DNA from: Cephalotus follicularis
Lineage: Eukaryota > Streptophyta > Magnoliopsida > Oxalidales > Cephalotaceae
Assembly (NCBI GenBank): GCA_001972305.1
Contig: BDDD01002687.1
Span: 1 to 64,000 of the forward strand
Length of the DNA stretch: 64,000 nucleotides
Reading direction: 5' to 3'
Each line of letters opens with the position of its first letter. Within the stretch, counting starts at the first letter, position 1. Positions 1 through 64,000 of this stretch are shown here, piece after piece. A model generated the notes under the pieces. The model was not told the origin of the DNA and did not search any database. It was given only the letters and a program-made list of their open reading frames with translations. A program made the translations under genes and the position numbers.

Positions 1-804
1 TCCAACAGGTCACTTGAGTCCACAGGTACACTTTGGCAACTTCCTGGTTCGTCCTGGCAGTGGTGTGCAAGCTCCAAGCTTCAACAATGGCACACACACA
101 CACACTTTTTCTCTTTCTCTATTCTCTCTTTCCTTCTGGTGTTATAAACGAGAGAGAGAGGTGAGGAGGGTTGGTATTAAGTAGATAGCTTCCTCCCGCC
201 CTTTTCCTTTTGTCTTCCAACAACCACTCCCGAAATCTCTCCCACTATCTCTCTTTCTGCAATACTTTTTCATTTTCTTTCTTTCCTTTTGCAGGTGGCA
301 TATGGCAGGTGAGGATTCCTCTGCATGTTCCATGTGAGGACATGTTCTGGGCATCCCTGGCAATACACAAACATGCACAACACGTTGAATCGCACTAGAA
401 AAGGCGTTAGGTAGCCTTTAAACAATTCCCCTTTGCATGTTGTTCTGCTGACGAAGAACGTGCTGGGCATTCGTGACAAAGACGTCGACGTCTTCCATTA
501 GACGTTGATGTCTTTTCCAGATTGGTAAGAAGGTGTCGATGCCTTCTCTTCATGTCGACGTGCATGCCCATGCATTCACGTGTGCCCTAGCTCACAAAGG
601 AGTCGACGTCTTTCCAAAAGACGTCGATGTCTTTTGGCCAAAACAACGCCGTTTCAAGCTTTAACACACACACTCCATTTCCATGACCATAAATAGGGTT
701 TGTAAACATCTTTTGAGTCCAAAACTCAACATTCTCATTAATTCAAATTTAATGATTACATCATAAATCCAAATATTACATTCAAGAAAATGTCGGGCGT
801 TACA
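1..804 (-). mobile_element. LTR fragment, right end (same broad family as the solo LTR at 8032-10867)
   Basis: The block ends in CGGGCGTTACA at 804, the outer end of a minus-oriented LTR. It follows the order seen at 9950-10867: a CAAGCTCCAAGCTTCAACAATGG-like stretch, a CT-rich tract ending in TTTTGCAGG, GTCGAC-type palindromes, then the terminus. The left part lies outside the window, so I cannot tell a solo LTR from one end of a full element. From 805 the sequence matches block X, so the LTR seems to have landed in a copy of X. The first five bases after it (TCTGC) would be the target duplication, but its partner is not visible. No coding domain is seen. Confidence 0.75.
481..634. repeat. 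GTCGAC palindrome array in LTR 1-804
   Basis: Several copies of an (A)CGTCGACGTC-like palindrome recur, two close pairs being 20 bp apart. Some copies also form GACGTC, the C-box core bound by plant bZIP factors (established knowledge). Others differ by CG-to-TG or CG-to-CA changes, as expected from loss of methylated cytosine. Confidence 0.7.
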
Positions 805-2485
805 TCTGCCGATAGTCTCAGTGCGTTCATATATTTATTGTTATCACGGATTTATTGTTATCATGGATTTACCCAGGGTTGACATTTATCCAAACCCTAG
901 GCCGCGGTGGAGCCTATTATGACGAGAGAAACATGACACGCAAACCGATCACAAGATAAAGCACTGGTTAACCGGCTAACTACTGATAGACGTGGAACTT
1001 TGGTCCACGGATCTGGGGCATGATTGGGAATCATACCAAGGCTATTTTGATAGTCAAGGACTATTAGGATGGTCGTACCAGAAGTTTGGGATGTTCTAGG
1101 AAATTTATCGTTAGACCGGATTCCAATCGAGCTTTTTGGTCCCACCTGATTTTGGAATAGGTTGACGTGTGTGGGACACATGTCATTTAGTAAGAGGTTA
1201 GCATCTGGGAGATGTTACTTTGCTAGTGAACATTTTATTTGCTGAACATATGTCACTTCTTTAGAAGTAAGTTCAAGCATCACCATAATAGAATGTTCGG
1301 GGCAAAGGGTATTTTGTTTAACTAATGAATACATTGGGTATTTATTGGGAGAGAGAGCTTATGGGCTTATAAACTTGTTGGGCTTGTGAATTCACTTCAC
1401 TTAATGGGCCGAACTTGGGCCTTAGAAGTGCCAAGTAAGGGTCGACCATTTATGTGCCCAAATCAATAGTCTTAAGCCTACCATTCTTGATTTTTCTTTG
1501 GTATGTTCATCACATTTCATGGGCTAAGCCTTGGTTTTTATTTGCCTTGGTAAAGCACTGGCCATGTAATGAAATGTAGAGAGAAATGAATAAGAGTGAG
1601 TTAAGTCTCATAAATCAAATAAAAGAGATATTTTGAGACTTTACTTAACCTTTAAGTCAAGACTTACTTAACACTCTTTGCACACTTTCATTCTCTCATT
1701 CTTTTCTCACCTGTGAGCTCTCTCTTTCTTCTCTTCTTTGTCGTGCCTTCTTCTTCTTTTGGAGGACACAAAAAGAGCTTGAAGCTCTTGACGAGAAGAA
1801 AACAAAACAACCTCCTCTTACCCTCCAATATCACAATAGGTGGAGATAGTTTGCACTTTGCATATCCTATCTTTACTTATGGTGAGTTTTAGTTTATGAA
1901 CTAAACACTAACCCTCCAACCTTCATGAAACCTTCTTGCCGTGAGTTGTGGAGCAACTTTGGTGAAGATGGAAGCTTGGATTTAAAGTGTAGAGGGATCA
2001 CACCAAGGAAAGAGTATAAGACATAGGTAATGCCTTCTAAACATTCTCCTTTCTTCATTTTGTTTTGGTTGTTGTGTACATATACTTTCAGGTTCAAGCT
2101 AGGGTTTTCATACCCTAGCAGAACCCTAAGTGTTCCAAGAAGGAACCCTAGCAAACCCTAAGGGTTTGTGTGTTGTATGGTTTCGGGTTTGGAGGTGATG
2201 GATTAGGGCTTTGGTATGCAAACCCGAGCCCATTTCTTTGTATGGCCAAAGCTAGGGTTAGTGAAACCCTGGCTCCAACCCGTGCCCTAGCTTGATTGGA
2301 ATCCTAAATTGGTTCAATTGAAAGTTACATTAGAGATCCTTTGACATATTGGAACAGATATGGACTTTGAATTTAAGGTATCCCATTGCTTCGGGATTAA
2401 ATGGAATCAAAAATTTAAAATTGTAACCCTAGACCCTAATGTTCCTAATTGGATCTTTTCGCATAAAGCCTTCACAACATAAAAC
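805..2485 (+). mobile_element. Repeat block X, copy 1 (LTR-like, unclassified)
   Basis: This stretch matches 17595-19258 in the same order: a CCGATAGTCTCAGTGCG start, CCAAACCCTAGG, a region with GGAAACATGACAC, a CT-rich stretch, AGGTGGAGATA, and an end with CCCATTGCTT and GGGATTAA. Two copies at unrelated places make it a dispersed repeat. A promoter-like region followed by a CT-rich leader suggests an LTR, but I found no TG...CA ends, primer site or coding domain. Its right border with the next fragment is uncertain by some tens of bases. About 2100-2290 holds several AAACCCTA motifs. Confidence 0.5.
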
Positions 2486-3145
2486 TCAATCCAAAGGAAG
2501 CTATAAGCTCCAATGGTTGATTACAACTTGAAAACAGCTTTAAACCCTTTGATCCATACCTATAAACTCATAATCGAGGGAGAGAAAGGAGATTGGGCAA
2601 AATGTCCCAAAACTCTCTAATCTCTCTTTGATTCCCATTTCAATCCATAATTAACACTATCAATCACCCTAACTCATCCATCTAACACATATTTATCGAT
2701 CCATAACAATATAATCATTCAAAACCATCACAATGCATGAATTCAAAGCATATAAGTAGAACCTACTGCAAAACTGTTGAGGTGAAGAACAGAGAGGATT
2801 TCCTGTTGAATCCTTGTTCTGATCCTTCCTTCAAGTTCCAAACTCTGCTATGAATCTAACAACTCCTTCCTTGCTCTATTCTAACCTCTCTCTCTCTCTA
2901 ACTCACTTTCTCAGTCTCGCTCTCTAGAAATGGAAGGAAAGAGAAAAATGAGGAAAAGAGAAAGAATTAGCCTATATAAACCCCAAAAATTTCCTTTAGG
3001 TTCGATTGAACCCTCACTGCCCATAAACAACCATAAAAGTGAAAATACAATATACCATATACACTCCATGCCATCCATCAATACAATACCGTACAGTATC
3101 ATATATATACAGAAAAATACATACATCCATAACTCGGAGCTTACA
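2486..3145 (-). mobile_element. LTR fragment of the element D family
   Basis: The block follows the last 620 bases of the D LTR (about 42230-42850): GAAGCTATAAGC, the AGAGAAAGGAGATTGGG-like stretch, TGAATCCTTGTTCTG, a CT-rich stretch, and an end at GAGCTTACA matching GGGCTTACA of D. It is therefore a minus-oriented LTR whose other end is cut off by block X. No target duplication can be checked and no coding sequence is present. Confidence 0.7.
2971..2980 (-). promoter_or_regulatory. TATA-box candidate of a D-family LTR
   Basis: On the minus strand this reads TTTATATAGG and is followed downstream by a long CT-rich stretch (2945-2882), the usual look of a plant LTR promoter and leader. The matching site is not clear in the D LTR itself. 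Inference from sequence only. Confidence 0.4.
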
Positions 3146-3382
3146 ATATATATAAATTTAAATTACAATTTAATAGTTAAGAAAGAGAATGCAAATTGGA
3201 GGGAAGAAAAGATCTTATTTTAAGGAGGATGTAAGAAGGGAATTAGTATAGTGCATGCAAGCACAGAATCATTCACAAAAGAAACAAAAACCTAGGACAA
3301 GTACCTTAGCCATCCATCATGCATAAGAAAATAAATTTAGATATGCAATATAAACTTTAATTTAACACTCTATGTGCATTAC
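3146..3382. other. Unassigned AT-rich spacer
   Basis: About 240 bases between two LTR ends. There is no repeat partner in the window, no convincing reading frame and no motif. It could be old host DNA, or interior sequence of the possible Copia-type element whose LTR lies at 38765-40358, but nothing visible decides this. Confidence 0.4.
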
Positions 3383-5527
3383 TGTAATGGCCCGTTTCAA
3401 AGAATAAATTACGAGCTAGTTTTGTGCCTTAACTCCTGCTGAATCAAGCATGATCTCTAAGTTCTTTAATTTATGGATCCAAAACCAAGTCCAAGATTGA
3501 TTATATATATGTTCAAAACTGTCAACAAAGTTTGTTACCATAACATGTTTAAAACGTTCTTTCCATTGACAAAACATATAAGAGTATTACGTGAAGGTGC
3601 TAGAAGTTGTTTTCCAAAGCATGGGGCTTTCTTGAAGGATTTCCTGCAATTAGGAGAAGGCCAAAAATATGTTATTTGCGGCTAGACAATAGGAACAAAC
3701 CTGCAGTAACACCATAGCGCAGAAATTTATGCACAACAATGTTTTTCAACAAGCTACTTTTCAAGCGTCATAATTTACTCAAACGACCTCTGAATTCCAA
3801 TGCGCGATGTCAAAAAAGCTCGTAATGATGTCTACCACATGTACAAGGCAGCACCTAGTACCCACCTGGATGGAAAAAATGAAACAAAACAGTTCGCATA
3901 TGTAGTGTAAGCCCCGAGTCTTGTATAAACTGTTTGTATTATATGATAACGTGCAATGTTGTATGGTAACATGACATGTGTCCACCACAATCTCTTGCCA
4001 AGTGTCCTGCATCCAGTATTAATCTAGTAGCTTCTTTAAGAAGCTTTCGAGTATGAAGTGAGAGGGACCTAGCCATTGTCACTTGGCTGATCCTCGCTTC
4101 CTGTTATAGAGAGAAACAAAGAGAGAGACGAACCATGGGTGATTATCGCTGTCCATTCAGCGCGAGAGCAAGTGAACAACGGGTTCCTCTTCTCTGCGCA
4201 TCTTTTCCTCACCATCTCTCCTTCTTTCCCCTAGATGCTGAAGCTTGGAGCTTCGCTTCCAGCGTCTCTCTTAGAGAGAGTGTGGGCGAAATCAAATAAA
4301 GAAGGGGTCTTTGGACTCACAACAGTGTGTGGAACCTAAAGAAAGAACCAGATCTCGGTTTTAGCAATAGATTCTTCCAGATCTGTAATGGTTTCAACAG
4401 CCAGTTCTCCCAGATTTGCAAACCCAGCTGTTACTGAGGTAGATTCTACACATATGCCGTGAACTCATGTATATTTCTGCCTTGAATGACGGATTTATGA
4501 TGTTATAAACAGCTAGATCAAGACTAGATGCATTAGTTAGGGTGTTTGACCTGATGAATGATTGATTCAAATTGAGATCTGAGAGAGTGTGGAGATTTCA
4601 TCTTATAAGCCTAATCTCTTCTCTCCGCTGATTCTGGATCCACGAGTATGGATCTTAGTGATGAAGCTGTTTCTGAGTTGTGACTGCCCACAGGGGCTTA
4701 TAGCTCTCTTGGATCGAGTGTTAGATTGACTGAATTGGATTTTGGTTGTTGATGAGCTGATTAATAGTAGTAATTGACGCTATGATAAGTCCGCAAAACA
4801 TTGGCGCTTTGCTTAAGAGATAACCGTCAACGCCTAGAGCAATTGACAACAGCAGACCTCAGAAGTAGAGGTCAGATCTAGATCAAAGAAGGTAAGGCAG
4901 AGCTCAGAGAGTGAAGGCAGACCTCAGTCCTTAGCGCTATGTTCTCTACAAAACACCATGTTTTCAACCCCAACTCTCCCTACACTCAATTAGGTTCCAT
5001 AGGAAGCCTCCCTATGGCCGTGTAGCCTATGAAAACCACCTTTATCGGCTAGAACCTTTGGGGGCTAGAAATCGTATCATTATCGGCTAAAAACTTTGGG
5101 GACTAGTAATCGTATCGTTATCGGCTAGAACCTTTGGGGACCAGTATTCGTATCGTTATCGGCTAGAACCTTCGTGGACTAGTAATCGTATCGTTATCAG
5201 CTAGAACCTTCGGGGACTAGAAATCATATCGTTCTTGGCTAGAACCTTCGGGGACTAGTAATCGAATCATTATCGGCTAGAACCTTCGGGGACTAGTAAT
5301 CGTATCATTACAGACCTTGTACAAAAGGCAAGACCTCATACTGAAGGCAGATCTCGTACTGGAGGCAGACCTCGTACTCGAAGGTAGACCTGAGAGGTAG
5401 AGGTCAAAGCTCCAAAGATTAGCATCTGACATCCAAACTTAGGAAAGCTCTATGGCTGTGTAGAGATGGATTATAAGGGTCACCGATTGAGATGACTTAT
5501 AGGGGACACCGATTGTGAATGGACCTA
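3383..5527 (+). mobile_element. D-related LTR, left part, split by element B
   Basis: Starts TGTAATGGCCCG at 3383 and stops where B's target duplication ACCTA begins. The remainder lies at 37592-38534 and ends GGGGCGTGACA. Without B the LTR would be about 3.1 kb, plus-oriented. The right part resembles the reverse of the D LTR (GTCGGGCCTTGGGG, TTGTGGCAG). The left start is less certain, because the flanks (ATTAC before, CTTAG after) agree at only three of five bases. It carries a 38-bp tandem repeat and scattered GGCAGACCTC copies. No coding sequence. Confidence 0.55.
5043..5308. repeat. 38-bp tandem repeat, 7 copies
   Basis: Unit TATCGGCTAGAACCTTCGGG followed by GACTAGTAATCGTATCGT, seven head-to-tail copies with point differences. 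It lies in the LTR split by B. Around it (about 4855-5400) a looser repeat of GGCAGACCTC(G)TACTGAA occurs. Confidence 0.9.
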
Positions 5528-5936
5528 TGTCACACCCCATTTCTATAACAACACTTAGGTGATGGCAATCAACATACATATTTAGCTTATGAAATTTTAC
5601 GGTAATGTTTAAACTTTTCAAATAGTCGTCATTCTGTGGAAGCATTCAAAATTTAAGCTGAAATCATAAACGTAACATGCATCCCATACTACATGTTACT
5701 AAAATATAACATTCCATTGTTAATTTCCCTCAACGGAGCATGATCAAAACATTATTTGTTCGATGCATAAAACTTCATCAATACAGAACACTAAACCATC
5801 AAGTACAATAAACATTGTTCCAAGGTTTACAATAACAGTTTAACAAACTCCAACAGGAAAATACAAATCCATCAGATAACATTATTACAACTTCATTCTT
5901 CTCCAAGCTTGTCGATATCAGTCCCACTGCATCAAT

Positions 5937-5978
5937 CTGAAATTGTAGGCGATTAGCCTTTGTCCTCACTTGGCTAAG
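5937..5978 (-). promoter_or_regulatory. Acceptor-like block of the B LTR
   Basis: In sense orientation the block reads CTTAGCC, a GAGGACAAAGG stretch, a CTAAT branch-point-like motif, then TACAATTTCAG followed by ATTGATGC. It lies about 410 bases from the LTR 3' end. Near-identical blocks occupy the same place in the LTRs of G, F, the 8032 solo LTR and the 13989 LTR. It looks like a plant 3' splice site; no RNA evidence is available. Confidence 0.5.
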
Positions 5979-6599
5979 TAAAGAAGATATATGTACAATT
6001 CGAGGTCAATAATAATGAATGTCATGAATGGATGCACAGTGATGCAGTACAGTATTTATAATAGAGTATATATATATATATATGTATTTTCACAGTACAG
6101 GTACAACCCTATTAGGACTACATCAACACATTCCAGCAATCATGTCCTCAAAGGACCAGTCAATTCAAATAGGATTGTAACACCCCCCATTCGTAACCGG
6201 GATCACTCCCGATTCAGGATTGGAATGTCACACAAAACAAACTTACAGAATCATATCATAATATCATACCCTATCCTTCACTTAAAAAAAATCATTAAGC
6301 CATAAATCCGTAACATTATGATAAACTTAAAAGACCATAAATAGTAATCAAATTCAAAACTAAACTTATGTCTCAAAAATCTCAAAAGGGTCAAAGTATC
6401 TTAATCTTTATTCAAATCATCAATATGTGGTGGTTCTAAAATCTGAACTACAAATATAATCATGAACCTCAACTTCAAAAATCAAAATATTGCTCATAAC
6501 ACCGGTCAAAATGATCATAAAAGAACTATTATACAATTGACAGAGTCAAACTCCTAAGTGATCCACAAACCCAAGGTGTTTCTCTCTCATCACACTTGC

Positions 6600-6650
6600 C
6601 CCAGATGCTCCCGATAACCTGCCGCATGGAAAACACAAACGCGGCTAAGC
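6600..6650 (-). promoter_or_regulatory. Acceptor-like site in the A LTR
   Basis: Sense orientation: CTTAGCCGCG, a T-rich run, then CCATGCGGCAG before GTTATCGGG. It lies about 440 bases from the LTR 3' end, the same relative place as the acceptor-like block of B and G though of different sequence, and it is kept in E at about 45762. Confidence 0.4.
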
Positions 6651-6911
6651 AAACCTCAGTACGGATATAGAATAATAAAATAGTTTACAGTACGAAACAA
6701 AATAGTAAGAAAGAAAACAGATTACGAAGCAGAACAGTTTACAAAACATAACAGTTTGAAAAACAGAACAGTTTACAAAACAGTACGAAACAGAATAGAT
6801 TACGAAACAAAACATATTTCGGAATAAAACAAAACAGTATGAATATTTTATGAAAACAGAACAATTCATAAATGAACTATATTTATGCAATTTAAATGGC
6901 ATTCATGTAAA

Positions 6912-6935
6912 ACACACACACACACACACACACAC

Positions 6936-6971
<36 letters not shown>
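6912..6971. repeat. (CA)n-(TA)n microsatellite
   Basis: An alternating CA run passes through GATA into a long TA run. It lies inside LTR A and occupies the part of the LTR where B and the 13989 LTR also carry TA runs. Confidence 0.95.
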
Positions 6972-6972
<1 letters not shown>

Positions 6973-8411
6973 TTCACAAACTTTTATAGAGCATATATAT
7001 ACGTTTCCATTCATAACCGATTCCAAACTTTTTCCAAATCAATGTATTATACTGAGATATGCAATAACGATTTAAATACATATATATATGCAATGGGTTT
7101 GCAAAGCCCACAAGCTCAAACGGAACGACATGTACGGCGCTACACAATCAATTCCCAAAATCCGAATCTGATAACTAGGGTTAACCCATACGCCTCAATT
7201 GGCCATATCCTATCATAAGATATAAAGAGACACCGTAGACTAATCCGCTATGGAAGTGTCATGTCCTCGTGTCAGGCCAATGACATGCCTATGGTACCTC
7301 CATAGGTAGGAAACAAATATTCTCAGTATTTCAAAAATAATGATCTTATCAACAATCATTTCAAATTATTGGTTTGCTCCAAAACCAATACAAAACATAT
7401 ACATATACGGTTCTTCCGAACATATCCAATATAATAAAATCAGCATTCTTTCGTAATTAAAAATCATGCTCATTTAATAACAAAATCTATATCATAAAAT
7501 TTAGCATACTTTCACAAGTGAAAATCATGCTGAATTTAGAAAATCAGTAATATTCAACTTTACTCAAAAGTAATAAAACGAATTTTATTTAAATCATATT
7601 GAAACATAATAGTCAAAACGAAAAATCTGTACGAAAAACATATCTGAATTCATTTCAATAAAATCAGAGGATAATAATAAAGAATGAGAAATCCGTACAT
7701 TTTCACAATTAGAAAACAACTCATTTTAATTTTCACAATAAAAGATATGATCGAACAAAATTTTCGTAAACAGGTCACAACTGAATTTATAAAGTTAGAA
7801 ATATTTAATTTCACAAAAATATTAAAGCTGGCTTTATTTCCAAAACATATTGAAAAGCAAAATTCATATATCCGAGGGAATATCAAGGAACGAACATCCG
7901 TATATATTCATTAAAACAAAACTTATTCAATTCAGATAAAACTGAATGATGGTATTCAAGAAGGAAGGATCCGTACTTTGTTTACAAAAGCATAAAACTG
8001 ATTTATTTTAATAAAATCATAAAAGTGTATCTGTCACACACCGTTTAAGAGAAACGTAACATTAAAGCAGTAAAGGCAATTAACATAAAGTACAGCTCAT
8101 GCAAAAACCATAAAACTTAAAACTTTTCCGAAGTACAACAGTTGTGGAAGCATAACAGAACATAAGCTGTAAACTTGTAACGTGCGTCCCATACCGCACG
8201 CTACCCCAAATAATCCGACATTGTTAATCGCCCATAAACGAAGCGTGAATTATAGTACAAGATTAAAATCCTTCAGTAACAAAACCATAACAACGTACAT
8301 CCGAAAACCATAACCGACATAGGTTTAACACAAAGCAGGAGAATAAGCAAAATCAAGAACATAACAACTTGATCTTCCTCCATGTCAGCCCAACCGGTCC
8401 ACTGCATGAAT

Positions 8412-8453
8412 CTGTAAAGTAGGGGGTTAGCCTTTGTCCTCACTCGGCTAAGT
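8412..8453 (-). promoter_or_regulatory. Acceptor-like block of the solo LTR
   Basis: In sense this reads CTTAGCCGAGTGAGGAC, GGCTAAC (a CTAAC branch-point match), then CCCCCTACTTTACAG before ATTCATGC. It lies about 380 bases from the LTR 3' end and matches the block in B, G, F and the 13989 LTR. Confidence 0.5.
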
Positions 8454-9351
8454 CATAAAAGCAGTTCAGGATCAACATAATGCATGTCATGATATGAATG
8501 CATAAATGATGCAGTGTAGTGGAGACCCAGTTTATACATATATGAAAATATATATACGTATAATAGTACAGTAAAATATCAGTGGGTACATATATAAGAA
8601 AATATATGTATGCAGAAACAGTACAGTAGTAACCCGGCCAGGGCTACATCATCAAACACAGTAATGTCCGAGAAGGACCAACAGGCAGTACAGTACGTCC
8701 ACATAGGACCACAACAACAGTCAGTATGTCCACATAGGACCACAACAGGCAGTATATAGCGCCGCCAACTCCTGGCCCCACGCTACACTGCCACTCCGGC
8801 CCCTACATCAGGCGACCGAGCGAGGCAATAGTACAGTGAGTCACCTAGCCATGCTCCTGGCCCCTAGGTACAACCCTACCACTAGTCGTCACTGGCAGCC
8901 TCAGCCATGCAACTAGTAGCTCAAACACAAACACATAGCATTTCACAGAGCAAGCAGTGAATTTAAGCAGTAACAGTACAGTAAACAGGACAGTAGTGAT
9001 CGTTGAGATCCACAACAGGCAGTTGTTTTCCAAAATGTTTCTAAAAGTGACAACATTTGAAAAATAGGTATTTTCAGTAGAAAATACTTTTAAACAGTAC
9101 AGTAATGGAAATCGCTTCCAAAGATATTTGAAAATATGATATCAATGTTCGTTCGTACTCAAAATAGCAGTTTCAGTTCACATATGCATTTCTAAAGTAA
9201 CAACACATTAGAAATCATAATCTAAGTACAAATAGTACAAACAGGCAGTAAAACAGTATGTGTGCAATGCATACAAATGCTCAAATGCACCCTAACAGGA
9301 ATCGGGATCGTTTCGTATCGTTAGATGAAGAAAACCCCAAACAGTAGCAAA

Positions 9352-9680
9352 GAAGTCGATGTCTATCCAAAAGGCGTCGATGTCTTTTCCAACAGGCGTC
9401 GATGTCCAAGTCCTTAAGGTCAGCGCATTTTGCAAAGAAGGCGTCGATGTCCAATCCATACGCGTCGATGCTCAAGGTCTGGAACCTTAAAACGACAACG
9501 TATTATTGACGGCGTCGACGCGTTAAGGTAGGAACCTTTGGCGTCGACGTGTAATACGTCAAAACCCAGGCAAGTAGCCTAAGGCGTCGATGTCTTTCCA
9601 TAGACGTCAATCCCTTTGAATCAGTAACAAGGCAAAACTCAAAAGACGTCGATGTTCATTAAAAAGCGTCGATGTCTATC
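9352..9680. repeat. GTCGAC palindrome array (solo LTR, inner block)
   Basis: Repeated GGCGTCGATGTC and GCGTCGACG motifs, neighbouring copies 21-22 bp apart in the first part, with unrelated spacer sequence. It lies just downstream, in sense, of the donor-like site near 9920. Confidence 0.8.
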
Positions 9681-9911
9681 TCGCAGCAGTCGTCTTCTTC
9701 CTCACGACTTAATACACAGTAGCCTTAACAACCCATAATCATGCATAATAACAGGTAATCAAGGCAAGAAACCAGCATGCAGATACTCAAAACATATCTA
9801 GCATATCATGGCATCGATCCAGTAACAAAATCAGTTCAAGAATCATGCATTTCATAGACCCAAAATCATAGACCATGCATGAATATCAAACTCGAGATTA
9901 CAGTTATGGCT

Positions 9912-9930
9912 TTCCCCTACCTTTTGTCCC
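9912..9930 (-). promoter_or_regulatory. Donor-like site of the solo LTR
   Basis: Sense reading is CCTAAGTTGGGACAAAAG followed by GTAGGGG. The same context with GGTAAG or GGTAGA occurs in B (36741 and 13957) and the 13989 LTR (about 14809). Confidence 0.45.
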
Positions 9931-10533
9931 AACTTAGGAACTGGAAAGTCCACCTCTTTTCGTTCCAAACTGGTCACAGCAGCCTCTGGGTCCTTCCCGT
10001 TGCTGCAAGCTACAAGCTCCAAGCTCCAAGCTCCAAGCTCAACAATGGTGGAAACGTTTTCTCTCCTTTACTTTCTGTTTTCTCACACTCACAGTGTCTC
10101 TCTCAAGTGTCTGGTGCTTTCTCAATCAGTAACAGCCGAAGGTAAGGAGTGAAGGCTATCTCTTATGCACTCACCCTCATTCCTTCTTCCTCTGTGTTTG
10201 TTTGCAGGTCACATGTGTCTAGGATACACCCCCACCTCTGCGTGCAGCAGCTGGGCTCGTTCCTCAGTCCTTCTATCAGCCTTCATGCCAGACAGTGCCA
10301 TATTAATTCTCACCATCCATTCCCAGCACACATGTCCCTTTTCTTCTTGCACTTGTTGCATGCACCCTCTCATGTCACACTTGTCCTCACAACCTCACTT
10401 ATGCAGGCAAGGGAGGCATGTGCATGACCAACACGTCCCAATGCATGCCTCAAGGCGCCTGCAAAAGGCTCTAACCAGATTCCCCTTTGCACGTTACATG
10501 TCAGTAGAGTAACGTGTCTGGCATTCGAAGTTA

Positions 10534-10690
10534 ACGCGTCGATGTCTTTCCAAAGACGTCGATGTCATTCATCAGTTTACACGAGGACGTCGATGTCCTC
10601 CTCCGGATCGATGTGCATGTGCATGCAGCTACGTGCGCCCTTTTCCCACAAAGACATCGACGTTATTATAAAGGCATCGACATGTTTTCC
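10534..10690. repeat. GTCGAC palindrome array (solo LTR, outer block)
   Basis: CGCGTCGATGTC, GACGTCGATGTC and related copies near the sense start of the LTR, upstream of the GA-rich leader. The fragment at 1-804 has the matching block at 481-634. Confidence 0.75.
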
Positions 10691-11561
10691 CCAGAACAGC
10701 GTCGTTTTAGCCCTTTTAACGTTCTTTTAGCATTTAACACAACAATTCAACATTATATAGATGGAAAAACATCACCAAATTCGGAAAATCCATCCTTTAT
10801 TAATTCCACAATTCAAAAGTACAAATACATTGTGAAATTATAATACATGAAAATCTCGGGCGTTACAGTATCAAAGAACGAAGTATCCGTACTTTATTTA
10901 TTAAACAGTAAAACAATATTTATTTTAATAAAACCGATGGAGAAATCTAAGAAGGAAAAATTCGTACTAGAAACAAAACTGAAATCATTTCAAAACAGTA
11001 TTTTTTAACAAAAACCCGAAATCGATATCAAAACAGACTTCCATATCCGAAAATCATACCCATTTAATTTAACGATAATTAAAAGAGAAGATTACAGTAA
11101 AATCAGTATATAAAACAATACTAGATTTATAAAATCACAAATATTCAACCTTAATCATCTGAAGTAATAAAACTGATTTTATTCAAAGCACATTAAAACT
11201 CATAATCAAAACGGAGATTATTTCAAATAAAAACCAAATGATAGCCAAAAACGAAGAATTCATACATTGTTCATAACTAACTTTTTACTTTAACAAAATC
11301 CATAGGAGTTTATCAAGAAGGAAATATCCGTACCTTACTCATAAAAACATAAATAGGATTTATTCCAATAAAATCGAAAGAAGATAATCAAGAAAGATGA
11401 ATTCGTGCCTTAGCCGCTCAAATCTAAACAATCTCAAAACGAATCAAAATCACACTATTGAATCACCTTAACCTCCACCACAGGTTTAATCGAAACCTAG
11501 ACGGATCAATCCAAACATTGTCACAACCCAAAAGACACTATTTACAAACTGCTAGAACAAA

Positions 11562-11890
11562 GCGTCGACGTTCTGGACAAAAGTGTCGACGCGCGTGACA
11601 GAAGCGTCGACGTTTAACATAAGGCGTCGATGGTTTCAACACAACTTGAACCAAAACGCAGATCAAAGCGTCAACAAAAAACATTACAACACTTTACGAC
11701 ATAAGTGTCGACACTCAAAGAAAGGCGTCGACGGTTTAGGCATAAATGTCGACGGTAAAAACGAAACAGTTGACGCTTAGACACATGCATGGCATTTAAA
11801 ACAGATTTTATACACATAGCCATCGAAGCTTGCGATATAAGCATCGACGCTTTAAGTTAAAAACATGAAAAATGCGTCGATACCAGTTTG
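11562..11890. repeat. GTCGAC palindrome array in LTR A (inner block)
   Basis: GCGTCGACG copies at 11562, 11583, 11604 and 11624 are spaced 21, 21 and 20 bp; further decayed copies follow to about 11890. Spacer sequences differ, so only the palindrome and its phase are kept. Confidence 0.85.
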
Positions 11891-12446
11891 CAGACATGAA
11901 CAAAAATATGATTTTCTTAACTATGAATCCTAAAACAGCAGTATGCAATAAAACATGATTCTCTCTATATGTAGACACCAGTAAAACTATTTAACATATC
12001 TACATATGGAATAATAGGTTGAACATTTCAATAAAGCTCTTCAAACATGGTTTTAACATAACATGATCAAAACAGTTTATAGATGATAAAAGAGTTTTGA
12101 AACAATCTATAAACCTGATATAGGATTAAACAGTGGTAAAACCATAGAAATCAAAACTCAGAATTATTTCATACCTCAAGATGTTGCAAATTAGATGAAG
12201 AAGACAATGAAAATGGCGCATGAAAATGGTGTTTTCTGGTTTTTTGTAAAACAATGCAGGTAATGTAGTTTTTAAAAAGAGAAAACCGTGTGTTTCAAAA
12301 TGGCAAAACGGAGGGGATTAAAGACCTTCCTTTTATACAGAAAACACGTCTAATCAAAAAGGAAAAATGGATAATAAGTTTTGTGGAAAAATCTACTTTC
12401 CAAAACCAAGCCACCGTCCAAAAGAGATAAGGAAGAAACATTTTAA

Positions 12447-12605
12447 GCGTCGACGGTCATGCAAAGCGTCAACGTTTAACCCCTTTTCACATAAAAGCAT
12501 TAACGTCATGCAAAGGCGTCGATGTTTATCAGTACATGGAAGAAACAAGAAATTTACAACACGAAGGTTTCAACGGTTTTGGCAAGGGCGTCGAAGCTTG
12601 ACGCC
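12447..12605. repeat. GTCGAC palindrome array in LTR A (outer block)
   Basis: AGCGTCGACGG, GCGTCAACG and GGCGTCGATG copies near the sense start of the LTR, a second block separate from 11562-11890. Confidence 0.7.
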
Positions 12606-13378
12606 CAGAATAAAACAAAACAGAGTTTTCAAAATCAATTTTCAAACGGTCCGAATAACACATAACTTATAACATATGATAAAAACATAACGTTTAACAA
12701 CAAACAAGAAAGAACTGAATCAGGGTACTACAAGGATATACGAAAGTGTCACCAACTCTTGGCCCCAACGTTGTACACCATACTTTAGCTCCGACTCCGG
12801 TCGGCTTGAAGCAGGTCAACAGGTTACTAGCATGGCGGCTAAGTAATCAACAAGTTAGTGGCACAACGGCTCAGTAATCAAAGTGGGTATCTCTAGCCAA
12901 CTCCTGGCACCTAGAGTCTAACCCTACCTCTAACCAGCCATGGCAACCTCTGCCACACAACTAGTACAGCAACAGTCACAATCACAGTCCAATTCAAGCA
13001 ATCTTACAAAATAATTACTTGATCAAATATATTTGTCAAATATATATCAGTCCATTTTTCAAGTCGTTTAAAAGTTATAAACACTTGAAACAATACATTT
13101 TCATTGTATAGAAAATCCCTTGAACGGTTCACAATCTTTGGAAATCATTTTCCCAGTCATTTGAAAATATACATTTGTCGAATATACATTTTCGTAAAAA
13201 ATAATGATTTATTCAAAATCATGCATATATTTATAAAATGATAAAACACTTTTAGAAATTAGTCACATTTCAATCCACGGTTCAATCAACAGTTCTGTAT
13301 GCAACGCAAACATATGATCAAATGCATCTAGGCTCAATCCGGGGTCAACGCACGTCTTCTAAGCAAAATTGTCCAAAA

Positions 13379-13745
13379 TAGTAGCTTAAACGTCAATGTT
13401 TAACTTCTAGGCATTGACGCTTATGTCCTCTAAGCATCGACGCTTCCATTCTTAGCGTCAGCGCTTACTCCAGAACCTTACGCGTCAATACATGTCTTGG
13501 GCTTCGATGCCTCAAGGTCAGGCTCCTTGAGCGTCGGCGCTTATCACTTTGGGGTCGACGCTTTGAGGTAGGACCTCAGGCATAAACTTCCATGTCTCCA
13601 CCTTGACGCATGTATCCAAGCAGGGCGTTGATGCTTTCTCTAAGCATAGACGTTTATCATTAAACCAGTACGTGTTCTTTGCATAACAGGTCTAAGCGTT
13701 GATGCTCCCATTGTAAGCATCGATGTTTACGCAGTTCAGAAACAT
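13379..13745. repeat. GTCGAC palindrome array in B left LTR, decayed
   Basis: Aligns with 36180-36535 in B's right LTR. Where the right LTR keeps GCGTCGACG, this copy often shows GCATTGACG or ACGTCAATG: mostly CG-to-TG/CA changes. Confidence 0.8.
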
Positions 13746-14147
13746 CATCTTCCATGTTTAACACAATACCAGGGGAAATCAATCAAGGGAACATGCATTC
13801 GAATTCAATATTCACTCAATATTCAACATGCATGGTAGGTTATCATTTAACAGTAACCATGGCATCACATCAGCAGTTCAGAGTCCAGGAAATCCATGCA
13901 TTTCATCAATGATAAAACACTATTCTTGAACTCAAATTTGCATGCACAAATCCCTTACCTTTGATTCCAAGTTAAGAACCGAAAGTCTGTAACGCCCGGA
14001 ATTTCCATTTAATGGATTACTGGAAATTCCTTTGTAACTAAACGATGAATTAATGAGAATTATGGATTTCAACTCATGGAGTTGGATTTGGAATGGAAAG
14101 TGTTAAGCAATATGGTGTTGGATAGGAAATTCAAAAACAAGGGCATT

Positions 14148-14375
14148 GAGCATCGATGCCAAGAGATGGCGTCAATGCCAAAGAATGCACACTGTGGTTA
14201 AGGCTTCATGCTTTAAAGCGTCGATGCCATGAAGTGACGTCGATGCCAAGTGCTGACGTCGACGCCCACCAATCGAGAAATCAAGGGGTTAGGCGTTAAC
14301 GCAGTTCGCGGAACCTGTTAGCGCCAAGGAAGAGAGTCAACGCGTCGACGCACATCGTGAACATTGACGCCTAAA
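14148..14375. repeat. GTCGAC palindrome array (13989 LTR, outer block)
   Basis: GCGTCGATGCC, ACGTCGACGCC and decayed forms near the sense start of the LTR, before the GA-rich leader. Confidence 0.75.
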
Positions 14376-14783
14376 ATTGTCGGTAGAATAACACAAAGCA
14401 CTAACAAAAGACGCGTGGAGGACAGGTGTGTGACACTTTATCTCTTCCCCATGCTCTACAATGGCAGAAGGAAGAGAAATTGACTGATGGGTGTCACATT
14501 GGTAGAGAGAAGAAGAGAGAGAGAAAGAGAGAGGCTTGAGGCGCCAGGAAAGCGGGCGAGAGGAAAGAGAGAAACTCCTCCATAAAACACTCTCTTTCTC
14601 CTTGTTCGACTAGGACCTGATAGATAGAAAGACAAAGAGAAAACAAGCGAGAAATGTAAAAGAAAGGAACCATATTTCCTCCATTGTTGAACTGGTGTGG
14701 AAGTGGGAAGCTCGGACTTGGAGCTACTGTGTCGGACCTGGGAGCGCAAAGCTACTGTTCGGTAAAGCTTAAAGAGGTGGACT

Positions 14784-14815
14784 TCGATTCCTAACTTGGA
14801 ATCAGAGGTAGAGAC
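14784..14815 (+). promoter_or_regulatory. Donor-like site of the 13989 LTR
   Basis: TTCCTAACTTGGAATCAGAG followed by GTAGAG. The same words precede GTAAGG in the B LTR. It follows a GA-rich, leader-like stretch. Confidence 0.45.
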
Positions 14816-15025
14816 TATATACTTGTATTTTGAGTTCAAAAATAGTGGATGTTCATTTGGTGAAATGTGTGAGTATTGGATTGTGACTGTGCATGTTGAG
14901 GTAGGCCATAATTGGTGTGTATGGTATGACCTGGAGTGAAAATGGATTGAACTGCATGTGTTGTATGCATGATTCCTGCTGGATTGATGCATTGGGGCAT
15001 TGTGGTATTGTTCTAGTTCAACAGA

Positions 15026-15490
15026 TGTCGATGACTAGAGGGAAGACGTGAACACATTGGCCTGTTATATAGGGAAGAAGACGCTTGAAGCATCGACGCC
15101 ATGAGGAGACGTTGATGCCTAGAGATAATGAACTGACGCTTAAGGTTCCTACCTTATAGCTTCGATGCCAAAAGGAGATAGACGCTGACGCCTAAGGTTC
15201 CTACCTTAGAGCATCGATGCAAACGACTGAAGCACTGACGCGTGAGGGTTTATTGTACACGTTAACGCATAGCTTACGCATTGAAGCCCAGAAGGACTGC
15301 TATGCATGTTGATGCATAGATTACACATGAACGCCTAGAGAGGCATGTGTTGACGCAATGGGGATTGATATACGTGTTGACGCATAAGTTACAAGTTAAC
15401 GCCTAAGGATACTGAGATACACGTTAACGCCTAAAATACACGTTGATACATAAGGAACGCATTGACGCATAAGTTACACGTTGACGCCAA
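15026..15490. repeat. Palindrome array (13989 LTR, inner block)
   Basis: Many GCATCGACGCC, ACGTTGACGC and CGTTAACGCC forms downstream of the donor-like site, mostly decayed at CpG positions. Confidence 0.75.
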
Positions 15491-16324
15491 AAGGACTGTT
15501 TTGCATTCTGAGCATATAATTGTTGCATTTCAATGGTTTGATTCTTATAATCATTCATGATTGTACTGTTTGACTGAATTGCCTTACTGAAAGTTATTAC
15601 TATTATTGCTAGTTTATATCTATCAATGTATTTTATACAAATACTACTGTTGAAGGATTTTAAGGAACTGAGTACTATGGGTACTTTTCAAGGTTTTCCA
15701 TTGTTCTGTATTTTACTGTTTTCCTCCTATGAGAGGTACTGCCACCGTTACTGTTTACAGTTTTCTCCAAGTGAGAATTTCTGTACTGTACTGTTTTCCT
15801 CAAATGAGAGGCATTGTTACTGAACTGTTACTGTTTTCTCAAACGAGATCTTACTGAATTGTTTTACCGTTTTCCAAAAGAAAACTACTGTTTGAAGAAT
15901 GTATTATTTTCAAGTATTTTATAACTTATAATCTACTTGGAAAGGATGGATTGAATTGATTGATTGGTTACTAATCACAGAGTGTAATGTAACCGGGTGC
16001 AAAACATAGAGTGTACGCATCCCTTGACTGAATTAATGGATGGACTGTGATGGGAATTTTGCATTAGTTACTAAACACAGAGTGGAAGTAACTAGGAATT
16101 TCACATGAGTGAGCTGCTAAACACTGAGTGGAAGCAGCTAGGGTTTCCTGTACAATGGTTACTAAACGCAGAGCAGAAGTAATCAGGCTACTAAACACTG
16201 AGTGGAAGTAGCTAGGGACTCCCACAGTTGGCTGTTACTAAACGCAGAGTGGAAGTAACCGGGTTGCTAAACACATAGTGGAAGTGACCGGGTGCTAAAC
16301 ATAGAGTAGAAGCATCCCTGTATA

Positions 16325-16494
16325 GAGTGTTGTCTTATGTAACATGATTGATTGATTGGAGTGTTGTCCTATGTGACATGATTGATTGACTGGAGTGTTG
16401 TCCTATGTGACATGATTGATTGACTGTAGTGTTGTCCTATGTGACATGACTGATTGACTGGAGTGTTGTCATATGTGACATGATTGACTGATAG
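16325..16494. repeat. 34-bp tandem repeat, 5 copies
   Basis: Unit GAGTGTTGTCCTATGTGACA followed by TGATTGATTGACTG, five head-to-tail copies with few differences. Confidence 0.92.
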
Positions 16495-16577
16495 ATTGCT
16501 TATCCTTGAGACATGATGGATGGATTGATGGTTGTAGCCACTTGGCATGGTTGCTTACCTATTGACTGATACATAGA

Positions 16578-16579
16578 TA

Positions 16580-16620
<41 letters not shown>
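16578..16620. repeat. (TA)n microsatellite
   Basis: About 40 bases of alternating TA shortly before the acceptor-like block of the 13989 LTR. Confidence 0.95.
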
Positions 16621-16699
16621 CGATATATTATGTGTTGCATCACGCATGCATTCATCACATGACATTTATTATAGTTGGCCCCTACTGCATTTATCTTTT

Positions 16700-16745
16700 C
16701 TCTACTTAGCCAGTGGACAAAGGCTAACCCCTACAATTTCAGATT
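16700..16745 (+). promoter_or_regulatory. Acceptor-like block of the 13989 LTR
   Basis: CTACTTAGCCAGTGGACAAA, GGCTAAC and CCCTACAATTTCAG before ATTGACAGAGG. It matches the blocks in G, B and the 8032 solo LTR. Confidence 0.5.
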
Positions 16746-18102
16746 GACAGAGGCAATCAAATAAGGATTGTCAAAGCTATACTTGAAGGCTTCTTTGTTA
16801 GGTTAGAGGTGTCCCTGTATGCCATAAATTTGGCTCGTTTGTATATACACACTCTTGATTTATACAATTCTGAATTCCTTTTATATTGCATGTGCATATT
16901 TCTTTAATGGCAAGGCTATGTGGCTCATCCCAACCAACAAAAAGGAACAGACTAATTATACGTAATTAACTGTATGCCACAATAGCATCCTGTTACATCC
17001 AAAGGGTCGGATCTCTTGCCGAAAGGGCTATGAGAATGAGATCCTTATTCCCTGTGACAAATGTTCCAAGTCATAGGTTCACTTTCTTAAGGGCCATTGA
17101 TGAACCGTGAAGAGTTGTCACGTTAAGCTTGCTCCCGGGTTAGCAGTGGAGATTGGTTATCTCGAAGCCAATTGGGTTTACCCCTAAAGCTAAATTTGAG
17201 ATGTATGCTAGAGTGCGTGACAATGAACAGACCCACCAATAGGAAACCTATTTGGATAGTCAATACCCAATGTCAATAGGATTCCTAAGGTCTCGGTAGT
17301 GTATAGTCTATGGTGACTCGTAGGTCTATAGTCTGCGTTGTCTCATTTGACCTGAGCGGCTGGCATGCATTGTGTGGTAACTACTTGAATTTGATTTTCG
17401 CCTTCCCCAACAGTAACTAGGTGCTGGCAAAAGGGTTGTCTTTGGGTCTTGTGGAAGCTGCATTGAGATGTATGGGTGAGTGCGCAATACGAGATCGTCA
17501 CACTCGGGCTGAGGGTGACCGGCTCTATTTGTCTATGTACGTTGCAAACTTAAATGTCCTGATCAGGCATAGGTGGACTGGGAACGAGAGGTTCCCATGG
17601 GAGGTCTACCGATAGTCTCAGTGCGATCATATATTCATAGCTATCACAACTACACTAGGGGTGACATTCATCCAAACCCTAGGCTTTGATCGGAGCCATG
17701 TATGATGAGGGAAACATGACACATATGCCGATGACTGGATAAAGCGAATGACTATTCGTTCCATGATTGATAGAAGTGGTAATACACGGATCCAGGGGAT
17801 GACTGGCGCTCACACAGGGGGTGCTCTGATAGTCGGTGTAATATTAGAGTGCTCGTACCAGATGATGGGGTGCACTAGGATTTTATCATCATACCGGAGA
17901 ACGACATGCTTTCAGGCCCTGCCTGACTTTGAACAAGTTGATATGTGGCGGGACACATATCATTTGGTGAAAGGACAACATCAGGGAAGATGTTTCTTAG
18001 CCAGTGAGTATTCGTTTGATGGATGTAGGTCCATGCAATGCCACAATGAAATATTCCATGCAAAGGCTTTTGAGAATGAGAAGAGATTGTTCTTTGTCTT
18101 GG

Positions 18103-18452
18103 GTGTCGACGCCATGAGTGTGCATCGATGCCAATGTCTAGTTGGGCTACTAGGCGTTAACGCAAAGGGATTGCGTTGACACTGGAAAAACCAGTAGCTT
18201 TACACGTCGACGCCAAGAGGGCACACGTCGACGTGCAAACTAGAAAATCTACTGGGCTTTAACGTTGTGGAGAGCATTGCGTTGACGATTTAAAAACCAG
18301 TAGGTATGCACGTTGACGCCATGTGGTTTAGGCGTTGACACGAAGACAAATGACACTGTTTGCCTATCTCATATTATCTATGGCGTTGACGCCTTTTTTA
18401 TAATGTGAGACGCATGATGTCAATGCCAGGCGTCGACGCCTAAACAAGCTGA
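18103..18452. repeat. GTCGAC palindrome array in block X
   Basis: GTGTCGACGCC, ACGTCGACGCC, GCGTTAACGC and GGCGTCGACGCC copies just upstream of the TATA candidate at 18486, a promoter-proximal position. Confidence 0.75.
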
Positions 18453-18485
18453 TGTGCGCTACAGTAGGAGAGAGAAAGTCAACAC

Positions 18486-18493
18486 TATATAAA
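18486..18493 (+). promoter_or_regulatory. TATA-box candidate of block X
   Basis: CTATATAAAGC, followed after about 40 bases by a CT-rich stretch (18525-18560), as at plant LTR promoters. The palindrome array ends only about 35 bases upstream. Confidence 0.5.
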
Positions 18494-20085
18494 GCTTGAG
18501 AGAAGCTTACTAGACACACTTGAGACTTTCTTCCTCTCTCTCTTCCCTGCGCTTCTCTTCTTCTACCGGCTCACATACACGTCGACTCCTATCGCCTATA
18601 CGTTGACTCCTACGTCACCTGGTGCGATAAAGCAGCCATTTTCAAGCCTCCTTTCACCATTCAAAGGTCATAATAGGTGGAGATACTTTGTACACTGTAT
18701 CTTATCTACACCTAGAGTGATTTAGACTAGGTTAAACACTTAGCCTTGCATTCTCCCTTCCGTGGCTTGTGGAGAGCTTAGAGCTCTTGAAGCATTTGGG
18801 GATAAAAAGTAGAGGGAGCTATCTTGAAGGAAGCAGACTTCACCTCTGGTAAGAATCATTTTCTTCCTCTCCTTGTGGCGCCATGGTAGTGGGTATTGAT
18901 ATGGGTGTGTGAACCCTTGCCAAACCTCTGTGGTTCTCTTGCTTTGTTTTGTTTGTCATCCATTAGGGTTAGGGATGATATGGGTGACATTTGATTGGGC
19001 TATGGCTAGGGTTTTGTGTGTTCTTCCTTGTGAGCCATTGTTAGTGTCCATTTCTAGGGTTTATGGAAACACTAGCTTTATCGACCCTTATGCCCGATGC
19101 TTGGTTTTTGGTTTCGGTTCAATTGGATATTGATTAGAGTTCCTTGGTATTTATTGGGACGATTTGGACATAGATTAGGGCATCCCATTGCTTGGGGATT
19201 AATCTATTTGTGAAAAATTAAAGTTAATCGGCCCTAACCCCTATAGTCCGAGTTGATAAGTCTTCTGCTGCGCTCGGTCCGAGCATTCCCAACATTCTCT
19301 ATTTAAGGTTGTTATGAAAATGTTAAATTGTATTGTAATAATCATGCTCCATTGTGTTTTATTTACATTCCCGATATGTAAAATATAACGTGTATAGTAA
19401 TGAGTTAAGCATGTAGTATGGGCTGCATGCGAATGATTTTGAATAATCCAGTACATCGAACACTTCCTCAAGAGTTTCAAATTTTGTTGGATTATTGTTA
19501 AATGCTGGATTATTAATTGATAACCACATATGTTGTCATTTGTTAATGGAAAACTGGGTGTGACAAAGTCCACCTCTTTAAGCTTTCTGTCCAGTAATTT
19601 GCGTTCCTAGGTTCGGCCACAGTAGTTCCAATCCAAGCCACTCCAAGCTCCAGGCTTGGTCCAACAATGGAGGTTTAGTCTCTCTCTATCTCCTTCTTTT
19701 CCCTCTGGTTTTTACAGTGTGTTTCCTCTCAGTCTTCTCTATTTTTTTTTCGTTCTCTTTTCCTCTCTTTTCTCCGGGTAGTGTGTGAAGGAGCAGAAGA
19801 AGAGAGGCAAGTTTTATGGGTTGTGTGTGTTTCCTCTTTCCTTCTCTTCACATGTCGCTCATGCATGGCGTCCACCTCTCCCCTCACTTGCGCATGCACA
19901 CAGGTGTCACACCCTTCCTCACAGTCTAGTCTTTGCAGGCTCAGGAATCAGGGTGCAGGTTCGTGACATTGTAGCATGTCCAACACGTCGCCATAATCAT
20001 GTGAAGGTGCCTAAAAAGTGGCCTTTACCTGCCCCCTTGCACGTTGTTTCTGTTAGTGTTCTAACGTGACTGAGATTCCCTTTTA

Positions 20086-20216
20086 AGCGTCGACGCTTAC
20101 CTATAGCGTCAGCGCTTATACTGTTTCCACTCAATGGTGTTGACGCTATTGCTTGGCGTAGACGCTTTGCGTGCATGTCTTTTACGCGCGCAAAAGCATC
20201 CCTTGGCGTCGACGCT
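20086..20216. repeat. GTCGAC palindrome array (B left LTR, outer block)
   Basis: AAGCGTCGACGCTT, GCGTCAGCGC and GCGTCGACGCTTAAG copies near the sense start of B's 3' LTR, matching 37291-37443 in the other LTR. Confidence 0.75.
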
Positions 20217-20366
20217 TAAGCCAGTTCGTTGAATTTTACATCAATACAATACCCTTAACATTTCTTACTCAAAATTCAACACAACAAATTGGAAATTCCA
20301 TCATTTTATTAATTCATATTTCAATTACAATGGGAAATACAATGGGTAGAAATCCCGGGCATTACA

Positions 20367-20380
20367 ATCCTCCCTCCTTC
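20367..20380 (-). other. Element B polypurine tract
   Basis: Sense reading GAAGGAGGGAGGATT lies directly against the LTR start TGTAATGCCCGGG. It follows GGGGATGAATTTC, the usual plant chromovirus lead-in. It marks the plus-strand priming site and fixes B's orientation. Confidence 0.9.
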
Positions 20381-20410
20381 AAAGAAATTCATCCCCGAAT
20401 TTTAACATCT

Positions 20411-21950
20411 CTAGAACAAGTGAGGGTAGCGATCACGGATATCATCCTCGTGTTCCCATGTCGCCTCATCAGGTCGATGGAACTGCCATTGAACCTTCAC
20501 AATCGGAATGGTTCGGTTCCCCAATACCAGCGTCTTCTAATCAAGGATCCTCATAGGTGACTCTTCGCAAGACAAATCATCCCACACTGGAATTGAGTCA
20601 TAATCCAAGATATGTGATGGGTCTCGGATATAACCTCATAGCATGGATACATGGAAGACATCATGTACATTCGATAGTGCTGGCGGTAAGGTAAGCTGAT
20701 ATGCCACCTCCCCGACTCTCTCGAGAATATCGAAAGGACCAATGTAGCATGGAGCTAACTTGTCCTTCTTCCCAAATCTTTGCACACCTTTCCAAGGATA
20801 AACTTTCAAAAACACATGATCCCCAACATCAAAAGTTAAGGGTCTCCTTTTCACATTGTCGACATAGCTCTTCTGCCGACTCTAAGCTGCAAGTAACTTC
20901 TCCTTGATAACCTTGACCTTCTCAAATCTCTCCTCCACCAGATCTGACCCAAGCAATGGTCGTTCACCAATCTCGTCCCAACAAACGGGTGATCTACACT
21001 TCCTTCCATAAAGATCCTCGTACTGAGCCATACCAATGCTTGAGTGATAACGGTTATTATACAAAAACTCTATCAAGGGAATATGATCTTCCCAAGTACC
21101 AGCAAAGTCAATCATATAGGCTCGGAGCATATCCTCCAACATCTAGATTGTACGCTCTGAGTGACCATCTGTCTGTGGGCGAAAAGTTGTGCTGAGGTTC
21201 AGCTTAGTCCCCAAGGCTGTCTCAAATCTCTTCCAGAAGTTGGAAGTTAAAATCGAGTCTCTATCACATACGATGCTCACCGGAACACCGTGCAGTCTCA
21301 AAATCTCCTTAATATATAGCCGAGCCAACTTGCTGACTGAATCAGTAACGTACATAGGTAGAAAGTGAGCTGATTTTGTGAGTCTATCCACGATAACCCA
21401 CACTGCATTGTAAGGATTCCGAGTCTGAGGAAAACCCAAAACAAAATCCATGGTCATGTGTTCCCACTTCCACTCTGCGACTGGTAATATTTGCAACAGT
21501 CCTACCGGTCTCTAATGATCAGCCTTGACCTTCTTGCAAGTCAAGCACTTAGCAACATACTTAGCAATTTCCTGCTTCATGTCGGACCACCAATAATTCC
21601 TTTTCATATCCTAATACATTTTGGTGCTACCAGGATGGATACTGTACTGAGATTAGTGAGCCACATAAAGTAACTCACTCTTCAACCCATCATCATCTGG
21701 AAGACACACATGTCCCCAAAATCTCAATATACCATCAACATCTACCTGGAAATCAGGTCTCGACTCCAAAGCCTCTAGGATTTCCTGTAATTCGGGATCA
21801 TAGGCTTGAGCACTCTTTATCTCGTCAAGCAATGCAGCCTGTGCTTGAATGCTAGCAATAAAGTCCCGAGGTGATCATTCAAACGGAGTCCATTTTTGGA
21901 AATCCTCCAGCATCCTCCACTGAGAGACCAGCGTACTAGCTATCATAGCT
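20411..21950 (-). pseudogene. Element B integrase with chromodomain-like tail (remains)
   Basis: Minus-strand translations show, from the far end inward, the integrase core (FVLGFPQTRNPYNAVWVIVD, then VSIVCDRDS and FRPQTDGHSERTI), YNNRYHSSIGMAQYEDLYGR, the C-terminal GDHVFLKVYPWKGVQRFGKK with IGPFDILERVGEVAYQL, and a chromodomain-like end (EATWEHEDDIRDRYPHLF). This order is that of Ty3/gypsy chromovirus integrases, which join element DNA to the host genome. The frame is broken at several places and no protein is expected. The Tekay-like assignment rests on the tail and is moderately sure. Confidence 0.88.
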
Positions 21951-23456
21951 TTACGACTCAATGCATCATCAACAACATTCGCCTTCCCAGGGTGGTACTG
22001 GATGCTACAATCATAATCATTACAGAACTCCACCCATCTTCACTGCCTCATGTTTAGTGCATCTTGGTAGAACAGGTACCTCAAACTCTTATGATCAGTG
22101 AATATCTCAAATTGTGATCCATACAAATAACGTCTCCATTTCTGAAGAGTAAACACAATAGCGGCCAGTTCGAGATCATGCATTGGGTAATTCTCTTCAT
22201 ATGGCCTTAGCTTCCACGAAGCATAAGCAATCACTCTACCACGTTCCATCAACACGCAACCCAAACCTCTACCCGAAGCATCACTGTACACTGCAAAATC
22301 CTAATTACCATAAGGTAATGCCAAGATAGGAGCGGAAATCAACCGATCCTACAACTCTCAGAAACTCACTTCACAATCCTTATCCAAGACAAACAAAGCC
22401 TTCTTCTGGGTCAACTGTGTCAACGGCACTGCTATCCTCAAAAAATTTTGAATGAAGTTCCAATAATACCCCACAAATACAAGGAAACTATGGACCTCAG
22501 TCACATTCCTCAATTGTGGCTAATCCCTCACAACCTCTGTCTTTGATGGATCCACCGCCAGACCCTCTCCAGATACTATGTGACCTAGAAAGATCACATG
22601 GTTAAGCCAAAATTCGCACTTGCTGAATTTGGCATACAGATATTGTTCTCTGAGAATCTGTAAAACTAATCTCATGTGGTACGCGTGCTCTTCCTCGTTC
22701 CTCGAATATACAAATATATCATTGACCAACACTACCACAAACTGGTCCAGGTATGATCGGAACACGTCATTCATCAATGACATGAATGTTGCCGGTGCAT
22801 TGATGACACCAAACGGCATTACCATAAACTCATAATGACAATACCGTGTGCGGAAGGCAGTCTTCTCAATGTCTCCTTCTCGTACCCTCAACTGATGATA
22901 ACCCGATCTCAAATCAAGTTTAGAGAATACTCTTGATCCTTGTAACTGATCAAACAACTCCTCAATGTGTGGAAAGGATACTTGTTCTTGATCATGGCTT
23001 TATTCAACATTCGGTAGTCAACGCAGAGTCTCATCGACCCATCTTTCTTCTTCACAAACAGTACAGGTGCACCCCATGGGGAAACACTGGGTCGAACAAA
23101 GCCCCTAACAATAAAATCTTACAACTGCAACTTCAGTTCCCTCAACTCTGCAGGAGCCATTCTGTAAGGTGCCTTGGAAATAAGAGCTGTGCAAGGTACG
23201 AGATCGATGATAAACTCCATACTCCTCTTCGGCGGTAAAGACACCAAATCTATAGGAAATACATCAGGAAATTCATTTACAATGGGAATTTCCTTAAGGC
23301 TCATACCTTTCTCCTTCCTATTGTCAATCACGTAAGCTAAATACCCTTCGCACCCCTTCTCAAGATACCTCGATGCATGAATGAAGGATATAATCGGTGT
23401 CAAAAATCCCTTGTCGTCAATAAACTGGAAGGTAGTACCATCGGGCAGGCTAAAAT
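21951..23456 (-). pseudogene. Element B reverse transcriptase and RNase H (remains)
   Basis: RNase H words at 22040-22291 ([34 protein letters not shown]). Reverse transcriptase words at 22520-22957 ([46 protein letters not shown]) and, toward 23456, the region before the polymerase fingers ([35 protein letters not shown]). The order matches gypsy pol. The pieces lie in more than one frame, so this is a fossil. Element C starts at 23457 and separates this part from the protease side at 32382. Confidence 0.9.
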
Positions 23457-25140
23457 TGTAATACCCAGGTACAGTTTTGCAGAGGATTCTCTTTGTCATC
23501 TGCTTGTTAAGGCCTGGTTTGGGTTCTAGTGTTTCCTTGAGCCATTTGAAAGTCCTCTCTTGTGAAATATTAAGGCCCAAAAGTGGGGTCATTAGGAAGA
23601 GTCATTTATTTTGACTAAGCCCATATGTGAAGCTTACAAGAGAAGCTAACGGTTTCCAATGTGAAAGGACGTGTGTCAGGGAAAGTGTGTGAATGGATAT
23701 ATCTGGCGCCTTGGGCAGTAGAAAGAAGAAGTTAGTGAGAAATAGGAAGAAGTTAGTGAGCAGTAGGTAGGAAGAAGAAGAACGAGGAAAAGGGAAGACG
23801 TTGAGTGAACTCTGTCTGGGTGAGTTGTGAGTACTCCCTTTGAAGTTCAAGCTTCCTCTTTCGTTGGATCCCTACTTCTGGCGTGACTGAGCATTTCCTC
23901 TACAAGTCTTGTTCCTCTTCTTCTCCATTTCTTCTATAGTCAAACATGGTTGAAGGTGATTCTCACTGGTCTTTGATGTCCTTACCCGAGTGTGGTATGG
24001 TGGATTCAGAGTTCCTCAGTACACTAAGTAGTGAGTTGGTATCCTTTGTGTGTTTGACATCTGAGATGGCGAAACGTGGACCCGCTGTTAGATCCGAAGC
24101 TCTAGGTGGGCTGTTCGATTTCGGGGAATATGAAGAATCTAGTGGTAGGGTGGATTCGGATTTCCAAGGAACTGGTAAGCGTTGCATGAGCTGGCCTTGA
24201 GAGACCCAGATATGTGATGTTTTGCCGTGGTTTCCTTTATGGTTATACTAACTTAACCATTTTGTGTTGATATGTTTTGTGAGTTTGTGTTTTAGCATTT
24301 AGATTTTGGGTAGATGAGGTTCCTCAGATCTTATATGACGAATACAGTTGTTACGGCCATGTAAGATGCGTGTTCCTGTCAGGGAGTTAGTGCGATGTGT
24401 GTCCTAGCAGAGGAGTCAGTTTGATGTACATCCCCTGCTGAGCAATGCATGATAAGCTTTCCTTGCAGAGTAGTCCACGTCGGCGTCCCTTGGTGAGTAG
24501 TGCATGTCAAGCATCTTCTTGAGCATTTACCAATTGAAGTGTCTCCTTGGTAGTGGCTGAGCGGTGATTCGCGGGCCCCCTTGGATGAAACTAACGCTAC
24601 GTGATTACCGATAAGGAAGCTCCTCGATCGATTTTCATATGGTGTAGTGCTGAGCTCATGATTGTCGACGGGGGTGGACTTGCGTAGCCCTTCTATCGAT
24701 GTTAACGTGTGATTGTCGAGGAAGGAGTGCTCGCATAGCCCTTCTATCGATGTTCATGCGGTGCTCTGGAAGTGGGTATCTATATGTGTATATGAGGGAT
24801 GTGTGCAGTCTTGTAGCCCATGACCACGTTGATGGATCTTTAATGGAGTTGTTATTTGTGCTTGCTGAGGTGGTTCCAGCTATGGAAGTGTGAGAGTAAG
24901 GAGTTTTCCTTAGTTTTGCCTGTCCTCCCTACCTCGGATCAGCTCGATCCCTGAAGATGTTTTGGCGGGTGAGTCCTGGTGGATCCCTTGGGTACTGGGT
25001 CGGGGTGAGATTTCATATCCTTAGTGTAAGTTGAGTGTTGGAGGGACCTCCAGTAGTTGTCCCATGCTTGGAGTTTGTTCTCAGGCCCTTGTGTTGATCC
25101 AAGGCATTGCTTATGTTAAACATTGTCGTTTCCTTGTGCA

Positions 25141-25492
25141 CGGGATTTGCTGTTATGGTGGTCTCCCCGGGCATTGCTGCTGTGGTGGTCTCCCCGGGCA
25201 TTGCTGCTGTTGTGGTCTCCCCGGGCATTACTGCTATGGTGGTCTCCCTGGGCATTGCTGATGTGGTGGTCTCCCCGGATATTGCTGTTGTGGTGGTCTC
25301 CCTGGGCATTGCTAGTGTGGTTGTTTCCCCGGGCATTACTAGTGTGATGGTCTCCCCGGGCATTGCTGGTGTGATGGTCTCCCCACGCATTGTTGGTGTG
25401 GTTTTCTCACTGGGCATTGCTGGTGTGGTTGTCTCCCCGGGCATTGCTGGTATGGTGGTCTCCCCGGGTATCGCTTGTGGTGGTCTCCTCGG
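25141..25492. repeat. 27-bp minisatellite in C 5' LTR, about 13 copies
   Basis: Unit GGGCATTGCTGCTGTGGTGG followed by TCTCCCC. Because 27 is a multiple of three, every frame without a stop in the unit stays open (VVVSPGIAA on plus, MPGETTTAA on minus). That explains the long frames here without invoking a gene. Confidence 0.95.
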
Positions 25493-25643
25493 GCGTTGAC
25501 TAAGCTAAGTGGCTTCTCTGGTGTTTTGTTGAAGATGCTTTCTCGGGCGTGAATCTCCTCGGGCTACCTGGTCTGGTGCTGGGAGTGGGTTGGCATCTGT
25601 GGATGGTTGATATCCGTGGATGGGCTGTTGTTTCGTGGGTGGT

Positions 25644-25784
25644 CTGGTACTTGCGGAGCTTGTTGCCTGGTACTTTGTAGTGTTAGTGGCCTGGTACTTG
25701 CGGAGCTTGTTTCTTTGTACTTTGTAGTTCTTGTGGCTTGGTACTTACGGAGCTTGTTGTCTGGCTTGTTCTCTGGGCAGGAAG
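25644..25784. repeat. 47-bp repeat, 3 copies, in C 5' LTR
   Basis: CTGGTACTTGCGGAGCTTGT with a following TGCCTGGTACTTTGTAGT-like part recurs at about 25644, 25691 and 25737. The matching area of the 3' LTR is 31246-31370. Confidence 0.75.
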
Positions 25785-26834
25785 TGCTTGTGGTCTAGCT
25801 TGTTGTCTGAGCGGGCAGTGCTTGTGGTCTGGCTTGTTGTCTGGTACCTTGTAGAGGTTGTGTTCTGGCTTGTGGTCTGGTACCTTGCAGTACTTATGAT
25901 CTGTTGTTGCGGTCTGCCATTGTGGTTCCCCTGGCATTGTGATCTGTTGTTGTGGTCTGCCATTGTGGTTCCTCTTGCTTTATGGTCTTGTGTTGTGGTT
26001 CCTCTGGCGATGTGTCTCCCCTAACCATAGACCAAGGTGTTAAGTGATCATGTGTAGAACACAAGGGTGATCTCCTCGGGTCTAAGTGATACAGTGCGTG
26101 TTGGTGCCTTGGAAGACAGTGTTAAGGGATCACGTGTAGAGCTCGTGGTTGCTCTCCTCGGGTTTAAGTGATACGGTGCGTGTTGGTGTTTTGGAAGACA
26201 GTGTTGAGGATTTAATGAAACGGTGAGTTGAGGCTCTCAGCTCGTTGAAGTCCTCTGCTCCTCTTTGAAATACATCCTTGGGATGCTCTCCTCAGGTTTT
26301 GTTGAGTAGTGGCTTTTGGTTTGACATAGCTCCCTTGAATGAATGAAGTTTGCTGCGGCTTCTCTGCCATGTATGGCCGGTTGTGTTACCCTTTCATTCT
26401 CTGTATTTGCTAAGCTATGTAACCCTATATGTAATGAACTTCATACTAGTGGAACCTCATGGATGATTGAGGAAGTGGACGTAGGCATATTCTGTGCCGA
26501 ACCACTATAAAAATGATTATCTCAGTCTTCTCTTTCTTTTATCATGTATGTGTGAATGAACGAATGTTATGTCCAAGTTGTTGTAGGTCTGGTCCTCTGC
26601 CGTGGAGGAAGAGGATAGGCAAGACCTTGGTGCGTGGCACCAGTCCGTTGCAGTGGGTAGCTGAGGTGCAGGTGGACGTCTTGTCCTCTGCTCTCGTGTT
26701 GTGCTAGAAAAAAAATGTGAAGGGGAAGATGAGAGAAGGATGTTCATATGACCAATTTGTGCCATGGGTTATGGTTAAAGTCATCCCAGATCCTTGTAAC
26801 GGCTCGGGTTTCGGGAGTGAGTCGTTACAACTTT

Positions 26835-26842
26835 TGGTATCA
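26835..26842 (+). other. Element C primer-binding site core
   Basis: TGGTATCA five bases after the 5' LTR matches the start of the initiator-Met tRNA complement (TGGTATCAGAGC); the following bases fit poorly. Confidence 0.6.
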
Positions 26843-28348
26843 TAAAGACCGGTTTAGTGATCTGTGTGGTTCTGAAATTCTTTGAGGTTGGTAGGAACTT
26901 TAAAGATGGGAAGTTGGTGATTCGTCTGAGTACGAGGAGTATGTGACAACACTAAGAATCTGGTAAGCTGAGAATCTGGTAAGTGGTAGTGGTTACATCG
27001 GATCAGTAAGTGAGAAAACTCCTTTTCCTTATGTGATTTTCTTATTTCTATCACTTGTTCTCTAAAAACTAACACATGTGCTGAGAATGTGTGGTGACTG
27101 GTTCTATGCTATGTGGAAGTTTGAGCCCCCCCTGGGTGAGGCTGAGTTTGCGTTCGATCCGATGGCCATCTAACAGTCCATTGGTCTATGATGTGATTGT
27201 TAAGTGGTACTGCCCCTGGGTTCCATACCCAGATCTGCACCTTTCGTCGGTCTATAACGAATTGTTGCATTGAGTGCAGACACGCAGGATCCGCTACTCT
27301 TGCCAACAGACCTTGTGGGCTGCTCTTGCATGTGATTGCCTGTGAAGGTGTGCTGGAATAGCCCTTCTCTCGATGTTCACGATGCTGCATGATTGCCGAA
27401 GAGGGAGTGCCGGCGTAGCCCATCTATCGATGTTCATGCTATGGTTGCGGATGCTGGATGCTGATAGAGCTGGATATGCGAGGCTCTCATGGCTGAGGAG
27501 GAGTGTGCGTTCGACCTCAGTTGCATTCAGCAGTGCCATTGTCTATGATGAACTGTTGGGTGTGGACTGCGCCTGGGTTCCATACCCGGATCTGCTCATT
27601 TCATTGGTCTATGATGGAATGATGTGTGGCGGCAGCCGAGGATCCGCTAACTTCTTTGGTCAGACCATGCTAAGTTCTTGGACATGGGGTTGCCGACCAG
27701 GGAGGGGTTGAGCGGTGATGCGCTGACCTCCCAGTCGATGTCCTCATCATGATTGTCGACGAGGGTGTTGCCTGCACTCCCCTTAGTCGATGTTCATCGT
27801 TTATGCATTGGCCCTCGGGGATGAGTCGTGTTTGCGAGCTGGGGACCTCCGACAGAAGTTGCCAGTGGAGCTAGGTTATTACCGACGAGGGTGGAGCTCT
27901 AGCGGTGATACCTGGGCCCCTTGACCTATGTTCTCCTACAGTATGCTGATGCGGGGGTTGCGGGCACTGCGGTGCTGGCCCTTCATCAACGCTGGTGATC
28001 TGCTTTAACTCTCAGGTTGAGGGTCGTGCCTGATCAGCCGGGAACCCCTGTGGAGCGGTCGTGAATCCTCAGGGGGAAGGATCGTGCCTGCGGGCCGAAG
28101 AACCTCTGTTGGAGACTGAGTCATGGTATCCATGTGTTGACATGAGTGTGGACGGAGCACGCCCTATAGCTATGAGTTTTCCTCCGGCCCGGTGTACGGG
28201 CCGTTTGAGATGAGCTGATAGATTTTTAGCGGCGGATGCTCGTATGGGCCGTTGGGCCAAGGTTTGGTTTGATGTGTTGTTTTGCATGTATTGCGGATGT
28301 GGCTCCACCAGGACTGAGGATCTCAAGACACGACTGACGTTGTTCTGG

Positions 28349-28472
28349 CTTATCTTGTTATCTTGTTGACGTGATATTGGCACAACATATATTATGATCG
28401 ATGGTTCCAGCTTATCTTGTTATCTTGCTGACGTGATGTTGGCACAGCATATATTATGATCGATGGTCTTTC
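28349..28472. repeat. 62-bp tandem duplication in C interior
   Basis: CTTATCTTGTTATCTTG through ATTATGATCGATGG occurs twice head to tail with a few differences. Confidence 0.9.
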
Positions 28473-28954
28473 CGATCGGGCAGTGGTATCTGTTCATATA
28501 TGTTGCTGATGAATTTTCTACCTTAACTCCTATGGTCTATGGACTTTTGGCACAACTCTTTTATAACTGCTGATGGTTGTTCCAGCAGGTTGTATCTTAT
28601 TATTGTTATTAGTGTGTTACGGAGGATTGCTGTGGTTATGACTGCAGAGAAGCTTGTCTATTGTCGAAGTGGTTCCCGTGGTCTTAAGCATCCTCTGATC
28701 CCCTGATACTGTGATTTTCCTGGGCAGCCTTATTTCCTCTGAAGCCGAATATCTTGCTGAGCTGTTTCTTCGGATGGGTTGTCCTCGGGCTTATGTTGGA
28801 TAGCATCTCTGGACCTTGAGCAGTCCTCAGACTACAAACTCTGGAGTTCTTGCTTGGGTGGGTTCGTCAGGCATTGTGAAGGTCTTACCGGGTAGTGTGA
28901 TCTCTCATTGGCTTCCGTCATGGCAGGCGAGCGAATTTTGGGGACAAAATTCTT

Positions 28955-28968
28955 AAAAGGGGGGAGGA
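28955..28968 (+). other. Element C polypurine tract
   Basis: AAAAGGGGGGAGGA, one base before the 3' LTR start TGTAATACCC, preceded by ATTTTGGGGACAAAATTC, the common plant gypsy lead-in. Confidence 0.92.
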
Positions 28969-28969
28969 T

Positions 28970-31900
28970 TGTAATACCCATGTACGGTTTTGCAGAGGAT
29001 TCCCTTTGTCATCTGCTTGTTAAGGCCCGGTTTGGGTTCTATTATTTCCTTGAGCCATTTGGAAGTCCTCTCTTGTGCAATATTAAGGCCCAAAAGTGCC
29101 GTTATTGGGAAGAGTGGTTTATTTTGACTAAACCCATATGTGAAGCTTACAAGAGAAGCTAACAGTTTCCAATGAGAAAGGACGTGTGTCAGGGAAAGTG
29201 TGTGAAGGGATATATCTGGCACCTTGGGCAGTAGAAAGAAGAAGTTAGTGAGAAATAGGAAGAAGTTAGTGAGAAGTAGGTAGGAAGTAGAAGAAGGAAG
29301 AAAATGGAAGACGTTGAGTGAACTCTGTCTGGGTGAGTTGTGAGTACTCCCTTTGAAGTTCAAGCTTCCCCTTTCGTTGGATCCTTACTTCTGGCGTGAC
29401 TGAGCATTTCCTCTACAAGTCTTGTTCCGCTTCTTCTCCATTTCTTCTGTAGTCAAACGTGGTTGAAGGTGATTCTCACTGGTCTTTGATGTCCATACCC
29501 GAGTGTGGTATGGTGGAATCAGAGTTCCTCAGTACACTGAGCAGTGAGTTGGTATCCCTGGTATGTTTGACATCTGAGGTGGCGAAACGTGGACCCGCTA
29601 GTAGATCCGAAGCTCTAGGTGGGCTGTTCGAGTTCTGGAAATATGAAGAATACAGCGGTATGGTGGATTCGGAGTTCCAAGGAACGTGTAAGCGTTGCAG
29701 GAGCTGGTCTTGAGAAACCCAGGTATGTGACGTTTTACTGTGGTTTTATTTATGGTTATACTAACTTAACCATTTTGTGAGTTTGTGTTTTAGCATTTAG
29801 ATTCTGGGTAGATGAGGTTCCTCAGATCTTATGTGACGAATACAGCTGTTATGGCCATGTAAGATGCGTGTTCCTGTCAGGGAGTTAGTGCGATGTGCGT
29901 CCTGGCAGAGGAGTTAGTTTGATGTACATCCCATGCTGAGCAGTGCATGATGAGTTTTCCTTGCAGACTAGTCCACGTCGGGCATCCCTTGGTGAGAAGT
30001 GCATGTCAGGCATCTTCTTGAGCATTAACCAATTGAAATGTCTCCTTGGTAGTGGCTAAGCAGTGATTCGCGGGCCCCCTTGGACAAAACTAACGCTACG
30101 TGATTGCCGACGAGGTAGCTCCTCGATCGATGTTCATATGGTGTAGTACTGAGCTCGTGATTACCGATGGGGGTGGGCTTGTGTAGCCCCTCGATCGATG
30201 TTCATGTAGTAAGGTACGCCAAACGTGTGATTGTCGAGGAAGGAGTGCTCGCGTAGCCCTTCTATCGATGTTCATGTGGTGCTCTGGAAGTGCGTATCTA
30301 TATGTGTATATGAGGGATGTGTGCAGTCCTGTAGCCCATGACCACTTTAATGGATCTTCAAAGGAGTTGTTATTTGTGCTTGCTTAGGTGGTTCCAGCTA
30401 TGGAAGTGTGAGGGTAAGGAGTTTTCCTTAGTTTTGCCCGTCCTCCCTGCCTCGGATCAGCTCGGTCCCTGAAGATGTATTGTCGGGTGAGCCCTGGTCG
30501 ATCCCTTGGGTACTGGGCCGGGGTGATATTTCATCTCCTCAGTGTAAGTTGAGTGTTGGAGGGACCTCTTCTAGTTGTCCCATGCTTGGCGTTTGTTCCC
30601 GGGCCCTTATGTTGATCCCAGGCATTGCTTATGTTAAACATTGTCGTTTCCTTGTGCACGGGCATTGCTGTTGTGGTGGTCTCCGCGGGCATTGCTATTG
30701 TGGTGGTCTCCCTGGGCATTGCTGTTGTGGTAGTCTCCCTGGGCATTGCTGCTGTGGGGGTCTCCCTGGGCATTGCTGTTGTGGTGGTCTCCCCGGGCAT
30801 TGCTGCTGTGGCGGTCTCCCCGGGCATTGCTATTGTGGTGGTCTCCCCGGGCATTGCTGTTGTGGTGGTCTCCCCGAGCATTGCTGGTGTGGTTGTCTCC
30901 CCAGGTATTGCTAGTGTGATGGTCTCCCCGAGCATTGCTGGTGTGATGGTCTCCCCACGCATTACTGGTGTGGTTGTCTCCCCGAGCATTGCTGGTGTGG
31001 TTGTCTCCCCGAGCATTGCTTGTGTGGTTGTCTCCCCGGGCATTGCTTGTGTGGTGGTCTCCCCGGGTATCGCTTGTGTGGTGGTCTCCTCGAGCGTTGA
31101 CTGAGCGAAGTGGCTTTTCTGATGTTTTTTTGAAGAATCCTTCTCGGGCGTGAATCTCCTCGAGCTACCTGGTCTGGTGCTGGGAGTGGGTTGGCATCGC
31201 TGGATGGTTGATATCCGTTGATGGGCTGTTGTTCCGTGGGTGGTATGGTGCTTGCGGAGCTTGTTGCCTTGTACGTTGTAATGTTTGTGGCCTGGTACTT
31301 GCGGAGCTTGTTGCCTGGTACTTTGTAGTACTTGTAGCCTGGTACTTGCGGAGCTTGTTGTTTGTGGTCTGGCTTGTTGTCCGGTACCTTGTAGAGGTTG
31401 TGGTCCGGTATCTTGCAGTACTTGTGATTTGTTGCTGTGGTCTGCCGTTGTGGTTCCCCTGGCATTGTGATCTGTTGTTGTGGTCTGCCGTTGTGGTTCC
31501 CCTGGCATTGTGGTGTGGTGTTGTGGTTCCTCTGGCGATGTGTCTTCCTCTGGCGATGTGTCTGCCCTGACCATAGACCAAGGTGTTAAGTGATCATGTG
31601 TAGAACACGAGGGTGCTCTCCTCAGGTCTAAGTGATACGGTGCGTGTTGGTGTCTTGGAAGACAGTGTTAAGTTATCACGTGTAGAGCTCGTGGGAGCTC
31701 TCCTCGGGTTTAAGTGTTACGGTGCGTGTTGGTATTTTGGAAGACAGTGTTGAGGATTTAATGAAATGGTGAGTTGAGGCTCTCAGCTCGTTGAAGTCCT
31801 CTGCTCCTTTTTGTAATACATCTTTGGGATGCTCTCCTCAGATTTTGTTGAGCAGTAGCTTATGGTTTGACATAGCTCCCTTGAATTAATGAAGTCTGGT

Positions 31901-32376
31901 GCAGCTTCTCTGCTATGTATGGACGGTGTTGTTACCCTTTCATTCTCTGTATTTGCTAAGCTATGTAACCCTGTATGTAATGAACTTCATTCTATTGGAA
32001 CCTCATGGATGATTGAGGAAGTGGACATAGGCATATTCTGTGCCGAACCACTATAAAAATGATTGTCTCATTCTTCTCTTTCTTTTATCATGTATGTGTG
32101 AATGCACGAATGTTATGTCCAAGCTGTTGTAGGTCTGGTCCCCTGCCGTGGAGGAAGAGGATAGGAAAGACCTTGGTGCGTGGTGCCAGTCCGCTACAGT
32201 GGGTAGCCGAGGTGCAGGTGGACGCCCAGTCCTCTGCTCTTGTGATGTGCTGGGAAAAAAAATATGAAGGAGAAGATGAGAGAAGGAAATTCATATGACC
32301 AATTTGTACCATGGGTTATGGTTAAAGTCATCCCAGATCCTTGTAACAGCTCAGGTTTTGGGAGCAGGTCGTTACA
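28970..32376 (+). mobile_element. Element C 3' LTR
   Basis: 3,407 bases, matching the 5' LTR throughout. It differs visibly in the minisatellite copy number (about 16 against 13) and by scattered substitutions. The long open frame on the minus strand here (30531-31574) runs through the minisatellite and is not a gene. Confidence 0.92.
30659..31092. repeat. 27-bp minisatellite in C 3' LTR, about 16 copies
   Basis: Same unit as at 25141-25492 with about three more copies. Since both LTRs come from one template at insertion, the difference arose afterwards. Confidence 0.95.
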
Positions 32377-32381
32377 AAAAT

Positions 32382-32852
32382 CCACTGTCTTGCTGTAGCA
32401 GTCCATGTGAGCACGATGGGCTGACTGCCAATCCATTCCCAAATTGACATCAAAGTCACAAATGGGTAATACAATCAAGTTCGCATACAACAAAATGACC
32501 ACCATAGACGTCTCGCAACTCCTATATACAAAATCTGTACACATGGAATTTCCAACAGGTGTACTACCATCCAAAATATATGGCATACAGTCAGGTGTTA
32601 CATCTAAGCATGATGCAAATCGAGAGGCAATAAATGAATGATATGCTCCAGGATCCATCGACATTCTAGCGGAAAAACCATAAACATACAGTGTACCTCC
32701 AACAACAGAAGTAGACTCTGGAACTTCTGCCTGTGTAAGAGTGAAAACTCTACCTTTCATGATGCCCTTGTCGGTATCCCTTCGCTGTAAAGGTCCCGCT
32801 GTAGCACCACTACCACTTGCCAGCCCCGTAAGCACTGTAGTCTGACTCTTCG
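32382..32852 (-). pseudogene. Element B protease region (remains)
   Basis: Minus-strand words [42 protein letters not shown] and LPICDFDVNLGMDW match the retropepsin region between gag and reverse transcriptase of plant gypsy elements; element G has the same words at 57020-57400. This protease would cut the polyprotein. It is part of the broken B coding region, with element C on one side and the Cassandra TRIM on the other. Confidence 0.85.
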
Positions 32853-32979
32853 TATAACGACCCGATCCTTAACCACATGAGAAATTGTCCGCTTTTGTCC
32901 CACGCAGTACATACAACGTCCATACATCTACGTTTCCATGTGGGCCATCATGGTTTTCTCCTACTTGATGGATTGGTCA

Positions 32980-33044
32980 GACCTCCCAGGAGGTCACCCA
33001 TCCTGGTTTTGCCCTGAGCGTAGCACGCTTAACGTTGGAGTTTC
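32980..33044 (-). other. 5S-rRNA-like segment, left Cassandra LTR
   Basis: Minus-strand reading carries GTTAAGCGTGCT (box A region of 5S) and GGATGGGTGACCTCCTGGGA (box C region). These are internal RNA polymerase III promoter elements in true 5S genes. It lies inside an LTR and lacks the 5' part of 5S, so it is not a host 5S gene. Confidence 0.88.
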
Positions 33045-33317
33045 CAATAACTCCTCAGCCAATCCATCAAAAGGCGCTTCATGTAATTAGGTTCAAGGAT
33101 CATTTCATATATAGTAGAGCCATACTTTTCCCCATTTTTGATGGATCCGGTTAATTCCTATCAGAAAGGGCGGCTCCATCTCATGAAGAGCTCTTCCTTT
33201 TTGGTGGCTTCATCTCATGGAGATCCCTTTCTGCTTTGCCCACTCTTAAGTAGGGTGTCACTGGCCCACTAGCTTCCGTATGGTTCGTCCCCAAACCACA
33301 TCTACTCGAGGGGGTCC

Positions 33318-33330
33318 GTCTCTGATACCA
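33318..33330 (-). other. Cassandra primer-binding site
   Basis: Minus-strand TGGTATCAGAGAC, two bases inside the 5' LTR end, complementary to the initiator-Met tRNA 3' end over most of its length. Confidence 0.88.
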
Positions 33331-33459
33331 ATTGTACCGACCCGATCCTTAACCACATGAGAAATTGTTTGCTTTTGTCCAACGCAGAACATACAGTGCC
33401 CATACATCTGCGTTTCCACATGGGCCATCACGGTTTTGTCCATCTGGATGGATTGGTCA

Positions 33460-33525
33460 GACTTCCTAGGAGGTCACCCATCCTAGTTTTTCCCTGAGCG
33501 CAGCACGCTTAACCTTGGAGTTTCC
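33460..33525 (-). other. 5S-rRNA-like segment, right Cassandra LTR
   Basis: Second copy of the 5S-like stretch, same order of box A and box C words. Being in the 5' LTR, it is the copy that could have served as a promoter. Confidence 0.85.
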
Positions 33526-33747
33526 ACTAACTCCTCAGCCAATCCATCAAAAGGCGCCATATGTAATTAGGTTCAAGGATCATTTCTTATATAGCACAGC
33601 CATACTTTTCCCCCTTTTCGATGGATCTGGTTCATTGCTGTCACAAAGGGTGGCTCTATCTCATGGAGAGCTCTTCCTTCTTGGAGGCTTCATCTCATGG
33701 ATAGCCCTTTCCTCTTTGCCCACTCTTAAGTGGGGTGTCACACTTCG

Positions 33748-34700
33748 GGCAATCTTTCACAAAATGGCCATATTCCCCACACCTCAAACACAATCCATTC
33801 ATCCTCCGACAATCCTTCTACTGATGGCCCGCACGACCACAATGGAAACAGACTCCAGTTCTCGCATTGCTCCCCTAGATAGGTGTACCCTGAGAAGCCG
33901 TCTGTTGTGATTTGTTCCTTGATGATTTTGTTGGAGAACCGCTACCTTACCACTTAGACTAGGTACGGCTTTGCTTGCTCTGCTGTGTACGAGCCCTCTC
34001 TGCACGGTCTTCATTTGATATGCTCTCCAACAATCTTGCTTTCTGAGCAACCTGTACAAAAGTTCCCAGCTCCATGGTCCTAATCCTTGACCGAAGATCC
34101 GGTCGTAGGCCTCTCAAGAGCCTCCGAATTTTCTTCTCTTCGTCTACCACCAGATAGGCTGAATGCCTGGCTCGCTCCATAAATCTTGCATGATACTCGG
34201 TCACAGTCATCTCCCCTTGACGGAACTCGAAGAGCTCTGTCTCTCTCCGTTCTTGCTCAATTCGGGGTACATAAGTGTCAAGGAACTCCCGTTGGAACCT
34301 GTCCCATGTAATATCGAGTCTAGCTGACTCCCACTTTGCCTTGACCATCTCCTACCAGTGAGGCCTCTCCCCATAGACGATATACATCAAACTTCAACTT
34401 TTGGTCTTCCGTGCACTCCATCACTTCAAAGATTTTCTCAAGGTCTTGTAGCCACCTCTCGGAAACAGTAGCATCAAGCTCTCCCTTGAAACTAGGAGGG
34501 TTATGTCTCATAAATCTCTCCAGATTTCTCCCAAACAAATTCCGATCCTCACGCGGGCAATTATCGGGAACATGTGCCGAGGCTGAGCTTGAGCATAATA
34601 GCGGCGCATCTCCTCTACATGAGAGCATTAACAACCATTTACTACTAAAAGTAATCGGCAATGCGATCTAACGGTTCCCTCTATCATTTGGTTCTTGAGG
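33748..34700 (-). pseudogene. Element B gag with zinc knuckles (remains)
   Basis: From the sense start: NPPSFKGELDATVSERWLQD near 34500 and RFMERARHSAYLVVDEEKKI with LLRGLRPDLRSRI near 34150, typical of the plant retrotransposon gag domain. Toward 33750 come two CCHC zinc-knuckle-like words (one reads CLRCGEYGHFVKDC). Gag forms the particle and binds the RNA. The start is probably near 34660-34700, after a short leader from the primer site. The frame is broken. Confidence 0.85.
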
Positions 34701-34842
34701 GATGTTTGCCTCTTGAGGGGCATTCCCTTCCGCAGCTATAGCTTTTGCACGTGTCCTTCAAGAAAACAATTTGTTAAGCATCTCAAGGAAACAATTTGTT
34801 AATTGACAAGGAACTTATCCAAGCTAAGCATATATGGAATAT

Positions 34843-34854
34843 GCTCTGATACCA
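34843..34854 (-). other. Element B primer-binding site
   Basis: Minus-strand TGGTATCAGAGCAT, four bases from the 5' LTR end, a full match to the initiator-Met tRNA complement. Confidence 0.95.
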
Positions 34855-35286
34855 CTGCTGTCACACCTTGTTTCTATAACAACACTTAGGTCGTGGCAAT
34901 CAACATACATATTCAGCATATGCAATTTTACGGCAATTTATAAACTTTTCAAACAGTCGTCATTCTGTGGAAGCAATCAAAATATAAGCTGAAATCATAA
35001 ATGTAACATGCATCCCATACTACATGTTACTAAAATACAACATTGCATTGTTAATTGCCCTCAATGGAGCATGATCAAAACATTATTCGTTCGATACATA
35101 AAACTTCATCAGTACAAAAATCCATCATAATACAGTAACACAAATCCATCAAGTACGATAAACATTGTTCTAAGGTTTACAATAACAGTTTAATAAACTC
35201 CAACAAGAAAATACAAATCCATCAGATAACATTATTAGAACTTCATTCTTCTCCAGGCTTGTCTATATCAGTCCCACTGCATCAAT

Positions 35287-35329
35287 CTAAAATTGTATGG
35301 GGTTAGCCTTTGTCCTTACTCGGCTAAGT
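35287..35329 (-). promoter_or_regulatory. Acceptor-like block of B 5' LTR
   Basis: Sense reading GGCTAACCCC, then ATACAATTTTAG before ATTGATGC, 430 bases from the LTR end; partner of 5937-5978. Confidence 0.45.
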
Positions 35330-35417
35330 AGAGAAGATATATGTACAATTCGGGGTCAATAATAATGAATGTCATGAATGGATGCACAGTGATGCAATAC
35401 AGTATATATAACAGGGT

Positions 35418-35441
35418 ATATATATATATATATATATATGT
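35418..35441. repeat. (TA)n microsatellite in B LTR
   Basis: TA run matching the shorter run at 6068-6083 in the other LTR. Confidence 0.9.
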
Positions 35442-36179
35442 ACATTCACAGTACAGGTGCAACCCTATCAAGGCTACATCAATACAATCCAGCAATCATG
35501 TCCTCAAAGGACCAGTCAATTCAAACAGGATATACGAAAGCGTCGCCAACTCCTGGTCCCAACGTCGTACACCATACTTCAGCCCCGGCTCCGGTCGGCT
35601 CGAAGCAGGTCAACAAGTTACTAGCATGGCGGCTAAGTAATCAACAGGTTACTACCATAATGGTTCAGTAATCTAAGTGGGTATCTCTAGCCATATCCTG
35701 GCACCTAGAGTCTAACCCTGCCACTAGCCAGCCATGGCAACCTATGCCACGCAGTTAGTATAACAACAGTCACAATCACAGTCCAAGTCAAGCTATTTTA
35801 TAAAATAATTACTTGATCAAATATATTTGTCAAATATATATTAGTCTATTTTTCAAGTCGTTTAAAAGTTATAAACACTTGAAACAATACATTTTCATTG
35901 TATAGAAAATCCCTTGAACGGTTCACAATCTTTGGAAATCATTTTCCCAGTCATTCAAAAATATACATATGTCGAATATACATTTTCGTACAAAATAATG
36001 ATTTATTCAAAATCATCTATGTATTTCTAAAATGATAAAACACTTTTAAAAATCAGTCACATTTCAATCCACGGTTCAATCAATAGTTCCGTATGCAATG
36101 CAAACATATGCTCAAATGCATCTAGGCTCAATCAGGGGTCAACGCACGTCATCTAAGCAAAATTGTCCAAAACAATAGC

Positions 36180-36535
36180 TTAAGCGTCGACGTTTAACTT
36201 CTAGGCGTCGACGCTTATGTCCTCTAAACGTCGCTGCTTCCATTCTTAGCGTCAGCGGTTACTCCAGAACCTTACGCGTCAATACATGTCTTGGGCGTCG
36301 ATGCCTCAAGGTCAGGCTCCTTGAGCATCGGCGCTTATCACTTTGGCGTGTCCGCTTTGAGGTAGGACCTCAGGCGTCAACGTCCATGTCTCCACCTTTA
36401 CGCATGTATCCAAGCAGGGCGTCAACGCTATCTCTAAGCATCGACGTTTATCGTCAAACCAGTACATGTTCTTCGCATAACAGGTCTAAGCGTCGACGCT
36501 CCCATCGTAAGCGTCGACGTTTACGCAGTCCAGAA
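36180..36535. repeat. GTCGAC palindrome array (B 5' LTR, inner block)
   Basis: Successive copies GCGTCGACG, GCGTCGACG, ACGTCGCTG, GCGTCAGCG are spaced about 21, 23 and 21 bp. Further copies run to 36530, including AAGCGTCGACGCTC. Better preserved than the partner at 13379-13745. Confidence 0.85.
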
Positions 36536-36734
36536 ACATAATCTTCCACTATTAACGCAATACCAGGGGAAATCAATCAAGGGAATATGCATTCCAATTC
36601 AATATTCAACATGCACGGTAGGTTATAATTTAACAATAACCATGGCATCACATCAGTAGTTCACTGTCCAGGAAATCAATGCATTTCATCAATGATAAAA
36701 CACTATTCTTGAACTCAAATTTTCATGTATAAAT

Positions 36735-36755
36735 CCCTTACCTTTGATTCCAAGT
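36735..36755 (-). promoter_or_regulatory. Donor-like site of B 5' LTR
   Basis: Sense reading CCTAACTTGGAATCAAAG followed by GTAAGGG, a good plant 5' splice-site match. The left LTR keeps it at about 13952-13970. Confidence 0.5.
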
Positions 36756-37290
36756 TAGGAACCAAAAGTCCACCTCTTTAAGCTTTATGTCCAGTAATTT
36801 GAGTTCCCAAGTTCAGCTGCATTTGCTCCAATCCAAGTTCACTCCAAGCTCCAAGCTTGGTCCAACAATTGAGGTTTAGTCTCTCTCTATCTCCTTCTTT
36901 TCCCTCTGGTTTTTACAGTGTTTTTCCTCTCAGTCTTCTCTATTTTTCTTTCCGTTCTCTTTTCCTCTCTCTTCTTCTGGTAGCATGTGAAGGAGCAGAA
37001 GAAGAGAGGCACGTTTTTATGGGTTGTGTGTGTTTCCTCTTTCCTTCTCTTCATATGCCATTCATGCATGGCGTCCACTTCTCCCCTCACTTGCGCATGT
37101 CACACAAGTGTCACACCCTTCCTCACAGTCCAGTCTTTGCAGGCTCAGGTGTCAAGGTACAGGTTGTTGACATTATAGCATGTCCAACACGTTGCCATAT
37201 TCATGTGAAGGTGCCTAAAAAGTGGCCTTTACCTGCCCCGTTGCACGATGTTTCTGTCAGTGTTCTAACGTGACTGAGATTCACTATTAA

Positions 37291-37443
37291 CCGTCGACGC
37301 TTACCTATACCGTCAACACTTATACTGTTTCCACTCAATGGCGTCAACGCTATTGCTTGGTGTCGACCCTTTGCATGCATGTCTTTTACGCGCACAAAAG
37401 CATCCCTTGGCGTCGACGCTTTGATCCTAGGTGTCGACGCTTA
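37291..37443. repeat. GTCGAC palindrome array (B 5' LTR, outer block)
   Basis: CCGTCGACGCTTA, GGCGTCAACGC, GGCGTCGACGCTT and GTGTCGACGCTTA near the sense start of the LTR. Confidence 0.75.
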
Positions 37444-37591
37444 GGCCAGTTCCTTGCATTTAACATCAATACAATACCCTTAACATTTCTTACTCAAAAT
37501 TCAACACAACAAATTGGAAATTCCATCATTTTATTAATCCATATTTCGATTACACTGAGAAATACAATGGGTCAAAATTCCATGCATTACA

Positions 37592-38534
37592 ACCTAGGAG
37601 GTCCTCGCATTACTCCGAATCACCCTCGTATGCCCTGTATGCTTCAATCCTAAAGAGACTAGCATTTAGGAGAGGATGACCAGGCCGGTAATTATCTCAG
37701 CTTATCTACCTATGATACCTCGTCCACCCAGAATGCCTCCATCTTAAATAGACTAGCATTTAGGCGAAGGTCAAACAGGCAAACCTTGAATAACCTAGTC
37801 TGCCCAGTTGACCAGGCCAGTTCTATCTCGTCTTCCCATGAGTTGTGTAGATAGTGTAAGGTTTGTAGTTTGCTACCCCAAGCCAAGGAGGCCAAGGGAT
37901 GCTTCTCTGCTCCCTTGAGCCAAGGAGGCCAAGGGATGCTTCTCTGCTCCCTTGCGCTGAGCAGGTCAAGGGATGCTTTTCTGCTATCTCAAGCCGAGGA
38001 GGTCGAGGAGCACTTATGCTGGTTGACTCCTCTACCTACGACACCTAGAGTGCATAGAAGGATGGAAGTACTCCTCTGCCTGCGATACCTAGAGTGTGTA
38101 GGAGGATGGAAGTCCTTTGCCTACTCATGCTTTGTTAATGTATGTATCCATGGATGACTTTTATGATATGTGCACAACAATTAGGGCAGGTACAGATTAT
38201 GCATTGAAGTGACCAGATGGGCTGGGTTACAGAGCAAGACTTCGTTAGCAGTGCAGTTCTGACTGACCTACCTTGTATAAGATTCTTAATGTATAAGAAT
38301 ATTGTAACTCAGTTATGTTGACTTGCCGACTTGTGGCAGTGCCTCTGATATAAGATGTTGATGTATATATTTTGGGTTTATCCACTCCAGAGATGAATGC
38401 ATATTCTGCGTGCATGATTATATATATTGAAGCTTTAAATTATAGCAAATTTTGGTTTGTGATATGAATGGATTATGTGGACAGCATGTCACATGTCGGG
38501 CCTTGGGGGTTCCCCCACAGTTTGGGGCGTGACA
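37592..38534 (+). mobile_element. D-related LTR, right part, split by element B
   Basis: Continues 3383-5527 after B's right ACCTA and ends TTTGGGGCGTGACA. CTTGTGGCAG, CATGTCGGGCCTTGGGG and the terminus resemble the reverse of the D LTR end at 40410. Plus-oriented. A 37-bp repeat lies at 37881-38028. No coding sequence. Confidence 0.65.
37881..38028. repeat. 37-bp tandem repeat, about 4 copies
   Basis: Unit AGCCAAGGAGGCCAAGGGAT followed by GCTTCTCTGCTCCCTTG; the first two copies are identical and the next two diverged. Confidence 0.9.
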
Positions 38535-38764
38535 CTTAGAAATATTCACTATACAGATTTTGCGTTGAACAATTTCACAAGTTCAAAACACAAACTGTAA
38601 TGCGATCCTATGGCACCCAAAATCAACCACAACTTAAACAACATTTTGAAGAACACTAGAGTTGAGTCCAAGAAAAAACATAGCCGTAATGAACATTCTA
38701 AAACAGCAACTATAAAATTCACAAACATTCAATCAAGTTTGATTTGGAGGGCTCTGATACCACT
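38535..38764 (-). mobile_element. Interior remnant of a possible Copia-type element, with primer site
   Basis: A minus-strand TGGTATCAGAGCCC at 38749-38762 is a full initiator-Met primer site two bases from the LTR that begins at 38765. The remaining 210 bases have no recognised domain; they could be leader. The left side ends abruptly at the LTR end at 38534. Confidence 0.6.
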
Positions 38765-40358
38765 TGAAGGAAATCGAATAGGTAATCCATAGTCCTTTGG
38801 GAAAAAAACATAGCAACCAGACAAGGGGACATAATTTGGAAATTTTTAGTAGCAAAATAAATAAAACTAAATCCTTAGTTTATGTCTAAATCAAAAATCA
38901 AGTCCAAGATCACCAAATTAAAGTCTTAATTAAATAAACCCTGGCTTGCCTTAGGGTTTCAAACTCAAAGTATCAAGGAGTTTCAAGGAACCATACCAAT
39001 TTTGATGGCTCCTTCTCTTTCACCCCCTACTCAAGACAACTCCAAGCTCCCCTCCTCCTTTGTGTGCCCACAGATTGGTCCCCAAAATTAGCCTCTAAGC
39101 TCCATGATCTAAAGTTTTCAATCCAAGCTTCAAAGTCTTCAATCCAGGATTCAATCCAACTATTTAAACCTTCCCAAGATTGATGTAATCTCAAAGGACA
39201 GTTTGGTGTATGGAAAGCCTATAAAACCTTATCTATGGTTAAAGAAAGAATAGTAAAAATGAAGAGTTCATCTTTACTCCATCCTAAATAATCTTAGGTC
39301 TTGGTTACTAAAGGAAGAAAAAAGAAAAAAAAAGGAGAAGATTTCAAGCTCCAAGCTTTTTATCAATGGTGGAAAAACCTTCCTCTCCCTATGTTACTCT
39401 GTATGACCGACCCTCCTCTTCTAAAATGGAGAAGTACCTAAACTAATTTCCTTTAGGTCACATATATGTACATATTAAGTGAGTGTTGGAGAGCTTGCCA
39501 AGTCTACACCACAAGACTTTGACAAGTGTCCCATTCAATTTAATATATACTAATATATATATATATAATATACTAGTTATTACAAGTATGCCACCAAGAG
39601 CCTCATGTCATCTTTTGACCGGTCAATATTAAAAGGGCGGGACCCGAAAGGCCCGGTTAAAATTGGTAACATCAATAAATAACTAAAACGCCCCTAGGGC
39701 CTTCTAAAGTTATTTGAAATAGTTTTCAACCTATTTAATTTATATTGAAATAATATATAATATTTCTGAGAGAGGGAAAATTATTTTAATTTATTTCCCT
39801 CATTTAATATCAGTTACTAATAGAACCTGCGTCCTTTTCCTATTGTCAATTATCGTATACTTTATTCCCTCGCCATCATTTGCTCCGACAGAGATCTAGA
39901 GTATGGATCTTTGTCAACCCTAGAAATATTTCCTGAGCACAAATATGACTTTCGGCAGACCTTTCCAAAAATCCAATTTTCAATCTACCTAAACATGGCC
40001 ATGCATTTTGATAATCCATAGTATAGTCAGCTAACATAGAGCTGATCACTATCGCTCAAGTGTGACAATCTTGTTTTGCGCACGGGCTCGTATTCATGTA
40101 ATTCCATCATGCCTAAAGACCACATGTTTGTCAATCCCGTTAAAGGACTAAGTAAGACGAAGATCAAAGCAAGATAGTTTCTACACAATACGAAACCGTC
40201 ACTCATATTTAAAGATCAAACAAGTCCTCTAAGGATATGCTAGATGTCTAACATCAATACACTACCACAACAGATAAGAATTACTATTGACACAAGAATA
40301 GTGACTATCCAAATAGTGTTCTTTTTACTGGGTTCTATTTAGTGAACATGCTCCAACA
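38765..40358 (-). mobile_element. 5' LTR of a possible Copia-type element
   Basis: On the minus strand it begins TGTTGGAGCATG at 40358 and ends TTTCCTTCA at 38765, just before the primer site: a 1.6-kb LTR. TGTTGGA starts are common in plant Copia elements, but with no polymerase sequence the superfamily is only likely. A CAAGCTCC-type stretch and short TA runs lie inside. Its partner LTR is not visible. Confidence 0.6.
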
Positions 40359-40409
40359 GCTCACCCCATATTAGCCCTAGTGTTCCTCACCTATGATAAT
40401 GAGATTTTC
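40359..40409. other. Short spacer before element D
   Basis: About 50 bases between two LTRs. GCTCA may be the right duplication of the left element and TTTTC the left duplication of D. Nothing else is seen. Confidence 0.4.
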
Positions 40410-42850
40410 TGTCACGCCCCGAACCCCAAGGAAGACCCCAAGGCTCGACACGTGGCAGGTCCGTCCATACGATCCATCACATACGTAGCATCATACTTCA
40501 AATACGCTACAAATTTAAAACTTTAATATAAAACATGCATGCGAAAGAAAAATCATTCAATAGATGAACCCAACCATAACCATAACATCAATGTATATAT
40601 ATATCTTAGACGTTGCCACAAGCCGGCAGGTCAATAGCTGACATACAATATGTCTCTTATACATCAAGCATTATTATACAAGATAGGTCACAAATCTGAG
40701 CCGCTGACCAAGATCTTCCTGGGAAGTCCGATTCCCCTCGATCTGTTTCACGTTGATGCATCACGTGTACCTGATCCATTATGAGAATGGGTCAGCAACT
40801 CATGGCTATGTAGGCAATACTATATGCAATGAAATGCAACAGTTATATAGATATATATGTGCATGACATGTGAAATGCATGATTGCCAATTGCGGACAGC
40901 GTCAGTATACCAACCGTCCCTAAGCGGAGGTATAGTTGGCTAGTCCTAATCACATCATAGGTCATAGGTCTGCAGACACTACATAAAACAATCCATAAGC
41001 ATCCATAGGGACAATCAATCCATAGGGTCAAGTTCTCATCTGCCTCTCCGGCCTGAGATAGTACCCCCACCATTTATACACCCTATGTGCCATAGTCGTG
41101 TGGAGGATAGGATAACACCGATCACATAGTCCATACCATACCATAATACTAGTCCCGAAAGGTACTAGCCCATACCAGTCTCGAAGGTACTAGCCCATAA
41201 TAATGATCTGTGTTATCTATGCCATAACCAAGCCATATCCATACCATACCATATCACTCCATAATGCGGTGATGCCGGTAGATCACCCAAAAAGGGAGGA
41301 TTACCATATCCATTTAATATGTGACCTACACCCATAATGCTTCATGACGGAAATGAAGATTATGAATGGGTTATCCTGTTAGGTCTCAACCATAACAAAC
41401 CATCAATCATAGCCGTACCATGCCCGTAGCCCATAACCATATTTCCATTTAAAGGATAGGAACCTAAACATAAATGAACACATAGTATCCATCCGTCAAA
41501 GCCATTTTCAAACCCTTTTCCATAACTATTTTCTTGCTCCCTATCGGAGTTGTAAAACAATGGAGAGGAAGTCCAACTAGGATATCTGCGTCTAGATGTC
41601 CCAATTGAGCTATCCTAACCATTTTTGAAAACTATTTGTATAAAACCCCTTTTGTTGAAACTTTCTTCAAAGATTTACTTGAAAGTTTATTTGAAGATTA
41701 AAGGCGTTAAAAGAGAATTCACATAGGCTACAAGGCTTTAGGGCGGTATGGAATCCATTTGAAGATAAAAGCATTTGGGGGCAAAAACAATGTAGTTTGG
41801 CTGAAACAGGGCCCTAGGCGTTGACGCTTTCATGCTAGGTGACGACGGTTAGCGTCTAAGCGTCGACGCTTTTGTGCTAGGCATCTTCGGTTAAGGCGTT
41901 GTGCCTTAAGCATCGACGCATGCACTAAGCGTCAACCGTTTGCAACACATAAGGCGTCAACGCTTTAACCGGAAGCGTCGACGGTTTGTCCATTTTCCCT
42001 TCAAGCGTTAACATTTTCCATTGTCACATCAACATGTTGTGCTAATTAGCGCACAAAACGTAAGGGATCACATAATGCGTTGATGCTCAAACTGCGCGTC
42101 GACGTGCTGGGCACTGAAGAACACATCGACGTGCAAGATGAACACGTCGACGCACTGGGTTTTCTCAACACTGTAAAAATTAATTAAAACTCATTTAAAC
42201 TATTTAAAATTCAATTAGAAGGAAGCTATAAGCCTCAAACATCAATTAAAACTCAAAAACAGCTTTTAAAACATTTAAATCCATTCTCATATCCCTTAAA
42301 TCGAAAGAAAACGGAAATTAGGTAAAATAGTCCCAACTCTCTAATTTCTCTCAAATCACAATCTCAATACGTTATTTACCGTACTCGGTACCCTAAATCA
42401 TCCATCTAACATGTATCCATCAATCCATAACCATACCATCATGCAAATCCATCGAAAATGGAGAATAAGTTGCTTGAATCCTTGTTCTGCTTCTCCCTTT
42501 AGGTTCTACGCTCTACCACGACCCCAATGACTCTTTCCTTGCTCTTTTTCGCCCACTTTCTCTCTCTAACTCACCATCTCTCTCTCTCTCTAAAAGTGGA
42601 AAGAGAAATGCAATTGAGAATGAAAGAGTTAACTCGCATGCATACAGATAAAGGCTCCCTTTAGGCGAAAATCTTAAAAGTTACGCTTAGCTTCAATTGA
42701 ACCCCCATTACTCATAAACAGTCATAAAAGTTGAAAATAGTATATATCATACACAATCTATGTCATCCATACATACAATATCTTACAATACTGTATAAGT
42801 ACAAAAAAAAATACAGACAATTTCGTACATAAAAAAATCATGGGCTTACA
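40410..42850 (-). mobile_element. Element D 3' LTR
   Basis: 2,441 bases from TGTCACGCCCCGAACC to GGGCTTACA. It matches the 5' LTR at 62024-64000 throughout the visible part. It carries one GTCGAC array (41816-42160). The family also occurs at 2486-3145 and, more distantly, at 3383-5527 plus 37592-38534. Confidence 0.93.
41816..42160. repeat. GTCGAC palindrome array in D 3' LTR
   Basis: GCGTTGACG, GTGACGACG and GCGTCGACG copies follow at 21-bp steps, with further copies (CACGTCGACGCAC) to 42160. Spacers are unrelated. Confidence 0.85.
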
Positions 42851-42863
42851 TCCTCCCCTCAGA
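42851..42863 (-). other. Element D polypurine tract
   Basis: Sense TCTGAGGGGAGGA touches the LTR start TGTAAGCCC; CTCGGGATGAGATTTC precedes it, as in other plant chromoviruses. Confidence 0.9.
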
Positions 42864-42890
42864 GAAATCTCATCCCGAGATTCCCTAGGA

Positions 42891-44327
42891 TCAAAACAAT
42901 TGAGGATACAATACTCTCACGTCATCCTCACGCTCCCATGTTGCTTCCTCAAGCCCTTGATACTGCCATAATCCCTTAACCAAAGCAATTTCCTTGCTTC
43001 TTAGTTGCTTGACTCGATGGTCAAGAATCTGAACAGGCATCTCCTTAAAACTCATATCTGCTCTCAATTCCAAAGGCTCAAACTGCAACACATGCGAAGG
43101 ATCCGGGTTGTACTTCCTTAGCATCGATACGAGAAATACACTGTGCACCTCTGATAAACTGGGAAGTAACGCAAGTCTGTAGATGACTTCACCTTCTCTT
43201 TGAAGGATCTCGAAAGGTCCAACAAACAGTGGAGCTAACTTCCCTTTCTTACCGAACCTCATAATTCCTTTAGTCGGTGAGACTTTAAGGAAAACATGAT
43301 CACCCATCGAGAACTCTAGATCCCGTCATCGATGGTCAGCATAACTCTTCTACCAACTCTGAGCCGTTAGAAGCCTTTCCCTGATAATCTTGCCCTTTTT
43401 TGTCATTTCTTGCACAAGCTTTGGCACTAGGAGACTCTGCTCGCCTACCTCAAACCAACATACTGGAGTTCTATACTTTCGTGCATAAAGAGCCTTAAAT
43501 GGTGCCATCCCGATTCTAGCATGGAAACTGTTATTATAAGAGAACTCTACTAAAGGCAAATGTTCATCCCAACTGCCACCCCAATCCATCACACATGCTC
43601 GGAGCATATCCTCCAGAGTCTAAATCGTCCTCTCAGATTGGCCATCTGTCTGAGGATGGAAAGCCGTGCTGAAACTCAGCTGAGTACCAATGGCTGTTTG
43701 TAGTTTCTTCCAAAACCGGAAAGTGAACCACGGGTCTCTGTCTGAAACAACGCTAATTGGTACTCCATGAACATACAGATATGCTAATCATTCCAGAGAA
43801 TCAGTCGTCTTGATCACTAGAAAATGTGCAGATTTGGTAAAGCGATCAACAATAACCCATATGGCATCACGGTTAGCTCTCGTATGTGGTAGCCCTATCA
43901 AAAAATCCATCGTGATATGCTCTAATTTCCAAATGTGCAACTGGTAACTGCTGAAGCAATCCAACTGGCCTTCGGTGTTCTGCCTTGACTTGCTGACATG
44001 TTAGGCAGGCAAAAACATACTCCGCAATCTCCCTCTCCATATTGTTCACCAATAGCTGAGCTTCAAGTCCCGGTACATCTTAGTGCTCCCGGGATGCACT
44101 GAGAAACTGAAGCAATGAGCTTGTGACAAGAACTCATCCTTCAGTTCCTTCCTATCAGGAACACAAACCCTGCTTTGAAACCTGATCAAACCATTACCAT
44201 GAATCGTGAAATTGGGCTTCAATCCACCTTGACCATCCAATGTAGCCTTAAGCAAACCTTCATCCATCCGTTGAGCCTTTTTGATCATGTTCAACCCGGG
44301 TGCTTGTCTCTGGGCATGCTCGTAGGC
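42891..44327 (-). pseudogene. Element D integrase with chromodomain-like tail (remains)
   Basis: Minus-strand words from the C-terminal end: GLEEATWEREDDVRVLYPQL (chromodomain-like), MGDHVFLKVSPTKGIMRFGK with FVGPFEILQREGEVIYRL at 42891-43307, and YNNSFHARIGMAPFKALYAR at 43350-43607. The core and zinc-binding region extend to about 44200 (HPGSTKMYRDLKL near 44060). The order is that of chromovirus integrase. The pieces lie in different frames and are broken. Confidence 0.87.
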
Positions 44328-44826
44328 GTTAAGGAAGAGTAAGAAGTTTTCCTTAGTTTTGCCCGTCCTCCAAACCTCAAACCAGCTCGGTCCCTGAAGA
44401 TGTTTTGTCAGGTGAGCCCTGGCGGATCCCTTGGGTACCTGGCCGGGGTGAGAATCCATCTCCTTAGTGTAAGTTGAGTATTGGAGGGACCTCGGGTGGT
44501 TGTCCCTTGCCTGGAATTTGTCTCCGGGCCCCTGTGTTGATCCCAGGCTTAGCTTATGTTAAACGTTGTCGTTTCCTTGTGCACAGGCATTTCTTGTTTC
44601 TATGCCTTAGGTGTGTTTGGCCTAGGGAGCATGGCTCTCATTGGCAGCGTGTTTTAACGCTTGCCCTTGGCCTTAGTGTTAGTCTTTGTCTGTTGGGGTG
44701 TTGGTTAGGGATCCAGGTGGGGGATCCTTCCACCTGGCACAGCCGTCCTCGGGCGGGGGTGCTCGGGAACGGTGCATGTCAATTAAGCAGCTCCATCCAC
44801 CTCCTTTGCCTCATATTCAGATCCTT
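44328..44826 (+). mobile_element. Fragment of the element C family inside D pol
   Basis: 44335-44590 closely follows C LTR 24893-25145 (GTTTTCCTTAGTTTTGCC, CCTTGGGTACTGG-like, GTGTAAGTTGAG, GTTAAACGTTGTCGTTTCC). It then departs where C carries its 27-bp minisatellite, into unrelated sequence to 44826. No LTR ends or target duplication are clear. The host coding match resumes at 44827. Confidence 0.7.
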
Positions 44827-45427
44827 CTAGGAGAAAAGATGTTTCAAACTCTTGTGATCTGTGAAAACATCAAACTTTGTGCCATACAAACAATGTCTCC
44901 ATTTGCGAAGCACAAAAATTATTTTCGCTAGCTCCAGATCATGAGTGGGGTAGCTCTCCTCACGAGGTTTCAACATCCTTGAGGCAGAGGCAATTACCTT
45001 CCCATAATACATCAAAACACTGCCCAAACCATTCCCTGATGAATCACTGAATACCATGAAACCTTCATTACCCTCTGGCAAGGCCAAGATTGGCACGGAA
45101 ATTAAGCGATGCTTCAACTCCTCGAAGCTCTGCTCACAGTTGTCATCCACAAACAAACATTGTCCTTTTTTGTGTCAACCTGGTCAATTGTGTAGCAATT
45201 TGTGAGAATCCTTCGACAAAGCGGTGGTAATAGCCTGCTAAGCCTAAGAAACTACAGACTTCAGACACGTTTGTTGGCAGTTTCCAGTCCCTTACAGCTT
45301 CTATCTTTGTTGGGTCCACCGACAAACCAGCATTGGAAACGACATAACCCAGGAAAGTCATCTCTAACAACCAGAATTCACATTTGCTGAACTTGCAATA
45401 CAACCGATGATCTCTCAGAATCTACAA
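44827..45427 (-). pseudogene. Element D RNase H and end of reverse transcriptase (remains)
   Basis: RNase H words FMVFSDSSGNGLGSVLMYYG, DLELAKIIFVLRKWRHCLYG and [14 protein letters not shown] at 44827-45156. Reverse transcriptase end words [20 protein letters not shown] and [20 protein letters not shown] at 45143-45403. The match continues across element E at 51068. Confidence 0.88.
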
Positions 45428-48280
45428 TGTAACACCCCCGATTCGAAACCGGGATCACTCCCGATTCGGGATCGGTGTGTCACACAAAACTGAAGTAAAA
45501 CATATCAATGATCTTAATCTTAATCATCATCAATAAGTGGTTGTTCTAAAAATCTGAAAACATGTATAATCATGAAACATAAATTGAATCTGAAACATAA
45601 TATGAAAACTTTATCATAAACCAAAAATCACAATAATGTTTAGATAACTGGCCTATACACGACCATAACACTACTAAGAACATAACCGGATCAAACTCCT
45701 AGATGATCCTCTGACATAGGGTAACTCTCTCATCGCACTTGCCCATTGTGTCCCTGAAAACCTGCCGCATGGAAAACAAAAAAAACGCGGTTGAGCAAAC
45801 CTCAGTACGGATATAGAATCATAAAACAGTTTACGAACAGTTTATGAAACAAATCAGTTATGAAACAACATAAATACGAATCAAAACAGATACGAATCAA
45901 AACAGAACGGTTTATGAAACAAAACAGAACAGTTACGAATCATAATAGAACAGTTACGAATCATAACAGAACGAAACAAAACTGTATCCGAAATAAAACA
46001 GTTTACAAAAACGAAACAGTATCCGAATCAAAACAATATCATGCTTAATACAGTATCTGAAACAAACACAATACGATACAAAACATTTTACGAAACGAAA
46101 CACTTTACGAAACAGGGCAGAACAGTTTACGGAACAAAAGAAAACAGTTTCTGAACAGTACGAAACAACATATTACGGAACAAAACAAAACAGTAAACGA
46201 TAACGAAAACGATAACGATAATTTAAAAGCAGTAAGATTTCAAAGATAACTTCAAACAGAAATCTGAAGCAATATATCAGTTTAAACATTCTTTGAAGTC
46301 ACATTTGAACTTTCATAAAAACCAAATCCATAACTTTCAAAACATACACGAAACCTTTCAAAACATAAGTTCCATAACTTTCAAAACGTACACGAAACCT
46401 TTCAAAACATAAGTTCCATACTTTGAAAACATAAAGCATATCTTTCCCAAAACATAGGTTCCATAACTGAGCACCAAAACCCATAACATATCAGAAACAC
46501 ATAGTAGGAAGGGAGTAGCTAATTCCACATTGCCAAATAGAATTGCAGTGTACGGCACTACACATACAATTCCCATATTCCAAAACATATCCCAAAACAT
46601 ATAACTAGGATCGATCCATACCCCTCTATCACAAATCCTATCCAAGGATATCCCAGAGAGACGTCGTAAACTAATCACACCGTTACGGAAAGTGTCAAGC
46701 CCCCGTGCCAGGCTCACAGCATGCCTATGGTACCCCCATAGGTGGTTATAAAAGCTCAGTATTTCACCATTTCAAAAACTTGATTTCATCAAATCAATTT
46801 AAAATACATAGAAAGGTTTACCCAAAACATAATCATAAATCGTTCACAAACAATATAGTTTCACATATACTTTCGTAATCAAAATGCAACTCTTTTATTT
46901 TCACAATAAAGAGAAATTTGCATAACATTTCATAAACATAACATAGCAGAGTTCATTAAGCCAGAAAATATATTCAATAAAATGTTGACTGACTTTATTT
47001 CAAAATCCAAATATAACGGAGTTCATAATCTGAAAAGGACATATTCATAAAACCGCATAATAACCAAAACAAGGAATCTGTATTTATTCTCAAAACAGAA
47101 CTGAATCAGTAAGAGTGTATCAAGGAACGAAAATCCATACTTTATTTCAACTCATGGGTCAATGTACACTGTTCATGACCATATAACATAATGATAGGTT
47201 TATTAAGTCCAATTCGTAGAAGTCTCATCTAAACATAATTTCGAATCCACTAAGGTAAGTCCAGTTTGTCCAATTCATCCAATTTCGAATCATAATACTA
47301 GTTCAGCTCATAATATCGCAAAACGATTACATAGATACATAATTCAACCGAAAACAAAATTTAACGGAGTAGGGTTCAGAGTTTACCGAACGCAGTCGAA
47401 ACAGAGCACAGAGTCATAATCACATCGCGGAACTGGAACGGATCACACCTATGCGAAGAGCGGAGTCGAAAACTATCCAAAAAAAGTGTCGCCAGAGACA
47501 GCCGCGCGTGGGCTCACGCGCCGCCGCTAGCCGGTGAGTGTCTATCACGCGCGGTCGACCAGTAGCCCTGAGGGTCCGATCTGAAGCGTTTGAGGCCGGT
47601 GATCACATATCCAGGGCGCGTTTGCCAGGGCGCCGCCTCCTTTGGCTGGAACGAAGACGTTTGACCGCGGCTGACTTTGCACCGATCTGCTTTTCTGGCG
47701 TCGCCAAGGGTCGGGGCTGGTCGGGTTCACTTTCTCTCGACGCCAGGATGCCGAATATGTGATCGTCTTGTCGTGACGATCACCAGAGAAGGAGTTATGG
47801 CGTTCGACACTGGCGAGGAGAGAAGACATCGCACACGCCGATTGGGCCGTTGTCCGGCGCAGGGGTTGGGTCAGGTGGACTCAGGATGTCGTGGGGGTTC
47901 GACCGGTGCCTTCGCTGGTGCCATATCGGTACCGATACCGACGGAAGCGGTAGAGAGGGGAGAGAGAACGGGAGAGAGAGGGTGGCCGGGACAGAGAGGG
48001 AGAGAGAGAGAGAAAACAATTTTAATAAAAAAATAGGGTTTCTTTTATTGTTTAAATGCTGAAATTGGGTTTTAACAAATAAATAAAAAGCCAAAAATTG
48101 TTTTATTTATTCATGAACTTTATATCAAAACCCACTAGGCTAAGGTTAAAACCCGCTTAGCCTAACCGAAAGCAAAACAAACCGAAAAATGGGCAGTCCA
48201 CAAACCGAAAAAAAATCGACAGCCCATACGAAACAGATCGAAAAGCCCGAAAATTCTATACGGAAAAACGGGATATTACA
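45428..48280 (-). mobile_element. Element E 3' LTR
   Basis: 2,853 bases from TGTAACACCCCCG to GGGATATTACA. It holds AAACAGTTTACGAAAC-like degenerate repeats (45830-46200), a CTTTCAAAACATACACGAAACC-type repeat (46330-46450), and a GC-rich promoter-like part near 47400-48000 ending in GAGAGAGAGA. No GTCGAC array like those of other families stands out, unlike its relative A. An acceptor-like GCGGCAG site lies near 45762. Confidence 0.88.
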
Positions 48281-48301
48281 TTTCCACCCCCCTAAAAAAA
48301 A
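48281..48301 (-). other. Element E polypurine tract
   Basis: Sense T-rich run, then AGGGGGGTGGAAA directly before the LTR start TGTAATATCCC. Confidence 0.85.
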
Positions 48302-50101
48302 GATTTCTTCCCGAAATCTATAACCCCCACTAACCTGAAACAAACAGATTATCCAGACAGAACGCGCCATATCATATCAGCGAAAACCTCAAACCATATG
48401 TAAAAACAGTATGGATAACCATTACAAACCATACTCTTAGGATTTCCCAAAAATCGGGCATGATGTATTCGTTTATCGGACTCCATGCCACCTGATAGAC
48501 CACAGTTTATATGTTTGGAGATCAATTCTCATATCTCATCACAATCTATATGCTGGGGTCAACCCGCACCAGACTATATCACCACTAAATCAAATATACC
48601 ATTTGCACGCGAAAGATAATCCCTTCAATACTCTAAAAGATGAGCTTGATCATATCCAATACTAATATAAGCATGCAAAAGATAATCATATCAATGGAAT
48701 ACTCAATTGAGTACATTCTAACTCTTATAATCTCCCAAAAATTAGGCATGTAGTATTCGTTTATCGGACTTATGCCCCCTGTAAAGAAAACACAATTTAT
48801 ATCCACACTCCCGAAGGAGGAACAATCAATTATAAATAGGCTCAGCCCTCAGTAAACCACAATTTAAGTCCGAATCATCATTCCAATCTCTCAAGTATTA
48901 ACTCATGCATATCCAATACATCAATATACATCTCATAAGCACTGCCACATGTCGTCAGGTCGATAACTAAATAAACATATCTCTTATACGTAACAAGTTT
49001 CATAAATCTATACAGTTTAGTTTATAAACAAAAAAGCACTCTTTACAAACCACATAAACAAATCCATATCCATGATCATAAGCAGTGAATGTGTGCAGAG
49101 GTCTAGCAGATATATATAAAATCGATCATGTGAGATGCATACCTAACATAAAAATGTGAACCATGTCATATCATATCCATATAAGCCATAACACAATCTG
49201 TCATCAGTAACTCCACCACATGTCATCATCCAAAACCTTTTATCCATATCAATCCGTGACCATGCTATATCTATTACATTTCATATCCGTTTGCGGTCCA
49301 TATCCATTTACAATCCATATCCGTTTGGGATTCATAGTCATTTACCACTCCACTAGGAATCTAGAAGTAAACTCCATATGTAGTTGAAATTGAGGGGCTG
49401 ACTAAATATATATACTGTCCCATACCAGCATATATAAGTAGTTAACTGTCACATCGGTTCATTCACAAACTATTTTGATCATCCATGCAATGGCCATCCA
49501 TTCAATAACAGTCCATCCGATCACTAACCATTCAATAACGACCCATTCGATCACTGTCTGATCAATAACGATCCATTCGATCACTGTCCATTCTATAACG
49601 GGTCACACGATCACTATTCGTTAAACAATGGTCCTTACGATCACGATCTGTTCAATAACGGTCCTTAACGATACTGTACGATTGATAACGATACACTAGC
49701 CATCCATACACTATCCATTCACAAAGACCATTCATATTCTATCTCGATCAACCACTATTCGATACGAAAGCTATTAAGACAACACTTATGCTTTTCGGTC
49801 CATTCGATCGATCGCTTAACATTACGGCTCATTCGGTCGGTCTTTTAATCGCTATACAGTTAGCTCATACCGTGCATCCTCTTGTGTAACAGCTGACTCA
49901 GCTTCCGGATTAACATTCCTTAGTCGTCGGACTCTTCGTGTCATCAAAGAAACAAAACCGAAATGGAGTAAAACAAAGAGAGACAGACAACTGGAATACA
50001 AACGACATATCGAAACGACTCTTAAGGAATAGCCCTAACCCAAATGTCTACCCATCTCACAAGTCAAACATAGATAGGTCTTCTAAGGAAAGAAAAACTT
50101 G
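48302..50101 (-). mobile_element. Element E interior, no recognisable coding sequence
   Basis: 1.8 kb, AT-rich, with two copies of a GGCATGATGTATTCGTTTAT-like stretch (about 48457 and 48744) and a 30-bp tandem repeat (49505-49684). No retroelement protein words in any frame. Confidence 0.8.
49505..49684. repeat. 30-bp tandem repeat, 6 copies
   Basis: Unit ATAACGATCCATTCGATCAC followed by TGTCCATTCA, six consecutive diverged copies, all exactly 30 bases. Confidence 0.85.
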
Positions 50102-50113
50102 TCTCTGATACCA
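50102..50113 (-). other. Element E primer-binding site
   Basis: Minus-strand TGGTATCAGAGACAAG, four bases from the 5' LTR end, matching the initiator-Met tRNA complement over 11 bases. Confidence 0.9.
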
Positions 50114-50117
50114 TAAC

Positions 50118-51062
50118 TATAACACCCCCGATTCGGAACTGGGATCACTCCCGATTCGGGATCGGTGTGTCACACAAAACTGAACTAAAACATATCAATG
50201 ATCTTAATCTTAATCATCATCAATACGTGGTGGTTCTAAAAATCTGAAAACATGTATAATCATGAAACATAAACTGAATCTGAAACATAATCTGAAAAGT
50301 TTATTATAAACCAAAAATCACAATACTGTTTAGATAACTGGCCTATACACGACCATAACACTACTAAGAACATAACCGGATCAAACTCCTAGATGATCCT
50401 CTGACATAGGGTAACTCTCTCTCAACTCATGGGTCAATGTACACTGTTCATGACCATATAACATAATGATAGGTTTATTAAGTCCAATTCGTAGAAGTCT
50501 CATCTAAACATAATTTCAAATCCGCTAAGGTAAGTCCAATTTGTCCAATTCATCCAATTTTGAATCATAATACTAGTTCAGCTCCTAATATCGCAAAACG
50601 ATTACATAAATACATAATTCAACCGAAAACAAAATTTAACAGAGTAGGGTTCAGAGTTTACCGAACGCAGTCAAAACAGAACATAGAGTCATAATCACGT
50701 CGCGGAACTGGAGCGCCATATCGGTACCGATACCGACGGCAGCGGTAGAGAGGGGAGAGAGAACGGGAGAGAGAGGGAGAGAGAGAGAGAGAAAAAACAA
50801 TTTTAATAAAAAAAATAGGGTTTCTTTTATTGTTTAAATGCTGAAATTGGGTTTTAACAAATAAATAAAAAGCCAAAAATTGTTTTATTTATTCATGGAC
50901 TTTATATCAAAACCCAATAGGCTAAGGTTAAAACCCGCTTAGCCTAACCGAAAGCAAAACAAACCGAAAAAAGGGCAGTCCACAAACAAAAAAAAAATCG
51001 ATAGCCCATACGAAACAGATCGAATAGCCCGAAAATTCTATACGGAAAAACGGGATATTACA
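50118..51062 (-). mobile_element. Element E 5' LTR, shortened
   Basis: Shares both ends and parts of the middle with 45428-48280 but is only 945 bases long. The shared parts differ at few positions. Confidence 0.85.
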
Positions 51063-51067
51063 TGCAA

Positions 51068-52130
51068 TGCCAAGTGCAAATGTTCCCCATGCTCCTCCAT
51101 ATTCCTGGAATACACTAAGATATCATCAATGAAGACCACGATGAACTAGTTGAGATAAGGGTTGAACACCATATTCATCAGACTCATGAATGCGGCAGGG
51201 GCATTGGTTACCTCAAACAGCACCACCACAAACTCATAGTGCCCCTGTACCTAAAAGTTGTCTTTGGAATGTCTTCAGCTCTAACCCTGAGCTGGGGATA
51301 TCCTAATCTCAAATCCAACTTAGAGAACACCGAAGCACCTTTCAACTGATCAAACAAATCATCAATGTGCAGCAACGGGTATTTATTCTTAATAGTAACC
51401 CTGTTGAGTTGTTGGTAATGCATACACATCCGGAGGGATCCATCCTTTTTCTTTACAAATAAGATAGGTGCTCCCCAGGGGGAAACACTCGGCTTGATAA
51501 AACTTCTATTGTGTAACTCCTGCAACTGAACCTTCAATTCTTTTAATTCATAAAGGTTATACGATAAGGAGCTCTCGATATCAGTGCCGTCCCTGGAAGC
51601 AAATCAATCACAAACTCTGTATCCCTCTCTGGCAGTAAGGATGTCAACGCATCCGGGAACACCTCCGGATATTCACAAACAACTGGAACAACCTATAATC
51701 TTAGCACCCATTTCCTGTAATCCGTCACATGCGCTAGGAAACCACTGCAACCCTGTCTCATAAGCCCGTCAGCATGAAGAGCCGATATCATCTAAAATGG
51801 CTAGTGCTCTAAAGTCCCAATAAACTGGAACTGAGATTGTCCTAGCATACTGAAGATCACGACCTTCCTGTAACAATCTACATGGGCATAATGTGTCGCT
51901 AACCAATCCATCCCTAGGATCACATCCAACTCACCCATTGACAACACAATAAGATATGTTACAAAACATGACCGGTGATCTCTAAGACACAAGACTTGCA
52001 TACCCATTCTGAAATAACAGACTCTCCCACCGGGGTACTAACCTCCATCACAAAAGGCAAAGGCTCGGGCTCCACATTAATATGGCATATGAAATGTGAT
52101 ACAATGTATGAATGGGATGAGCTCAGATCT
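51068..52130 (-). pseudogene. Element D reverse transcriptase and protease (remains)
   Basis: Reverse transcriptase words at 51208-51537 ([40 protein letters not shown]). Protease-side words at 51801-52130 ([46 protein letters not shown]). The solo LTR F follows at 52136, and the gag side resumes at 54675. Broken. Confidence 0.87.
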
Positions 52131-53430
52131 ATAAGTGTCACACCCCGCCTTTCAATTCCATTAGAGACAAGCATATATGGTGATATCAGAAATAAATATA
52201 ATCCAGCATTCTCATTGAGCAATTCAATAATATAAGCGGAAGCATTCATATCTAGATTATAAAATAAAAGTCATCCGCACGCAGCCCATACTACGTGCAT
52301 GTACAATCCGACAATAATCCTTTTACATAATGAAAGTAAAACAACAACACGGAGTGTGAACCGTTCATTATAAAAATAGTACATCATAAAATAACAACCT
52401 TAAGAAGAATAGAAACTCTCCAAGCTTCAGCAGCACTCTCTGAACGTCCTTGCTTAATATGAAATTGTAGGGGTTAGCCGTTGTCCTCACTTGGCTAAGT
52501 AGGAAAATAATGCATGATAAGGAATATATAAAAGCAACATATATGACATTTTATATTGAAAATAACATAATTAAGTATTCCAATATATAAGCAACCATGC
52601 CAAGTGGCCATAGACAATACAATGCAAGAATACCGCACAAGGGTACAATCAATTAGTACAGTGGTTTGGGTGTCACATGTCGCTAACTCCTAGCACCAAC
52701 TGTGCACCGCCTATCTATCACCCCTCACTCTAGAGATGATAGATCATGTCAATTACTACCGGCATTAGCGGGCAGTTTAACAAAAAAGATCTGCATTGCA
52801 GACAGTTTGGGTGGATACTCTAGCCAACTCCTGGCACATAGGACCACCTCCGTATCCAGTGATTTCTCCTATCACTCGACTAACGGCAATAGCATAGACA
52901 AACAATTCAATCAATTCAGTAGTAATATTACATAAGTTTTAAAATGTAATATAGGGTTGTTTTCTTTTGAAACATATAACAATTCAGTAATTGTACATCT
53001 CCTAGGAGGAAAACGATATTCAGTACAGTAACAATACCTCTCGTTGGAGGGAAAACAGTAATCATTTGACAATATACGTTTCCATTTTGAAAACCGTAAG
53101 GAACTCATATTTGTGCTTCAAGCACTAGTTGATTCAATCATTTGAAAATAAGGGACAGTAGTGTTAATGGACACCCTAAACAGTATATACTAATTATAAC
53201 AGTAGCATATACAGTAAACAGTAAAGCACAGTAGCAATCCAAGGGTTCAATAAGTCATTGTATGCCCTAGTCATTCTTATAAAATTCTCACAAGGAGTAT
53301 ATACATTGTTTAAATTCTGAAATGTAATTATTTAAGGCCAGGATTGACTATTACAGTCATCCTATATGGAGGCCAGGTTAATTACATTAAATTTAAGGCC
53401 TAATCAGAACCTGTATCATAATTTTAACCC

Positions 53431-53525
53431 AGAGTAGTCGGCTGTTTGGTTGAGTAGTCGACTGTTTGTTCTTAACAGTCGACTGGTTTGTTTGAGTAGT
53501 CGACTGTCATGAAGAACAGTCAACT
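53431..53525. repeat. CAGTCGACTG palindrome array (F, inner block)
   Basis: Five copies of AGTCGACTG or near forms at steps of 20, 21, 21 and 20 bp with unrelated spacers. The clearest case of regular spacing in the window. Confidence 0.9.
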
Positions 53526-54414
53526 GCTTTGCCCAGAATGAGCAGGCAGTAACAGGGTATACATTACAATGTCCAATACAAATCCAATCAACGCATACAA
53601 TCAAGCAGAAAATAACCATACATGATATGCATAATTATATCTTCAAAAACATGTCATTACCCCTACCTTAAACGCTATCCCGAAATCAATTTGGATTGAT
53701 TTCTCTCTTTAAAGTCCAAAGTTCTTTCACCAATCTTAACCTTCCAATCTCAGCAGAATTGATCTATACAATGCATGCTCAAAGGTTCAGTCATTAAATC
53801 AGCAAGTTTAACTAATTATCCAGTTGCAATTGCTATTCTAACAGTAGTTCATCAATAATTCATTAAGCCTCAAAATTACCCTTTACAACCTCTCTTTGAA
53901 CCCTTTGCCAATTCTATTTCAATTCAACTTATTAACTCTTAATCAAGTTGGAAGAAGATATATCTAGCATCCTCCTAGTTACATTATCACATTAGCAGTG
54001 AGTTCGGATTGGGGACTTACCAGGAAGATTCAAGTTCAACACTCTCTTGAAGCTCTAACTTCCAACATGCAAGCTTTAAGAATTCTCCAGCAAGACCTCC
54101 TCTATCCTCAGTGTTTTCTAACATTCACACTCTATTCTAACAGCTGATATAGAACTTAGAAAACTTAGGAATCATCAGACTCCATTACTCAGCCTTCTCT
54201 CTTTTCCTTCTCTCTCTCACATGCACCTCTCCTCACTTTTTCTCTTCTGTTTTTGCAGGTTGCAGGTCTGCAAATCTTGCAGAAGGAATAGGGGACATGC
54301 AAGGCACTCCTCTTGCATGTTATGGAAGATGGTGACACGCATCCCTCATGCATGCCACGATTCACACACTTTTCATCACTATCTCTGCGCATGCCAGACG
54401 CCTGCTCTGTGTCA

Positions 54415-54495
54415 CTCCAGTCGACTGTCGTCCTGTGGCAGTCGACTGTCTCTTCCACGAATCAACCAGTCGACTGTTACCCCGTGACAGTCGGC
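54415..54495. repeat. CAGTCGACTG palindrome array (F, outer block)
   Basis: Perfect 10-base palindromes at 54418, 54439 and 54467 (steps 21 and 28), with a further AGTCGGCTG. Confidence 0.88.
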
Positions 54496-54674
54496 TGTTT
54501 GAGCTGGTTTTAGGGTTTCTTAAGTTTGTTTTACCAATTTGCATCTCAAATCAACCCAAGCATTCATAAATCACAGTCATAATGATAATTGGACAAATAA
54601 TCTCAATTAAAATGAATATTTTATTTAAAATTGGAGCAATATACATTAATTGAAATTGCGGTTATTATAATAAG

Positions 54675-55633
54675 AGCCCATGCCATATGCTGAGAGATAC
54701 AAATAATACCTCCTATCACTGACGTAGATCCCCCTACAGCACTCTGATCCATAGCATATACCCTACCCTTCATGGTAGGCGTCGATCTCATTGGCTGCTT
54801 ACCACGATCTCTCCCTGCCACATAAGGTGAACTAGTACTAGGACGGCCCTGATACTGCTATCCGGAACCACGACCCTGCTGGGAACCAGTACTCAGGTTC
54901 TGCTGAGAACCTCCTTGAGATCGACCTGAACCTTTCCCTGGCTAACTTCCTGAACCATATCTATTATGAGAGCACTATCTAGCTATGTGATTGGAAGCCC
55001 CACAAACCATGCATTTACTAGCTCTCCACCAATAATCATCCGATGTGTGCCTATTGCATCCACAGTGCATGCACAGCTCAATAGAAGCCTGGCCACCACC
55101 ACTGGAAAGTCTAGAATGACCTTCCCGAGAAGATGTCCTCCTCTACTCCCTCTACCAAGAGGTATGTCCTTTACCCCTCTACTGCGACCCTCTGGATTGA
55201 CCTCTATGACAACAAAAACTGGGTGGACTGTCGACACTCTGATGTGAGCCACCCTGACCAGGACTGCTAGTCCTGGATCTCTGGAACTTGTTTCTGCTCC
55301 CATGACTCCTCCCCGACTACCATCTTGAAGAAGCAGGTCTACTACTACCACTCTGAATCCTTAAATTACGCAGCTCTTCTAATACAGCCTCAATATCTCT
55401 GGCTCTGCTAGCCAACTCAAAGAAAGATTGCAGCCTGAGCGGTGCTACCCTCTGTCTGATATATGGTCTGAGCCCACCAAGACACTTCTTAGCCTTCCTT
55501 GCCTCTGTGCCAACCATTAAAGAGTTATCCTTGATAATTCAATAAACTTGGCATCATACTGGGCCACAGTCATACTGTCTTGAGTTAGGCCAAGAAATTC
55601 GGCCTCCCCCTTATCAACTTTAGCCTCGAGATA
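54675..55633 (-). pseudogene. Element D gag-to-protease junction (remains)
   Basis: Minus-strand words MKGRVYAMDQSAVGGSTSVI near 54780, a zinc-knuckle-like region near 55000, and CLGGLRPYIRQRVAPLRLQS near 55450, in the order of a plant gypsy gag. Interrupted by F on one side and G on the other, and broken. Confidence 0.82.
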
Positions 55634-55638
55634 ATACT

Positions 55639-56452
55639 TGTAATAACTGCAACTTCAATTAATGTATATTGATCCAATTTTGAAATAAAATATACATTTT
55701 AATTGAGTTATTTATCCAATTATACTGATTTCTATGATTGGTAATTGTTTGGGGATGATTAAATGTGCAATTGGTGATGCATCAAAGACTAGGAAACCCT
55801 AATCTAGCCCAAACAGCCGACTGTCATAGGGCAACAGTCGACTGTTTGCCACGTGAAGAAGGCAGTCGACTACCCACTTATTCCAGTCGACTGGTTTGCT
55901 CCAGGACAGATTCCTGGCATGTGCAGGGACAAGAAGGACAGATGGGATAATGGCACTTATGTCTCACCATCTGCCAGAACATGCAAAAGTGAATGTTTGC
56001 ATGTTCTCTGCAGACCACCAACCACCAAATTGATTAATTAAGAGAGAAAGTGGAAGTGAGGGAGGCATGTGGTGGAAAGAATGAAAGAAAAATGTGAGTG
56101 CATGTGAGTAGGTAGGAATATGACGAATTCAGGTTTTATATCAGATGATTGAATGGTGTTTGAGTGTTAGAAACACAGAGTGAAGTGAGAGTTACTAAGG
56201 ATTGTGGAAGGCTTGCATTGGAGATGTTAGAAAGCTCAAAAAGGAGGACTTTGAGGCTTTAGAATCTTGGTAAGTCCTTGATCCGAAATTCTTGTTATTA
56301 TGTTGATAAAATGTGACTAGGAATGTTAAATATTTTCTGTTAATGGATTAGAATCAACAATTCTTAAAATTGAAATGGAAAGTAGTAAATTGGAGCAAGT
56401 GGAATTGGTGATATAGCCTCTAGAATAGATTTTAATTGTTGTTAGTGTTAGA
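55639..56452 (+). mobile_element. Element G 5' LTR, up to the gap
   Basis: First 814 bases of the LTR. They include a palindrome array (55805-55900), a TTTTATATCAG promoter-like spot near 56135, and a donor-like CTTGGTAAGTCC at 56267-56278. Inverse relative of F. Confidence 0.85.
55805..55900. repeat. CAGTCGACTG array (G, outer block)
   Basis: Copies CAGCCGACTG, CAGTCGACTG, CAGTCGACTA and CAGTCGACTGG, steps about 20-30 bp. Confidence 0.85.
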
Positions 56453-56477
56453 NNNNNNNNNNNNNNNNNNNNNNNNN
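56453..56477. other. Assembly gap (25 N)
   Basis: Gap of unknown true size. The sequence before it stops at an LTR position that is found again at 59343, and gag sequence follows it. Confidence 1.
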
Positions 56478-58975
56478 CTCAATACCAGACTAGGTTCGTG
56501 GAGCTGGCGAGACACACGCCTTATCTTGTTGAGGGTGAGTCGCGGATGATTCGAAGGTTCTTGAAAGGCCTTCGACCAGATATCAGGTCCAAATTGTTAT
56601 TATTACAGCTGACCACTTTTGTTGATGTTGCTGAAAGAGCAATGATTCTGGAAGCGGATGCAAATGACAGAAGGATTGAGCGATCTTGTACTCAATCGAG
56701 ACCAGCACAGTCACAAGGACAGGGTAGCAACAAACCTGCTGGTTCTGCAAAGTCTGGAAATAAGAATCAAGGAGGTTTTCGACGCAACAATTTTCGATCA
56801 AGAACTCCTAACCGAAGTGGCCCACAAAACTCTGAAGGATGCACTTTTTGCGATCGTCCAAATCATGATGAATCAGAATGTTGGAAGAATATGGGAAAGT
56901 GTTTGAAGTGTGGCTCACAAGGTCACATACTGAAAGATTGCCCAATGTTGAAGGATCAAGTGCACGGCCAACAAGGGAATGCTGGTGCTAGTGGTAGTAT
57001 TGCGGCAGCTCAACCGCGAAGAGATACCGGGAAGGGGATCATGAAAGGTAGAGTCTATACCTTATCTAAAGATGATGTTCCAGAATCTACTACTGTTGTA
57101 GGAGGTACTATTCATATATCTGGCATATTAGCTCATGTATTGATTGACCCTGGTGCGACACATTCATTCATTGCATCTGAGTTTGCTCACAATTTGCATG
57201 GCATTACTTCTAGACTATCATATGTTTTGGAAGTGAGTACTCCTGCGGGTACTTGTCTTCTATCTGATACTGTTACGAAGGACTGTGAAATTGTGATAGC
57301 TGGGATGGAGCTATCCGTTGACTTGATAGTCCTACCTATCCGAGATTTTGATGTAATATTGGGGATGGATTGGCTGTATGCTTATCATGCTTGTGTTGAT
57401 TGCTACAACAAGATGATGACGTTTTATCTGCAAGACGGGACGGAATGCAAGTTTATCAGGGAGAAGAATGTTACTGCTCCGATTATCTCGTATACCCGAG
57501 CACAGAAGTATCTCAAGCAAGGATGTGAGGGATACTTGGCGTATGTGATTGATCATACAAAAGGTACGCCTAATATTGAACAAGTACCTATTGTATGTGA
57601 ATTTCCTAATGTGTTTCCAGATGAACTCACTTCGTTGCCACCGGAGAGAGATGTTGAGTTCAGCATTGAGCTATGGCCTGGAACTGCTCCTATATCCAGA
57701 GCACCATACCGAATGGCTCCGGCTGAGCTGAAGGAGTTGAAAGTTCAACTGCAAGATTACCTTGACAAAGGATTTATCAGACCGAGTGTATCACCGTGGG
57801 GAGCACCGGTTCTGTTTGTTAAAAAGAAGGATGGATCGATGCGGCTATGCATTGACTACAGACTGCTGAATCAAGTGACGGTAAAGAACAAGTATCCTCT
57901 ACCACATATTGAGGAGTTGTTTGACCAATTGCAAGGCTCAACTGTATACTCTAAACTTGACTTGAGAACAGGTTACCATCAATTGAGGATTAGAGAAGGC
58001 GATGTGGAGAAAACTGCATTTCGAACCAGATATGGGCACTATGAGTTCCTGATACTGCCGTTTGGTTTGACTAATGCTCCTGCAGCCTTTATGTGTCTAA
58101 TGAACAAAGTGTTCCGACCTTACCTGGACCAGTTTGTCGTCATATTCTTAGATGACATCATGATCTACTCAAAAAGCACTGAGGAACACATGCAGCCCAT
58201 GAGAATCGTACTGCAGACACTACGGAAGGAACAACTGTATGCCAAATTCAGCAAGTGTGAATTTTGGCTGGAACATGTGACTTTCTTAGGTCACATAGTG
58301 TCGAGTGAAGGATTGTCAGTGGACCCTTCAAAGATTGAAAGTGTTGTTGATTGGCCCCAACTGAAGAACGTGACGGAGGTTCGTAGTTTCTTGGGATTGG
58401 CTGGCTATTATCGGAGATTCATCGAGGGATTCTCGAAACTTGCGACACCACTGACACAGCTGACTCAGAAGAAGTCCAATTTTGTGTGGGATGATTCCTG
58501 TGAAGCGAGTTTCCAAGAGTTGAAGAGTCGGTTGATTACGGCTCCAGTGTTGGCATTACCAGATGGTAATGAGGGTTTTACTGTCTACACCGATGCCTCT
58601 GGGAAAGGATTAGGATGCGTTTTGATGCAACGTGATAGGGTGATTGCATACGCATCAAGGAAGTTAAAGCCGTACAAGGAAAATTATCCCGTACACGATC
58701 TTGAGTTGGCAGGCATAGTATTTGCCTTGCAGAAATGGAGGCACTATCTCTATGGTGCCCAGTTTGAAATCTTCACTGATCATAAGAGCTTGAAGTATTT
58801 GTTTTCCCAGAAGGAGCTCAACATGAGACAGTGGCGATGGGTGGAATTCTTCAATGACTACAACTACAATATTCAACACCACCCGGGAAAGGCGAATGTT
58901 GTGGCTGATGCGCTGAGTCGCAAAGCGATGATTGCTGGAGCTATGGTTTCACAGTGGAAATGGTGGAAAGAATGA
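56478..58975 (+). CDS. Element G gag-protease-reverse transcriptase-RNase H, open frame
   Basis: One open frame (start codon at 56498, open from the gap) of about 825 codons. Gag end ([20 protein letters not shown], residues about 4-24); two CCHC zinc knuckles ([28 protein letters not shown]; about 117-150); protease with [11 protein letters not shown] (about 210-225) and [10 protein letters not shown] (about 290); reverse transcriptase with [20 protein letters not shown] and [13 protein letters not shown] (about 490-555); RNase H with [14 protein letters not shown] (about 695) and [16 protein letters not shown] (about 795). The last 15 or so residues run into LTR sequence and do not belong to the protein. 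Integrase is not in this frame. It is the least decayed retroelement coding sequence here. Confidence 0.93.
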
Positions 58976-59809
58976 AAGAAAAATGTGAGTGCATGTGAGT
59001 AGGTAGGAATCTGACGAATTCAGGTTTTATATCTGATGATTGAATGGTGTTTAAGTGTTAGAAACACAGAGTGAAGTGAGAGTTACTAAGGATTGTGGAA
59101 AACTTGCATTGGAGATGTTAGAAAGCTCAAAAAGGAGGACTTTGAGGCTTTAGAATCTTGGTAAGTCCTTGATCCGAAATTCTTGTTATTATGTTGATAA
59201 AATGTGACTAGGAATGTTAAATATTTTCTGTTAATGGATTAGAATCAACAATTCTTAAAATTGAAATGGAAAGTAGTAAATTGGAGCAAGTGGAATTGGT
59301 GATATAGCCTCTAGAATAGATTTTAATTGTTGTTAGTGTTAGAACAAATGCTTAAATGGTTTCTAAGTATTTACATACCTTCTGTCAAATACTTAAATGA
59401 ATGAATTCGAGATTGATTAATTGTTGACATAGGGTTCAAAAGGAAATTGGAAAATGGAAGTTAAGACTTAGAGACTTGGTGATTTAAGTTATTGTTGGAA
59501 ATTGTAATTGTAGTAAGTAGCTAATGAAACCTACTGATATTGATGCATATGTTCATAAACAAACATACATAGATTGGTTCTGCTGGAAATTGAAAGAGTG
59601 ATTGGTGAAAGTGACTTGGAACTCAAAGAGAAAGATCATATTCAATTGATCTTGGGATAGCGATTTGAGGTAGGGGTAATGATATGTCATGGAAGATATG
59701 AGTATGCATATTATGTATGTTTATTTTCTGCATAATTACATGTATTGAATTGATTGGGAATTGAATTAGCATTACATGACTTGCTATTTCTGCATTTTCT
59801 GGGCAGAGA

Positions 59810-59880
59810 CAGTCGACTGGCACCCAAAGCAGTCGACTACTCAACCCAACAGTCGACTGGTTCTTCATGGCAGCCGACTG
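59810..59880. repeat. CAGTCGACTG array (G, inner block)
   Basis: CAGTCGACTG-type copies start at 59810, 59830, 59850 and 59871, steps of 20, 20 and 21 bp. Matches F's inner block. Confidence 0.92.
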
Positions 59881-60840
59881 TTCTGGGTAGAAAATTCATA
59901 CATTGATTGAATTGTTACTGTTTGTTATTATTATTGAATTGTATATGCTACCACCATCTACTATATACTATTTGATGTTATTTAACATCACTACTACTTG
60001 TATTACAATGATCGAAAGAATTATGTACTATATGCACAATGCATGGTTTTAAACATCATTTTCAAGTGAGAACTCTTATTGCAAGAATTATTGATTTATG
60101 AAAGTGTTACCGAATGTGCTACTGTCACATTATTATAAACTGATTTGGTGTCATTTATCACCACCACCACTTGTATTTCAATGATTGAAACCAACTATGG
60201 ACTATGTATCCAATTTATGAAATCAAACTATCATTTTCAAGTGAATGATTATTGCCAAATAAACTACTGATTTTTCCTCCTATATGAGAGGTACTTATTG
60301 TTTTGTTTCCCAAATTGGAAACCACTATTTAAGTGATGTCGTTTTCCTCCAAAGAGATGTACGATAAGTGAAGTGTTATAGTTTCTAAAGAAAACTACTT
60401 TCTATTGCATATTGATGATATATGTAATATTATTCTTGAATTGATTGTATTGATTGTGTATGAGTGCCGTGGTTTGGTGACGGAGGTTATCACTGACTAC
60501 GGGTATGTGATTCTGAGTGCCAGGAGTTGGCCAGAACATCACCTAAGTGTGTTTGCAGTGTTAAACTACCCGCCAACGCCGGTAGTAAGTGTTACCTAGT
60601 CTGTCATTCTCGGAGCGCAGGGTGATAGATAGGTGGTGCACAGTTAGTGCTAGGAGTTAGCGACTTGTGTCACCCAGTGAGTGTTGAATTGATTGTACCC
60701 TTGTGCGGTATTCTTGCATATGGATTGTCTATGGCCACTTGGCATGATTGCTTATATATTAGCCCATTCAAATGTTATTTTGATATAACTGTCATACATG
60801 TTGCATTCATATACTCCTTATCATACATTATCATTCTACT

Positions 60841-60880
60841 TAGCCAAGTGAGGACAACGGCTAACCCCTACAATTTCAGA
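60841..60880 (+). promoter_or_regulatory. Acceptor-like block of G
   Basis: TAGCCAAGTGAGGACAACGG, CTAAC at 60861 (plant branch-point form), then CCCTACAATTTCAG ending at 60879 before ATTAAGC, 335 bases from the LTR end. With the donor-like GGTAAGTCC upstream it could bound an intron of roughly 1.7 kb inside the LTR. Confidence 0.5.
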
Positions 60881-61218
60881 TTAAGCAAGGACAATTGGAG
60901 ACTGCTGCCGAATCCTGGAGAGCTTCTTATTGTTATTTAAGGTTGATTATTTATGATGTTGTACTGTAATTTTGAGATTGAACGGTTCATACCTCGTAGT
61001 GTTGTATTTTCCTTTTTGTAAGGATAATTGTGGTTTACCCGCACGTAGTATGGGATGCGTGCGGACGACTTATTTTATATTCCGGCTTATCGAATGCTTC
61101 CGCAATTTAATTATGGTTAATAATTGAAATGCTGGAATATTATTTTATGCTTATTTCTGATATCACCACATATGCTGGTCTATTGTACGTGAATGGAAAT
61201 ACGGGGTGTGACAATACT

Positions 61219-61700
61219 ACTCATTGAACTACGTTCTAAACATGTCCCATGAATTGGGTATTCCTGATTCTTCCAATGAGAGCTCAACCATCCTCCATCA
61301 ATCTTCTGCCTCACCCTGTAACATATAAGTAGCGAAGACAACTTTCTCGGAGTCTGAACATCCCAAGACTCTGAAAATTTTCTCAATCTGCATTAGCCAT
61401 CTCTCAGCGGCAACAGCATCAGGGCATCCGATAAAAACTGGAGGATTTAACTTTAAAAATCTGATCAAGGGATCCTCCCTGCGTGAAGGCTGATTGATCG
61501 ATCTCTTTGCCATTTCTGCATGCCTAGCTGGCCTTACAGCGGGGGTTGACTCTAGTGATTCTGCTGCACTCCTCACTGGCCTTTCGACTGAGGTTTTCTC
61601 TGGTACCGCCCCTTGACGCTGCATAAATTCATTCATTCTGGTCATCATGGCATGCATTTCCTTCAGAAAACCTCTAGGCACTTCTTAAGCTGGTGTAACT
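61219..61700 (-). pseudogene. Element D gag N-terminal side (remains)
   Basis: Minus-strand MPRGFLKEMHAMMTRMNEFM, FLKLNPPVFIGCPDAVAAER and WLMQIEKIFRVLGCSDSEKV, the usual opening of a plant gypsy gag domain. It continues the gag at 54675-55633 across G. The start may lie further right; 61701-62005 holds leader sequence with a short frame (GRRRGVSRGAKGRQ) and no other signal. Confidence 0.83.
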
Positions 61701-62002
61701 AATTCCCTTTCAGGTGCCACATTACCTTCTCCTTGCTCGTCAACACCCCTATTTGCTCTTATCCTTCTAGTCGACTGTCTACCCTTGGCTCCTCTAGAAA
61801 CTCCCCTCCTTCGGCCTTCAATACCTACCTTGTATAAGAGACAAAATGTCAGGTATCCAATTTTTTTCATAACCATAATTCCAAAACAGATACAACAACC
61901 AACAAACTTATCAATACTACTCAATTCCACTAAAAACAATCTTATCCATATCACCTAATTCCAATGGCCAAGGATCCTATCCTGGCATAGCCAACATAGA
62001 GT

Positions 62003-62016
62003 GGGCTATGATACCA
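62003..62016 (-). other. Element D primer-binding site
   Basis: Minus-strand TGGTATCATAGCCC, seven bases from the 5' LTR end, close to the initiator-Met tRNA complement. Confidence 0.8.
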
Positions 62017-62023
62017 CCTAAAC

Positions 62024-64000
62024 TATCATGCCCTGAACCCCAAGGCTTGACACATGGCAGGTCTGTCCATACGATCCATCACATAAGTAGCATCATACTT
62101 CAAATCACGCTACAAATTTAAAACTTTAACATACAACATGGAGGAAGAAAAATCATTCAATAGATGAACCCAACCATAAACATAACATAAATATATATAT
62201 CTTAGACACTACCACAAGCCGACAGGTTAATAGATGAAATACAATATGCCAGTTATACATCAAGCCTTTTTATACAAGGTAGGTCACAAATCTGAGCCGC
62301 TGACCAAGATCTGCCTGGGAAGTCCTATCCGCCTCGATCTACCTCACGTCGATGCATGACCTGTACTTGACCCATTACAAGAATGGGATAGCACGCCATG
62401 GTTGTGTAGGGTATACTATATGCAATGAAATGAAGTAGTTATACAGATATATATATATATGCATAACATGTGAAATGCATGAATGCAATTTGCGGACAGC
62501 GTCAGCATACCAACCGCCCCTAAGTAGAGGTATACTTGGCTAGTCCTAATCACTTCAAAGACCATAAGCCTGAACACACTCCATAAAACAATCCATAACC
62601 ATCTATGGGGACAATCAATCCATAGGGTCAAGTACTCATCTGCCTCACCGGTCCGAGATAGTACCCCCACCGTCTATGCACCCTCCGTGCCATTACCGCG
62701 TGGAGCATAGGCCACATAGTCCATACCATACAGTAATACTAGTCTCGAAGGTACTAGCCCATACCAGTCCCGAAGGTACTGGCCTATAATAGAGATATGT
62801 GCGGTCTATGTCATAACCATGCCATATCCATACCATACCATATCGCTCTACAATGCAGTGATACACGTAGGTCACCCAAAAAGGGAGGATTACCATATCC
62901 ATTTAATATGTGGCCTACACCCATAATGCTTCATGATGAAAATGAAGATTATGAATGGGTTGTCCCGTTAAGTCTCAACCATAACAAACCATCAATCATA
63001 GTCCTACCATACCCGTAGCCCGTAACCATATTTCCATTTAAAGGATAGGGACCTAACCATAAAGAATCACATAAGATCCACTTGTCAAAACCATTTTAAA
63101 ACCACTTTCCATATCCATTTTCTTGGTCCCTATCGGAGTTGTGAAACAATGGAAAGGAAGTCCAACTAGGATATCCGCATCCAGATGTCCCAATTGAGCT
63201 ATCCTAACCATTTTTGAAAACCATTTGTATAAAACCCCTTTTGTTGAAACTTTCTTTAAAGATTTACTTGAAAGTTGATTTGAAGATTAAAGGTGTTAAA
63301 AGAGAATTCACATAGGCTACAAGGCCTTAGGGAGGTATGGAATCCATTTGAAGATAAAAGCATTTGGGGGTGAAAATAGTGTTGTTTCGTTGAAACAGGG
63401 CGCTAGGTATCGACGCTTTTGTGCTACGCATAGACGGTTAGCATCCAAGCATCGACGCCTTTGTGCTAGGCACCAACGATTAAGGCGTTATGCCTTAAGC
63501 GTCGACACATGCACTAAGCGTCAGCCGTTTGCAACACATAAGGCGCCGACGCTTTAATCGAAAGCGTCGAAGCTTTGTCCGTTTTTCCCTTAAGCGTTGA
63601 CAGGTTCCATGTTTTGTGTCAACGTGTTGCGCTGATTAGTGCACAAAACATAAGGGATCACATAATGCGTTGACACTCAAAATGGGCGTCGACGTGCTGG
63701 GCATTGAAGAGAATATTGATGTGCAAGATGAACACGTAGACGCGCTGGGTTTTCTCAAAACTTTAAAAAATGATTAAAACTCATTTAAACCATTTAAAAT
63801 TCGATTAGAAGGATGCTATAAGCCTCAAACATCAATTAAAACTCAAAAATAGCTTTTAAAACATTTAAATCCATTCTCATATCCCTTAGATCAAAAGAAA
63901 ATAGAAATTGGGTAAAATAGTATCAACTCTCTAATTTCTCTCAAATCTCAATTTCAATCCGTTATTTACCATACCTGTTACCCTAAATCATTCATCTAAC
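62024..64000 (-). mobile_element. Element D 5' LTR, cut by the window end
   Basis: Matches 40410-42411 of the 3' LTR (CCCTGAACCCCAAGGC start; TTTACCATACCTGTTACCC at the window end). About 440 bases remain outside. A palindrome array lies at 63404-63745. Confidence 0.93.
63404..63745. repeat. GTCGAC palindrome array in D 5' LTR
   Basis: Aligns with 41816-42160. Copies such as AGGCGCCGACGC, AAGCGTCGAAGC and GGCGTCGACGTGC; some copies decayed in one LTR are intact in the other. Confidence 0.82.

Follow-up and report, generated by a model that had tools for sequence, protein, structure and literature searches.

Arrays of GTCGAC palindromes at a 21-bp step in long LTRs of one Ty3/gypsy lineage

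GTCGAC arrays in a nest of Ty3/gypsy LTRs

The second of two array zones in solo LTR U, at 53431..53530 on the minus strand, holds five sites built on the self-complementary core GTCGAC or its variants and set 20 to 21 bp apart (array F). This locus raises the question of what such arrays are: whether they exceed chance, how the LTRs that bear them are related, and what could keep a short core and its step. A first-pass annotation of the sequence had given F steps of 20, 21, 21 and 20 bp, and these are reproduced by GTCGGC at 53437, GTCGAC at 53457, 53478 and 53499, and GTCAAC at 53519, with arms CA/TA..TG on the plus strand. The steps of 20, 20 and 21 bp that it gave for a second array, G, are likewise borne out by sites at 59812, 59832 and 59852 and a GCCGAC/GTCGGC-type unit at 59873.

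The palindrome arrays are real and non-random. Exact GTCGAC occurs 55 times in the window, by which we mean the whole 64,000-nt stretch analysed, against a mean of 5.87 and a maximum of 12 in shuffled sequence. Forty-eight of these cores lie within 27.6 kb that comprise one Ty3/gypsy LTR lineage and the pieces nested in its LTRs; the remaining 36.4 kb holds 7, where about 3.8 are expected. Counting the core together with six transition variants (GTTAAC not counted) yields 90 sites in the 9900 bp of eight LTR stretches, compared with 12.6 in dinucleotide shuffles; the A 3′, B 5′ and U′ LTRs were omitted from this set as copies. With variants included, LTRs A, D, U, B3, 13988 and ins1R have 9 to 16 dyad-symmetric sites each, and their exact cores number 8, 2, 6, 4, 2 and 7, respectively. 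Arrays are absent from LTR family C, whose 1910 bp contain no GTCGAC, and from the LTR-like repeats E, with one in 6786 bp, so the initial statement that most LTR families here share them was too wide.

Rfam has no match in the window at gathering score, and a reverse-transcriptase piece from the window found no relative among viral contigs. In the same viral contigs, the class-2 array pattern was found in one stretch and the class-1 pattern in at least 120, the latter probably chance matches in GC-rich viral sequence.

Nested Ty3/gypsy LTR retrotransposons, evidently of plant origin, make up the window. LTR U (52136..54669, minus strand; 2534 bp) has ATAAG at both sides, its ends being placed by eye and by alignment to U′, and its first array zone, at 54414..54501 on the minus strand, has sites at 54420, 54441 and 54469 and GTCGGC at 54490, with steps of 21, 28 and 21 bp. 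U′, a solo LTR of the same family in the opposite orientation (55639..61213, plus strand), has ATACT flanks, is interrupted by a nested insertion and bears arrays at 55816-55891 and 59812-59878, the latter being G. Within U′, 56070-56452 and 58961-59343 are 383-bp direct repeats, 98.7% identical, around an 848-residue gag-pol frame that starts next to a run of N; they are possibly short LTRs, or an assembly artefact at a gap. The B 3′ LTR (40411..42847, minus strand, ends by eye) has 9 sites at 41814-42157, and its partner aligns at 62037-64000 and extends beyond the window. LTR C1 (1..804, minus strand) is truncated by the window start and has five sites at 478-634.

The 5′ LTR of element A (34859..37591, minus strand) is 2733 bp long and has 16 sites, and the sequence beside it at 34844 reads as what we take to be a tRNA-Met-type primer site. 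Its 3′ counterpart (5528..20367, minus strand) is split by two nested insertions into pieces at 5528-6175, 12733-13987 and 19565-20367. One insertion is ins1, an LTR-like insertion at 6176-12732 with AGGAT flanks; its right part, ins1R (10868..12732, minus strand), has 14 sites, including runs with steps of 21 and 21 bp at 11564-11606 and of 20, 21 and 21 bp at 11707-11769. Solo LTR D (8032..10867, minus strand; 2836 bp) has GTATC flanks and 15 sites in two zones. The 13988 LTR (13988..19565, plus strand), with AAGTC flanks and 10 sites, contains a nested piece at about 16777-19233, its edges inferred, which has its own dense array at 18105-18602. The four LTRs measured without a nested insertion are about 2.4-2.8 kb long. 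Two other kinds of repeat lie nearby: seven 38-bp tandem repeats at 5042-5310, with the end of the A 3′ LTR about 220 bp to their right, and a pair of ~3.4-kb repeats (23455-26830 and 28968-32377). The two members of this pair are 86.5% identical and contain ~13 and ~16 copies of a 27-bp tandem repeat, which has several open frames.

The coding content agrees with gypsy-type elements. Minus-strand pieces encode gag, protease, reverse transcriptase, RNase H and integrase-related domains, and the plus strand has the single 848-residue frame. Between the A and B LTR pairs, Pfam identifies Retrotrans_gag/Ty3_capsid, RVP_2, RVT_1, RNase H and a Tf2-1-like SH3 domain in frames credited to these elements by position, and several of the frames there are homologous to the gypsy-type 848-residue frame. 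Matches to rve and H2C2 score under the curated cut-offs. Thirty of the 83 open frames of at least 90 residues in the window were scanned; nine matched, all to gag-pol domains, one of them also with a weak unrelated second match.

Kinship, step and conservation of the arrays

The first-pass annotation had proposed, beside a silencing or chromatin factor, a shared activator that LTRs which otherwise do not align had evolved to recruit. The main LTRs prove to be homologous, which argues against convergent recruitment and implies that the sharing of arrays is largely common descent. F and G belong to inverted copies of one LTR family, U and U′, with 68-69% identity, and nhmmer searches with LTR A match D (E 1.9e-113), 13988 (E 1.4e-50), B (E 4e-11), U (E 8.3e-17) and U′ (E 2e-16); C1 matches D (E 4.6e-33). 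The absence of alignment does hold for the array regions of A and U, since the A-U match spans A 1725-2351 only, downstream of the arrays. Lineage membership is less sure for ins1R and C5, whose matches are weaker (1.1e-5 and 3.6e-7) and span the array regions themselves. A 17-base box, GGACAA[A/C]GGCTAACCCC, has five exact occurrences, one each in LTRs A, D, U, U′ and 13988 (starts 35315(-), 8439(-), 52486(-), 16715(+) and 60852(+)); the copy in LTR A, at 35299..35315 on the minus strand, lies downstream of the arrays. Family C and repeats E lack the box, and none occurs in the viral or genome contigs searched. Some of the five LTRs that carry it are only ~60% alike outside it.

The step between neighbouring sites is well above chance. 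We reduced the 55 exact cores to a non-redundant set of 42 by dropping 13 in duplicate LTR copies and in 23455-32377. Among the 16 adjacent steps of at most 60 bp in this set, 11 are 19-22 bp (all of them 20-21 bp, and 10 exactly 21 bp), whereas 5000 jittered sets averaged 1.23 such steps and never exceeded 6. The 90-site set gives the same picture: of its 69 steps of at most 75 bp, 35 measure 19-22 bp, a class that averages 4.8 (maximum 13) in jittered sets and 0.07 in shuffles; the other steps are 25-37, 42-54 and 62-74 bp, plus one of 8. The array spacing first noted thus exceeds shuffled and jittered controls. Its description as helically phased stands for close neighbours, through the single 19-22 bp step, and fails for longer pairs and for the gaps between runs: periodicity among pairs 23-130 bp apart is weak (P 0.0175 at 10.0 bp, 0.076 at 10.4 and 0.169 at 10.5), and 10 of 13 gaps between runs fall at phase 0.62-0.81 of 10.4 bp, away from 0. 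Helical periodicity past the single 21-bp step was rejected on these grounds.

Tandem Repeats Finder calls F a 21-bp repeat. We rejected an ordinary tandem repeat because the spacers do not align like the core: over 11 flank positions, array neighbours share 4.14, units from different families 3.98 and random pairs 2.84. The earlier statement that the spacers are unrelated is upheld by the first two figures and qualified by the repeat-finder call and by a mild likeness of neighbours in their six-base arms (z 1.9-2.2 with sites re-dealt). The arrays are not homogenised tandem repeats, although an ancient duplication is likely.

Arrays occupy two zones in A, D, U and ins1. Counted from the LTR 5′ end, the first zone spans 154-421 in A, 187-325 in D, 175-245 in U and 210-279 in ins1R, and the second spans 1074-1449, 1195-1508, 1146-1228 and 852-1164, respectively. 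In the 13988 LTR, sites lie at 233-357, with others scattered over 1040-1493; C1 retains a first zone at 177-316 before the window start ends it, and B has sites at 697-1023 only. Four zone-2 cores of A align to ATCGAC in D (59.6% identity), so that these zone-2 positions are common to A and D by descent.

Only the U family shows conservation of the exact core, and on few positions. When U and U′ are compared in both directions, 10 of 12 GTCGAC cores survive (5 of 7 distinct positions), against 124 of 397 other CpG 6-mers (31%) and 922 of 5141 6-mers overall (18%). The A LTR pair keeps the core in 4 of 11 comparisons in both directions (other CpG 6-mers, 260/728 or 36%) and the B LTR pair in 2 of 6 (156/605 or 26%), core loss as expected of drift after insertion. 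The exact core is kept in 0 of 6 comparisons between A and D, 0 of 4 between A and 13988 and 0 of 3 between D and C1; ten of these 13 counterparts are one or two transitions off.

Direction and arm symmetry of the sites

The arms around the core are most commonly GC..GC, GC..GT and CA..TG, and they distinguish LTR U. There, A..T adjoins the core in all 9 sites, in both zones, compared with 0 of 81 sites elsewhere, and the zones sharing this changed flank lie 900 bp apart. The array-end units in U and U′ are GCCGAC/GTCGGC (53437, 54490, 55816 and 59873), for which CpG decay does not account. Of the 15 sites in LTR D, 13 read ATCGAC or GTCGAT, and GTTGAC and GTCAAC are both absent; it seems that a family-specific asymmetric core variant has spread across both D zones. 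This bias among core variants is unlike random CpG decay.

The sites also have a direction. Read in the sense of the LTR, 77 sites have a core preceded by C or followed by G; at ±2, 31 of these carry only the right C, 5 only the left G, 29 G..C and 12 neither. Among core variants, GTTGAC outnumbers GTCAAC by 19 to 5 in the same sense. The preferred direction leads by 3 to 0 in the plus-strand 13988 LTR and by 4 to 1 in C5, for which the orientation is assumed. Because the LTRs lie in both window orientations, site direction is not an assembly strand effect. Arm mismatches differ by zone (1.30 vs 2.32); this contrast is due to U, with A, D and ins1 mutually unseparated, and arm classes that differ by zone were rejected.

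The two arms of a site covary. Across positions ±1 to ±6 of the 90 sites, left and right complement each other at 275 of 540 positions, and re-dealing the right arms within each LTR gives 244.4 (sd 8.2); none of 4000 permutations reached 275, and a second run of 5000 gave P 0.0002, P values that are exploratory because the test was picked after viewing the sites. Positions ±7 to ±12 show no excess (129 vs 135.4), and the excess occurs at register 0 only (z 3.66; remaining registers -1.7 to 1.4). Restricting the count to the 37 sites with exact GTCGAC cores leaves 118 complementary positions against 103.9 (P 0.0045). The within-LTR excess persists when permuted by zone (P 0.0014), when any one LTR is omitted (P ≤0.0075) and without near-identical arms (69 sites, P 0.0002).

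A second method, applied to the 81 non-U sites, shuffled arms across LTRs and so includes between-family differences; kinship alone, with no structure, can also exceed shuffles of this type. By this count, paired cells make up 61.7% vs 56.2%, the covariation score is 0.269 vs 0.206 (slid registers, 0.083-0.170) and cells changed on both sides number 85 vs 61.9, each with 0 of 500 shuffles as high; pairs with a double change (6 vs 6.7) and further pair types (23 vs 21.5) are unremarkable. Among the LTRs, A (z 3.3) and C1 (2.4) show strong within-site covariation, D, B3 and 13988 (1.2-1.7) show it moderately, and U (-0.1), ins1R (0.3) and C5 (0.3, direction assumed) show none. In this exploratory analysis, arm symmetry spans 18 bp per site, goes beyond a family consensus and is not present in every LTR. 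It is the part of the result that a specialist would not expect.

A candidate regulatory module and its known counterparts

Our best explanation, which we regard as evenly poised between right and wrong, is that the arrays form a cis-regulatory module of one long Ty3/gypsy LTR lineage and are bound by a sequence-specific protein. Each site would be occupied by one such DNA-binding protein, and the two-turn step would set neighbouring molecules on one face of the helix, allowing cooperative binding that could raise transcription of the element or shield it from silencing. The core and step are kept and the spacers are not, and nine U sites share a different flank, which points to a sequence-specific factor; in lineage U the factor or its preference may have changed, and all nine sites with it. 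The dimeric protein on one helix face first suggested survives as a sequence-specific factor on a two-turn array, and a purely symmetric homodimer would not be the whole story, given the directional sites (31 vs 5 of 77) and covarying arms. Other observations count against the regulatory reading: covariation out to ±6 is not predicted by independent half-sites, the gaps between runs are out of helical phase, and conservation of the exact core is limited to U and U′ and to few positions. In addition, U3 takes up just 244 nt of the long Retrosat2 LTR (PMC3485330), so stretches of the arrays here may lie within the transcript. In favour of the regulatory reading is the precedent of palindrome arrays in LTR control regions (PMC2829016, PMC10760457). 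The module is probably a regulatory switch; other retrotransposons have switches of this type, but the setting is new and the symmetry unusual.

More tentatively, we suggest that the sites are self-symmetrising, their arms being kept complementary over 18 bp so that it is symmetry, and not a fixed sequence, that is preserved or generated. Reverse transcription or repair could copy one arm onto the other at the palindromic core, which would act as a built-in generator of new binding-site variants; alternatively, the arms may be required to pair in single strand. If true, an LTR lineage could shift the specificity of all its sites and yet stay palindromic.

Other readings account for parts of these data. 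In one that we consider unlikely, transcribed palindromes would pair into hairpins, either as a source for small-RNA silencing or with a role in the element RNA. Arrays do out-fold their shuffles (z -3.6 to -6.7 in 8 of 10; -1.8 and -2.0 in the remaining pair), and the two arms covary within sites. In maize, Sirevirus palindromes are small-RNA hotspots for which the same role has been proposed, and they are thought to be cis-regulatory (PMC5311732, PMC10760457). Yet with the 10-mers held fixed the spacers add nothing clear in 9 of 10 arrays (the exception being U zone 2, equalled by 5 of 300 shuffles), so the folding follows from the palindromes; neighbouring sites are complementary no more than by chance (P 0.31 and 0.10, 36 close pairs), and array-level hairpins as more than a by-product were rejected on this evidence. 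The 18-mers are themselves weak hairpins (mean -1.4 kcal/mol in sense, -2.1 kcal/mol in antisense); compared with re-dealt arms they gain nothing in sense, and the antisense z is -2.0. A stem would not need the 21-bp step. About as improbable is that the arrays are functionless remnants of an old directional unit of ~21 bp, duplicated in tandem, with drifted spacers and with palindromes renewed by fold-back template switching during reverse transcription or repair. The common site direction in LTRs of both window orientations, the slight likeness of neighbours (z ~2), the repeat-finder call on F and the 18-bp arm symmetry would all suit such an origin. However, flanks are about as alike across families as between neighbours while the core stays, drift destroys cores in the A and B LTR pairs and mostly not between U and U′, and identical changed arms recur in both U zones.

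Very unlikely, in our judgement, is an anti-silencing system in which a factor from one element of the lineage would recognise arrays in its relatives and strip their methylation, in the manner of VANC proteins. One group, U, has switched all nine of its sites, and several array bearers are solo LTRs, which would need a factor acting in trans. The 30 of 83 open frames scanned with Pfam yielded no candidate for an extra gene, in a window whose elements are few and broken. VANDAL elements, which VANC targets, are DNA transposons. The short VANC motifs gather, as the sites here do, in non-coding parts of a transposon lineage and change jointly there; they often stand in tandem (PMC5735166). Unlike the sites here, the VANC21 motif (YAGTATTAY) is asymmetric and non-palindromic and spreads by tandem repeats; the passages describing it give no fixed step, and the main text uses none of the words spacing, periodic and interval (PMC5735166).

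If the favoured reading of a protein-bound regulatory module is right, the factor may be made by the host. GCCGAC is the usual CRT/DRE core. The core here fits RYCGAC (CRT/DRE), and GCCGAC variants lie at array ends in U and U′. GTCGAC is tabulated as the barley CBF2 site CRTDREHVCBF2, citing Xue 2003, an identical six-base core but a single short element, on whose arms, step or arrays that entry is silent (PMC4553201). A CBF, suggested by this identity and by GCCGAC at the array ends, is one guess among many, and the monomeric binding of AP2 proteins counts against the reading.

The BII boxes of Tnt1 are stress-response elements in its LTR, and among plant LTR stress-response elements we know of no dense palindrome arrays. 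ONSEN, Tto1 and Tnt1 resemble the arrays here as LTR promoters with sites for host transcription factors. In Tto1, a 13-bp element is named as the LTR stress-response element (PMC3485330), and ONSEN LTRs, which have heat elements, are without CG sites, unlike the arrays, in which each exact core holds one CG (PMC3907296).

Among the matches listed from literature searches, no title or abstract opening names GTCGAC arrays in LTRs. The first-pass annotation knew of no described LTR feature of this form, but the LTRs of Sireviruses contain palindromic repeated motifs, such as CGGTCGACCG in Vitis and ACAATCGATTGT in Tnd-1 (PMC2829016, Table 3). These motifs number 8 to 32 per element in 13 motif-bearing elements; in the sections of that paper describing them they are reported in Sireviruses only, and the authors named no common binding factor (PMC2829016). 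The present arrays resemble these motifs: both are high-copy, dyad-symmetric LTR palindromes that contain CpG and have family-specific sequence round a common core, the LTRs here have palindromes in at least eight copies each when variants are counted, as do Sireviruses, and the Tnd-1 motif ACAATCGATTGT is one symmetric pair apart from ACAGTCGACTGT (PMC2829016). Ninety-two percent of Sirevirus copies lie in the upper half of the LTR, starting 200-400 bp in, and their clusters stand just upstream of a conserved TATA box (PMC2829016). TATA-like words are many in our LTRs, one being kept in U and U′ about 850 bp past zone 2.

The two systems also differ. The CGG-CCG signature of Sireviruses, to which Tnd-1 too is exceptional, is absent here, where the core is GTCGAC; the hosts there are Ty1/copia elements, whereas the LTRs here belong to Ty3/gypsy elements by their gag-pol domains; and the gypsy arrays are set in two zones at a 21-bp step, with sites that have a direction and arms that are symmetric within each site (PMC2829016). 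The gypsy arrays offer a clean test of how an LTR and the factor that reads it change together, and their arm symmetry asks how palindromes persist. Palindrome arrays in LTRs had been reported as a peculiarity of the copia-type Sireviruses (PMC2829016); their presence in gypsy LTRs, two helical turns apart and with arms changed throughout a lineage, would point to a general solution in plant LTR control regions.
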